A DNA stretch of 42,697 nucleotides, from IMG/VR virus record IMGVR_UViG_3300036820_000034, positions 1-42,697 of that record. One strand, given 5' to 3'. Under the pieces are notes generated by a model, which searched no databases, was not told where the DNA came from, and was given only the letters and a program-made list of their open reading frames with translations. Source of the stretch: a virus. Shown here piece by piece: positions 1 through 42,697 of this stretch (position 1 is the first letter of the stretch; every line of letters begins with the position of its first letter). The position numbers and the translations under genes were made by a program.

Positions 1-1205
1 AGGCCAAAGAGCGATTCGAGAGAAGTCGTCTTGCCGCACCCGGTCTTGCCTTCAAACACCATCATGTAATCGGCCTGACACCCCGGTTCGAGCACGCGCT
101 TGGCGAACTGGAGGAAAAACACCCGGGAGCAGGCGCTCGTGTAATCGTTCTCGTAAACCCTCCAGGCGCGTTTGAACACGGACTCTAAGCGCCGCACGCC
201 ATCCCAGTGCAGGCTCAAAAACCAGTCGCGGTAGGGATTCTTGCGTTTGCCCATGGCGACGAGCAGCGCGGCATCTTCGAGCACCGGGCGGCTCATGTAC
301 GGCATGCCCCCATAGAGCCCTTGCGCAAGCCGCAGGATGCGCACCATGTCCGCATCGTCCACCTCGCGGTCAACGGTCCCCCAGCGGCCTTTCATCCGGC
401 ATTCCAGATCATCGAACCAGAGAAGCGGCGCGTCCGCGAGCCCCTCGATTTCGAGCGCTTCGAGGAAACGGACGGCATTGTCCGCATTCGCGTAGGGGAG
501 GCTGGTCGGTGCCATCACGAGCCCCCAGCGCTTGTGGCGCATGGCGGCGTTCTCGGCGGCGCGAATTTTGGGGTCGCGCGGCGGCGGCTGCATCGCACCT
601 TTGATGATCGGGACAGCGGTCGAGAGGATGGCCTGCAGATCAGGCGCGGGTGGGAGCGTCGGGAAAGCATCCGTTGGCACCATCCAGACCGCCTCAGCCG
701 CCTCTGAGAGCTGCTCAGCGCCTTTGAGGAAGCGCCCCGCTGCCGCAGGGTCCGTGGACGGCCACAGGTAGCAGGCGCGGGCTCGTAGCGAGCCCCAGAC
801 GGCGTTACCGATGCGCCGGTCGCCCCCGCTCCACGTCGTCGCCACTTCCCCGGGACAGGCGAGCATGAAGGCATCACATTCGCCCTCGCTGCCGAACACC
901 CAGACGCGCCCGCGCGACCGGAGCACTTCGTTTAAACGATACCAAAGAGGCGATGGCGGCGGATCGGACTGCCGGGTCCATTTGCCGGGCTCGGTCCACA
1001 GCCAGAAGCGCGTGGGCGGCCGGCCGGAGGCCGTGGGGGCATCGGCCTTGGGCTCGTATTCCGCGACCCACATCAGCTCGAAGTCCTGGGCGTCCCGATA
1101 GCAGTACGAATGTAGCGGCGGTCCCAGGTGCGGATCGATGCCCGTGAAGATGATCCCGGGCGGCGCGGGGCGATAGACGCCCGAGGCGACGGTGCGCGCT
1201 GGCAT
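1..1205 (-). CDS. TOPRIM/VapE-type primase-helicase, N-terminal part (gene crosses the contig ends)
   Basis: This is the first 401 codons of a gene whose remainder lies at 42061-42697; joined across the ends the frame is continuous and gives about 613 aa. Residues 98-155 look like a TOPRIM domain of the primase type: a glutamate in the SEGECDA motif near 108, then WPSTD where primases usually have WPDxD, so one acidic residue appears to be Ser. From about residue 320 it follows the virulence-associated protein E (VapE) SF3-like helicase pattern, with NPYRDWFLSLHWDG and the Walker A motif EGKTGCGKTT at 385-394. The likely role is priming and unwinding DNA at the phage fork. The ATG at 1205 has GGGGG four bases upstream and follows the VRR-NUC stop by 17 bases. 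A CGTTTAAACG site lies in the coding sequence at 929-938. Confidence 0.85.
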   Translation of the reverse strand, partial: MPARTVASGVYRPAPPGIIFTGIDPHLGPPLHSYCYRDAQDFELMWVAEYEPKADAPTASGRPPTRFWLWTEPGKWTRQSDPPPSPLWYRLNEVLRSRGRVWVFGSEGECDAFMLACPGEVATTWSGGDRRIGNAVWGSLRARACYLWPSTDPAAAGRFLKGAEQLSEAAEAVWMVPTDAFPTLPPAPDLQAILSTAVPIIKGAMQPPPRDPKIRAAENAAMRHKRWGLVMAPTSLPYANADNAVRFLEALEIEGLADAPLLWFDDLECRMKGRWGTVDREVDDADMVRILRLAQGLYGGMPYMSRPVLEDAALLVAMGKRKNPYRDWFLSLHWDGVRRLESVFKRAWRVYENDYTSACSRVFFLQFAKRVLEPGCQADYMMVFEGKTGCGKTTSLESLFG

Positions 1206-1222
1206 GCTACCCCCGAAGCACT

Positions 1223-1603
1223 TTAACCGAGACGCAAGATTCGTTGCGCTTCAAGCGCGGTAGTGGCGACTCCAGCGAGGCCGCCCATGGAGCGCACCGT
1301 ATGCAGGTACGCGTCCTGCGCCTTGGTTATTTTGCCCATTTCTTTTACCTCAATGGCGGCGAACTGCGCGACGCGCGTACCGACCATGTTTGGAGTTATT
1401 TCCCGTTCGACCCACCCGCCGAGGTCCGCCAGTCCCTCGAAGCCAACGTTCACGCGCCGAGGATGATGAAGCACCACGTAGTCATGCCCTTGCGCGGCGA
1501 TTACACCCTGCCAGAAGCGCCCCGACTGAAAACGAAAGAGACGCGCGGCGGGGAAACCCGCGAGCGCGCGCCTGATGTCGTGTTGGACGTCGCGTTCAGT
1601 CAT
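1223..1603 (-). CDS. VRR-NUC domain nuclease
   Basis: A 126-aa single-domain protein matching the VRR-NUC fold (PD-(D/E)XK superfamily) found in many phages and in FAN1. Visible core: an N-terminal helix with RDVQHDIRRAL, LFRFQSG near residues 22-28, the GLADLGGW segment supplying the metal-binding Asp near 60, AIEVKEMGKITKAQ supplying the E-x-K pair at 84-86 and the conserved Gln at about 96, and GGLAGVA near 107-113. The family cuts structured or branched DNA. It sits between the DGQHR gene and the primase-helicase in one minus-strand operon, which suggests a role in replication or recombination intermediates. The ATG at 1603 follows the upstream stop by 12 bases; its ribosome-binding site is weak. 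Confidence 0.85.
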   Translation of the reverse strand: MTERDVQHDIRRALAGFPAARLFRFQSGRFWQGVIAAQGHDYVVLHHPRRVNVGFEGLADLGGWVEREITPNMVGTRVAQFAAIEVKEMGKITKAQDAYLHTVRSMGGLAGVATTALEAQRILRLG

Positions 1604-1615
1604 GTATGATGATGT

Positions 1616-2614
1616 TCACTCGCGCTTTTCCTTCCACAGTCCACTGACCATGGACGGAGCCCACGGCGGCGCGGGGAGTAGCGGATTGCTTTTGCCTTCG
1701 TTACGCATGCGGCGAGCGAAGAGTATCTTCAATCGGTTGTACGCCATGCCACGATCTCGCTCACAGATTCGCCGACCAGCAAGCCAGTCGTTGTAATCCT
1801 CATCCGCAGCGACGGCCATGAGCATACGCTTGAATTGCGCCGCGTCCATCTTCGGCATCTTCTGCGTGATATGTCCTTGACGCAGCACGAGTCGCCGATA
1901 GATCCACATGCAGAGAATTAGATTGAGTCCAGACCACAGCCGCCAGGAGGGCTGCTCACGGCCGAATGCGGCGAGTGCAAAGCTGAAGAAATCCGCGAGC
2001 TGTTCGGCCGATTCCTGGGTGAGCGTTTGCGCGAGCGTCGCCGCGTTTTTCCCCGGGACCGGAGATTCCTGGCTCGATCCTTCCCAAGAGCGCAGGATGG
2101 TGCTCGCCGAGACGATGGCGTTGCTCGGACAGCGGCGAATGTTGTCGTAGCCGATATCCGGGCATTTCTTGCGCAGCCACTGAAGCACCGGGAGTGAGGC
2201 TTCGAGCCCGCGTAGCATATCGTCGGGCCGCATGAGAACGATGTGCGAGTTCAGCGCGACGAATTCCTCGCCAAGCGCAATCATGTCTTCGTGCTCGATG
2301 ATCCGCACGTCGGCGAAGCCTTCGGTAAGCGCTGAGATTTTGAACGCTTCGAGGCGATGCTGGCCGTCCACGACGTACATGCCGGCATCGGCGCCACGCT
2401 CGATGAGACCCAAGGTGATGGTCCCGGGGATCACTCCGCCATCGGCCTTGATGATCTCGGAGATAGCCTGCACCTTCGCGTTTACACGCAGTGGCCGCTG
2501 GAACGGCGGAATCCTCCAAGTCGCGAGAACCGTCTCATTGACCAAGAGCGTATCCATCCGGGTACGCTTGGTAGTCGGAGCCTTACGCAGTGGAATCACG
2601 TTGGCATTTCCCAT
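1616..2614 (-). CDS. DGQHR-motif protein (ParB/DndB-like)
   Basis: A 332-aa protein with the diagnostic DGQHR motif at residues 83-87 (YVVDGQHRLEAF), preceded by an N-terminal segment with FQRPL and VNAKVQAISEII. DGQHR proteins share a ParB/sulfiredoxin-like fold and include DndB, the regulator of DNA phosphorothioation loci; phages carry many uncharacterised members. The C-terminal half is alpha-helical and tryptophan-rich with no motif I recognise. No dndC, dndD or dndE is visible here, so calling it DndB would overstate the case. Its position between an SF2 helicase and a VRR-NUC nuclease suggests a DNA-dependent role in replication, which is inference. The ATG is at 2614, 10 bases after the helicase stop, with an AGAGG-like site overlapping the helicase 3' end. 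Confidence 0.75.
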   Translation of the reverse strand: MGNANVIPLRKAPTTKRTRMDTLLVNETVLATWRIPPFQRPLRVNAKVQAISEIIKADGGVIPGTITLGLIERGADAGMYVVDGQHRLEAFKISALTEGFADVRIIEHEDMIALGEEFVALNSHIVLMRPDDMLRGLEASLPVLQWLRKKCPDIGYDNIRRCPSNAIVSASTILRSWEGSSQESPVPGKNAATLAQTLTQESAEQLADFFSFALAAFGREQPSWRLWSGLNLILCMWIYRRLVLRQGHITQKMPKMDAAQFKRMLMAVAADEDYNDWLAGRRICERDRGMAYNRLKILFARRMRNEGKSNPLLPAPPWAPSMVSGLWKEKRE

Positions 2615-2623
2615 GGTTGCACC

Positions 2624-4012
2624 TCACAAACCTCTTGATTTAAGTACATGTTTTGCCCAGAGTTTCGGGCGTTTCATTCCGCGCTTGCGACCAACCGCGA
2701 CCAGCGCTTGATAACTTCGCGCGCCCCGGCGAGCTTGCGCAAATTTAATGCGTTGCGCGGCGATCTCTTCCTTGGAGACGCGCCGGAGTTCACCTTTCTT
2801 TTCTTCGATCTGCCGCGCTTTGATTGGGAACGGCGCACCGCAATTGGAGCAGGTTTCCGCCCCCGCTCGATTCGCGAGGAAGCACTGGAGGCAGATTCTA
2901 AAGCCTGGTTGACGCTCACTGCCGTAGCCAGTCGTAACAGGGCGAGCCAAAGACCAGTCTCGCTCGTCATTGGGAAAGCCATGTCGCGCGAGATTCCCGG
3001 CGTGATCGAAAAGCGCAGCCACGGATTTGCCCGCCATGGGCCGTAGTAGCCTTCCAGCCTGCTGCATCCAGAGGGCAAGCGAGAGCGTCGGGCGAAGCGA
3101 GATCCCCACCTCGATCGCGGGAAGGTCAAATCCCTCTGAGACCAAGTCAACTGAGACAAGTACCTTTGTGGCACCGGATCGAAAACGGGCAATTGCGCCG
3201 GCCCGCGCCTCACGGGCTTGCGTTCCATCTATCGCTTCCGCCGCGAAGCCCGCTTCGCGAAATAATTCGGCTCGCCGTCGAGCTGAATCGATGCCGATAT
3301 CGAAAACGATTGCGCGTCTACCGTGTCCAAGGCGGTGATAATGTTCGATAGCATTCCCCGTGACGCTTGGGCGATCACTTCGGTCAGCCAATTCTTCCGC
3401 CCTGAACTCTCCAGCTCGAATTCGCAGTCCACGACAATCGATAGTCGGTGGGCTCCAGGCTTCAAGGGGCGTGAGGTATCCGGCATGTTCTAGCTCTCCG
3501 TAGGAGGGTCCGCAAACCATCGCGTCAAAGTGATCCGCCAGGGGCCGTCCGTCCATTCGGCACGGAGTAGCCGTGACCCCGAGGCATCGCGCCCGTGGAT
3601 ATGCAGCCAGAATTGTCGCCCAAGCGTTGCCACGGGCGATATGATGGGCTTCATCGATGATAATGAGATCAGCGTCCGGGAATGCGGATCGTCGAGCAAG
3701 TGTCTGCACGCTTGCAATGTTAGCCGGCCAACGGACGCTATATCTTCCGACGAGTATACCGTGTGGTTCGGGATGAAGCGCGAGGCTGATTTGTTCGATG
3801 AGTTCATGGCGATGGCAGAGAATGAGGACGCGCCGTTGCTTTGCAAGTACCCGCCGTGTCAGCTCGGTGAATATCAGAGTTTTGCCGGAACCCGTTGGCG
3901 CAACGTAGAGCACGCGCCTTGCACCTTGCTCGAATTCGCGGCGTACTCTTGCGATATCCCGCTCTTGATAATCTCTCAGAACGTAGCTTGACACGGGCGA
4001 TGATAAGATCAT
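2624..4012 (-). CDS. SF2 DEAD/DEAH-box helicase with C-terminal zinc ribbon
   Basis: A helicase of about 462 aa resembling UvsW/RadD-type SF2 enzymes. Motifs in order: a Q-like LRDYQERDI near the N-terminus, Walker A APTGSGKT at about 38-45, DEAH in IIIDEAHH at about 121-124, motif III-like GVTATP, and motif VI QQAGRLLRP. The C-terminus has a CLQC...CSNC four-cysteine zinc ribbon followed by a lysine/arginine-rich tail, probably for DNA contact. It would unwind or remodel DNA during phage replication. I chose the ATG at 4012; an upstream in-frame extension to 4051 lacks sequence conservation cues. It is the first gene of the minus-strand replication operon and diverges from the recombination operon starting at 4174. 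Confidence 0.88.
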   Translation of the reverse strand: MILSSPVSSYVLRDYQERDIARVRREFEQGARRVLYVAPTGSGKTLIFTELTRRVLAKQRRVLILCHRHELIEQISLALHPEPHGILVGRYSVRWPANIASVQTLARRSAFPDADLIIIDEAHHIARGNAWATILAAYPRARCLGVTATPCRMDGRPLADHFDAMVCGPSYGELEHAGYLTPLEAWSPPTIDCRGLRIRAGEFRAEELADRSDRPSVTGNAIEHYHRLGHGRRAIVFDIGIDSARRRAELFREAGFAAEAIDGTQAREARAGAIARFRSGATKVLVSVDLVSEGFDLPAIEVGISLRPTLSLALWMQQAGRLLRPMAGKSVAALFDHAGNLARHGFPNDERDWSLARPVTTGYGSERQPGFRICLQCFLANRAGAETCSNCGAPFPIKARQIEEKKGELRRVSKEEIAAQRIKFAQARRGARSYQALVAVGRKRGMKRPKLWAKHVLKSRGL

Positions 4013-4173
4013 AATCGGCGTCCCAAAATCAACTACCCGGAGGCACGCCAAGCACCGAACAATCTAAAAGCACGTTTCCTGAACCTCCGTAAGAATGAAA
4101 GGGGCCGGGCGTTACCGGGTATGGTCTCGCGACCACGAGGGTGATACTCGGCCCCAATCGGTTAAACGAAATC
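4013..4173. promoter_or_regulatory. Divergent control region between replication and recombination operons
   Basis: A 161-bp gap between two operons transcribed away from each other, so both sets of promoters should lie here. I see no clean TTGACA/TATAAT pair. It contains a short inverted repeat, TGGTC-TCGC-GACCA, around 4119-4132, and a GGTTAAACG copy of the dispersed site at 4160-4168, ending five bases before the ATG at 4174. Confidence 0.5.
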
Positions 4174-5112
4174 ATGCAATGCCTGTACCCCGCATCTGAA
4201 GCCGAGTGGCGCAAGCTCCGCCGTCCTCGCATCAATTCTACCGAGAGCGCGGCGCTCTTTGGGTATTCCCCGTATCAGACCGCCTATGAGCTCGGCGTCG
4301 AGAAGCGCCTGGGCGTCGATCGCGATATCGGCAATGAGCGCACGAAATGGGGGAATCGCCTGCAGGGCGTGATCGCCGATGCCTTCGAGGAAGAGCAGGG
4401 CGTACGGGTAGAGCGGGCAGACCATCGGTACTTCATGATGGACATCGCGCGTATCGGGGCAAGCGTGGACTACCTCATCAAGGATACCTTCGGCGACAGC
4501 CGCGAGGTCGCCCGTCGATTCCGCGAGCTGGGCCCCGGCGTTCTCGAAATCAAGAACGTGGACAAGTGGGTTTACACGAGTGAGTGGCTGGAGGGACCAC
4601 CGCTTCACATCGAAATGCAGCTTCAGCATCAGCTCGCCGTGACCGAACTGAAGTGGGGATGCATCTTTGCGCTGATCGGCGGCAACGAACCGTATCTCAT
4701 CATCCGCGACGCAGCTCCCCAGGTTGCGAAAAACATCGTGGAGCGGGTGACGCAGTTCTGGGCTAACTTCGAGGCCGGCATTCTGCCGGACCCGATGATG
4801 CCCACCGATGCCAAGGCTATGTGCGAGTTATTTGGCACCGCAACGGCAGGCAAGGTCTACGATGCGACCGGAGACAGGACGCTGGAGGATCTCGCCGCGA
4901 GTTATCACAGCCTGCGCGAAGTCGCCAAGAAAGCGGACGAGGAGAGTGAGACCATGAAGGCACTCATCCTCCAATGCATCGGCGACAACGAGAAGGTCGC
5001 CAATCTCAAGGGATTCAACCTCTCGGCCGGCGCGGTCGGCGCCGCTCATATCGAGTACGATCGCAAACCCTACCGTGCCTTCCGTTTAACCCAGGCCAAG
5101 AAACGCAAGTGA
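4174..5112 (+). CDS. YqaJ-type viral recombinase/exonuclease (lambda Exo-like)
   Basis: A 312-aa PD-(D/E)XK exonuclease of the YqaJ family, which resects double-stranded ends to single strands for a partner annealase; the RecT gene three positions downstream fits this. Visible signatures: RRPRINSTESAALFGYSPY near the N-terminus, KWGNRLQGVIADAFEEE, ARIGASVDYLI with the catalytic Asp, then LEIKNVDKWVY with the E-x-K pair, followed by a conserved HIEMQLQHQLAV helix. An in-frame GTG at 4141 is possible but its GAGG abuts the start codon, so ATG 4174 is preferred although its own RBS is poor. A CGTTTAACC site lies at 5083-5091 in the coding sequence. Confidence 0.88.
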   Translation: MQCLYPASEAEWRKLRRPRINSTESAALFGYSPYQTAYELGVEKRLGVDRDIGNERTKWGNRLQGVIADAFEEEQGVRVERADHRYFMMDIARIGASVDYLIKDTFGDSREVARRFRELGPGVLEIKNVDKWVYTSEWLEGPPLHIEMQLQHQLAVTELKWGCIFALIGGNEPYLIIRDAAPQVAKNIVERVTQFWANFEAGILPDPMMPTDAKAMCELFGTATAGKVYDATGDRTLEDLAASYHSLREVAKKADEESETMKALILQCIGDNEKVANLKGFNLSAGAVGAAHIEYDRKPYRAFRLTQAKKRK

Positions 5113-5357
5113 ACAAAACCGAATTCCAGGCGCGGCCCGAGGCGTGCTCGCGATGTTATTTCTGCGACACGGTGACGCTGCCTGAGCAGAACGTCACGTT
5201 TTCGATCTGCCGGCTGCAATCGCGCGGCTCGGCTGCAATCGTTCCTACGCCAGGGCCGGGCGGCAAAGCGGTTCCACAGTGGGTCTATACGACCTACTGG
5301 GATCAGGTCGGCCCGAATGACTGGTGTTCACACTTCAAACCTGCGGAGACACATTAA
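5109..5357 (+). CDS. Cysteine-rich small phage protein
   Basis: An 82-aa protein starting at a GTG that overlaps the YqaJ stop (GTGA). It has the motif CSRCYFC near residues 14-20, another Cys in the ICRLQ segment, and WCSHF near the end, an arrangement consistent with a small zinc-binding fold. Proteins of this sort often accompany phage recombination genes, but I do not recognise a named family. The overlap with YqaJ implies translational coupling. Confidence 0.7.
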   Translation: MNKTEFQARPEACSRCYFCDTVTLPEQNVTFSICRLQSRGSAAIVPTPGPGGKAVPQWVYTTYWDQVGPNDWCSHFKPAETH

Positions 5358-5358
5358 A

Positions 5359-5592
5359 ATGGCGAAGCGAGTCTATCTCATCACCCGGAAATCCGGCGCG
5401 GTGACCACAAGCATGCTGGTCCGGGCACATACGCCCGGCGCGGCGATTCAGCATGCGAGCCGGGGGTACTTCACGGTTGAAGTGGCCTCGCAGGACACCC
5501 TGATCGCGATGTTGAAAAAGAATCCAGAGGCAGTGCTGGAAGCCACGGCCGAGCAGGCTGAGCTGCCTATGGCAGGAAATGAAGCGACGTGA
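5359..5592 (+). CDS. Small hypothetical protein in the recombination operon
   Basis: A 77-aa protein, MAKRVYLITRKSG..., with a predicted beta-rich N-terminus (VYLITRKSGAVTTSMLVRAHT) and an alanine/glutamate-rich helical tail. The ATG at 5359 is one base after the previous stop and has GGAG about ten bases upstream. No motif gives a function. It lies between YqaJ and RecT, so it may assist them, but this is only positional. Confidence 0.7.
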   Translation: MAKRVYLITRKSGAVTTSMLVRAHTPGAAIQHASRGYFTVEVASQDTLIAMLKKNPEAVLEATAEQAELPMAGNEAT

Positions 5593-6365
5593 GCAACGAA
5601 GATCGCGATTCGACCGAGACCATCATCGCGACCTTGCAGTCGCCGAAGATGACGCAAGTCATCACGGGATCGCTGCCATCCCACGTACCGTTGCAGAAAT
5701 TCATGGCGGCGGCGATCTCGGCATTTCGCACCACGGACCCGAGGGTGTTCCAGGACTGCGATAAGCAGTCGATCTACAACGCGGTCGCCCGGGCGGCGCG
5801 GGCGGGACTCCTGGTGGATGGTCGCCACGGCGCGCTGGTGCCATTTCGCTCGCGTGGCGCTGGCAAGCGCTGCCAGTTTCTCATCATGCCGCAGGGGATC
5901 ATCGATAGTTTCGCGCGGGTGCGCATCACCTGCTATGCGGCGAGCGTTTATGATAGCGACAAGGTTCGCATCTGGGACGATGAGCAAGGGCAACATGTCG
6001 TCCATGACTTCGATCCGTTCAAGGATCGCGGGACTCGGATCGGAGCGTTCGCTGCCGCCCGGAGCGCCGATGGGCGTACCTGGGTCGAGGCGATGGGCAT
6101 GGCCGACATCGAGCGCGTGAAAAAGGTCAGCAAGCAGCGCGATGATCGCGGCAACCTCTACGGACCCTGGGTCGAGTGGGAGGAGCGCATGGAGCAGAAG
6201 TCCTGCTTGCACCGTCTCGCCAAGCGCGTCCCGAGTGTCGATGTTGCGGAAGACGAGGAGTTCCAAGAGGACACCGCCATCCGTGTCCTAGAGCCCGTGG
6301 ACCGGCAGAAGGCTCTTGAGAAGTTATTGTCGCCATCCGAGTCGTCCGGTGGGGTGTCCTCATGA
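5589..6365 (+). CDS. recT: RecT-family single-strand annealing protein
   Basis: A 258-aa RecT-type annealase. Recognisable features are the N-terminal LPSHVPLQKFMAAAISAF segment, the QSIYNAVARAARAGLLVDG helix, the LIMPQGIIDSFAR core strand-helix, and the later VEWEERMEQKSCLHRLAKRVP segment, all typical of RecT/Bet-like phage annealases. It binds single strands generated by the exonuclease and pairs them with homologous DNA. The GTG start overlaps the preceding stop (GTGA). The C-terminal acidic, serine-rich tail (residues 225-258) is probably disordered and may bind partners such as SSB. Confidence 0.88.
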   Translation: MSNEDRDSTETIIATLQSPKMTQVITGSLPSHVPLQKFMAAAISAFRTTDPRVFQDCDKQSIYNAVARAARAGLLVDGRHGALVPFRSRGAGKRCQFLIMPQGIIDSFARVRITCYAASVYDSDKVRIWDDEQGQHVVHDFDPFKDRGTRIGAFAAARSADGRTWVEAMGMADIERVKKVSKQRDDRGNLYGPWVEWEERMEQKSCLHRLAKRVPSVDVAEDEEFQEDTAIRVLEPVDRQKALEKLLSPSESSGGVSS

Positions 6366-6550
6366 GAGGCAAGCGACTCTCGGTAGCCGAGGCGGCGCGG
6401 TACCTCGGCGTTCACCCCGGAACCCTCGCAAACTGGCGGACTGCCGGACGAGGTCCGCGCTATCAGAAAATTCGCTTTGGCCGAATGCGATTCGTTTTGT
6501 ATAGCGAGCGCGCTCTACGGGAATTCAAAGTCGCGCGTGAACGCGTTTAA
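6362..6550 (+). CDS. Excisionase/MerR-like helix-turn-helix protein
   Basis: A 62-aa protein beginning at an ATGA overlap with recT. The segment RLSVAEAARYLGVHPGTLANWRTAG is a winged helix-turn-helix of the AlpA/excisionase (HTH_17) type, followed by a basic wing GRMRFVLYSERALREF. Such proteins are phage excisionases or small transcription regulators; with no integrase visible, a regulatory role is more likely. Its TAA stop lies inside a CGTTTAACC site and shares TAA/TTA bases with the stop of the convergent gene at 6547. Confidence 0.8.
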   Translation: MRGKRLSVAEAARYLGVHPGTLANWRTAGRGPRYQKIRFGRMRFVLYSERALREFKVARERV

Positions 6551-6552
6551 CC
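6544..6552 (-). repeat. GGTTAAACG site forming two convergent stop codons
   Basis: On the plus strand it reads CGTTTAACC. The plus gene stops with TAA at 6548-6550 and the minus gene stops with TAA at 6547-6549, both inside the site. It marks the junction of the recombination operon and the end of the late operon. Confidence 0.7.
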
Positions 6553-6849
6553 CTTCGAGGCAGGCCGGCTATTCAGATACGCCGACACGCTGAAATTGAC
6601 GCTCGTCAGTTTCTCTTCCCCTACGGTACCATCGTTCTCCCAGCCGAGTGACCCGTAGATCGATAGGACGATATCCTTGCTGGCATCATCCGTCAGAAGA
6701 TCAATGGCGGCGGCAACAGTCGCCTCAACGAGGCTTTCGTCTCGCGCGTGGACCGGCTGGTCCTTCACTACGGCTGCCATTTGATCTCGCGTATCTTGTA
6801 GGGCACCCGCTTTGGTAGGGGCGGTTACGCTGAATGAATAGCTTATCAG
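6547..6849 (-). CDS. Hypothetical protein at the end of the late operon (possible CTG start)
   Basis: The frame is open upstream to a GTG at 6957, but that start would overlap the previous gene by 111 bases. A CTG at 6849 forms a CTGA overlap with the preceding stop, matching the ATGA/GTGA coupling of all neighbours, and has GGAG seven bases upstream. This start gives 100 aa rich in beta and helix (SYSFSVTAPTKAGALQDT; DESLVEATVAAAIDLLTDD; KLTSVNFSVSAYLN). It alternates Ser/Val strands at both ends and has no recognisable motif. Start choice is inference. Confidence 0.6.
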   Translation of the reverse strand: MISYSFSVTAPTKAGALQDTRDQMAAVVKDQPVHARDESLVEATVAAAIDLLTDDASKDIVLSIYGSLGWENDGTVGEEKLTSVNFSVSAYLNSRPASKG

Positions 6850-7100
6850 TGTTTCTCCGGTTCCGGTAGATGCTGAGGCGGTGGAGGCGGAGGTGGCGTG
6901 CCGATGCCAGGCGTGCCGGGCGGTGGAATAATCGGCCCGGGTTTGATGTAGCTCCACTGCGAGAACACAGCGAGAACGCGGCCGTCGTCGTCCACGATGC
7001 GCGCCTCAACGAGCCTACCACCCTGCTCGATGTAGTTGACCGCATCGCCTACGACGGAGTGAAGCTCGCCGTAGTTGTCTTTGACTAAAAAGATTCTCAT
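6846..7100 (-). CDS. Small protein with polyproline tail
   Basis: An 84-aa protein overlapping its upstream neighbour by ATGA. Residues 1-55 form a compact alpha/beta segment (MRIFLVKDNYGELHSVVGDAV...). The last 30 residues are almost entirely proline with glycine (GTPPPPPPPQHLPEPEKH), likely an extended linker. It lies downstream of the amidase-like gene in the lysis-end cassette. No family is recognised. Confidence 0.65.
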   Translation of the reverse strand: MRIFLVKDNYGELHSVVGDAVNYIEQGGRLVEARIVDDDGRVLAVFSQWSYIKPGPIIPPPGTPGIGTPPPPPPPQHLPEPEKH

Positions 7101-7618
7101 GGGAATATCCCCGCCAGTTGTGGCGTCACGATTTTAGCGCCGAGTGCCCAGGCGATGAGTGCCGAGCCGCCCGGGGTGATGCGATTCGGCGTCAATGCAG
7201 TGAAAATGGCGCCACTGAGAAGCGTACTTCGCATCCAGGACCACACGGCCAGCTCATCACAGAACCACGCCGATTCGTCCGTCCAATTGCGGTCACGGAT
7301 CTCGCCCGTGAGGTAATTGAGGATGCCGATCTCATCGTAGGGCTTCTTCAACTGCGACCGCAATGCCGTGTAGACCTTCGACTCCTGATCGAGGGTGGTC
7401 GGAATGAGCACCCAGTCAACCGATTCGGGCTCTAAGTAAGACACCGGGCGAAGTTGTACGCCGGGGGCGATTCCGTTCACGGTATCGCTACGCGCATCGA
7501 GCACATCTTTGCCGCCTGGCATCAGCGTCGTGGTATGAGTGTAGTAGCTGCCGCCAAACCAGCCGATGGTTTTGGAGGCGCAATTACTTCCCCGACAGAA
7601 TCCGACGATGAGGCTCAC
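7097..7618 (-). CDS. Permuted papain-like (YiiX/NlpC-P60 type) peptidase or amidase
   Basis: A 173-aa protein with a His-before-Cys order typical of circularly permuted NlpC/P60 papain-like enzymes. GSYYTHTTTLM supplies His28, the middle contains GVQLRPVSYLEPESVDWV, and WFCDELAVWSW supplies Cys120 at the start of a helix, as in the YiiX/YaeF group. Such enzymes hydrolyse amide or thioester bonds and some cut peptidoglycan or lipid-linked substrates. Placement three genes downstream of the lysozyme suggests cell-wall or envelope action at lysis, but this is inference. The start is an ATG at 7618 overlapping the previous stop. Confidence 0.65.
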   Translation of the reverse strand: MSLIVGFCRGSNCASKTIGWFGGSYYTHTTTLMPGGKDVLDARSDTVNGIAPGVQLRPVSYLEPESVDWVLIPTTLDQESKVYTALRSQLKKPYDEIGILNYLTGEIRDRNWTDESAWFCDELAVWSWMRSTLLSGAIFTALTPNRITPGGSALIAWALGAKIVTPQLAGIFP

Positions 7619-7899
7619 GCGGCGAGCGCCTGTACCTTCGTGATGAGGAAACCAATGACGGCCTTCTGCTCATCCGCCCCGAGCTTCGGCGCGGCGAGGA
7701 GGAGATTCCCGACGAAGATCACCCAGGCGCCTTGAGCCTGCACGATCGTACCGGGGCCCACGGGCGTGCCCGCGATAGTCTGCAGGGTCTGCAGTAGCGT
7801 CAGGACTGGAGCCCCGACGTCCTGCAGCAAATCCTGCTTCATGAGCTGCCCGAGGGCAGCAAGATCAGAGAGGGCGGTCGAAGTAACGGCGGTGGTCAT
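7615..7899 (-). CDS. Hypothetical amphipathic protein of the lysis region
   Basis: A 94-aa alanine/leucine-rich helical protein with segments QDVGAPVLTLLQTLQTIAG and GAWVIFVGNLLLAAPKL. The second is hydrophobic enough to be membrane-associated. It overlaps both neighbours by four bases and lies between the holin candidate and the amidase-like gene. It could be a lysis accessory or antiholin, but no family is recognised. Confidence 0.65.
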   Translation of the reverse strand: MTTAVTSTALSDLAALGQLMKQDLLQDVGAPVLTLLQTLQTIAGTPVGPGTIVQAQGAWVIFVGNLLLAAPKLGADEQKAVIGFLITKVQALAA

Positions 7900-8099
7900 G
7901 GAACTACCTTCGGGGCGGTCGGCCCGGGCTGGTTTGGGAAGAATGCCTGATGGCCCACCGTCGCGATGATACCTGCAATCAGGATGGTCTTGGAGGCTTG
8001 CGCGGAGAGATCATCGACGCCCTGTAGCGCGACGGAGAGGAGAGATATGAACGCGAACACGCGGTCCCCATTCTCTTGGAACCATTGCCAGAACATCAT
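7896..8099 (-). CDS. Holin candidate
   Basis: A 67-aa protein with two hydrophobic segments: GDRVFAFISLLSVALQG (about 11-27) and SKTILIAGIIATVGHQAFF (about 35-53), separated by a short polar loop, then a proline-rich tail. Size, topology and position directly downstream of the lysozyme fit a class II holin that would permeabilise the inner membrane. The ATG at 8099 overlaps the lysozyme stop and has AGGGG seven bases upstream. Other small membrane proteins nearby (8542-8955, 9240-9494, 9841-9921) are rival candidates. Confidence 0.6.
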   Translation of the reverse strand: MMFWQWFQENGDRVFAFISLLSVALQGVDDLSAQASKTILIAGIIATVGHQAFFPNQPGPTAPKVVP

Positions 8100-8545
8100 G
8101 AGATTACCCCTGAGCTGAGAATCGCGGCCAGAGCCCGGTAGCGCGCCTTCACGCCCTCGGGCTCGGAGGACTTCACTGTGCATTGCGCCGAAGCATTTGC
8201 CCAGTCGCTCACACTCGCGTAGTGGAGCATCGAGGGATACCCTAGTAACCCGTGGAGTCCTTGGTTAAACGCTATATCCAGGAACACGGACTTTCGGGCG
8301 TCGTTCGCAGCCGTATACCAAGAATACCCGATGAGTTGGCCGGCGAGTTTGCCGAGCTTCCACCCGAGGATGAGCTGACCCAGTTCCTGCGAGCCTTCCG
8401 TATCAAGGTTGCAGCCGTAGAGCCAGGTGAGGTTCCCCACGGGCGCTCGTACCCGCAGCCGCGTCGCATCATCGTAGGGGAACGGCTCGAAGCCTTCCTC
8501 CGTCGGCTGCGAGATGCGCTCGGCTGCGATATCGACGGCAGTCAT
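8096..8545 (-). CDS. Phage lysozyme/endolysin (muramidase, T4/GH24-like)
   Basis: A 149-aa muramidase-like endolysin. It shows the catalytic pattern E-E-G-F-E-P-F-P-Y-D-D near residues 16-26, then APVGNLTWLYGCNLDTEGS, the equivalent of the lysozyme TIGYG-NL region, and a later LDIAFNQGLHGLLGYPSML helix with DWANASAQ, as in GH24 enzymes. It cleaves peptidoglycan glycan strands for host lysis. There is no signal peptide, so export would need a holin. Its start overlaps the upstream gene by ATGA. The Trp in TWLYG, where Ile-Gly is usual, is a noticeable variation. Confidence 0.8.
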   Translation of the reverse strand: MTAVDIAAERISQPTEEGFEPFPYDDATRLRVRAPVGNLTWLYGCNLDTEGSQELGQLILGWKLGKLAGQLIGYSWYTAANDARKSVFLDIAFNQGLHGLLGYPSMLHYASVSDWANASAQCTVKSSEPEGVKARYRALAAILSSGVIS

Positions 8546-8955
8546 TGATTGCTTACGCCCGCCTCGTAACAGCTCGGTTGCGGATAGCCGTGCCCCCCAG
8601 TGAGCGCAAAGTACTTATCCTCAAGACGCTGTATGTCGGCGGACAGGTCCTCCCGGGCATCACCATTTGAGGACAGACAGCGTAACTTGATCTTGGTGTC
8701 TATCGCCTGCTCGATAGACTGCTTTTGCAGGAAGCCTAGCGAGGTGTTGAAACCTCTGATCTCTGACTGTCTCGCAAACCCGTCAACGCCCGGTATCAAA
8801 TCGTATCCCGCCGCGAACATGAAACAGATACCGACGACAAATACCAGCGATACGCTGGCGAAGCGACGCGCCCAGGCGTGCATTTTCTCAGGCGTCGAGT
8901 CGGTAGGCATAATCCATCCCACGAACCAGACTATAGCGTCAACCTTTTCACCCAT
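8542..8955 (-). CDS. Single-pass membrane protein (spanin- or holin-like candidate)
   Basis: A 137-aa protein with one clear membrane segment, FASVSLVFVVGICFMFAAGY (about residues 32-51). It is followed by a longer soluble part with possible coiled coil (LQKQSIEQAIDTKIKL; DLSADIQRLEDKYFAL) and two cysteines. N-in, C-out topology with a helical periplasmic domain would fit an inner-membrane spanin, but no overlapping lipoprotein partner was found. The ATG at 8955 shares TGATG with the upstream stop. Confidence 0.65.
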   Translation of the reverse strand: MGEKVDAIVWFVGWIMPTDSTPEKMHAWARRFASVSLVFVVGICFMFAAGYDLIPGVDGFARQSEIRGFNTSLGFLQKQSIEQAIDTKIKLRCLSSNGDAREDLSADIQRLEDKYFALTGGHGYPQPSCYEAGVSNQ

Positions 8956-9137
8956 CAAATCACGACTAGGATGTTGGACCCCGTGATCTGTGTCCACGCG
9001 GCCCCGGTCCAAACGAATACCTCGGCATCATCGGTCTGCAGGAACCGATCGCCATTCTGTGCGGTCGCGGGCTTCGTATCAGTCGAGAGCCCCGTATACA
9101 CCGTGACGGTGCGCTGAGAGTAACTCGCGACAGCCAT
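8955..9137 (-). CDS. Small hypothetical protein (tail-associated fold possible)
   Basis: A 60-aa protein starting at a TAATG overlap. The sequence AQNGDRFLQTDDAEVFVWTGAAWTQI resembles the short beta modules in tail-fibre proteins that contain D-x-x-x-Y-x-W-x-G-x-x-W. The W-T-G-A-A-W-T-Q-I stretch parallels WNGTSWQHI in the fibre at 15462-17120. A minor virion role is plausible but unproven. Confidence 0.6.
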   Translation of the reverse strand: MAVASYSQRTVTVYTGLSTDTKPATAQNGDRFLQTDDAEVFVWTGAAWTQITGSNILVVI

Positions 9138-9313
9138 TACTTGCGCCCCGGATAGGGCTTGTCTGGGCAGCGCTCCGGCGTCGGCGAGGTCGAAGGCGGC
9201 GACACATTCCGCATCGGAGGCGGGTTGTAGATCGAATCCCTAAGTTTCGGATTCGACGTGTTCTGGTTCCACTCCCACGCTATCGCGGGGACGGGGATGT
9301 TCTTTCTTGCCAT
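9137..9313 (-). CDS. Short proline-rich protein embedded in the 3' end of the next gene
   Basis: A 58-aa frame (MARKNIPVPAIAWEWNQ...) starting at ATG 9313 with GAGG five to six bases upstream. It overlaps the last 74 bases of the gene at 9240-9494 in another frame and ends on the TAATG shared with the next gene. It fills an otherwise empty 102-bp gap. Embedded Rz/Rz1 spanin pairs look like this, but there is no lipobox or signal peptide. Proline and charged residues dominate and one Cys is present. Confidence 0.5.
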   Translation of the reverse strand: MARKNIPVPAIAWEWNQNTSNPKLRDSIYNPPPMRNVSPPSTSPTPERCPDKPYPGRK

Positions 9314-9494
9314 GTGATCCTCGTAGCAGCACAGGCAGGAACACGATGACTCCGAACAGCCCGGCGTTCACCAGGGCGAGGACTGTACCGACGAACATTG
9401 CCGCCGCGAACAGCCCTATCGTCATCAGAAGCGCGATCAGGACGACTGCCCGTGCGGAAATCGCCTGCATCACCAAAGCCATGATCTCGTCCAC
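9240..9494 (-). CDS. Two-helix membrane protein (holin-like)
   Basis: An 84-aa protein with two adjacent membrane segments, AVVLIALLMTIGLFAAAMFV (about 15-34) and LVNAGLFGVIVFLPVLL (about 41-57), and a charged C-terminal tail. Topology and size suit a class II holin. The GTG start shares TAGTG with the upstream stop. A second frame (9137-9313) overlaps its 3' end. It could be the holin or an antiholin relative to the candidate at 7896-8099. Confidence 0.65.
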   Translation of the reverse strand: MDEIMALVMQAISARAVVLIALLMTIGLFAAAMFVGTVLALVNAGLFGVIVFLPVLLRGSHGKKEHPRPRDSVGVEPEHVESET

Positions 9495-9787
9495 TACCGT
9501 TCGCCTCCCGGTCGTAGGAATTTAGAGCCCTTACCTTTCGCCCCGTACTTGTACTTCAGATTGATGAATTTGTGAAGCCGGTCAAGCAAAACGAGCCAAT
9601 CTTTCGTGACGGTCTTCTCATCCTTAAGCCGCGCCTGGATGAGAGCGATGGCTGCATCGATGTCCGGCGTTGCGCTATCGCGATGAGGATCGAGCACCGC
9701 GTCGGGCTTTGCGCTTAGGGGGTCGTCCGGTACGGAGTGCAAGGCCCGTGGACGCTTGGCAGATGGCGGCGGCTGATCCTCGACCAT
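9494..9787 (-). CDS. Hypothetical charged protein
   Basis: A 97-aa protein with a proline/arginine-rich N-terminus and a helical core (IDAAIALIQARLKDEKTV; DWLVLLDRLHKFINLKYKYG) ending in a lysine-rich segment. No domain is recognised. The ATG at 9787 has AAGGG upstream. It separates the ejection-protein genes from the lysis cassette. Confidence 0.65.
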   Translation of the reverse strand: MVEDQPPPSAKRPRALHSVPDDPLSAKPDAVLDPHRDSATPDIDAAIALIQARLKDEKTVTKDWLVLLDRLHKFINLKYKYGAKGKGSKFLRPGGER

Positions 9788-9840
9788 GTGAGCCCTTTAA
9801 TTTCTGGTAGCACTTATCGACACGTGTGCCCGTGGGCATG

Positions 9841-9921
9841 TCACTTCTCGGTCCATCGCTCGTAGTAACGTATCACTAGGAGAAAAACGATGAACGCCCA
9901 CTGAAACCAATCAAGGTGCAT
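9841..9921 (-). CDS. 26-residue membrane peptide
   Basis: A very short gene starting MHLDWFQW with a hydrophobic run WAFIVFLLVI, then RYYERWTEK. The ATG at 9921 lies within the last codons of the upstream gene and has AAGGAG at an ideal distance, so it should be translated by coupling. The organisation is like short holin or lysis-regulatory peptides. The remaining 53 bp to 9788 show nothing else. Confidence 0.5.
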   Translation of the reverse strand: MHLDWFQWAFIVFLLVIRYYERWTEK

Positions 9922-11755
9922 TGTCATCTCCTTGTGCTGCCTGTTCGGAATCATACATCTCGGCGCCCTCTTTCATGCGGCCCTTCATGGCGACCGGCGC
10001 CGCCGCGCTCAATGCGCTACCCAAAGGACCGAACATGAGTCCGAGATCGATAATGCTCTGACGGTCGTTCTGCGACATCATCTGTCCGGCGGTAAGCGCC
10101 GCGCCGACCGGACGTTGCGCGATAAACCGGCCTGCCGCACCCATCACCATCGGCACGACTTGCGGGTCTTCGACACTCGTCTGGAATAACTTGCTCGTGA
10201 CGACAGCTCGCGCACCAACCTCCCCAGCAGCCAGCGCTATCAGCGCCTTGTTGTGCATGAAGAATCCATAGGCGGCGGCCGTGGACATGATCTTGCCGAC
10301 GTTCGTGACTTCCATTTTCCCCGCTCGCGAGGCGTCCTGAAAGCTGCGGGGAAACCGCGAGGCGGCATCGGCGAGCAACCGGAGGTTCCCGGAGAGTGGG
10401 GCGAGCCCGGCAGTGCGTCCTGATTTACTCATTGCCGCCCGCTGCATGCGAGCAAGGAGATGCGAGCTGATGTGGCCATTCTGCAGCGCACCCATCGCAT
10501 CGTACGACTGCGCGATCGTCTGGCGGGCGGCTTTGAGGCGTCCGGTAAGATTCTGGACGCCGGTTTTCTCGGCCGCCTTGCCGAGGATTTCCTCAAGCGT
10601 ATTGGCGGCGTTGCGCTCGAAACTGCCGAGTAGCCACGACTGCGGCTTCAGCGTGCCCTGCCGGAGTGCCTCGCGTGCGTTGGCACGCATGGTCTTGATG
10701 ACTTCGACAGCATCGTTGCCCGTCCAGTTGGGGTTGGAGAGCAGCGAACGGATCTCGTGTACGCGACCGACGACGGTGCTATCGTAAGCGCCGGGATGAC
10801 GCGCTGCGAGATCCAGGAATTCATTGCCGAAGTTGCCTACGGCTGCTTTATCTCCATCGTCATAAGCGAAATCGCCGATGCCCCGCGCATCTTCGTAGAT
10901 GTTACCTGCGCCCTCGACAACGGAATCGAAGACTTCGGGACTCAGCTCGGTGCCTTCCGGTAGTTTGAAATGCGTTCGGATGAGGTTGTCGCTCCACTCC
11001 ACATTGTCGAAGGAGATCCCTCGGAACGTATCGACCGTGCCGGCCGCTTTCTGGACGAGACGGCCGGCGCGAGCGGCTAGCGTGGCGGTCGGCTGCTCCT
11101 GCGGGGCGACCTTCCCACCTAACTGGCGGATGAGCCCGTAGAGCTTCTCGTCAGCGCCCTCGGCGACACGGCTGATTTTGCCAATCTCGGGAGCCAGCTC
11201 GGTCTCAGGACCGCCACCGCCGGGGATCAGCATGGGACCGATGAAGGTCGCGAGGCTCTCATCGATTTTCCCGGCCATCGTGGCAGGAGCCTGCGTGTAC
11301 TCATCCCGGATGTGCTGCATGAATTCGGGCTGGACGTATTTGTCACCGGGGACTTTCTTGGACAGAGCTTCCAGTTTGTCGGTGAGCCCAAAGCTCGCCC
11401 TGCTCTCAAAGTTGATTTGCCCCTGTTCCAAATTCTGCGCAACCTTCGTTCCAAGCCGAATCCCCGCAGCGGCCCAGGAGCGCCAATCGGTCGAAGACCC
11501 TTCGCCGCTCCAGCGTGTATCTTTTGGGATGGCCGGCCCGGGAGGCGCGCCGCTCGGTTCCTTATCCGCTTCGGTCTCGGCGGATTTCCACCAATCCGTC
11601 TGCGGCGATGGTTTGGGATCGAGCTTGTAGCCCGTAGGCAATGCCGGCGGCCCACCTACGCCACTCGGAGCTGAGCCGCCTGCAGGGACGTCCAGTTTGA
11701 ACCCTGCCGGCAACGGAGGCAGTGGATTGGGAGTGCTCACTGTAATGGCACCCAT
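9911..11755 (-). CDS. Large ejection-type internal virion protein
   Basis: A 614-aa protein, third of three large consecutive genes downstream of the tail fibre, the position of ejection (pilot) proteins in podoviruses. The N-terminus carries two copies of a short motif, LPAGFKLDVP and LPTGYKLDPK, often seen at the start of phage internal virion proteins. The middle is helical. The C-terminal third has alanine/glycine-rich, possibly membrane-active segments (AAYGFFMHNKALIALAAGEVGARAVV; GLMFGPLGSALSAAAPVAM). Ejection proteins enter the host first to form a DNA conduit. No transglycosylase motif is seen. Confidence 0.65.
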   Translation of the reverse strand: MGAITVSTPNPLPPLPAGFKLDVPAGGSAPSGVGGPPALPTGYKLDPKPSPQTDWWKSAETEADKEPSGAPPGPAIPKDTRWSGEGSSTDWRSWAAAGIRLGTKVAQNLEQGQINFESRASFGLTDKLEALSKKVPGDKYVQPEFMQHIRDEYTQAPATMAGKIDESLATFIGPMLIPGGGGPETELAPEIGKISRVAEGADEKLYGLIRQLGGKVAPQEQPTATLAARAGRLVQKAAGTVDTFRGISFDNVEWSDNLIRTHFKLPEGTELSPEVFDSVVEGAGNIYEDARGIGDFAYDDGDKAAVGNFGNEFLDLAARHPGAYDSTVVGRVHEIRSLLSNPNWTGNDAVEVIKTMRANAREALRQGTLKPQSWLLGSFERNAANTLEEILGKAAEKTGVQNLTGRLKAARQTIAQSYDAMGALQNGHISSHLLARMQRAAMSKSGRTAGLAPLSGNLRLLADAASRFPRSFQDASRAGKMEVTNVGKIMSTAAAYGFFMHNKALIALAAGEVGARAVVTSKLFQTSVEDPQVVPMVMGAAGRFIAQRPVGAALTAGQMMSQNDRQSIIDLGLMFGPLGSALSAAAPVAMKGRMKEGAEMYDSEQAAQGDDNAP

Positions 11756-13188
11756 TTGCCGTTCTGGAGGATCAGCTTCTGCCCGTTGGGACCGGTGGCC
11801 GTCGGGGCGCCTGGAGTCTGGCCACCGCCGGTCGGCGGCGCATTCGTTTGTCCCATGAGCCGAACCAGCGTGTCCTGCTGGAACGCAAACGACTGTTTGC
11901 GATTCTGCATGGAGCGCATTTCCTGCGAGAGCACGCTTTTCAACGTTGCTCCCGACATCATCGCCGAAGTGATGCTCTGAGCCTCGCGGCGAGCGGCATC
12001 GCTAACGGCTTGCCCGGTCGTTTGCCCCGTCATCACCTTCGCGTACTCGGCCGAGAACACGTTCACTGAGTTCAGGAGCTTCGAGGCGTTGGGGTCACTC
12101 CTGATCTCCGTCTCGCCCGCGATGATCGCCTTATTGAGAAACGTCCAGTCCGTGCGCGGAGCGGACGCCGAAGCACCGAGCATGATCTGCGCCTGGCGCC
12201 GCGCCGAGTCCTCGTTGGTGTCAATCATGGCGCCGCGCTTCGTGATCTCATCGAGCCCTTGCGCCATCGCGTGATAGCGCGCCTGATTCGCAAGCACTCC
12301 GTTGATCCCACCCGGCATCTGCGCGGCCATGTTGGCCGCTGTGGCATACATCGAGGCACGGGCCGAGGTAGCCGCCTGACCCCAGCCCCAGTTCGGTGCC
12401 CGACCGGTTTTCAGCCACTCGGTCGCCGCAAGGTTAATCGCCTGCGGGGTGAATCCTTGTGTCTCCTGTTGCACCTGCATTTGCTTCAACTGGTAATTCA
12501 GCTTGCCGAGGCTCTCCATACTCTCATCGTGGCGCAAGCGCTCCATGAGCGAGCCGGTCTCCACGTTTAACCGATCTTCGCCCATCTTAGCGTTGTTCAG
12601 TGCCGTCCATTTCTTCAGGTCGAAATTGCGCTCGTTATCCGCGAGCTGCATGGCGAGCTTCATCGCCTGGAGCTTCCCCGAGGCGTTGTTCGCATAGGCT
12701 TTCGAGAGCGTCTCGTAATACTGCTGCTGGAGCTGCGCGACTTCGAGCAGTCGCTGCCGATTGAAGCTCCATTTCTGCAGGTTATCCTGATATGCCTTCT
12801 CATCACCTTTGAGCGCCCCTGAGACGATGCCGTTCATGGCCCCAAGCATCACCCGCGCATGCAGTCCCATCTTGCTTCCGGCGATTGCGGAGAGCGCGGT
12901 CAGGATCGGCGCCGCTCCGAGGAAGCCTTTGTTGTTCGGCGACGGCGGCTGATCCTGCAGGAGTGATTTCTCTTCCTGCTGAATCGACTGCGCCCCGGCA
13001 AGCATCGCCTGAGTGGATTTATCGGAATCCGACTGCGCCGATTGCTCAAGCTGCTGCAGCGCATCGGGTGAGGCGCCAGGAGCGGTCTGCGGCGGGGTCG
13101 CACCCGGGGCGGCTTGCGACGGTGGCGCCGCGCCAGGAGCCGCCTGTGGAGCCGGCGGTAGGTTGAGCTGTGAGGCGGGAACTGACAT
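11737..13188 (-). CDS. Ejection-type internal virion protein
   Basis: A 483-aa protein. Residues 1-55 are a low-complexity Pro/Ala/Gln region (repeats of QAAPGA), then a short hydrophobic segment (FLGAAPILTALSAIAG). A long Gln/Lys/Met-rich helical region with likely coiled coils (QRLLEVAQLQQQYYETLSKA; LNYQLKQMQVQQETQG) follows, and a Pro/Gly-rich tail ends the protein. The composition is typical of podoviral ejection proteins. It overlaps the following gene by 19 bases and begins two bases after the upstream stop. A CGTTTAACC site lies at 12564-12572. Confidence 0.65.
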   Translation of the reverse strand: MSVPASQLNLPPAPQAAPGAAPPSQAAPGATPPQTAPGASPDALQQLEQSAQSDSDKSTQAMLAGAQSIQQEEKSLLQDQPPSPNNKGFLGAAPILTALSAIAGSKMGLHARVMLGAMNGIVSGALKGDEKAYQDNLQKWSFNRQRLLEVAQLQQQYYETLSKAYANNASGKLQAMKLAMQLADNERNFDLKKWTALNNAKMGEDRLNVETGSLMERLRHDESMESLGKLNYQLKQMQVQQETQGFTPQAINLAATEWLKTGRAPNWGWGQAATSARASMYATAANMAAQMPGGINGVLANQARYHAMAQGLDEITKRGAMIDTNEDSARRQAQIMLGASASAPRTDWTFLNKAIIAGETEIRSDPNASKLLNSVNVFSAEYAKVMTGQTTGQAVSDAARREAQSITSAMMSGATLKSVLSQEMRSMQNRKQSFAFQQDTLVRLMGQTNAPPTGGGQTPGAPTATGPNGQKLILQNGKWVPLQ

Positions 13189-13190
13189 AG

Positions 13191-15413
13191 CTACAACTGG
13201 ATGCTCTTAGGAACCACGGGGGACGATACTCCAGAGGCGGCGGCAGTAGAAGCTGCCTCGGGACTCGCGGTGGAAACGCCCGCGTAGGCCGGTAGCCCGG
13301 CGATGGTCTGGCCGGAGACGCCCACCTGCGAGCTGGAGGTGATCTGACCTCCCTGCCAGAGGTTGATGAGCTGCGTAATGACCGCCTGTAGCGCCGGGCC
13401 TTCGGGCGTCCCGGTCGAGGTGTTCTGATTGGCGATCGAGGCGTTCTTGGAGGCGAGCCAGGGGGTAACCACCTGCGAGTAAAGCTGCGCCGCGGTCGCA
13501 TTCGGCGATACCTTGCCAGAGGTGACCGCCTGATTGATCTGGGCCGTCATCTGGTTCATGAAGGCGCCTTCGCCCTCGCGCCCGAATACCTGCTCGATCG
13601 GCTGGCTGTGTCCCGGCGCGTTGTCCTTCGCGTCCATGACCCCAGCGAGCAACTGGTACGACTGGGCGGCGGTGAGAGTAGTCGCCACCTGCGGATTGCT
13701 ATTGATCTGGGACGATACCTTGTCCCAGTTGAGCGTTTCGGGGTCGGTTTTGCCGCCGCCGAATGCCGAGGCGATGGCGCCACCCACGGCCCCGAGCGCC
13801 GCACCGATGGCCGTTCCAAGGCCAGGCACGAAATACGTGCCGATTGAGGCGCCAGTCTCTGCTCCAGAAAGCGCATCACTCCCGGTGGCACCCGATTCAT
13901 AGCTCTCCACCTCGTTGTAGAGGCTCACGCCGGCCCCAACCGCCCCAAGATCCTGAGTGATACCACCTAGGGTGCTGGAGCTGTCTCCGATCGCGCTGGC
14001 AGCGCTGGCATCACCCGCATTGGCCGCCTGAGTGGCCGCATCGGTGCCGATGCTCTGGAGAGCGGGATTCAGCTCACTCGCCGTGGCAGCAGCCGAAGCA
14101 CCCCCCAGCTCAGAGCCGAGGCTGCTTATTCCGCTCGCTCCGAGAGCCGAGAGCCCGGTCCCGGCGGCTGCCCCGCCAGCGGTGCTAAAACCTTCGGAAC
14201 TCAGTAGGGACGAGAGCGCCGAATCGCCGACGTTGCCGAGGCTCGGAACGGAGCTGCCGACCACATCGGCCGCTGCAGCAGCGGAATCCGAGGCCGCCGC
14301 GCTCGATACGCTCGTACCGAGGAGATCGCTCAGGATATTGCCGGCCGAGCCGAGCAGACTCGATACACCGCCTACCGCGCCGGCTGTGCTCCCGGTGGCC
14401 GAGGTCCCGGAGCGGCCCGGGCCGGCGAGGGTATACGCATACGCCGAAGCGATATTCGACATCAGGGTCGAGACTTCCTGCGAGAGCGCCGTGTCGGACT
14501 GGATCTCAAGCCCGATGGCGGTCGTCAGCCCCTGCATGCCGATATCCGAGAGCCCGAGCGCCCCGGTGAGCATTTGGTTAAACGTGGTCTGCGCGAATTG
14601 GCCACCCTGATTGATGAGCGAGGCGCCCTCGGCGGTGGAGGTGAGCCAGGAGTTGTAGGCCGTATTGCCCGTCGTAAAGTACGAGTTCAGGATGTTCTGC
14701 TGGGTGATCGCGGCGTTCTGCTGGATCTGCTGCGTGTAGGCGGCGGCGACTGAGGAGTCGACCGTGCCCCCAGCGCCGAGCTGACTCATCACTTGCTGCG
14801 TCTGGGCGGCCGTCTGCTGATCGAGGGCGAGCTGGTCAGCCGGCTTCAACTGGCCGGAGCTGTACTGGGCGAGGTTTTGGTTCGCAATCGTCTGCAATCC
14901 TTGCCCCGAATTAATGATGCTTTGGCCTTCCGTGGTATCGAAATTCACCGTCGATTGTGCCCACGAGGGGAGCGTTCCGGACTGGTATTGCGAGAGCAGC
15001 GTCTGGCCGGCGGTGAGGTAGGGCTGGCTCGCGGCGGTGATCTGGCCGGCTTCCTGCTGCGTCTGGGCCTGGGCCGCGCTCGCTTGGCTCAAGCCGTAGG
15101 CGGTGAGCCCACCGTAGGTCGCCAGCTCCCCGAGGGGCGAGGACAGCGCGCTCGTGAGATCGGTCCCGAGGCTCGAAAGGTCGCTCAAGAAACTGGTATC
15201 GCTCGATGAGGCGACAGAGCCGGCGGCGGAGGTGCCCGCATCAGTGCTCCCCAGGCCGCTGATTCCAAGGTCATTTATCAACGAGTCGAGGGAATTCTCG
15301 CTCGAATCAAGCGACGTATTGAGCGTCGAGGCGTTGGTGATGTCTGAGGTGCTCGGCAAGGTGAGCGAGGCGTCGCTCAATCCGGCAGCAGACGATTGCG
15401 TGGCTGTGGCCAT
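13191..15413 (-). CDS. Large Ser/Ala-rich ejection-type virion protein with membrane segment
   Basis: A 740-aa protein with an extreme Ser/Ala/Thr/Gly composition and Gln-rich helices near 120-300 (QASAAQAQTQQEAGQ; AYTQQIQQNAAITQQ). Around residues 530-560 is a glycine-zipper-like hydrophobic stretch (GLGTAIGAALGAVGGAIASA) that could insert in membranes. After it a more ordered domain contains DNAPGHSQPIEQVFGREGEG. This fits a pilot protein that helps make the DNA channel. It follows the tail-fibre gene after a 48-bp gap. Long frames on the opposite strand here come from its repetitive codons. Confidence 0.65.
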   Translation of the reverse strand: MATATQSSAAGLSDASLTLPSTSDITNASTLNTSLDSSENSLDSLINDLGISGLGSTDAGTSAAGSVASSSDTSFLSDLSSLGTDLTSALSSPLGELATYGGLTAYGLSQASAAQAQTQQEAGQITAASQPYLTAGQTLLSQYQSGTLPSWAQSTVNFDTTEGQSIINSGQGLQTIANQNLAQYSSGQLKPADQLALDQQTAAQTQQVMSQLGAGGTVDSSVAAAYTQQIQQNAAITQQNILNSYFTTGNTAYNSWLTSTAEGASLINQGGQFAQTTFNQMLTGALGLSDIGMQGLTTAIGLEIQSDTALSQEVSTLMSNIASAYAYTLAGPGRSGTSATGSTAGAVGGVSSLLGSAGNILSDLLGTSVSSAAASDSAAAAADVVGSSVPSLGNVGDSALSSLLSSEGFSTAGGAAAGTGLSALGASGISSLGSELGGASAAATASELNPALQSIGTDAATQAANAGDASAASAIGDSSSTLGGITQDLGAVGAGVSLYNEVESYESGATGSDALSGAETGASIGTYFVPGLGTAIGAALGAVGGAIASAFGGGKTDPETLNWDKVSSQINSNPQVATTLTAAQSYQLLAGVMDAKDNAPGHSQPIEQVFGREGEGAFMNQMTAQINQAVTSGKVSPNATAAQLYSQVVTPWLASKNASIANQNTSTGTPEGPALQAVITQLINLWQGGQITSSSQVGVSGQTIAGLPAYAGVSTASPEAASTAAASGVSSPVVPKSIQL

Positions 15414-15461
15414 GATGTGCTCTTTATCACATTTCCGATGATCCGATCTAGGACGCGCGCC

Positions 15462-17120
15462 TCATTTCTTCAGCTCCCTCACCTTGAGCACTGTGTTTGT
15501 CCATTGCAGCTCAGCGCTCCCCGATGATCCGGCCGTCAACGCCACTGACGCATGCAGGCTGTAAGTATGCGTGCCGGCCGCCGGTACATTGAACTCGCTC
15601 AAATAGAAGAACGCCGGCAAGCCGTTCAACAACGACATCTGCGCCTGCGTCACCAACTGCTCCATGGTTCCAACTTGCGATCCATCCATGTAGAGCGAAA
15701 ACGTCGTCGCTATCGTGCCACCGGCCGCAGGCGAGATCAGAACCAGAGCGGTAGCGGTGATTTCCACCCAGCCACCATCCGAGGTGTAGCTGACCGTCTC
15801 CATCGTCTCCTGTACCGTGCCGCTATCGGTGTATGGCCATGTGGCGCTTGACCCAGCGACGTCCACTATGAAACCGTAGTTCGACACCGCGTTGGCCGCA
15901 ATCTGCGGCGTATTGATGGTGAGGTTCGCAATCTGTGAGGCGGTGATGGTGAGATTCGCGATCTGCGTCGCGGTCACAGTGGCATTCGCGATGTTGCTCG
16001 CGGTGATCGTACCGGCCGCGATCTGCGTTCCGGTGATCGTCGCATTCGCCAACTGCGTACCAGTGATCCCGGCGGTGCCTGAGATTTGCGCTGCCGTAAT
16101 TGTCGCGTTCGCGATATTAGTCCCCGTCACGGTCGCGTTCGCGATCTGCGTCGCCGTGATGGTCCCGTTGGCGATGTTCGTAGCGGTGATCGTCGCATTA
16201 GCGACGTTCGAGCCGTCCACTCCACCGGTAGCGATTTGACTCGATCCTATCGTCCCATTGGCGATCTGGTTGTTGGTGATCGTAAGATTTGCGATCTCCG
16301 CAGCCGTAATCGTGAGGGACTGGATATTAGACCCCGAGATCGTCGAGGCGGCGATATTCGCACCACTCACCGTGGCGGCGGCGATGTTAGCCCCCGTCAC
16401 AGTCCCCGTGCTGATGTTCGCCCCGGAGATCGTCGCAGCCGCAATCTGGCTGCCCGTAATGCCAGCGCTACCCGAGATCTGCGTCGCCGTGATGGTTGCA
16501 TTCGCGATCTGTGTGGCAGTGATCGTCGCACTGGCAATCTGGGTGCCCGTAATCGTGCCGTTCGAGATGTTGGACCCGGTGATGGTCGCCGAATCAATCA
16601 TCGTCCCGGTAATGGTGGCGTTCGCGATCTGACTCGCCTCGATCGTGCCGCCAATGTCCCCGAACGTGAGCCCGCTTGCCAGCGCCAACCAGTAGCCGCT
16701 ACTTGTCGTCGGGTCTTCGGCCAGGCTGTCCTGCAGGGCGATGTAGAGCCTGGAATCAGACCCCGCGACCTCATCCCCCAGGTAATACTGAATGGTAGCG
16801 GACCAAGCACCCTTGAAGACCGCCGAAATGTGCTGCCAGGACGTCCCGTTCCAAGTGTAGAGATTGTCGTCGCTTTCCTGGTATACGAACTGCCCCACGA
16901 ACGAGCCCGCTTGCGGCAACGTCGGGACGATCTGCAGCAGCGAAATGTTGGACGAGTTCTCAGTGTTATAAACGACGTCCTGGATGCCCTGCGCGGTGAC
17001 CGGCAAGCCGGTGGTGAGCACACTCTGGTTCTGTGCCCACATCGTCAACTGCTGCATCCAGTTGTTCCAGTCCTGCTCCGAGGGCTGGTAATAGAGCGGC
17101 TGGACGAGACTGCCACTCAC
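15462..17120 (-). CDS. Tail fibre with 25 ten-residue repeats
   Basis: A 552-aa fibre-like protein. Residues 1-60 are an attachment-like domain with WNNWMQQLTMWAQNQS. At 85-155 is a module with YTWNGTSWQHI and a carbohydrate-binding-like pattern (GAWSATIQYYLGDEVA...LYIALQD...GYW). Residues 159-410 are 25 consecutive units of the form T-I-T-x-x-x-I-A-N-A, two of them with an extra residue (AGIT...), likely folding as a beta-helix or solenoid. The C-terminal 140 residues look like a beta-sandwich tip that may bind the receptor. It overlaps the upstream hub gene by four bases. Long hydrophobic frames on the plus strand are artefacts of the repeat. Confidence 0.75.
   Translation of the reverse strand: MSGSLVQPLYYQPSEQDWNNWMQQLTMWAQNQSVLTTGLPVTAQGIQDVVYNTENSSNISLLQIVPTLPQAGSFVGQFVYQESDDNLYTWNGTSWQHISAVFKGAWSATIQYYLGDEVAGSDSRLYIALQDSLAEDPTTSSGYWLALASGLTFGDIGGTIEASQIANATITGTMIDSATITGSNISNGTITGTQIASATITATQIANATITATQISGSAGITGSQIAAATISGANISTGTVTGANIAAATVSGANIAASTISGSNIQSLTITAAEIANLTITNNQIANGTIGSSQIATGGVDGSNVANATITATNIANGTITATQIANATVTGTNIANATITAAQISGTAGITGTQLANATITGTQIAAGTITASNIANATVTATQIANLTITASQIANLTINTPQIAANAVSNYGFIVDVAGSSATWPYTDSGTVQETMETVSYTSDGGWVEITATALVLISPAAGGTIATTFSLYMDGSQVGTMEQLVTQAQMSLLNGLPAFFYLSEFNVPAAGTHTYSLHASVALTAGSSGSAELQWTNTVLKVRELKK
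15891..16646 (-). repeat. Array of about 25 diverged 30-bp coding repeats in the tail fibre
   Basis: Each unit encodes T-I-T-x-x-x-I-A-N-A or close variants. Two units carry three extra bases (codons for A-G-I-T). The nucleotide copies differ at many third positions, so the array is old or kept diverse. It offers homology for unit gain and loss. Confidence 0.8.
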
Positions 17121-18877
17121 GGCAGTCCCCAGGGCTCCCGCAGCATGTAGTCAAAGGCAAGCACCCGGATCTTGATGTTCCAGCCGGTCGCGGTGAGCGT
17201 GAAGCCGACGAACCGCTTGCCGGCGTTCGGCGCATCGCCGTTCGGGAAGTAGCGCTGGTAGTTGCCCGCCACGGCAGTGGGGAGCTGTATCGCGACAGCA
17301 GTAGACGTATTCTCGTTATCGAGGGTGAGCGAGAAATTCGACGGGTTGCCGATGTTGTAGAAGTCCGCCTGGAAACCGCATTTCAACGTCTGTTTCTGGC
17401 GGATCACGTTATCGGTCGGAGTGAGCGCGGTCTGGAACACGATCGTGGGCGTGGTCGTCGTGTCTTCGCAGAACTGGTAGAGCACACTCCCTGAAAAGCC
17501 AAAGAGGTACGGGGTATTGTTGATCCAGCCCGTTGCGATGAGGTCAATCGGGTTTGTCGTGCCCGCGTTCAGGAACCACCAACGGTAGCCGCCATTCAGG
17601 TAGCTCACTGCTCCGGTGATCCAGTTGGACCCGAAGTTCGGATCATTCAGTCGTTTAAACGTGAATGCCGCCCAATTGATGCCATTGAGCACGAACTGGC
17701 CGGCCGAGACTGGCTGCGTCCAATCGACGTACTTCCAGGTGTCACTGACGTCCTGCGAGAGCGCGAGCGGCGTGAGGCCATACATCTGCCAGCCGCCAGA
17801 CCGCGCGGCCCAGATATCGTACGTATCGAATGGAACGACAGCGTTGGGCTGATCGCACCCGCTCACCGCCTCGATATTCGTGTCCTGCCACGTCGGCGAA
17901 GGGGGTATGAGCCCGAGCGGCACGCTCAGATTCGAGATGACGTTGACGCCGGTCGGATGCCAGTAGTAAAGCAACCCCTGCGCCGAGCGCATGCGGGTGA
18001 TTTTCGGTCCCCGGATGTTGGGATCTGTGAGAATGCTGAACCCGGCTCCGTTCAATGGCATCCACGCATTCGCCGAGTAGTCGCCCGCGCCGGAGCAATA
18101 CAGCGCCCGACCCTGAGAGATGAAGACGCGGCCGTTGTAGATCTCGATGCAATCGCCGCCGCTCGGCACTCCCAGCGCCTGACCGGTAATGACTTCGGGT
18201 GTGGAGATCGTCGCCGTGGCGTTCTGCGAGAGCAAGTAGGTTCCTGTCCCTCCTGATCCGGTATCGAAGTCATCGATAGTCGTGAACGCCGGAATGGCGC
18301 CCCCCACATCCGTCATCGTGTTGCCGACTGCCAAAGCGCCGGTCGTGACGCCCGTCACGGTGAGCACGTCGCTACCCGAGACGAGAGTCGCCAATCCCGT
18401 GAACACCGTCTCGCTAATGAGAGAGAACGTCGTCCCGTTCCACTCGTAGTAACCCGTGGAATCGATGAAGATAAGTGCGGGCGGTGAGCTAATTGGCCAG
18501 TATGAGCACTGCGAGTTGGCGCCCGAGAGCAGCGTGCCGACGTTGATCTGAGTTGCCGTTTTCGCCGCGATGTTCCACAGCCATACTGAACCGTCAACGC
18601 AGAACACCACGAGGTATTCGGTACCGTTGTAATTCTGGCCGCAGAACGAATACGGCGCGCTCGCGAACGTGTGAAGCGGCGCCGAGAAGTTAGGGATCGG
18701 GACGAGATTCCCGGCGCCTACCGGGCAGAGGTTCTCAAGGTTCGCGGCGAAGGAGACCCCGATGTCGGTTCGGTTACCACTCGTGTTGACACCGACGACG
18801 CTGCCAAATAGACCGGTCTGGCGCGGGTCCTGATCGAGTTCGGTCGCAGCGGCGTTGGATGCCCTAGCTCCTGGCAT
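17117..18877 (-). CDS. Tail hub/stabilisation protein (P22 gp10-like)
   Basis: A 586-aa beta-rich protein whose order (after the gp4-like adaptor, before the fibre) and sequence texture fit the P22 gp10 'packaged DNA stabilisation' or tail-hub family. It opens with a conserved-looking ATELDQDPRQTGLFGSVVGVN segment. Repeated strand motifs (NGTEYLVVFCVDGSVWLWN; YYEWNGTTFSLI; VFISQGRALYCSG; GLLYYWHPTGVNVI) suggest propeller blades. Its C-terminus has KTLKCGFQADF-like and FTLTATGWNIKIRVLAFDYMLREPWG elements. The start ATG overlaps the adaptor gene by 14 bases. A CGTTTAAACG site is at 17652-17661. Confidence 0.6.
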   Translation of the reverse strand: MPGARASNAAATELDQDPRQTGLFGSVVGVNTSGNRTDIGVSFAANLENLCPVGAGNLVPIPNFSAPLHTFASAPYSFCGQNYNGTEYLVVFCVDGSVWLWNIAAKTATQINVGTLLSGANSQCSYWPISSPPALIFIDSTGYYEWNGTTFSLISETVFTGLATLVSGSDVLTVTGVTTGALAVGNTMTDVGGAIPAFTTIDDFDTGSGGTGTYLLSQNATATISTPEVITGQALGVPSGGDCIEIYNGRVFISQGRALYCSGAGDYSANAWMPLNGAGFSILTDPNIRGPKITRMRSAQGLLYYWHPTGVNVISNLSVPLGLIPPSPTWQDTNIEAVSGCDQPNAVVPFDTYDIWAARSGGWQMYGLTPLALSQDVSDTWKYVDWTQPVSAGQFVLNGINWAAFTFKRLNDPNFGSNWITGAVSYLNGGYRWWFLNAGTTNPIDLIATGWINNTPYLFGFSGSVLYQFCEDTTTTPTIVFQTALTPTDNVIRQKQTLKCGFQADFYNIGNPSNFSLTLDNENTSTAVAIQLPTAVAGNYQRYFPNGDAPNAGKRFVGFTLTATGWNIKIRVLAFDYMLREPWGLP

Positions 18878-19514
18878 AAGGATTCGCCCTCATGCCCCAC
18901 CACGCGACCACGTTCTCGTTGCGGATCTGCTTGTAGGTCGCCTTGAACATCTCAGCCTCTGTCATCGACTGCTGGTACATCTTCGCCTTGTAGCAGGCGT
19001 AGTATTGCACCGGCTCGAGGAATGGTACCGGAAGCTGCTCGACCGTCGAATCATCGACCAATGCGTTCGGGATGAATGCGCAATCCCATTCGCAGGTATA
19101 GGTCTGGCTCGGTACGGGCGCGATGACGTATTGCGCCGGGCTCACCTTCGCCCACACGACGGGCCACTGCTGGTAGCCCACCCACGCCCGGTAGTCCGCA
19201 TCGAGTTCCGTGTAGCTCTTGGGGATCAGTTTGCGCCTGAAGTTGTTCACGATGACCGTGATGTTGATCGTGTCCGTGAGATACGGACCGAAGGCGTCCG
19301 GCAGAAACGACTGCGGGGCGATGAACTCCGTGCCCTGTACGAATAGCAGGGTCGGATAAGCGGTCGGAGTCAGGATCTGGCGCAGGCACTTCGTATCCTG
19401 CGCGACGCGGTTACGCGCCTCGTTGATGTACCCGGTGAGCTGCGCCGCGCTCCAGGTCTGATTGGACGGATCGTGGAGGAGGTCAGTTACCTGCGAGAGG
19501 TATTCGTCAAGCAC
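18864..19514 (-). CDS. Head-tail adaptor (P22 gp4-like)
   Basis: A 216-aa protein beginning MLDEYLSQVTDLLHDPSNQTWSAAQ with a following GYINEARNRVAQDTKC helix. This N-terminal pattern (L-x-x-L-L-H-D-x-x...W-s-x-x-x-L-x-x-Y-I-N-x-A-R) is characteristic of podoviral adaptor proteins that extend the portal and receive the tail hub. The C-terminal VQYYACYKAKMYQQSMTEAEMFKATY helix also fits the family. It sits between capsid genes and the hub, as expected. Confidence 0.7.
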   Translation of the reverse strand: MLDEYLSQVTDLLHDPSNQTWSAAQLTGYINEARNRVAQDTKCLRQILTPTAYPTLLFVQGTEFIAPQSFLPDAFGPYLTDTINITVIVNNFRRKLIPKSYTELDADYRAWVGYQQWPVVWAKVSPAQYVIAPVPSQTYTCEWDCAFIPNALVDDSTVEQLPVPFLEPVQYYACYKAKMYQQSMTEAEMFKATYKQIRNENVVAWWGMRANPYARS

Positions 19515-19519
19515 ACGGC

Positions 19520-19972
19520 TTAATGGCCGCCGCCACGGCGGCCGCCCTTCTGCTTCTCAGCCGCGTAGGGATCAAAGTCTTGGGGCGGCGCCGATGGCGA
19601 AGTCGGCACCGCCCCTTGACCATCCGCCTGCGGAGTGTGAGGCACCCTCTCAGCCGGATTTTCGCGAGCGCGCCGGAATTCCGCTATCTGCGTGGGGAAC
19701 GCCGGCACGTCATGGAACGACACGCATTCATCGAGCTGTTTCCGCGCTTCCTCGATGGGCATCTGGTGATGCCACCCGAGTCTGAGGATCGCAGCCTGCC
19801 TCTGGGCCTCGCTCCCCATGTAGCCGAAGACGTGAAGGGCCACGATTTTCTCCACATCGAGATACGCGCCGTCGTGGCTGTCGGGGAAACTGTAAAGCGT
19901 CCCGTCCCATTTCCCTTCGATCGGCTGGTTCGTGTACTGCGTTACCCGCACGTAGTTGGCTGGATCGAGCAT
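19520..19972 (-). CDS. Hypothetical virion-region protein
   Basis: A 150-aa protein. Residues 1-100 form an ordered segment (YVRVTQYTNQPIEGKWDG; YLDVEKIVALHVFGYMG; LGWHHQMPIEEARKQLDE) and the last 50 residues are a disordered, Pro/Gln-rich tail ending KQKGGRRGGGH. It lies between the head protein at 19982 and the adaptor. No family is recognised; a minor head or assembly role is positional inference. Confidence 0.65.
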   Translation of the reverse strand: MLDPANYVRVTQYTNQPIEGKWDGTLYSFPDSHDGAYLDVEKIVALHVFGYMGSEAQRQAAILRLGWHHQMPIEEARKQLDECVSFHDVPAFPTQIAEFRRARENPAERVPHTPQADGQGAVPTSPSAPPQDFDPYAAEKQKGGRRGGGH

Positions 19973-19981
19973 TGGTTCGCC

Positions 19982-20620
19982 TTACGAGATCGTCTGCAGG
20001 ACGGTGGTACCCGCCGCGCCCAGGCACTGGATACCGCCCCACGGGGCATGCCCGAAGAAGAACGGGCCGCCCGAGGTAATCAGCTCGTTGACCGGCGCAG
20101 TAGCGGGCGTACCCGTGGCGGGAGTGGTGAACTGATCGAGCAGGATGAGGTTGCCATCGGTGTTCCAGAAGAACTCGCAGTTCGCCGCGAGCTTCGCGAG
20201 GAACGCATTCCCGACGAGTTCCGCCATTGGCCCCGCACCCGAGAGCCCAGAGAGCTTCGCGGCGCCGAACTTGGGGAAAAAGACGGGAATGGTCACGGCG
20301 GCAGTCGCGGTGGCGGCCGTGATGGTCGAGTAAATCTGGATCGTGGTCGTCGAGGGAATCGCGAGAATGCGGAAGTAATTTCCGTTCAGCGTCCCGACGC
20401 CGGTCTGCGCACTGAAGCCCGAGAAGGTCAGGAAGAAATTCGGGGGTACCCCCGCAGACGGCGACCACGTGAGCCCGTGGGCGGCGGCGTAGGTGAGCGT
20501 CGCGATGTTGTTCGACACCGCGTAGGTGGACATCGTGGCCGCCGCAAGCTGCTCCTGGGTGATACTCCAGAGAGTGCTCTCCAGTTCCCCAGGAAGGCCC
20601 GATACGTTGATGATGGACAT
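19982..20620 (-). CDS. Head protein of unknown function (decoration-like)
   Basis: A 212-aa protein directly downstream of the capsid gene. The sequence alternates beta strands (NIATLTYAAAHGLTW; FFLTFSGFSAQ; TTTIQIYSTITAATATAAVTI) like structural beta-sandwich proteins and has no hydrophobic export signal. It might be a decoration or cement protein or a head completion factor. Identification is by position and texture only. Confidence 0.55.
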   Translation of the reverse strand: MSIINVSGLPGELESTLWSITQEQLAAATMSTYAVSNNIATLTYAAAHGLTWSPSAGVPPNFFLTFSGFSAQTGVGTLNGNYFRILAIPSTTTIQIYSTITAATATAAVTIPVFFPKFGAAKLSGLSGAGPMAELVGNAFLAKLAANCEFFWNTDGNLILLDQFTTPATGTPATAPVNELITSGGPFFFGHAPWGGIQCLGAAGTTVLQTIS

Positions 20621-20632
20621 GTGGGCGACCCC

Positions 20633-21658
20633 TTACAGCGGCACGACGCCAGTGAACAGCGTCCCGGATGACCCCACAGTACCCACCCGGCCTTGCGTCC
20701 GGGGCTTCACACACACCAGCTCCAGGAACGACAGGATCGCTCCGATGTACCCCAACTGATACACCGGGAGCAGGCTCTCAAAGCCCGTCCAGGTGAAATT
20801 CGCCATGTGGTGGAAGTAGAGCGAGGCGTAGTCGAGGTTGAGCATCAGCATGATGCCCTCCGGGCAGTACGGGTCGCAGTACACCGGCACGCCACCGACA
20901 TCGAGCGCACGGAAGCCCGCCCGCGGCCGATCGGGGGTGGAGTCGAATCCCCGGCCCGGCTCGATAAAGTAAGTGGTCTGCGTGTCGAAGGTCTGCGCGA
21001 GCGCGAGCCAGGTGCCCATGCCCATGATTGCCATGGTGGGCATCTCGGTCGAGTTCTTCTGCACGCCGACCATGTACTGCAGGACATTGTTGCGGCTCGG
21101 CGTCGCGCCAGCGGCGCTGTAGACCTTGCCGGCCCAGAACGTCGAGCTGTAGCGGTTGATGCCACCGTAGGTCGCCGCGTTCGTGCCGTCATCGGCCATC
21201 GCCATAAGACCAGTGATCTGCTGCGTGTCCGTGATGTTGTTCCAGCACGCGTTCGAGAGGACATCTGCCGTCGAGTTCGTGGCGTCGTTGAACAGCGCCT
21301 CGATCCGAGGAACGACGGCATGCTGATCCTGCACGACGGCTTCCATCCCGTAGTACGGGATCGGGGTGATGAGCCCCTTCAGGTTGAACTCCGCCGGCTC
21401 GATCCCGGGGATGTACTCCGGCTGGTTGAACTGGCCCGAAAAGCCATTCATCCACTGCGGGATCGTCATCGGTGATCCCTGGACAGGGACCGTGATGGAC
21501 GGAATACCGCCGGAAGCCGTCTTCGCGTGGGCCATGAGCCCGGCAAGGAGCGGCGATGCCTGATAGATCTGGACGTACATCGTGGGGATGAACGCCCGGC
21601 GGGTAATCGCTTGGTACTCAGTGAGCTGAGCACCGGTTGGCATGATGCCGTTGGCCAT
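20633..21658 (-). CDS. Major capsid protein (HK97-fold candidate)
   Basis: A 341-aa protein directly downstream of the scaffold-like gene and upstream of the adaptor, the standard place for the major capsid gene. The N-terminus has LTEYQAITRRAFIPTMYVQIYQASPLLAGLM. The middle has a conserved-looking QQITGLMAMADDG and YGGINR, and later WLALAQTFD, FDSTPDRPRAGFRALDVGGVPVYCDPYCPEG and FLELVCVKPRTQG, as in the P-domain and A-domain strands of HK97-type capsids. There is no protease gene nearby, so cleavage is not indicated. Confidence 0.75.
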   Translation of the reverse strand: MANGIMPTGAQLTEYQAITRRAFIPTMYVQIYQASPLLAGLMAHAKTASGGIPSITVPVQGSPMTIPQWMNGFSGQFNQPEYIPGIEPAEFNLKGLITPIPYYGMEAVVQDQHAVVPRIEALFNDATNSTADVLSNACWNNITDTQQITGLMAMADDGTNAATYGGINRYSSTFWAGKVYSAAGATPSRNNVLQYMVGVQKNSTEMPTMAIMGMGTWLALAQTFDTQTTYFIEPGRGFDSTPDRPRAGFRALDVGGVPVYCDPYCPEGIMLMLNLDYASLYFHHMANFTWTGFESLLPVYQLGYIGAILSFLELVCVKPRTQGRVGTVGSSGTLFTGVVPL

Positions 21659-21670
21659 GGGTCTGCTGCC

Positions 21671-22213
21671 TTACGAAACCTGCCTCACGGAGGGCCGCTG
21701 CGTCCCGCGCAGCTCGGCCTGAACCTTATACGCCTCTTTCTGACGCCATCCAGAAGGGTCTGTCCACATCTCCTTGATGTCGGGCGCCTGGATGGGCTCG
21801 AACGCCGAAGGAGTGGGCTCGGCGAGCGCACGGCGAGACTGGAGCACCTCAATCGCGAGATCGAGATTCGCCGTGCCCTGCTCTTGCATGAATTTGCGCA
21901 CCGCCGCCGGATCGAGTTCGGAGGCGCGGATTTTCTCGTCCTCCTTCTGGAGCAATTCCTGAGCGCGGTTGCGCACCAGCTCCTCCTGGAGCTTGGAATT
22001 GTCCTCGCGAAGCTGCTTGGTGGCTTCCGCGATGGCATCCTCGGCCTCGATGTCCGCGAAATGGAGCGCCGGGTTCTTCTTCTTGAGCAACCGCTTGGCT
22101 GTCCGCGACACCTCCCGATCGGTGTCATCTACCAGACCCTCCAGGAGTTTCGCGCGGGCTTTCGCCTGCTCGACCTCGCGCCGTTCCTCGACAGTGAGTG
22201 AGTCGAAGCTCAC
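21671..22213 (-). CDS. Scaffolding-like coiled-coil protein
   Basis: A 180-aa, highly charged helical protein (Glu, Lys, Arg, Gln rich) with heptad-like stretches from about 20 to 110 (EQAKARAKLLEGLVDDTDRE; EATKQLREDNSKLQEELVRN). It lies immediately upstream of the capsid gene, as scaffolds do. It ends in a less structured Pro/Arg tail. The GTG at 22213 follows the upstream stop by one base. Confidence 0.7.
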   Translation of the reverse strand: MSFDSLTVEERREVEQAKARAKLLEGLVDDTDREVSRTAKRLLKKKNPALHFADIEAEDAIAEATKQLREDNSKLQEELVRNRAQELLQKEDEKIRASELDPAAVRKFMQEQGTANLDLAIEVLQSRRALAEPTPSAFEPIQAPDIKEMWTDPSGWRQKEAYKVQAELRGTQRPSVRQVS

Positions 22214-22214
22214 C

Positions 22215-22430
22215 TCACTTCACCGGATAGCCGCGCTGAGTCGAGCCGGGCGGTTTGACGCTCTGCTCGGGCATCGGCGTATGGACGCCCCGAATGTTCG
22301 GGCCGCTCATGCCCCCGAAGTCCATGAAGCGACGCGGGTTCATGATGTTGCCCTTGCGGCGCTCGTTCGTGAGCGGATCACGGATCGAGAGGCCATCGCC
22401 GGGCTGAGCGAATTTGCGATTGGACGGCAT
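22215..22430 (-). CDS. Small hypothetical virion-region protein
   Basis: A 71-aa basic, proline-rich protein starting MPSNRKFAQPGDGLS. The ATG at 22430 has GGAG nine bases upstream; a longer upstream frame is a shadow of the neighbouring proline-rich gene. Its length and composition suggest a mostly extended protein. It lies between the proline-rich gene and the scaffold. Confidence 0.65.
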   Translation of the reverse strand: MPSNRKFAQPGDGLSIRDPLTNERRKGNIMNPRRFMDFGGMSGPNIRGVHTPMPEQSVKPPGSTQRGYPVK

Positions 22431-22431
22431 A

Positions 22432-22932
22432 TCAGGCTGCTCCTGCCATGGGAGGTTGCTGGGGCATGGGAGGTCGCGCACCCGCCTGCGCAGGCGGTGC
22501 GCCCTGCGGCGGCGGCTTTGGCGCACCGGGACTCCCGGGACCTTTCAGACGCGCGACCATGGAGGCGACGTCGGCATTGGAAAACTTGCTCTGCTGACTG
22601 GCCTCGAAGGGACCGAAGGGCTTCATCAGCGCGACACGCGCATCGAGAAGCGCCTTACGGGCAGCGGCCGGCAGCCCATCCCCATGCATCAGTGCTCGAT
22701 CGAGCAACTGTACGGCGTGGTAGACATCGACCTTGGCCGATTCCATTTGCCCTTCCTGCGGCTGCGGCGTCATCATGCCGGCGGCGCCCGGAGGCTGAGA
22801 CGAAGGAGTTCCTCCGGGCGCGCCGGCACCACCCGCCACAGAAGGGCCACCGGTCGGTGAAGCCGGAGAAGCTGTCGGATTCGGTTCGGGTGTCACGGGA
22901 GGCCAAAATACACGAGCCCCGACAGCTTTCAC
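22432..22932 (-). CDS. Proline/glycine-rich protein downstream of the portal
   Basis: A protein of up to 166 aa with Pro/Gly/Ala-rich ends and a helical core at about 66-130 (KVDVYHAVQLLDRALMHGDG; LPAAARKALLDARVALMKPFG; FSNADVASMVARL). Small helical proteins of this type often sit between portal and scaffold genes. The start is uncertain: the GTG at 22932 lies inside a strong hairpin (22913-22944) and has no RBS, and an in-frame internal GTG near 22899 is an alternative. The N-terminal 50 residues are low complexity either way. Confidence 0.6.
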   Translation of the reverse strand: MKAVGARVFWPPVTPEPNPTASPASPTGGPSVAGGAGAPGGTPSSQPPGAAGMMTPQPQEGQMESAKVDVYHAVQLLDRALMHGDGLPAAARKALLDARVALMKPFGPFEASQQSKFSNADVASMVARLKGPGSPGAPKPPPQGAPPAQAGARPPMPQQPPMAGAA

Positions 22933-22944
22933 TGACGGGGCTCG
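22913..22944 (-). terminator. Strong hairpin overlapping a gene start (terminator- or attenuator-like)
   Basis: A perfect 9-bp stem, CGAGCCCCG/CGGGGCTCG, with a 14-base loop. It spans the proposed GTG start of the proline-rich gene. On the minus strand only a short T stretch (TATTTTGG) follows, so termination would be partial; it could also limit translation. Confidence 0.45.
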
Positions 22945-22966
22945 GATTTGTGAGCCGGGTCACACC

Positions 22967-23005
22967 TCAGCGGTGCTTCCGACCACCTTTGCGTCCACGG
23001 GCCAT
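22967..23005 (-). CDS. 12-residue basic peptide (MARGRKGGRKHR)
   Basis: A tiny open frame starting at ATG 23005 with GGAG seven bases upstream, a better ribosome site than most genes here. Eight of twelve residues are Arg, Lys or His. It is the only coding candidate in the 169-bp gap between portal and the proline-rich gene. It could be a real peptide or a translational leader. Confidence 0.4.
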   Translation of the reverse strand: MARGRKGGRKHR

Positions 23006-23092
23006 GCTCGTTCTCCAGGTTGGTAATGCCTCACAACCGGGTGAGCACAGCACGCTTCAACTCAGTCTTGCGGACGAGGCGCAGTGCTCAAA

Positions 23093-23112
23093 CTGCAGGT
23101 TTTACCCTGCAG
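23093..23112 (-). terminator. Hairpin at the end of the portal gene
   Basis: An inverted repeat CTGCAGG/CCTGCAG with a 6-base loop that includes the portal TAA stop. On the minus strand it is followed by TTTGAGC, a very short U-tract, so it is at most a weak terminator or an mRNA 3'-end stabiliser. Confidence 0.4.
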
Positions 23113-24832
23113 CTCGTGTCGGCTTTTGCCCTCGGGAGCGCTTCGATTGAATCTGTGCAATTTTCACTTGCAGAGCTTCCTGATGCGCTTGGGCCTCGGC
23201 CGGCTCGATCTTCTCTTTCAGGGTCTTAATTAACTGCTTTTTACGCGGGATGTCAAGCAGCTCCAGCGCGTCTTCCTTGTCGATACACTTCAGTTGGAGC
23301 AGCTTGAAAATCTTCGCCTCGAAGGCATTCAGGAATAGCGGCGAGCTGGAGTGCCCGTCCACCTTCGCGACGAAATCCCCGGGGAACTCATGCGCGAAAA
23401 ATTCCTCCGCATCCTGGTCGCGATCGGCGCGCAGCGGTCGTTTGTCGTAGACCTGGATCACCCGCACCACGGTCGTCGCGAGCGCGTTCAGCGGCTTCTC
23501 GATTTCGAGCGCCTTCGCCTTCGGGCGAGCCGCACCGAGTTCCGCGAGTTCCGCCGCCTGTTTTTCCGAGCGCACGCCCTTGGGGTTCTTGCCCTCGGCA
23601 ATCTGCGGGATACCCGAGACCTCATTGAACATCGAGTCGATTTCGGCGACGTCGTTCCAGAGATCCCCGGGGATCTGTGGCTGCTCTGATTTTATCGTCG
23701 CGCCCTGATCGCCGATGGCGAGAATACCGGAGGGTGTATCAAGGGCGAGCCGCATCTCATCCGGAATACCGCTCACGCCCGTCATCGCGGTGGGGGCATG
23801 CGCCTGTTTCTTCAGCAGATGCCGGATGTCCTGGATGCGCTCGGTGCGCATGTCCTGGATGGGCATCAGCGGCTCACAAGTTGAATACCCGTAGAAGTAA
23901 TCGTATGCCGGGCGCGGGATCACCGGGATGTAGGGAATCGTCTTCGGCACGAACACCTTCCCAATGGGCTGATCCCAAATCGGGATATCAACATCAGCAA
24001 GCGTGACCACGCGCCAGTCGCCGAGATCATCATCGAACACGTACAACTCAGTCATCCTGACGAGGTTCTCAGTCACGGTCGGCCGGTAGACGGTCGAAAG
24101 CGGCGTGGCGAGCATGTTGGCGACGCCTGATACTGAGCCACCCTGGATGGAGGTCACGATGAGGTTGTCGATAGCAGCTCCCGCACCGATGGAATCCGAC
24201 CCGATGGCGCCGGCCTGAAGGAGCGTCTGGATTTCCTTGATGCCGGGATGCGCTGCGGCTTTCAAATCACCGAGCAGTTGCGATTCGGTGATGACGTAGC
24301 TCTCGCAGAACGCCTCCTGGCGGTAGATTCCCGGCCGATCCTCGCGTAATACTCCGAAATTGCCCGGCTCGACGAGATAATGGCGCAATTCAAATGTCGA
24401 TTCTCCGTCCATGGTTTTGTGGACCTTCGGACAGAGCTTTATGAACATCGCGCCGTAGACGTTGCCCCAATCAACTGCAAGTTTGAACGTGTCATCGAGC
24501 CCGATGTTGACGCCACCCTCCCAGACTTGTTTCAGTGAGTCCACCATCGGGTTGATCCAAGCGTCAAATGGCTCATCCGGGACCGAGGGTCCCAATTCAA
24601 TGTTAAATCGAGTCGTATCCGGGGCAAACATGAAACTCGAAAGCTGGTCAATGTGCGGTCCGGTCTTGTTGTAGCGGGTCGCATCGGTCGCGCCATACTC
24701 GCTCATGCCAAAGAGGTAATACGAGCGCGCCATCATGTAGAACGCACGTCGCGACTGTTGGCTCGCGGTGCATTTGCGGATGAGGTCTGTATAGAACTCC
24801 AGCCGCGCAAACTTATCAGTTGGAACTTTCAC
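23102..24832 (-). CDS. Portal protein
   Basis: A 576-aa portal protein of the podoviral type that forms the dodecameric DNA entry ring. Features: an N-terminal FYTDLIRKCTASQQSRRAFYMMARSYYLFG helix region, then ATRYNKTGPHIDQLSSFMFAPD, KLAVDWGNVYGAMFIKLC, the PIPVIPRPAYDYFYGYS-like clip region, MPIQDMRTERIQDIRHLLKKQAHAP, EVSGIPQIAEGKNPKGVRSEKQAAELAELG, and a basic C-terminus. The GTG at 24832 overlaps the upstream gene by 17 bases; a frame extending to 24910 would overlap it much further and is rejected. It sits two genes downstream of the terminase. Confidence 0.85.
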   Translation of the reverse strand: MKVPTDKFARLEFYTDLIRKCTASQQSRRAFYMMARSYYLFGMSEYGATDATRYNKTGPHIDQLSSFMFAPDTTRFNIELGPSVPDEPFDAWINPMVDSLKQVWEGGVNIGLDDTFKLAVDWGNVYGAMFIKLCPKVHKTMDGESTFELRHYLVEPGNFGVLREDRPGIYRQEAFCESYVITESQLLGDLKAAAHPGIKEIQTLLQAGAIGSDSIGAGAAIDNLIVTSIQGGSVSGVANMLATPLSTVYRPTVTENLVRMTELYVFDDDLGDWRVVTLADVDIPIWDQPIGKVFVPKTIPYIPVIPRPAYDYFYGYSTCEPLMPIQDMRTERIQDIRHLLKKQAHAPTAMTGVSGIPDEMRLALDTPSGILAIGDQGATIKSEQPQIPGDLWNDVAEIDSMFNEVSGIPQIAEGKNPKGVRSEKQAAELAELGAARPKAKALEIEKPLNALATTVVRVIQVYDKRPLRADRDQDAEEFFAHEFPGDFVAKVDGHSSSPLFLNAFEAKIFKLLQLKCIDKEDALELLDIPRKKQLIKTLKEKIEPAEAQAHQEALQVKIAQIQSKRSRGQKPTRAAG

Positions 24833-25319
24833 GCTTGGGCTTGTGCAAGATGGTGTTATGACGGAGGAAATTCTTGCCTTCAGGCGCCTCCAGCACGGGT
24901 CGCAGGGCACTGGAGGTCATCCGTAAGTCAGGCATTGAAGGCTTTTGTGGGTTAAACACAGGAGGCGCCTCACCACGCCGGGCCCATCCCTCCTGGAATT
25001 GGAACGGTTTACCAGTCCAGCGGGCCAATTGCTGGGGCGCCCAGGACCGTCGGGCGCCAGCCGGGCCGTAAATCCCCCGCGAAGGATCAGGACCGCGACC
25101 ACCGTCGTTCGACATATTGCTCAGGCTGTAATCGGAAGCTATATGGTCCGTGAATCGATCGATTGTCGTCGTACCACCGGAACGGATTGAAGGTGCCGTA
25201 CGGAATTCGCGGGTGATGACGGACCCAGTGCAGCCGAATGGGCATGCGGGTACCTCATTGGAGTAGCTCTCAAACTCTTTGTTGTGAGCTACGCATCGCC
25301 ATTCGTATATCGCCGCCAT
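24816..25319 (-). CDS. FmdB-like zinc-ribbon protein between terminase and portal
   Basis: A 167-aa protein whose N-terminus, IYEWRCVAHNKEFESYSNEV, followed by PACPFGCTG, resembles the FmdB-type putative regulatory zinc ribbon (usually M-P-I-Y-E-Y-x-C-x-x-C...C-x-x-C). Here one cysteine of the first pair seems to be replaced by His. The rest is Pro/Gly-rich and probably extended. The ATG at 25319 overlaps the terminase stop as TGATG. Its role is unknown. Confidence 0.65.
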   Translation of the reverse strand: MAAIYEWRCVAHNKEFESYSNEVPACPFGCTGSVITREFRTAPSIRSGGTTTIDRFTDHIASDYSLSNMSNDGGRGPDPSRGIYGPAGARRSWAPQQLARWTGKPFQFQEGWARRGEAPPVFNPQKPSMPDLRMTSSALRPVLEAPEGKNFLRHNTILHKPKRESSN

Positions 25320-27160
25320 CAGAGAGTTCTCCCGATCCCAGGACCGGGCAAGTTATACGCCTTCACGCCAGGAGCTTCCACCTTGGGCCGATTCTTGATT
25401 CCGATCTGCTCCAGATATCGTGACACATGGCGCTCGATGATGGTAGGCGCCCGATCCGGAGCGCTCACCTCATCCGGCGGCTTCCAGATGACGTTCTGCA
25501 TGATGAGCCGGGAGATCATCTGGTCGTAGTACGCCTTGTGAGCGAGCGCGGCGGCGATCACCCGGTCATCCTTGGCATTGCCTTCACCCCGGATCTCAGA
25601 GCCTTCCCGGGTCGTGGTCGTCATTTCATCGATCAGCTCTCGGGAATGCGGCACGAAAAGCCCGCGCTCGAAGACGTCCCGATAGGCGGACATGTACGAG
25701 TCCTTGATACGGGACGTGGTGATCGTATGCATCGAGCGGGAGCGCTGGGACACGGCATCCTCGCGCACGTAGTAGTACGCCTGGATGTTGCGCATGATGT
25801 CGAGCATGGTCTTGGCCTGCCCGGGTATCCAGCTCTTGGCGCAGCGCTTTTTCAGCTTGTCCAGCTCCATGAGGACGGCGCCACCTGGACCATTGAACTC
25901 GACGTTCAAAACGCAAGGCTGGTAGCAGCCGGCGAGGTAGGCGATCACCCAGGCGAATTGATCGGTGCGCAGCTCCGTGACGCAGAACTCCGCAACCTGC
26001 TCCTCGCGGTTCGCCCAGCAGCGATGTACCTGTAGGACATATCGATCGGCATTCACGCTGGAACCGTACGCTGGATCGGCGCCCACGGTGTAGAAGCCGC
26101 CCTTGACCGGTTCCTCCCAGACTTTGAGGTGGGCACCCTTCTCGCGGCATTCCTCGGCGAGTGTGTCAGTAAACTCAGCGCCAAAGTATATGTGATAGCA
26201 CTTCGGCTTGGGCTCCTTCAAACACCGGTTGTATGCCTTGGTGAGATCGGCACCTCGAAAGAATTTGCTCGCGCTGGACTGAAACGCCTCCTCTGGTGTA
26301 GTCGGGAACTCCTGCATCATCATCTCGTCAGATGTTGCCACTTCAGCCCGATAGCAGCGATACCATGCCAGATGTTCTGGAGTTAGTTCAAAGTCGAAAT
26401 CTTGCTGCAACCTGGCATGCCAGTCCCGCTCATCCTTCGTCATGCGTCCCTTGGCGCCCCAGAAGACTTGGAATGCCTTGGTATCCCGTTCGGCTCGATA
26501 TAGGTCATTTGCCCACCAGCCGATGAAGATCGGCCACATCCCGACACTGTCCTGCGCGGTGAGCCACATGTCCTGGAAGAAGTTGTGCCCGTTCGCGGTC
26601 GATTCCCAGTGATAGAAACGGTTGGGATTGCGCTTTGCCATGGTGGCCCGAAGCGAATCGATCTGCTGCGGATCACCCCAAAATGCCACCTCCGTCATGT
26701 GACCCATGGTGATGGCGGACGAGCGGCCGAGGTTCGCCGAGCGCATAGTCTCGCCCGCGACGAGGTACTGTATGATCGAGCGATTCGCCAGCACCCACTG
26801 ATTGCGGTTGTGCTGAATCTCCTCAATTTTCCAATCATCTGGGAGACCAGAGTAGTAGGTCGCCAAGGTAGACCGAAAGAGGTCGAGCGCTCTATCCGTA
26901 TGTAGCACGATCGCCCCGCGCGTCCCGGGGAATCGGAAGCCGTAGTACATGTCGATAGCGAGCGTTTCGGTCGAGATTCCGATCTGGCGGCACTTCAAGG
27001 TGATGAAGTCGTGGTAGCCCTCACTCATCCCCCGCCGGATCTCGTTGTTTAAACGAGTCTGCGTTGAGAGCCGATGCGCGCCCAACTTGACCGAGCCGAA
27101 TTCCTTCGTATCGATCCAGAGCTGGCTCGTGAAGTTTTGGTAGTCTTGCCAGTCGATCAC
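25319..27160 (-). CDS. terL: Terminase large subunit
   Basis: A packaging motor of about 613 aa. The ATPase domain has a Walker A-like LKCRQIGISTE near residues 55-65, the deviant form common in phage terminases. A following QYLVAGETMRSANLGRSS...HMTEVAFWGDPQQIDSL carries the Walker B region (EVAFW) and coupling motif. The RNase H-like nuclease domain shows VGADPAYGSS, VEFNGPGGAVLMELD and KDDRVIAAALAHKAY with the metal-binding Asp residues. I chose GTG 27160, which overlaps the lectin stop as GTGA; TTG 27175 is an alternative. No small terminase was recognised. A TGTTTAAACG site is at 27046-27055. Confidence 0.9.
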   Translation of the reverse strand: MIDWQDYQNFTSQLWIDTKEFGSVKLGAHRLSTQTRLNNEIRRGMSEGYHDFITLKCRQIGISTETLAIDMYYGFRFPGTRGAIVLHTDRALDLFRSTLATYYSGLPDDWKIEEIQHNRNQWVLANRSIIQYLVAGETMRSANLGRSSAITMGHMTEVAFWGDPQQIDSLRATMAKRNPNRFYHWESTANGHNFFQDMWLTAQDSVGMWPIFIGWWANDLYRAERDTKAFQVFWGAKGRMTKDERDWHARLQQDFDFELTPEHLAWYRCYRAEVATSDEMMMQEFPTTPEEAFQSSASKFFRGADLTKAYNRCLKEPKPKCYHIYFGAEFTDTLAEECREKGAHLKVWEEPVKGGFYTVGADPAYGSSVNADRYVLQVHRCWANREEQVAEFCVTELRTDQFAWVIAYLAGCYQPCVLNVEFNGPGGAVLMELDKLKKRCAKSWIPGQAKTMLDIMRNIQAYYYVREDAVSQRSRSMHTITTSRIKDSYMSAYRDVFERGLFVPHSRELIDEMTTTTREGSEIRGEGNAKDDRVIAAALAHKAYYDQMISRLIMQNVIWKPPDEVSAPDRAPTIIERHVSRYLEQIGIKNRPKVEAPGVKAYNLPGPGIGRTL

Positions 27161-28932
27161 GGATTGTAGGTCCAATTGGTGACGGTTTGCTTAAACGGCG
27201 TGCTGTAGACTGAAGCGCTGAATCCCACATACGCCGTACTCGCGCCGACTGCAGAAGGGATGTTCACCGTCCAGGTTCCATTGAAGATCGTCGTGGTCGT
27301 CATATCCTCTACCGAATATGTGAGCACTGTCCCATTGTAGCTGTAGGTGAATTTTATCACGTGCCCGCTATCAAGCGTGATGCCGGTGGGCGTCGTACCA
27401 GTCCCATTCGGCATTGTGCCGTTGGTGACCTCAGTCAACTTGTTATTCCAGCCGTCGAAGACCATGGCCGCGCTTTCTTGAATGCCGGCATAGCCAGCAC
27501 CGATGTCGCTCGCCCCGTAAACCGGGAAACCGAGCGCGTTCGGACCGCCGCTGATTGAGGGAATCGAGGCAAGCTGGCCAGTCGTCGTCGAGCTGACCGA
27601 AGATGGAATGACGTTTTGGAAGATGAAGGCGAGTCCGTTCTGGTCACTCGACCCAGTAAACTGGAACTCAAACACCCCGGAGAATACCGCGATGCTCACA
27701 GGCGCGTTATAAAAAGCCGAGCCTACTTCAGCTCCGTCTACAGTCGCGCTGTCGGTGAGCTGGAGGGCGCCGCTCGCAAGCGTCGTCATGCCGTTGAGAG
27801 ATATCCGGCCATCAGCGGTAAAGCCGCTCGGGTAATTGATCTGCGGCAGGCCGCTCGCCTGGATCTGATAATCCCCCACCGTCGGGAAGCTGTCGGACCA
27901 GTTTGACTCCACCGCGACCGCTTGCAGGATCGCGCTTGAGCTGATCGACACCGCCCCGGTGTACAAGGTTGATGCTGGCGTCGGCGGTTGGCCGTTGACC
28001 GTGTAATAAATCGAGGCCCCGGCAGGGCCTGAGATTCCCACTGATTGCGTGCTCGTGTACTGCCCTGGCGTCACGCTGAAGGTAGGAGATGCCAAGCGCT
28101 CGTTGTACCCACTCCACCAGGTCCAGGAGTTCAAGGTCTGTGGCGTAGCGGGGGAATTTTCGCCTGCCCCCGCGCCGAAGCCGATGTAGGCGGTGTCACC
28201 CCCAACGATCGTCGGGATATCGACCGGCCATTGCTCGTAAGCAATCGCACCGGTAGTGGTGTCAGTAAGCAGCAGTGAAAGAATCGTTCCGTCATAAACG
28301 ATGAAGGCATTGTAGAGATGTCCCGACCACAGATTGATCCCCTGGGGAATCAGGTCCTGAGTGGGCGAAAGTCCATTGTCGAGATAAGGACCGCCATTCA
28401 GATACATCCCAGTCGCGCTGGGATCAGTCCCGAACCACCCGCTACCAGTCCCGTTATTCGGAGTCGAATTAAACGCGATGGTGACCGCGGGCTGAGTCGC
28501 AGTACCGAGTGGATTGCTGGGCGGGGCGTACTGTCCGAAGCCCAAGCCATTGGAATCACCCTGCGCGCCTGTACCGGTGACATCATTCTGGATACTGAAC
28601 GAAACGCCGTAGCCAATGAGTTGCGGAGATCCGGTCCCCGGCCCGACTGAGAAGTTAAACGAGGTCGCGAAGGATTGGATATTCTGCTTTGTAGTGCGCC
28701 AGACCTGGCCTGCATCGTGAACAGTGTTCCCACAAATCTGCATGATGCCGCCGGTTGTGTTCTCCCACGAACCGGTAAGGCCACTAGTTGAAGTGAAGTT
28801 GGGATAGGTGAAAACCTGTGTCGCGCCACCGCCGCCAGAAGCCACAGCGCCCCCCCGCGCGAGCTTCGCCTGCGCAAGCGGCGCACAGAACAGCAGGGCT
28901 GCTAGCGCGACGAATTGTCGCCGTAGGATCAC
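27157..28932 (-). CDS. Secreted twin L-type lectin-like protein
   Basis: A 591-aa protein with a Sec signal peptide (MILRRQFVALAALLFCAPLA, cleavage after AQA). Residues about 40-275 resemble a legume/L-type lectin fold (SFATSFNFSVGPG; GYGVSFSIQND; PAVTIAFNSTPNN). A short Ig-like module like the CHB_HEX_C domain follows (FSVTPGQYTSTQSVGISG; IYYTVNGQPPTPASTLYTG). A second lectin-like domain covers about 365-591 (AFYNAPVSIAVFSGVFEFQF; NGLAFIFQN; AAMVFDGWNNKL). It probably binds glycans outside the cytoplasm or on the virion. It overlaps both terL and the upstream gene. Mature start KLARGGAVA matches that of the gene at 29651. Confidence 0.7.
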   Translation of the reverse strand: MILRRQFVALAALLFCAPLAQAKLARGGAVASGGGGATQVFTYPNFTSTSGLTGSWENTTGGIMQICGNTVHDAGQVWRTTKQNIQSFATSFNFSVGPGTGSPQLIGYGVSFSIQNDVTGTGAQGDSNGLGFGQYAPPSNPLGTATQPAVTIAFNSTPNNGTGSGWFGTDPSATGMYLNGGPYLDNGLSPTQDLIPQGINLWSGHLYNAFIVYDGTILSLLLTDTTTGAIAYEQWPVDIPTIVGGDTAYIGFGAGAGENSPATPQTLNSWTWWSGYNERLASPTFSVTPGQYTSTQSVGISGPAGASIYYTVNGQPPTPASTLYTGAVSISSSAILQAVAVESNWSDSFPTVGDYQIQASGLPQINYPSGFTADGRISLNGMTTLASGALQLTDSATVDGAEVGSAFYNAPVSIAVFSGVFEFQFTGSSDQNGLAFIFQNVIPSSVSSTTTGQLASIPSISGGPNALGFPVYGASDIGAGYAGIQESAAMVFDGWNNKLTEVTNGTMPNGTGTTPTGITLDSGHVIKFTYSYNGTVLTYSVEDMTTTTIFNGTWTVNIPSAVGASTAYVGFSASVYSTPFKQTVTNWTYNP

Positions 28933-29654
28933 TGAATCACCACCGGCTTGCCATTTGACATGAGCACGTGCCCGTTGGAGATGACGAAGGCCGGCTTTGC
29001 CGAACCGCCCACTTCATAAGCCGCGAGCATGGAAACCCACGCCTCAGTGGGAGAAATCGTCACTCCCGAACTGATAGACGTCGGGCCGGTCGTTTGCACG
29101 AGGTAGGCATCGGCCATCGAGGGGCCGCCAACCGATTGTCTATCCTGGGTAAAGGAGTTCGTCCAGGCGCTGAACGTTACAGCTCCAGAACCGGTCTTGA
29201 TTAATGTGAGGAAGAACTCGTTGTTGCTCGCTGGAGATAGGCTGTTGGTCACAGGTGACACACTGCTGCCGCTATTCTCCGCTACGGCTTGGTCCAGAAT
29301 CACCCCTGGAGTCACTTCCAAAACAACGACGTAAATCTCGGTAAAGCCGCTGTAGGGGATGGAGAACGTCTGAGCCGAGGCGATGGAACTCGCCACTCGG
29401 ATATATTCAAAATGCGCCGTCGTGACATCCTGAATGGCCGTGCTCAATGAATTAGTCGGCGTCCCAAAGGTGCCCGTTCCGCTCGCCATCACGCCGACGA
29501 GGACGCTATCACCGGCAGTGTTTGGAGTGAACGTAACCGAAGCGGGGCTAGCGGTATATCCTTGTATGGTGGTGCTTTTAACAAATGCAGGGATTGCCTG
29601 CGCAACACCGGAGGCCGCCAAGAAGACCAAAAATAAGGATTTGAGAAATTTCAT
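28929..29654 (-). CDS. Secreted beta-rich protein
   Basis: A 241-aa protein with a signal peptide, MKFLKSLFLVFLAASGVAQA, cleavage before IPAF. The mature part alternates Ser/Thr/Val strands (TASPASVTFTPNTAGDSVLV; EIYVVVLEVTPGVILDQA; NEFFLTLIKTGSGAVTFSAW), suggesting a jelly-roll or Ig-like fold. It ends with a short turn-rich strand pair (KPAFVISNGHVLMSNGKPVV). ATGA overlaps on both sides place it in one operon with the lectin. No enzyme motif is seen. Confidence 0.65.
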   Translation of the reverse strand: MKFLKSLFLVFLAASGVAQAIPAFVKSTTIQGYTASPASVTFTPNTAGDSVLVGVMASGTGTFGTPTNSLSTAIQDVTTAHFEYIRVASSIASAQTFSIPYSGFTEIYVVVLEVTPGVILDQAVAENSGSSVSPVTNSLSPASNNEFFLTLIKTGSGAVTFSAWTNSFTQDRQSVGGPSMADAYLVQTTGPTSISSGVTISPTEAWVSMLAAYEVGGSAKPAFVISNGHVLMSNGKPVVIQ

Positions 29655-31699
29655 TGGAGTTGATATCCACGCTCACCGATGAGAGATGAATAGCCGGAAT
29701 AAGTCGAATTGAGTTGCCCTATTGCTGCGCAACCGGTGGTAACGGAAAGACATACGATGCTGCTCGCACCTGAGCTATCCACGACATTGTTGGCATCAGT
29801 AATTACCGCTCCAGTCGGCGGTGGAGCTGTTGCATTGGTCGTCGCAAAGATGTTGGAGAGATACGTAAAGGGCGCCGCTGTTACAATCGCTGTGCTGGTG
29901 GATGGCGGAGCTGCGGTAGTACCTGCTGCCCCTGTATCCGTCCAGGTGAGCACGTTGCCGAGTGAATATTGAGTCCAGCAGCCCGCACCGCCGCCGCACG
30001 ACGTCAGTTCACGGTAGCCGTTGTAGCCCGTAGCGCCGGGTTCGGCGAGGTACGACACTACTGCAGCGGTATCGCTGCCAGGCAGCGTATAAGCATTCTG
30101 ATTACTGCTGCCAGCCGCCGGACCGTGCGCGCCCGAGGCGCTCCCGTAGCTTCCGATGGTGCAGCCGGACTCGCCTGTGTTCCCAAGAGAGGTCACGCAC
30201 CACGTATATTCATCGCCGGCAGTTAATGTGCCTCCTGTCGTGCCGACAACATTGACGTAGCCAGGGCCTCCAGGTCCTTCTAGATTATAAGCTGTCTGGG
30301 AATTCACGAGACCTGGGTTGGCCCCAGAAAGTATCGTGTTTCGGAAGACGGCGAGCCCTTGCCAGGTAAAGTGATCGCTGCCGCCTACCTGTATTTCACC
30401 CAGCCCCACTGCGAGGTTGTAATCTACCTGATTGCTGCCATTTCCTGCAGACTGCGACCCAAAGCCGCCCAACCCTTGAGTGACAGTTGAATTGATGTAA
30501 TTCTCGCGAAGCTCGCTATCGACTTCATCGATCTTGAAGTAGAAAGCGGATTCCAGGTTTACACCGGGGCTGTTTTCCGAATCGCGCTGAATCAAGGCAT
30601 ATTGGAAGGCGTAGAGATCGATGAATCCGATGTTGTTTACGCCAGCTCCGGTCTCCCGGCCGGACTCTACGGAATCGGTGATAAAAAGATACTGTCGGAG
30701 TGTCTGCTGACCGCTGGTGACGAACACCGACATGTTGCCGGCGCCGCCAGTTCCGTATCCCGTATTTGTCCAGTAAGTCTGATCGAACGTCAGCCTAGAC
30801 GAAGTTCCTAGGAGGACGTATTGGTCAACTGCAGCGGTGTTGTAGCCATTGACCGTCGTATTTTCCATATACCAGTCAGGGGCATGACCGCCAAGCTGAA
30901 TAAAATGCGGCAGAGTCGATACATCCCCGGCGGTTCCATCCAGCGTGACGGTCTGTCCCGGAATCCCTATGATCGCATCGGGCTTGCGAGTGCTATAGGG
31001 CTCGAAACCGTTTACGCCAGTGTCGGTGTCGGTGTAGACGGGAAGATTGGTCGCGCCGGTGTAGGACCCTCCGAACACATAGCAAACGGCACCTGGAAAG
31101 CTCGTCGCAGCGAAGGTTGAGCCGAATGCGGTGGTGAAGCTGCAAGGAATGCTATATGTGCACGTCGAGCCGCTACCGGTCGTAGAGACGAATACGAAGT
31201 GCGTCGTCGTGTCATCGGTCGCGAGCGCCCATGACATATCGATCGTGTTGTGCTGCTGGTCGGTGACCGCAACTTCAACCTCTCCGCTCCAACTGCTTGA
31301 GATATTTCCTTGCGGATGCCAGAGCACGCGGCAATAGGCGGGATTCTGGAATGTCGTGTAGATCGACTGCTCGACCACCATTCCTGGTGGGCCTAAGACG
31401 AGCGTGCAGATGTAAGGATAGGCCCCAAACTCAACACCGATTGCAAGATCATAGGGGATGTCGTTGGTTCCATTCCAGAACGCCCAGTGCTCCCGAGCGG
31501 TGGAGCTAGTAACTCCATCCGCGAGCGGGAATATCGGGACCATGCTCGAAGAGATCGGCGAGACGATCCAATGCCCGGCGGGAAAGAATCCCGTGGGCGC
31601 AATCGCACCGCCACGCGCAAGCTTCGCGTGGCCTATCCCAGGACAGAGGAGCGCTGCCGAAGCGACCAGCGCAATGAGGAAGCGAGCGAAACGACTCAT
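29651..31699 (-). CDS. Secreted right-handed beta-helix-like protein
   Basis: A 682-aa protein with a signal peptide, RFARFLIALVASAALLCPGI, cleavage after GHA. The middle third has the stacked Asn/Ser-rich strands of a parallel beta-helix (WYMENTTVNGYNTAAVDQYV; SRLTFDQTYWTNTGYG; SELRENYINSTVTQGLGGFG; FRNTILSG), as in pectate lyases and tailspikes. Later segments contain fibre-like TGGTLTAGDEYTWCVTS. It could be a tailspike-like depolymerase or binding protein, but the signal peptide is unusual for a virion tailspike. The mature N-terminus KLARGGAIA matches the lectin. Confidence 0.65.
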   Translation of the reverse strand: MSRFARFLIALVASAALLCPGIGHAKLARGGAIAPTGFFPAGHWIVSPISSSMVPIFPLADGVTSSTAREHWAFWNGTNDIPYDLAIGVEFGAYPYICTLVLGPPGMVVEQSIYTTFQNPAYCRVLWHPQGNISSSWSGEVEVAVTDQQHNTIDMSWALATDDTTTHFVFVSTTGSGSTCTYSIPCSFTTAFGSTFAATSFPGAVCYVFGGSYTGATNLPVYTDTDTGVNGFEPYSTRKPDAIIGIPGQTVTLDGTAGDVSTLPHFIQLGGHAPDWYMENTTVNGYNTAAVDQYVLLGTSSRLTFDQTYWTNTGYGTGGAGNMSVFVTSGQQTLRQYLFITDSVESGRETGAGVNNIGFIDLYAFQYALIQRDSENSPGVNLESAFYFKIDEVDSELRENYINSTVTQGLGGFGSQSAGNGSNQVDYNLAVGLGEIQVGGSDHFTWQGLAVFRNTILSGANPGLVNSQTAYNLEGPGGPGYVNVVGTTGGTLTAGDEYTWCVTSLGNTGESGCTIGSYGSASGAHGPAAGSSNQNAYTLPGSDTAAVVSYLAEPGATGYNGYRELTSCGGGAGCWTQYSLGNVLTWTDTGAAGTTAAPPSTSTAIVTAAPFTYLSNIFATTNATAPPPTGAVITDANNVVDSSGASSIVCLSVTTGCAAIGQLNSTYSGYSSLIGERGYQLQ

Positions 31700-33384
31700 T
31701 ACGATCCGCCGCAGGGACCGAAGGTGCTCGTATCACCGCTTACGATCGTGCCAGAAAGGGTGACGCTGGTGGACGAATGGGCTGTCTGGCGCCAAGTGTC
31801 GGTCGAGGTCGTCTCATCATCTGCGCTGCAATGCCAGATACCGTTTGGCGCAGTCGGCAATGCGATGATGATCGTGGAAGCGCCAGAGGTTCCTGTGCAG
31901 ACGAACTTGCCGGTAGCGGTGCCACCACTGGTTGTTATGTCAGCAGTCAAACACGCGCCTGTTCCTGTGGCGGTGAACTTCGTGCCTTCATCGAGGAGGT
32001 AGGTGACCCCGGCGTTGAACGATATGGCGGTGCCGTAACCCAAATAGTTACCACTCGCGGCATCGACGGTCTGCGCCCAAAGCGAGGGGCCGACGACAAG
32101 TGTGGCATTGCCATTGATCGTGCCACTCGCCGGGGTGACCGTGACGGTCGTCACGCTGCTCGCAGAGATGTCGATACCGCAGGATGATCCCGTGGGAGCG
32201 GGGCTACTGACAGCAACCGCTCCGGCGTAGCTAAAATATACCCCGTTGGCGCAGTCAGCAGAGGTGATCGAGCCGGTAGCCCCGGTGACGGTGCGAACCG
32301 CGTAAGCCGAATTACACTGAACGTTTCCAGCCGAAGGATTCGAGCAGGTGATGCCGACGCCATTCTCAATGTTGAGATTCGACTGAGTGGAATTATTCGT
32401 GCCATTGGTCTGAAGCGTCGCCCCGCCAATGCACCCGCTCGTCGTCAACGCACCGCTGGTTCCATTCGGGCACACTGGAGAGGTGCCGGCGGTGAGCGCG
32501 GAATCGATGAGACCTGCGAAAGTATTTATGGCCGTGAAGGTTTGCGCAAGATTGAGTTCAGCGATCACCCCAGTGTTAGCCGGGACCTCTATCGAGTAAT
32601 TAGTTGCCGAGGCATTCTCGCTTTGAAAAGCCGTATATCCAGTAGATGAACCCTGAACTGCAAGATTTGCATTCGTGAATATGTTGCCTTGGGTCCATGT
32701 CTGCGAGTTTGTGAGTAACGGCAGCGTGACCCCAAGGGCGGTATTCAAATTAGCCGGCGTAGGGGTGACGAGCCAGGTCGCGATGCCGGTGCCTGGCACC
32801 AGGGTTGCCAGGGCGCCAAATGCCGTGCCACCGGTATGGGTACAGGTGATGACGCCCGCGCTCGATAGGGTGCAATCTCCCGACAGCGTGAGAGGCGCGT
32901 AAGCCGTGCCCCCCGAATTTCCGACCGGGAGCTGCCCGGCGGATGGAACTGAGGACGAGCCGAGACCACCGTTTGAGGCCGTGAGTGGATCAGTGAGCCC
33001 CAACGAGATCGCAGCGAGTGTTGTAAACACCCCGCTATTCGCCGTCCCCGTCCCGATCGGTGGAGGGGATGCGGGAGTGCCGGTCCAAGATCCACTGCCA
33101 CCACAAGTCGCCCACAGCGCTGTCGTGCCGTTATTCGAGAGGCAGTCCCCGTTTACGAACGCAGGCAGCATGTTGCCCGAGATGATGAGCCATGCGGCAA
33201 GCTGGGGCGGCGTCGCTTCGACCGTGCTCGCGTTCGTGCAGGGCGCGAGGGTCGCGCAGCCTTGACTCGTCAGGAATCGCTCCGTCCCCGTGAACGTCGC
33301 CGCGTTGTTATAATTTCCCAGGGTTGGCGTCGCGGCGATCCCGAGCGCCGGCAACAGCAGCAGAGTAAGAAGGAGCAGTTTCAT
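31699..33384 (-). CDS. Secreted fibre-like low-complexity protein
   Basis: A protein of about 561 aa starting MKLLLLTLLLLPALGIA, a signal peptide, then ATPTLGNYNNAATFTGTERFL. It is rich in Gly, Thr, Ser and Asn with tail-fibre-like segments (GTGTANSGVFTTLAAISLG; TASNGGLGSSSVPSAGQLPV) and two Cys-containing turns. The N-terminal half resembles phage fibre linkers, but the export signal is clear. The ATG at 33384 is two bases after the PASTA gene stop. A longer frame upstream to 33567 is a shadow of the PASTA repeat region and is rejected. Confidence 0.65.
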   Translation of the reverse strand: MKLLLLTLLLLPALGIAATPTLGNYNNAATFTGTERFLTSQGCATLAPCTNASTVEATPPQLAAWLIISGNMLPAFVNGDCLSNNGTTALWATCGGSGSWTGTPASPPPIGTGTANSGVFTTLAAISLGLTDPLTASNGGLGSSSVPSAGQLPVGNSGGTAYAPLTLSGDCTLSSAGVITCTHTGGTAFGALATLVPGTGIATWLVTPTPANLNTALGVTLPLLTNSQTWTQGNIFTNANLAVQGSSTGYTAFQSENASATNYSIEVPANTGVIAELNLAQTFTAINTFAGLIDSALTAGTSPVCPNGTSGALTTSGCIGGATLQTNGTNNSTQSNLNIENGVGITCSNPSAGNVQCNSAYAVRTVTGATGSITSADCANGVYFSYAGAVAVSSPAPTGSSCGIDISASSVTTVTVTPASGTINGNATLVVGPSLWAQTVDAASGNYLGYGTAISFNAGVTYLLDEGTKFTATGTGACLTADITTSGGTATGKFVCTGTSGASTIIIALPTAPNGIWHCSADDETTSTDTWRQTAHSSTSVTLSGTIVSGDTSTFGPCGGS

Positions 33385-33386
33385 TT

Positions 33387-33917
33387 TCACGGGGATACCC
33401 CTAATGAGAGGGTGAGGGCGACGTAGGAGCCCGGGAGGACTGCCGCGCCTGCGGCCGGGGACTGCGCGAACACGCACCCGGCCGGCAGATATGTGACCAG
33501 GGGATTGCCGTTGGAATCGATGACGGGATTGCCGTTGGAATCGATGACGGGAGCCGAGATCTCCCACTGGAATCCGGTCGCCGTCAGGTTGAGCGCCGCG
33601 AGCGCCGCCCGGGCATCGGCGACGGTGAGCCCGTAGAGATCCGGAACGGCCACTGTGCCCGGAGCCGGCGTCGGGGCGCCCGTGCTCGCTGCGAGCCGCA
33701 CGCCATTGGAGTATGGGCCGTACCAGTAATTATCGGTATCAGTCTCGAAGACGTATCCCCAGGGCACCGTCGTGAGCACCGGATTACCGTTGGAATCGAT
33801 GACGGGATTGCCGTTGGAATCGATCATAGGAACCTGCCCCGGCTCCCAATCGACCCACGGGAACTCCCCAGCGTTGACCGCCGCGAGGACCGCTTCGGCG
33901 ACGGTCTGATCGGCCAT
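33387..33917 (-). CDS. PASTA-domain protein with duplicated octapeptide insertions
   Basis: A 176-aa protein with a PASTA-like core: VAVPDLYGLTVADARAALAALNL, then PAGCVFAQSPAAGAAVLPGSYVALTLSLG. In bacteria PASTA domains recognise peptidoglycan stem peptides or lipid II. Two places carry tandem copies of the octapeptide V-I-D-S-N-G-N-P (about residues 31-46 and 124-139), the second within the PASTA fold. There is no signal peptide, unlike the next four genes. It may be a virion wall-binding part. It follows the small basic gene by seven bases. Confidence 0.7.
   Translation of the reverse strand: MADQTVAEAVLAAVNAGEFPWVDWEPGQVPMIDSNGNPVIDSNGNPVLTTVPWGYVFETDTDNYWYGPYSNGVRLAASTGAPTPAPGTVAVPDLYGLTVADARAALAALNLTATGFQWEISAPVIDSNGNPVIDSNGNPLVTYLPAGCVFAQSPAAGAAVLPGSYVALTLSLGVSP
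33510..33554 (-). repeat. Tandem 24-bp repeat, copy A (IDSNGNPV units)
   Basis: Two adjoining copies of a unit that reads GGATTGCCGTTGGAATCGAT on the plus strand plus four bases, inside the PASTA coding region. The same unit reappears at 33780-33828. Confidence 0.85.
33780..33828 (-). repeat. Tandem 24-bp repeat, copy B (IDSNGNPV units)
   Basis: Two units nearly identical to copy A, differing at a few positions (GGATTACCG in the first). They encode the octapeptides near residues 31-46 of the PASTA protein. Confidence 0.85.
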
Positions 33918-33924
33918 GGATTAC

Positions 33925-34107
33925 TTACGCCCCGTGATAATTGCGGCCGCCAGGCGCGGCGCCTTTGCGCCGGGCGATGGCTCCGATTACGGCGCCAGGG
34001 ACACCCCGGGCACGAAGCTGTGCGGCGCGTCCGCCGTGACCGAGCTTATTGGACTTACCGTGGAAGCGGCCGGTTTTGCGAGTAGACCCTCGGGCTTTTC
34101 GGGCCAT
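33925..34107 (-). CDS. Small basic protein
   Basis: A 60-aa, very basic glycine-rich protein (MARKARGSTRKTGRFHGKSN...). The ATG at 34107 has AGGAG at ideal spacing, the strongest start signal in this area. Its sequence resembles small DNA- or RNA-binding phage peptides. No domain is assigned. Confidence 0.65.
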   Translation of the reverse strand: MARKARGSTRKTGRFHGKSNKLGHGGRAAQLRARGVPGAVIGAIARRKGAAPGGRNYHGA

Positions 34108-34310
34108 GTGAGGACTCCTGGCTTGACGCCATTACGCCTCACAGATGGGCGAGGATTCTGCAACCTGACCGGGAGCCTGTCCAGCCCGGCTGAGACGAGA
34201 GAGCGATCGTTGCGACACAAGCGCTCCCACCGGCTCATCATTTGCTCAAGCTGAATCGCGAGATCCAGTTCGACTTCGGCCCGAGGACGCTCGTAGTAGC
34301 GGTTGCTCAA
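33987..34310 (-). CDS. Possible small protein overlapping the basic gene
   Basis: An open frame of up to 107 aa starting at TTG 34310 (LSNRYYERPRAEVELDLAIQ...), where residues 1-55 look like a real helical protein (LEQMMSRWERLCRNDRSL). It overlaps the better-supported gene at 33925-34107 for its last 120 bases and has only a weak RBS, so it may be shorter, frameshifted or spurious. If it is absent, 34108-34322 is non-coding. Confidence 0.35.
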   Translation of the reverse strand: MSNRYYERPRAEVELDLAIQLEQMMSRWERLCRNDRSLVSAGLDRLPVRLQNPRPSVRRNGVKPGVLTWPEKPEGLLAKPAASTVSPISSVTADAPHSFVPGVSLAP

Positions 34311-34322
34311 CTGTGAGATCCG

Positions 34323-34637
34323 TCACACCTTCATGGCGACGGTACTGTCTACCTCGCCTCCTATCGCGTCAAGGATTTCATCAGGTTCGGGACGGATCGG
34401 CATCAAGAACTTGTCCCACGCCACCGGAGCGTGCGCTTTCTGACCGTCCTTCGTCCAGCATTTTAGCTCCCGATCGATCACCCACACCTCACCGTGCTCG
34501 CAGTCACAGGCCCGTACGCCGAGAGAACAGGCGATCGGCTCGCGCCCGTCGATGAGCCGCAGGCATTGCACCACCTTACCCAAGTTCTCCCGTGAGCCAC
34601 CGACCACGAGCGCGAGGTCCCCGGGGCAGCAATTCAT
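34323..34637 (-). CDS. Conserved-type phage hypothetical protein
   Basis: A 104-aa protein, MNCCPGDLALVVGGSRENLG..., whose opening (M-N-C-x-P-G-D-L-A-x-V) is a pattern I recall from small hypothetical proteins of many phages of Proteobacteria. It has paired cysteines (ACDCEHGEVW and KCW) that may bind zinc and a short C-terminal acidic segment. It overlaps the HNH gene as ATGA. Confidence 0.7.
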   Translation of the reverse strand: MNCCPGDLALVVGGSRENLGKVVQCLRLIDGREPIACSLGVRACDCEHGEVWVIDRELKCWTKDGQKAHAPVAWDKFLMPIRPEPDEILDAIGGEVDSTVAMKV

Positions 34638-35032
34638 CGGGCGCCCTTCCTCATATTGCAGATCGGCGTCATCGCCTGCAGATTCGAGGCGGCATGCTTG
34701 CCGCCCTTACTCAACGGCACACGGTGATCCCAGTGCCGCTCCAGAATCACGCTGCGGCCACAACCGCAGGCGCACACGAACTGCTGTCTCACGAGGATCT
34801 CCTGCAACTCTTCCTCCGTCACCCGAGCACTTCCGATCCGGGCGGTGCGCTGGCGCTGGCGGCGGATCGTACGATCGTTTAAACGCTTCGGTCTGCGGCA
34901 GTCCCGGCAGAGATTCGCGTACTTCGGCCGCCCGGACCAGTCGCTCCCGTTCTTGCAGAACCAACCGAGCGGGAGCGCCCGGCCGCAGGGGCCTTCACAT
35001 CGAAAGAGGTTGTCCGCGACGGGCAATGGCAT
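34634..35032 (-). CDS. HNH endonuclease
   Basis: A 132-aa HNH protein. The N-terminal half has CEGPCGRALP and NLCRDCRRPK zinc knuckles, then a helix EEELQEILVRQQFVCACGCGR. The catalytic part is WDHRVPLSKGGKHAASNLQAMTPICNMRKG, with the His-Asn-His-like pattern and final Asn-Lys. It may be a freestanding homing-type nuclease, or packaging-associated, although here it lies about 7.5 kb upstream of terL. A CGTTTAAACG site (34876-34885) lies inside the gene. Confidence 0.85.
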   Translation of the reverse strand: MPLPVADNLFRCEGPCGRALPLGWFCKNGSDWSGRPKYANLCRDCRRPKRLNDRTIRRQRQRTARIGSARVTEEELQEILVRQQFVCACGCGRSVILERHWDHRVPLSKGGKHAASNLQAMTPICNMRKGAR

Positions 35033-35237
35033 CGACCTCCTCCATCATGCGCAAGTCGTTCATGGCGGCCATCGCGGCACGTACCGAGAGAATCGAGAAA
35101 TCGTCGAGCCCGACCTTCCCCACCACGGAGAACGTCGCCCCGTTGTGCTCGACAACTCCATATACCACGACTCCCTTCAGTGAGCCTTCCTTCGCTCGTT
35201 TAATCAACATCTCAAAATATTCCACCAACTCATCCAT
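34995..35237 (-). CDS. Small hypothetical protein
   Basis: An 80-aa alpha/beta protein (MDELVEYFEMLIKRAKEG...) with Met-rich helix SVRAAMAAMNDLRMMEEVDA. I chose ATG 35237 because GGGAG lies seven bases upstream and a terminator (35250-35276) precedes it; a longer frame to 35297 would translate through that terminator. It overlaps the HNH gene by 38 bases. Confidence 0.7.
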   Translation of the reverse strand: MDELVEYFEMLIKRAKEGSLKGVVVYGVVEHNGATFSVVGKVGLDDFSILSVRAAMAAMNDLRMMEEVDAIARRGQPLSM

Positions 35238-35249
35238 TCTATCACTCCC

Positions 35250-35276
35250 AAAAACACCCCCGGATTTCTCCGGGGG
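35250..35276 (-). terminator. Intrinsic terminator downstream of tRNA-Thr
   Basis: A perfect 8-bp stem CCCCCGGA/TCCGGGGG with a GAAA tetraloop on the minus strand, followed by TGTTTTTG. It would end transcripts coming from the tRNA side just before the RBS of the next gene. A second perfect 7-bp stem (GCGCGGC/GCCGCGC) lies at 35283-35306. Confidence 0.8.
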
Positions 35277-35311
35277 CAAAAAGCGCGGCGAGGACACCTG
35301 CCGCGCGGGGG

Positions 35312-35458
35312 TTAGATTTCGATTATCACTCCGCTTTTACCCAACGAGCGAGCATATTTTACCGTCCAACAGCCACCTGACTTCACGTGCGAATCAGTCT
35401 TGCAGTGGTAGCAATACGGAAACCGCTTGTCCTCGTGTGAATCGCCATATGGTGCCAC
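35312..35458 (-). CDS. Possible small cysteine protein whose 5' end is inside tRNA-Thr
   Basis: An open frame of 48 codons ending FPYCYHCKTDSHVKSGGC, then WTVKYARSLGKSGVIIEI. The C-x-x-C and later Cys, with an ordered basic C-terminus, look like a real small phage protein. The only start is GTG 35458 inside the tRNA acceptor stem, with no RBS, and an in-frame stop lies just upstream within the tRNA. It may be a gene whose 5' end was replaced when the tRNA arrived. Confidence 0.4.
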   Translation of the reverse strand: MAPYGDSHEDKRFPYCYHCKTDSHVKSGGCWTVKYARSLGKSGVIIEI

Positions 35459-35527
35459 GGGTAGGATTTGAACCTACGACCCGCGCCTTACGAGAGCGCC
35501 GCACTAAACCAACTGTGCTACCGTGGC
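35450..35527 (-). tRNA. tRNA-Thr(CGT)
   Basis: A complete cloverleaf can be drawn: acceptor GCCACGG/CCGTGGC with A73 and encoded CCA, D stem GCAC/GTGC with loop AGTTGGTTTA, anticodon stem GCGCT/GGCGC (one U-G), loop CTCGTAA giving anticodon CGT, variable loop of five, T stem GTAGG/CCTAC with loop TTCAAAT. It reads ACG threonine codons. Its 5' end overlaps the HTH gene stop by ten bases. Confidence 0.95.
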
Positions 35528-35712
35528 AATTCAACTGTGTACCCTCCCGCCTTCATCCACTCGTTCAACTCCGACTCCTGATACCGGATCGCGCGCAATG
35601 AGAGGCGCACGAAGGGCGGCCCTGCACCCTCCCGCCGTAACCGCCCCAACGTCGAGCGCGAGAGCTTCAGATACCGCGCAGCCTCGCGGGTGGTGAGTAA
35701 CGGCTCGGTCAC
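35518..35712 (-). CDS. AlpA/excisionase-like HTH protein
   Basis: A 64-aa protein with LLTTREAARYLKLSRSTLGRLRREGAGPPFVRL, a winged helix-turn-helix of the AlpA/HTH_17 type, followed by RAIRYQESELNEWMKAG. It starts at GTG 35712 with GGAGG seven bases upstream and a GTGA overlap with the previous stop. It stops inside the tRNA (last ten bases shared). It is probably a small transcription regulator; no integrase is visible for it to serve as excisionase. Confidence 0.8.
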   Translation of the reverse strand: MTEPLLTTREAARYLKLSRSTLGRLRREGAGPPFVRLSLRAIRYQESELNEWMKAGGYTVELPR

Positions 35713-35930
35713 TGTGCAACCTCCTCGTTCCAGATTTTGCCGCACGCGCGGCAACGGTAGCGATCGCAGCAGCCTTCCGAGCATTCGCCTGCATCCTCGT
35801 AATCGGTATGGACCCATCCGCCTGAAGCGCCGGCCGGCCTCGGGTGTGACAGCGTGCAGATGTATCGCTCGCCCACGCGCGGCCACGTCGCCGGATCGAA
35901 CACAAGATCCTTGGTCCGGTGGTCGGTCAT
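35709..35930 (-). CDS. Small cysteine-rich protein
   Basis: A 73-aa protein whose C-terminus has CSEGCCDRYRCRACGKIW, a compact zinc-ribbon-like cysteine cluster. The N-terminus (DLVFDPATWPRVGERYIC) looks ordered. It overlaps the MazG-like gene by ATGA with AGAGGGG upstream. No named family is recognised. Confidence 0.7.
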   Translation of the reverse strand: MTDHRTKDLVFDPATWPRVGERYICTLSHPRPAGASGGWVHTDYEDAGECSEGCCDRYRCRACGKIWNEEVAQ

Positions 35931-36235
35931 TTGCGGCCCCTCTCGTCGTTGCAGACTTCGATTGCGAACCTCAGCGCCATCGCTGCAACCTGGATAGCCT
36001 CTTTGCGCATGGCTCGAAGATCGCGGCGCTGCTGATTGGTCTTGATGTGCTGCCATAGCTCGTCCAATTCCTCGGCGAGCACCGCATAGCCCTCGTGGGC
36101 CGAGTTGAATGGCGGCCAGTTCTCTCGCGCCTGTGTCAGCTCGAAGTCAGCTAGAGACAGGGCGTCGCGCTGTATAAGCCGCTCGCAGACTTCGTGATTC
36201 TCGGTCCGCTGCTCACCAGTAGTTGAAGTCGCCAT
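35927..36235 (-). CDS. MazG-like nucleotide pyrophosphohydrolase candidate
   Basis: A 102-aa helical protein. HEGYAVLAEELDELWQHIK followed by RKEAIQVAAMALRFAIEV matches the E-x-x-E-L...E-x-x-x-x-A core of the short all-alpha NTP-PPase (MazG-like) family found in phages. Such enzymes hydrolyse (d)NTPs to monophosphates or remove alarmones and odd nucleotides. The ATG at 36235 has GGAG six bases upstream; a longer frame to 36481 is the shadow of the next gene. Confidence 0.7.
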   Translation of the reverse strand: MATSTTGEQRTENHEVCERLIQRDALSLADFELTQARENWPPFNSAHEGYAVLAEELDELWQHIKTNQQRRDLRAMRKEAIQVAAMALRFAIEVCNDERGRK

Positions 36236-36485
36236 CGATGTCTCCGTGGTAAGCCGCAGCGTTCTGGGCGTATGTCTTCGCGAGTGAGACCGTTGCAAAT
36301 AGCTTCGGCCCTCCGCGTGGTGGCTGATAGCCGTCCACTCCGGCCCGCTCGATGTGCCGGAAGCAGTCCGGTCCCACTGGCTGCCCCTGTTGGCCGTCAT
36401 CCTCCATGTATGCCTCCCAAGCGGGACCCGGGCGCAGTTTCCGACCGCAGGCATAGCACTGGTTCGATGTCCGCTCACCACTCAT
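36213..36485 (-). CDS. Small putative zinc-binding protein
   Basis: A 90-aa protein, MSGERTSNQCYACGRKLRPG..., with a C-x-x-C pair at 10-13 and another Cys-His segment (DCFRHIE) that could complete a zinc site. The C-terminus (DIDGDFNYW) overlaps the MazG-like gene by 23 bases. ATG 36485 forms an ATGA overlap with the upstream stop; a TTG at 36512 is a less likely alternative. Confidence 0.65.
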   Translation of the reverse strand: MSGERTSNQCYACGRKLRPGPAWEAYMEDDGQQGQPVGPDCFRHIERAGVDGYQPPRGGPKLFATVSLAKTYAQNAAAYHGDIDGDFNYW

Positions 36486-36802
36486 GCTCCCCACGCCTTT
36501 CTGAAACTCCAACGCCGCAGCAATTCATACAGCTCATCTGCCTCATGACCCTCGGCGCTCACCACGAGCCTCGGCTGTGCCCAACCCTCCTCCATCAGCA
36601 CGACGCGCCGGATCGGGAACTCGTACAAATCGACCTTCACCGGGGCCAACGGATCGAGCAGATCGCGATCGAGGGTCGGCTTCATGAGCACTCGCACGAG
36701 GAGCCGCGCGCCGTCGTACGTCTCGCGCTCGGGCACCTCGACCCAGCCTAAGAGCTTGCCGGGGAGGTTCACATCGCGTACTTCGAGGGAGATCAGGCTC
36801 AT
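36482..36802 (-). CDS. Hypothetical protein
   Basis: A 106-aa mixed alpha/beta protein (MSLISLEVRDVNLPGKLLGW...) ending with a helical segment EADELYELLRRWSFRKAWGA. No motif is recognised. The ATG has GAGGCGG just upstream and overlaps a short upstream frame as ATGA. It lies in the accessory cluster downstream of endonuclease VII. Confidence 0.65.
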   Translation of the reverse strand: MSLISLEVRDVNLPGKLLGWVEVPERETYDGARLLVRVLMKPTLDRDLLDPLAPVKVDLYEFPIRRVVLMEEGWAQPRLVVSAEGHEADELYELLRRWSFRKAWGA

Positions 36803-36927
36803 GTCCGCCTCGGACGCCCTCTGTGCAGCGCGATCCCCAGCTCCCGCATCAGCCAATATCGCCACCGACGGGCCGTCTGCCGACTATTGCCTCTACCCAT
36901 GAGGCCGCATGCTACTCCGTGACGCAT
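36799..36927 (-). CDS. Possible 42-residue basic peptide
   Basis: A short frame, MRHGVACGLMGRGNSRQTAR then RWRYWLMRELGIALHRGR..., ending in an ATGA overlap with the next gene. There is no convincing RBS for the ATG at 36927 (or 36900), so support is the overlap and the strongly basic composition only. From 36928 to 37034 I see only G-rich sequence. Confidence 0.3.
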   Translation of the reverse strand: MRHGVACGLMGRGNSRQTARRWRYWLMRELGIALHRGRPRRT

Positions 36928-37034
36928 GGTGGCGCAAATCGGTTTTTTTGGGGGATGGGGGAGAGAGGGTGCCCCCTTGCGGTATCCGCGCTCCGCCCAT
37001 CGGCCCGAAACGAGGTTCAGAGCGGCCGGGGGGA

Positions 37035-37433
37035 TCAGGAAGAATGCCGCATGAGATACCGAATCAGCATTCTCAGTCGCTTGGGATCATCTTCTACATG
37101 ACCAAGACAGGTATTACAGCCAGTGCAGAGCCACCCTCTGAACCTTCCTGTTTTATGGTCATGATCGTAGTGAAGCGAACGGCGCACAGACCCAGGAGAA
37201 CCGCAGCATTCGCAGCATTTCGGCCGTGGTCTATCTGCCTTGGCCTCGCGATTCTTGCGGGTGTATTCGATCGCAATGGCTCGCAGGCATACCTTGCAGC
37301 GCGAATTGCGGCCCAAAGCGCCTGTCCTCAGCGGTCCAAACTCGGCTAGAGGCTTTTCCACCTCGCAATAGGTGCAGGTCTTAGCGGGGGCGTCCGGCGC
37401 GTAGGTCAATCGACGTTTCCAAGAAGGTCTCAT
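37035..37433 (-). CDS. Recombination endonuclease VII-like protein
   Basis: A 132-aa protein of the T4 endonuclease VII (HNH/ββα-Me) type. Two zinc CxxC pairs (CTYC and CKVC) lie near the N-terminus, a CCECCG knuckle follows, then the catalytic LHYDHDHKTGRFRGWLCTGC and NTCLGHVEDDPKRLRMLIRYL, hallmarks of the family. It resolves branched DNA before packaging. It is the first gene of the long minus-strand operon, starting at ATG 37433 just downstream of the control region. Confidence 0.88.
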   Translation of the reverse strand: MRPSWKRRLTYAPDAPAKTCTYCEVEKPLAEFGPLRTGALGRNSRCKVCLRAIAIEYTRKNREAKADRPRPKCCECCGSPGSVRRSLHYDHDHKTGRFRGWLCTGCNTCLGHVEDDPKRLRMLIRYLMRHSS

Positions 37434-37464
37434 GCCTGGTAATTCTGGATATATCCCTCATTTT

Positions 37465-37495
37465 TGTCAACTACAAACGCAAGTGCCTGATTATA
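37465..37495 (-). promoter_or_regulatory. Possible promoter elements for the long minus-strand operon
   Basis: On the minus strand a perfect TATAAT lies at 37490-37495 and a perfect TTGACA at 37465-37470, upstream of the endonuclease VII gene. They are not arranged as one promoter; TTGACA pairs at 17 bases with CAGAAT (37442-37447), which would leave almost no leader before ATG 37433. Either may act. Confidence 0.35.
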
Positions 37496-37664
37496 CTCAT
37501 TTCACAACATTACATAATCTGTATTATGCGTAGCTCCTTGTGGCCGAGGTGTAATAGCGCGCTATCATTTTGTGCGATTACCGCACACGTGCATAAAACC
37601 CTCCATTTTTGTGCCGATTGCCTCAAAAACCACCTCTAATAGAATCAATCACTTAGAGATTCAT

Positions 37665-37674
37665 CGTTTAAACG
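37665..37674. repeat. CGTTTAAACG palindrome in the control region
   Basis: A perfect copy of the dispersed 10-bp palindrome in non-coding DNA. On the minus strand it is preceded by TTGCAC ending two bases upstream, reminiscent of the -35/site arrangement at 38101. Confidence 0.7.
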
Positions 37675-38100
37675 AGTGCAAACCGCTACTGTATGGATGT
37701 CCACCTGGTAGCGTAATCATACATCCGTAAGTCATTGATTATAAAGGCAGGACAGCGGAGGACAGCGGAACCTAACACGGTGTCCTCGCGTCTAAGCTAA
37801 TGATTCAACTGGAAAAAACGACGTGTTGGACAGTGGGACAGCGGATTTTTCCTACTAGCGCCCCTGGGGGTACTATGAGGTAATGCGAATGCGTCTCATT
37901 ATCATTTATCTCGTGCATACATCATCTACACACTTACGTCACTGTCCAACAGGTAATAGATATAAGAATCATGAGGTTGCAACTGGACACCGTGTTGGAC
38001 GCTGCATTTCCGCTGTCCAACAGCTTGCTTTCTCCAGAACACCGCAAAACACTGCATAAAACGAACAGCCTAGCTTAATGTAAAGAATTGTAATTTACGC

Positions 38101-38128
38101 TTGACTTACGTTTAAACGTCTCTATAGT
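38101..38128 (+). promoter_or_regulatory. Sigma70-type promoter with palindromic operator in its spacer
   Basis: TTGACT (38101-38106), 16-base spacer, TATAGT (38123-38128), about 48 bases before the SprT start. The spacer contains CGTTTAAACG at 38109-38118, exactly where a repressor would block polymerase. Confidence 0.75.
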
Positions 38129-38150
38129 GGTCTGTGATGACCCATGACGC

Positions 38151-38175
38151 GACTGACACCCGTTGAGGTAACAGC
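38151..38175 (+). promoter_or_regulatory. Conserved leader before the SprT-like gene
   Basis: GACTGACACCCG, two bases, then GAGGTAACAGC, directly before ATG 38176. Nearly the same leader, with GAGGTTAACAGC, precedes the amidoligase gene at 39218-39247. The GAGGT acts as ribosome-binding site; the GACTGACACCCG part is extra conservation. Confidence 0.65.
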
Positions 38176-38871
38176 ATGAACCAGACCCACGAAACCTATA
38201 TCCACGCGGTGCGCGACATCGCGCTGCGCTACGCCATCGGGATACGTGATAACCCCCAGGCTCAGCTCGCCGGCATTCCGGCGTTGACCGATGCTCAGCT
38301 CGAAGACGTGGCACACGCCAAGCTCGTTTACGGGCGCGGTGCGACTCGCTCGCTGCGGGGGATCACCGATACCGGACGCTGGAATAATGGCCGCTCACTG
38401 GCTTCCGAGAACGCCAAGAGCGATGACCTGGTCGAAGTCTGCGCGCTCGGCCAGCAGGATCTCACCCAGGTCGCCGCGACCACGATTCATGAACTCGCGC
38501 ACGTCGCGACGCACTCGGGACATAACCGGGCGTGGAAAGCTGCGTGTGCCGCATTGGGACTGCGCGCGGCGAAAATGGGTTGCGCCACGTATTACCGCGC
38601 ACAGTTCGCTCCCGCCGTACGGGATGCGATTGCCCGGCTGCCCTCGCCTCAGGATGGCACCCCGAACGTGGACCCCGAACTGCTCGCGCTGCTGGTACGA
38701 CGCGGCTGTCTCGCCGGCATGGGCGTGCGCGGTGGCACCTCACGCGGTCCCGGCTCCGGCTCGCGGCTACGCCGGTATGTCTGCCCGCATGGCCAGATCG
38801 TGCGCGCGAGCACGGATAAGCTCGATGCATCCTGCAACGTCTGCGGCGGGAAGTTTGAGATGGGAGTTTAA
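38176..38871 (+). CDS. SprT-like zinc metalloprotease
   Basis: A 231-aa protein with the gluzincin motif in HELAHVATHSGHNRAWKAA (HExxH at 105-109), which matches the SprT/Spartan family (HExxH then a downstream HxxxW-like segment). The C-terminus has a zinc ribbon (YVCPHGQIVR...CNVCGGKF). SprT-like enzymes cleave DNA-bound proteins in eukaryotes; bacterial and phage forms are little studied. It is the first gene of the plus operon with the amidoligase and GATase, which makes protein processing in the same pathway an attractive guess. Its TAA stop lies inside a GTTTAAAC site. Confidence 0.85.
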   Translation: MNQTHETYIHAVRDIALRYAIGIRDNPQAQLAGIPALTDAQLEDVAHAKLVYGRGATRSLRGITDTGRWNNGRSLASENAKSDDLVEVCALGQQDLTQVAATTIHELAHVATHSGHNRAWKAACAALGLRAAKMGCATYYRAQFAPAVRDAIARLPSPQDGTPNVDPELLALLVRRGCLAGMGVRGGTSRGPGSGSRLRRYVCPHGQIVRASTDKLDASCNVCGGKFEMGV

Positions 38872-38874
38872 ACG
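38865..38874. repeat. AGTTTAAACG site between an RBS and a start codon
   Basis: Carries the TAA stop of the SprT gene and ends one base before ATG 38876. GGGAG just upstream is the likely ribosome-binding site, so the palindrome fills the spacer. Confidence 0.65.
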
Positions 38875-38875
38875 C

Positions 38876-39112
38876 ATGAGCGCCGAAACGTTCAGTGTGT
38901 ATCAGTTTTTTCCCGATGGGACGCACGAGTGCGTGCGCGAGCACGTGAGCGCCGAGGAGTCGGTTCGCGCGGCCTGCCATTACACCCGAAGTGTCGGTGC
39001 TCGTTTAGGCACGACCCGCCGGGTGATTATCACCGATGCAGACGATTACACCGTATTTGAATGGCAATACGGGGCGGGCGTCACGTTTCCGCCCCCGGGA
39101 GCGACACCATGA
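38876..39112 (+). CDS. Small hypothetical protein
   Basis: A 78-aa protein, MSAETFSVYQFFPDGTHECV..., with a beta-strand N-terminus, an alanine/arginine helix (EESVRAACHYTRSVGARLG) and a strand RRVIITDADDYTVFEW. Similar short phage proteins appear near amidoligase genes, but I cannot name a family. ATG 38876 follows the palindrome by one base; its stop overlaps the next start (ATGA). Confidence 0.65.
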   Translation: MSAETFSVYQFFPDGTHECVREHVSAEESVRAACHYTRSVGARLGTTRRVIITDADDYTVFEWQYGAGVTFPPPGATP

Positions 39113-39183
39113 GCGCACACACGCTCGGCATGCTGCTCATCGCATTGATGATTTATGATGCGCTGAAAGGTAAGCGCTCTTGA
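39109..39183 (+). CDS. 24-residue hydrophobic peptide
   Basis: A tiny gene, MSAHTLGMLLIALMIYDALK plus GKRS, overlapping the previous stop as ATGA with GGGAG seven bases upstream. The sequence TLGMLLIALMIYDAL is hydrophobic enough for one short membrane helix. Confidence 0.5.
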   Translation: MSAHTLGMLLIALMIYDALKGKRS

Positions 39184-39206
39184 TATCGCGCGATGAGACT
39201 TATAAT
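39180..39206 (+). promoter_or_regulatory. Promoter candidate before the amidoligase gene
   Basis: TTGATA (39180-39185) and a perfect TATAAT (39201-39206) separated by 15 bases, a short spacing. It would give a leader of about 35 bases containing the repeated GACTGACACCCG element. Confidence 0.55.
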
Positions 39207-39217
39207 CCAGTTTGATT

Positions 39218-39247
39218 GACTGACACCCGAAGCGAGGTTAACAGCTT
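39218..39247 (+). promoter_or_regulatory. Conserved leader before the amidoligase gene
   Basis: GACTGACACCCG, then AAGC, then GAGGTTAACAGC and three bases to ATG 39248. It is a near copy of the leader at 38151-38175. Confidence 0.65.
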
Positions 39248-40318
39248 ATGACGATACGATGCATGGGGTGCTCCAGCCTCACGGCTGAGAGCGAGATCAC
39301 CCGAACGATCGACAATTGCAGTTTCTGCCCTGAATGTACCAGCCGTCACACCGTCGAGGTGACGGGCGGGCGTTGCTATCGTGGAAACACCATTGTCTCT
39401 TATGACACCAGCGTGCGCGAATGGATCGGAACGGCGCGCGAGAACGGCTGGGAACGCTCCGAGAATTCAAGAGAGTGGTACGAGCATCCCGAGAATATGC
39501 CGTGTGAGCCGTTCTCGTATCACACGAACGTGTTCGATCACTGCGAGTCGCTACACACGTTCCCGTCGAATAAACTGCTGCTCGGCGTCGAACTCGAGAT
39601 GGAGCCGCGCTGCCCCGAGACCGAAGCGCAGACCGAAATCGTGAAGCGCTTGAACGGGCCGGCGGCCGAGCATTACATCTGCACCACGGATGGCTCACTC
39701 AATTACGGCGTCGAGATGGTGACGATGCCGTTGACGTTGGAGGAACATAAAGGAGTGTTTGGCTGGGAGGGCGTGCTCGGACGGGTCGCGAACATCGCGA
39801 AGTCCGGGAAGGGAACGCAAAACTGCGGCATGCACGTGCACATCAATAAGCGTGCGTTGACGCCGTTGACGATCGGGAAAATGATGGTGTTCCTGAATGC
39901 CGATCGTACCGATTCGCTGGTCGCGAAGATTGCGCAGCGTCGTAACAACGGATTCTGCGAGAAAAAAGACGGCGCGTCGCTGAAGGATGCGCGCCGGTAT
40001 GCCGAGAGCCGCTATCAGCGCTTGAACCTGCAACCCTCCGAGACCGTGGAACTGCGGTTATTTAAAGGGAATCTGCGCCCCGAGCGCGTGCTGAAGAATC
40101 TCGAATTCGCGCACGCCACGGTGTGTTTCTGCAAGGATGCCTCCATGAAGGACGTCGATAGCCCAGCCGCGTTCTTGGCATTCATTCATAAGCACCGTGG
40201 CACGTACCCGAACCTTACACGGTTCCTGCAGGAGACGCACACGAGTACGTTCACGCGCGCGTTTAACCGCAATCCGATCGAAGGCAAGGCCGCCGCTCCC
40301 GTGCTGGAGGAGATTTAG
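39248..40318 (+). CDS. Putative amidoligase (COOH-NH2 ligase type)
   Basis: A 356-aa protein. Residues 1-32 carry a zinc-ribbon-like start (CMGC...CSFCPEC). The catalytic domain shows LLLGVELEMEP at 111-121, TTDGSLNYGVEMVTMPLT near 145-162 and NCGMHVHINKRAL near 193-205. These follow the G-x-E-x-E...D-G-S-L...E-x-V-T...C-G-x-H-V-H pattern of the phage/bacterial amidoligase family related to glutamine synthetase and GCS2. Such enzymes make ATP-dependent amide bonds between carboxyl and amino groups of peptides. The next gene is a class II glutaminase, a combination noted in comparative studies of these ligases. The substrate is unknown. Confidence 0.8.
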   Translation: MTIRCMGCSSLTAESEITRTIDNCSFCPECTSRHTVEVTGGRCYRGNTIVSYDTSVREWIGTARENGWERSENSREWYEHPENMPCEPFSYHTNVFDHCESLHTFPSNKLLLGVELEMEPRCPETEAQTEIVKRLNGPAAEHYICTTDGSLNYGVEMVTMPLTLEEHKGVFGWEGVLGRVANIAKSGKGTQNCGMHVHINKRALTPLTIGKMMVFLNADRTDSLVAKIAQRRNNGFCEKKDGASLKDARRYAESRYQRLNLQPSETVELRLFKGNLRPERVLKNLEFAHATVCFCKDASMKDVDSPAAFLAFIHKHRGTYPNLTRFLQETHTSTFTRAFNRNPIEGKAAAPVLEEI

Positions 40319-40320
40319 TT

Positions 40321-41076
40321 ATGTGTCTCATTGCGTATTCTCCGAAAGGCACGCCGATGACGCGCGCGGTGTTCGATACCGCCCGGTGGGTGAACGCCGA
40401 TGGTATTGGCGTCATGTCCCGTCACGGTGTTGAGAAGTTTGTCGGCCACAAGGCCGGTAAGCGCGCCTGGCGGTATTTGCGAGTCCTGCCACCTGACACC
40501 CCGTACGCGGTTCATTTCCGCTACGCGACCCATGGAGCGGTCTGCCGTTACCTCACACACCCGTTTCAGATCCCGGGCCGTGAGAGTTATGTGATGCATA
40601 ACGGGATCATCAGTAAGACGGCGAATTTTGCGAAAAAAGGCATCGTGAGCGATACCTCACTGTACGTGGCGTGGTACATGAAGGATGCGCCCGCCCCGAG
40701 TGAGCCAACGCACGTCGCGTTCAAGAAAGGACTGGAGAAAGAGATCGGCTGGGGGAATAAGATGGTGATATTCCACGCCGATCGCAACGAGTGGGATATC
40801 GCGAACGAGGATGAGGGTGAGTGGATTGACGGGGTTTGGTACTCGAATACGTATAGCTTGCCCGATGAGATGCGGCCGGCAGCGGCGTATGGGACGGGAA
40901 AGTACTGTGACTGGTACGACAGCCTCTCGCCCGAGACCGTGAAATGGTTGCGAGAGCGCGACTGGCAGAATAAGCCGCTGCTGCCGAGCGGGCCGATTCT
41001 GTTGCCGGATGACAATGGTGGTTACGAGGTCGCCGAGAATGGCGAACCGTATATGATCCCTGAGGAGGGTAAATAA
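40321..41076 (+). CDS. Class II glutamine amidotransferase-like protein
   Basis: A 251-aa Ntn-fold glutaminase. Cys2 of MCLIAYSPKG is the expected nucleophile after Met removal. HFRYATHG (about 60-67) and YVMHNGII (about 90-97) match the R-x-x-x-H-G and H-N-G-x-x motifs of GATase class II. Such domains release ammonia from glutamine or cleave amide bonds. It begins two bases after the amidoligase stop, so the two are almost certainly co-expressed. The second half contains DIANEDEGEWIDGVWYSNTY and a C-terminal Pro/Asp-rich tail. Confidence 0.85.
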   Translation: MCLIAYSPKGTPMTRAVFDTARWVNADGIGVMSRHGVEKFVGHKAGKRAWRYLRVLPPDTPYAVHFRYATHGAVCRYLTHPFQIPGRESYVMHNGIISKTANFAKKGIVSDTSLYVAWYMKDAPAPSEPTHVAFKKGLEKEIGWGNKMVIFHADRNEWDIANEDEGEWIDGVWYSNTYSLPDEMRPAAAYGTGKYCDWYDSLSPETVKWLRERDWQNKPLLPSGPILLPDDNGGYEVAENGEPYMIPEEGK

Positions 41077-41077
41077 G

Positions 41078-41446
41078 ATGACTGCGCGAGCCATGGCATT
41101 GAGCGGTAGTGATGTGCTCGTGTGCCTGAAGGTATTGCATATGTTGAATGGATTGCGAGCGCAGAACCGGGCAGCGGACGCCCAGGCGCTATTGTGCACC
41201 CTGTGGGGGAACTGGCGCTCAGGGGATAAAGAGTACGCGCCGCTCGAATATCTGTTTGATTTTTATTTCCATCTGCAAGGCGATTTTGAGGACATCGAGA
41301 AGCGGCTCACGCAGTCGCTTCCGGCGAAGCTGCGCGAGGAGATCCTCACCGACGTGCACGCATGCGCGGTGCACGTCATGAAGAAGATGGAAGGCAGCAA
41401 GCTCGAAGCCGGCATTGAGTTGATACCGGTACCGGTATGCGACTAA
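41078..41446 (+). CDS. Hypothetical helical protein downstream of the GATase
   Basis: A 122-aa protein (MTARAMALSGSDVLVCLKVL...), largely helical, with conserved-looking GDKEYAPLEYLFDFYFHLQG and a C-terminus IELIPVPVCD. ATG 41078 is one base after the GATase stop with GAGGG upstream. It might belong to the amidoligase module, but no motif shows how. Confidence 0.7.
   Translation: MTARAMALSGSDVLVCLKVLHMLNGLRAQNRAADAQALLCTLWGNWRSGDKEYAPLEYLFDFYFHLQGDFEDIEKRLTQSLPAKLREEILTDVHACAVHVMKKMEGSKLEAGIELIPVPVCD
41423..41438. promoter_or_regulatory. 16-bp perfect palindrome at a gene start
   Basis: ATACCGGTACCGGTAT reads identically on both strands and includes the A and T of ATG 41437. It could form a stem in mRNA around the start codon or bind a dimeric protein. 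Confidence 0.6.
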
Positions 41447-41622
41447 AACCGACACACACGTACGAGGTGATCGCGTGCGCGTTACTGGAGACGAGGCCGC
41501 TCGCGGTTTTAGGCCCGGCGCACGTTCAGTGGGAACGCGATGTCCGCGCGCTGGCGAGTGCGCTTCGCGCGGACAATCGCTATTTCAAACAGGACTTGTT
41601 TTTCAAACAATGCGGGTTTTAA
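41437..41622 (+). CDS. Small hypothetical protein
   Basis: A 61-aa protein (MRLKPTHTYEVIACALLETR...) with a helical middle (WERDVRALASALRADN) and an aromatic/lysine C-terminus, KQDLFFKQCGF. It overlaps the previous gene by ten bases; its start lies in the 16-bp palindrome and has no clear RBS, implying coupled or regulated translation. Confidence 0.6.
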   Translation: MRLKPTHTYEVIACALLETRPLAVLGPAHVQWERDVRALASALRADNRYFKQDLFFKQCGF

Positions 41623-41623
41623 C

Positions 41624-41803
41624 ATGGCGAAAGCTGACACAGAGATTGCACTCGACGTGACGCGGGCACTGGCGATCGCCAGGAAGCATTTAGAGCCGTA
41701 CGACATGCAACAGATTTTCAAAGACTTCAGTATCGAACTTACGGTAGTGACGCGCGAGGCATTCCTGCTCGGCGTCGCGTTCACGATGGTGGCGCAAACA
41801 TGA
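41624..41803 (+). CDS. Small hypothetical protein
   Basis: A 59-aa helical protein (MAKADTEIALDVTRALAIAR...; FLLGVAFTMVAQT at the end). ATG 41624 follows the previous stop by one base. No family is recognised. A longer upstream frame to 41540 is the shadow of the preceding gene. Confidence 0.65.
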   Translation: MAKADTEIALDVTRALAIARKHLEPYDMQQIFKDFSIELTVVTREAFLLGVAFTMVAQT

Positions 41804-41907
41804 TCGGGCCGCGCCGGCCGGTCGGCTTGCTGACGAGCCTAGAATGGCAACGCTGGTACCTGCGCTGGTGGTATAAGCTCGGATGGTTTAAACGATGGAA
41901 TGGCTGA
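41800..41907 (+). CDS. 35-residue tryptophan-rich peptide
   Basis: A short frame overlapping the previous stop as ATGA: MIGPRRPVGLLTSLEWQRWY then LRWWYKLGWFKRWNG. Six Trp and many Arg/Lys residues give an amphipathic, membrane-active look. It overlaps the next gene by 13 bases in another frame; the FKR codons lie on a GTTTAAACG site. Confidence 0.5.
   Translation: MIGPRRPVGLLTSLEWQRWYLRWWYKLGWFKRWNG
41886..41894. repeat. GTTTAAACG site abutting a start codon
   Basis: It ends at the base directly before ATG 41895 and is also read as codons of the preceding Trp-rich peptide. Confidence 0.65.
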
Positions 41908-42098
41908 AAATTCCGCATCCCGAGCGCTGGCGCGTCTCGGACGGTGGCCGATATCTCTTGCGTAAGCTCGTAACCCCGGCGGGCGAGTGCATCGGCTACG
42001 GACTCGTGAAAACCCGGTTGATCGATATCTACCCGAGCGCCGAGGCGGCGACGCAGGCGATCATGACTCGAACGGGTCGGATGGCGGAGGAGAAATAG
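41895..42098 (+). CDS. Small hypothetical protein, last of the plus operon
   Basis: A 67-aa basic protein (MEWLKIPHPERWRVSDGGRY...) with a beta-rich start and an alanine-rich helix near the end (SAEAATQAIMTRTGRMAEEK). It converges on the primase-helicase gene: its last 38 bases overlap the end of that gene on the opposite strand. No motif gives a function. Confidence 0.65.
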   Translation: MEWLKIPHPERWRVSDGGRYLLRKLVTPAGECIGYGLVKTRLIDIYPSAEAATQAIMTRTGRMAEEK

Positions 42099-42697
42099 GC
42101 GCGACGCGAATCCAGAGGCGCTCGCCCGATCGCTTCGAGGGCATCCACCCGAGCTTGCGAAGTGAGTGCGTGACCCGCTGCTGAATCTGGGGCGTCCATT
42201 TCGAGCGGTCCTCGATCGCGAGCGCGTGGATGAGCAGATCGGGAATTTGGACCTCGGTTAAACGGGCGAGGAAATCCCGCAGCACGGCATCGATCGCATC
42301 GGGCGCGACGCGCTCCAGGTGCTCGGCGGCGGCGGCGGCGGTCGGTACGTCCCACGTGCATTCGCCCGCGCGCACTCTCACGCAGGCTTCGGCAAACCAC
42401 TGCTCGCGTTCGGCGCGGATGAGATCGCGGTCAATCTGACCCTGGCAGCGCACCGGCAGGAAGCGGCGCATGGAGATCATCTCGTCTTTGTTCCAGTCGT
42501 CGCGCTCGGTGGTACCAACGAAAATGCAGCGGCGCGGGAAATCAATCGGCTTACGTCCAAAGGGCGGCCGGAATCGATCGACCTTGCGCGTGATGTCTTT
42601 TTTCGCGACATCGAGTAGGCGCCCCGAGAGGCCGGCAAACTCGGCGATCTCGATGCACAGCTTCCCGAGCAGCCCGAGATAGAAATCCTTGTCGCCC
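42061..42697 (-). CDS. TOPRIM/VapE-type primase-helicase, C-terminal part
   Basis: This continues the gene at 1-1205 across the contig ends. The junction codon uses the last two bases of one part and the first of the other (CT+G, Leu), and the frame is open throughout. The segment reads LCIEIAEFAGLS, then KKDITRKVDRFRPPFGRKPI, PRRCIFVGTT, and MISMRRFLPVRC, matching the Walker B, sensor and arginine-finger regions of VapE family ATPases. After the ATPase core is a winged-helix-like tail (WTPQIQQRVTHSLRKLGW). The distance from Walker A to LCIEIAE is about ten residues shorter than I expect for VapE, so a few dozen bases may be missing at the join. Confidence 0.85.
   Translation of the reverse strand, partial: GDKDFYLGLLGKLCIEIAEFAGLSGRLLDVAKKDITRKVDRFRPPFGRKPIDFPRRCIFVGTTERDDWNKDEMISMRRFLPVRCQGQIDRDLIRAEREQWFAEACVRVRAGECTWDVPTAAAAAEHLERVAPDAIDAVLRDFLARLTEVQIPDLLIHALAIEDRSKWTPQIQQRVTHSLRKLGWMPSKRSGERLWIRVAPISPPPSDPFES

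Follow-up and report, generated by a model that had tools for sequence, protein, structure and literature searches.

The prevailing view is that tailed phages build their fibres in the cytoplasm. Phage lambda carries a signal-peptide gene, lom, between those for the tail spike and the tail fibre (PMC12309495). Outside phages, the exported, phage-fibre-like MAT proteins of Bdellovibrio have been shown to bind surface glycans (PMC10769870), and signal-arrest-release and Sec-exported endolysins are examples of tailed-phage proteins that rely on the Sec machinery of the host (PMC6116005). The GH32 enzymes of Bacillus phages are thought to be extracellular and lack signal peptides (PMC4595243), depolymerases, some of them diffusible (PMC10521650), are usually tail-borne, and a survey of the target proteins of phage-encoded DGRs detected no signal peptides (PMC6199706). 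In the literature searched, whose coverage was partial and leaves novelty unproven, no run of leader-bearing lectin and fibre-like genes beside terL has been described.

Here we analyze such a run in an IMG/VR virus record of 42.7 kb, the whole of which we call the window. Like lom, it represents leader-bearing tailed-phage coding sequence among virion genes (PMC12309495); however, Lom is the product of one gene, an outer-membrane beta-barrel expressed in lysogeny, whereas this block comprises four adjacent genes with lectin and fibre-like products and no barrel. The initial annotation of this DNA had assumed that cytoplasmic virion assembly does not normally involve export signals; as a rule for late virion gene runs this premise is too strong, as lambda lom shows (PMC12309495). 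The block shares with the MAT proteins the combination of signal peptides and phage-fibre-like sequence (PMC10769870), but this likeness is by description only: MAT proteins are encoded by bacterial genes, form trimeric fibres, and have a conserved domain of ~130 aa after the signal peptide. A fold comparison between the C-terminal domain of the first block protein and the Bd2439 fibre gave E = 0.27, far from significant. By analogy, MAT could still provide a model of how such an exported fibre-like protein works. Endolysins are lysis enzymes, whereas no lysis domain is present in the block, which is distant from the presumed lysis genes at positions ~7-9.5 kb. Lastly, phage GH32 enzymes (PMC4595243) and diffusible depolymerases (PMC10521650) act on extracellular polysaccharide, as we propose for the block, but neither the usual tail-borne depolymerase nor the signal-peptide-free GH32 enzyme resembles a set of leader genes.

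The block genes (P0001 to P0004) and the relevant neighbors, in order of transcription, are:

33387..33917, minus strand, leaderless PASTA-domain protein, directly upstream of P0001
31699..33384, minus strand, P0001, predicted exported fibre-like protein of 561 aa with leader MKLLLLTLLLLPALGIAA
29651..31699, minus strand, P0002, predicted exported protein of 682 aa
28929..29654, minus strand, P0003, predicted exported protein of 241 aa
27157..28932, minus strand, P0004, predicted exported legume-type lectin of 591 aa
25319..27175, minus strand, terL, with a TTG start and a 19-nt overlap with the end of the block
23102-24910, minus strand, portal
20633-21658, minus strand, major capsid

The terL, portal and major capsid genes, together with a tail-fibre-like gene, form a single minus-strand run. 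The four open reading frames had been called earlier at these positions, and the claims that they overlap one another or terL, lie directly upstream of the terminase gene and span over 6 kb, or about 15% of the genome, agree with our measurements. The junctions from the PASTA gene onward are TGA-aa-ATG, TAATG, ATGA and GTGA, followed by the 19-nt overlap into terL, and the block covers 6228 nt, or 14.6% of the record (a linear virus contig, so that the true genome share may differ). The program-made frame of P0001 opens at 33567; the credible start is the ATG at 33384, which follows the end of the PASTA gene after 2 nt. Promoter-like and terminator-like sites in the window show overall no excess over shuffles, so a single late transcript is something we only infer. 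The top hairpin terminator of the window (35278-35255) lies upstream of the block, and a tRNA-Thr gene with a CGT anticodon is found just upstream of this hairpin (window 35450-35527, minus strand).

To identify leaders, we used a rule that combines a charged n-region, a hydrophobic h-region and an A-x-A-type c-region, and scored it against controls. Among the 46 genes of the window, the four block genes are the only clear passes by this rule, bearing out the earlier reading of four signal-peptide starts. Of 449 in-frame starts internal to genes, a single one passes, and shuffled mature residues equal the real leader score in 0-1 of 5000 trials. By an arithmetic estimate, four leader genes out of 46 would fall next to one another by chance with a probability of about 3e-4. 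In a control set of 82 related or control loci (817 kb; genes of at least 150 aa counted), 2 of 447 genes pass, both in L024, the closest relative, and one of these is a likely false call at the start of an FN3-like protein. Only 2 of 76 low-charge control genes pass, so composition alone does not explain the leaders. All four proteins have the n-, h- and c-regions of Sec/SPase I-type signals, with the c-region of P0001 the weakest, and sites of A-x-A type are present in P0002 (leader ending ...PGIGHA), P0003 (...GVAQA) and P0004 (...PLAQA). Sec export is thus strongly suggested, and we consider it very probable that all four proteins are exported. A competing view, that the leaders are hydrophobic virion-protein starts that aid mutual or membrane binding during assembly, draws on the weak P0001 c-region and on the tolerance that such Ser/Thr-rich proteins could have for a hydrophobic start, and is highly improbable given the low-charge controls, the A-x-A-type sites of the other three proteins, and the cysteine pairing and twin-arginine leaders described below.

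P0004 contains a legume lectin domain (PF00139; 7.9e-19, 68.6 bits against a gathering cut-off of 26.3 in the Pfam profile), a CHB_HEX_C domain (4.2e-14 by profile), and further lectin-like stretches. Its sole plasmid match is an acidobacterial protein with 30% identity over 91% of the length of P0004, which hints at a link between this phage and the Acidobacteriota. For P0001, P0002 and P0003, neither Pfam nor NCBIfam gave an accepted family. P0001 is Ser/Thr-rich, almost chargeless, and ends in a conserved 126-aa domain modelled as all-beta with moderate confidence (pLDDT 62); the sole significant viral fold match of this domain is a phage protein without a name. The fold model of P0002 has a pLDDT of 33. 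P0003 carries a C-terminal SNGHVLMSNGKPV motif that is common to its relatives in L002 and L007. None of the four matches a PHROG tail or head family, nor a beta-barrel family in Pfam, PHROGs or NCBIfam. When annotated phage records were searched by tblastn, nothing was found for P0001, P0002, P0005, P0007, L007-1520 or the L007 twin-arginine protein at 14019-16241; P0004 was matched in its CHB_HEX part alone and P0008 in partial stretches from 33 records.

P0002, P0004 and a GH5-type gene of the L002/L003 lineage have a common [KR][LM]ARGG sequence right after the predicted cleavage site (KLARGG at the mature start of both P0002 and P0004), and ARGG occurs at that site in no other leader protein among the related loci examined. 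We put no weight on this tag, as many bacterial leaders may be followed by ARGG. We also considered recent copying of leader DNA between P0002 and P0004, and rejected it: the stretch in common differs at silent positions (over eight codons from A to A, 5 silent differences and 0 replacements).

Cysteine spacing provides an independent line of evidence for export. P0001 has 16 post-leader cysteines arranged as 8 close pairs, and its 1520-aa relative in L007 (L007-1520) has 24 cysteines arranged as 12 pairs. When the gap sums between neighboring cysteines were compared to chance, the gaps fell below expectation in P0001 (p = 0.02), P0002 (11 cysteines; p = 0.006), the L003 GH5 protein (p = 0.02) and L007-1520 (p = 2e-5). 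The test was non-significant for P0005 (p = 0.13) and for the L023 leader protein (p = 0.27). As controls, six other proteins of the window that contain cysteines gave p values of 0.07-0.61. P0003 and P0004, with 0-1 cysteines, are uninformative on disulfides, and the leaderless fibre-like proteins of the window (13191-15413 and 15462-17120) have zero cysteines. The pairing is what would be expected of disulfides made outside the cytoplasm.

TerL is ~41% identical to those of two environmental phage genomes and up to 49% identical to those of IMG/VR contigs. Upstream sequence of 2.5 kb or more is available for 34 of 80 TerL relatives, and only the two closest, L024 (TerL identity 49%) and L025 (45%), have a comparable low-charge block before terL; in the other 32, no comparable block of large low-charge genes precedes terL. 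The L024 and L025 blocks encode a large FN3-like protein, a 240-aa protein, a small protein and a PASTA protein, without clear leaders. Given this distribution, the site before terL is an accessory locus of the clade, with leaders a feature of the version in the window, and export is non-essential to the role of that locus, whatever it may be. The PASTA proteins of L024 and L025 (3-4 PASTA domains, before terL) are homologous to that of the window, which contains a repeated VIDSNGNPVIDSNGNPV stretch. Profile comparison did not support the 240-aa proteins as leaderless homologs of P0003. L024 also encodes a 234-aa leader-bearing protein (MKRIWLLLTLVAVPCWAAYPAG; L024:13579-14283) ~1.7 kb downstream of terL.

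Relatives of the block proteins themselves lie elsewhere. Searching related phages for the block, as the initial annotation had recommended, uncovered leader-bearing relatives of P0001 and P0003 in two other lineages, beside GH5 or twin-arginine-type proteins. Three IMG/VR contigs of these lineages (L002/L003 and L007) were reached through the C-terminal domain of P0001. In L002, three consecutive leader genes encode a P0001 relative, a GH5-type protein and a P0003 relative, and this block precedes two genes, the second of which is a DUF3383 tail sheath. L003 has the first two genes of this block whole and only the start of the third; its GH5-type gene matches PF00150 (4.7e-9), and the record also contains a Phage_portal_3 portal and another leader protein adjoining the head genes. 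The GH5-type gene of L002 (L002:2249-4458) is split into two open reading frames, compared to one in L003, either by a real frameshift or by a sequencing error. The leaders of the L002 and L003 orthologs differ by 4 silent changes and 1 replacement; these changes are few but in keeping with constraint.

L007 is a 72-kb record with baseplate and Terminase_6N genes, and its block lies downstream of the tail and baseplate genes. Sec-type leaders are present on L007-1520, whose relation to P0001 extends to the mature N-terminal part of the latter, and on a P0003 relative, and the next two proteins bear the twin-arginine leaders MIVTRRTALAG and MPNRRKFLLS:

L007:11642-13678, protein with a Tat-type leader
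L007:14019-16241, adjacent protein with a Tat-type leader

When the window and the related loci were scanned for Tat-like starts, these two alone were found. The protein at 14019-16241 is TIM-barrel-like by eye and has no Pfam enzyme match. P0002 and the third L007 protein both look beta-helix-like by eye, and BLAST finds no relation between them. Members of the P0001 and P0003 families, each with a leader, thus accompany one another in phages that have other portal, terminase or sheath genes, and the place of the block within the virion gene run varies by lineage. Within the searches made, P0001 and P0003 have relatives solely in viral contigs. The A3 alignment against the genome collection gave no confirmed relative, and a profile search of 385 + 369 genomes from two classes gave a single weak match, in a leaderless protein. 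A DNA pattern for the SNGKP motif matched 8 stretches in the genome collection, which we judged to be chance from the surroundings of L011 and the enclosing frames of L012, L014, L015 and L018. A further pattern match, in L009, was set aside; the protein is leaderless and fibre-like.

Based on these data, we propose that the block encodes a late, exported and released glycan toolkit, an account to which, as a whole, we assign a probability of roughly 0.45. The four genes would be translated from the virion gene run through stop-start coupling, Sec leaders would carry the proteins to the periplasm, and P0001 and P0002 would acquire their disulfides there. As no lipobox, sortase motif or barrel translocator was seen in the four proteins, accumulation in the periplasm and release alongside the particles at lysis is the most likely route. 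Once outside, the lectin and fibre-like proteins may bind polysaccharides on debris, neighboring cells or matrix, and in the related phages GH5 and possibly Tat-borne enzymes may cut such polysaccharides; either activity would release progeny or clear a path to fresh cells. The earlier suggestion of action outside the cell is supported as far as export is concerned (by leaders that recur in two other lineages, Tat leaders and paired cysteines), and that of glycan binding by the predicted lectin P0004 and by the GH5 gene of a related block; superinfection exclusion, biofilm effects and post-export fibre assembly, also raised earlier, are each compatible with the data. A glycan-related role for the block is probable. 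More tentatively, these blocks may exemplify a module that recurs across unrelated tailed phages. Its late fibre-like and glycan-active proteins would be made for the periplasm, as marked by Sec or Tat leaders, paired cysteines and, in some, [KR][LM]ARGG, and would either work as a released glycan kit or attach to particles only once the cell has lysed; this generalization is possible, though less likely than not.

The docking alternative takes the proteins to be virion parts finished outside, which are exported, disulfide-bonded and then attached to tails or heads at lysis as accessory receptor- or glycan-binding fibres. It fits the coupling to terL, the location near virion genes in all three lineages, the L002 block two genes ahead of the tail sheath, the L007 block downstream of tail and baseplate genes, and the fibre-like composition of P0001 and L007-1520. 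However, no docking domain was recognised in the proteins and no tailed-phage precedent was found in the literature searched, and we regard this alternative as unlikely, while ranking it first among the competitors. A coupled block with leaders and disulfide-type proteins would mean purposeful use of host export by late phage genes. Particle assembly would then have an extracellular phase, or else the phage would secrete a glycan toolkit that aids neighboring particles.

A slightly less likely alternative is surface masking or superinfection exclusion, in which the exported proteins cover a glycan receptor, on the infected cell or on debris, and keep both progeny and rivals from adsorbing. Receptor blocking of the T5 Llp type is a known phage trait and offers a precedent, P0004 is a predicted exported lectin, and an acyltransferase gene of a type that can alter surface glycans (PF01757; L007:16775-17860, opposite strand) lies beside the exported block of L007. 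However, the block proteins have neither a lipobox nor a barrel to anchor them to the cell, and the gene position suggests late rather than early expression. Nor do they resemble the small, lipobox-bearing lipoproteins of the T5 Llp/Cor type, as they are 241-682 aa long and a sequence check found no lipobox in any of them.

Still less probable is that the block is host-derived cargo, that is, secreted bacterial adhesin and glycan-enzyme genes taken up with their leaders and either bringing the phage little benefit or altering the lysogen. The acidobacterial plasmid match of P0004 fits this origin, and GH5 is also a common secreted family in bacteria. However, all four genes have leaders and are tightly coupled, the relatives of P0001 and P0003 were found in viral contigs alone, the leaders are mostly unchanged between L002 and L003, and no integrase was found among the genes scanned. 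Leader-bearing glycan genes in viral contigs need not be a sign of auxiliary metabolism or of contamination by the host. With related exported blocks in two further lineages, it seems that some phages export proteins that handle glycans from the cells they infect.

Elsewhere in the window, an amidoligase-like gene (PHROG 2443, 7469) precedes an uncharacterized gene that has a PHROG match (39248-41076), and these two are possibly a surface or cofactor modification pair.
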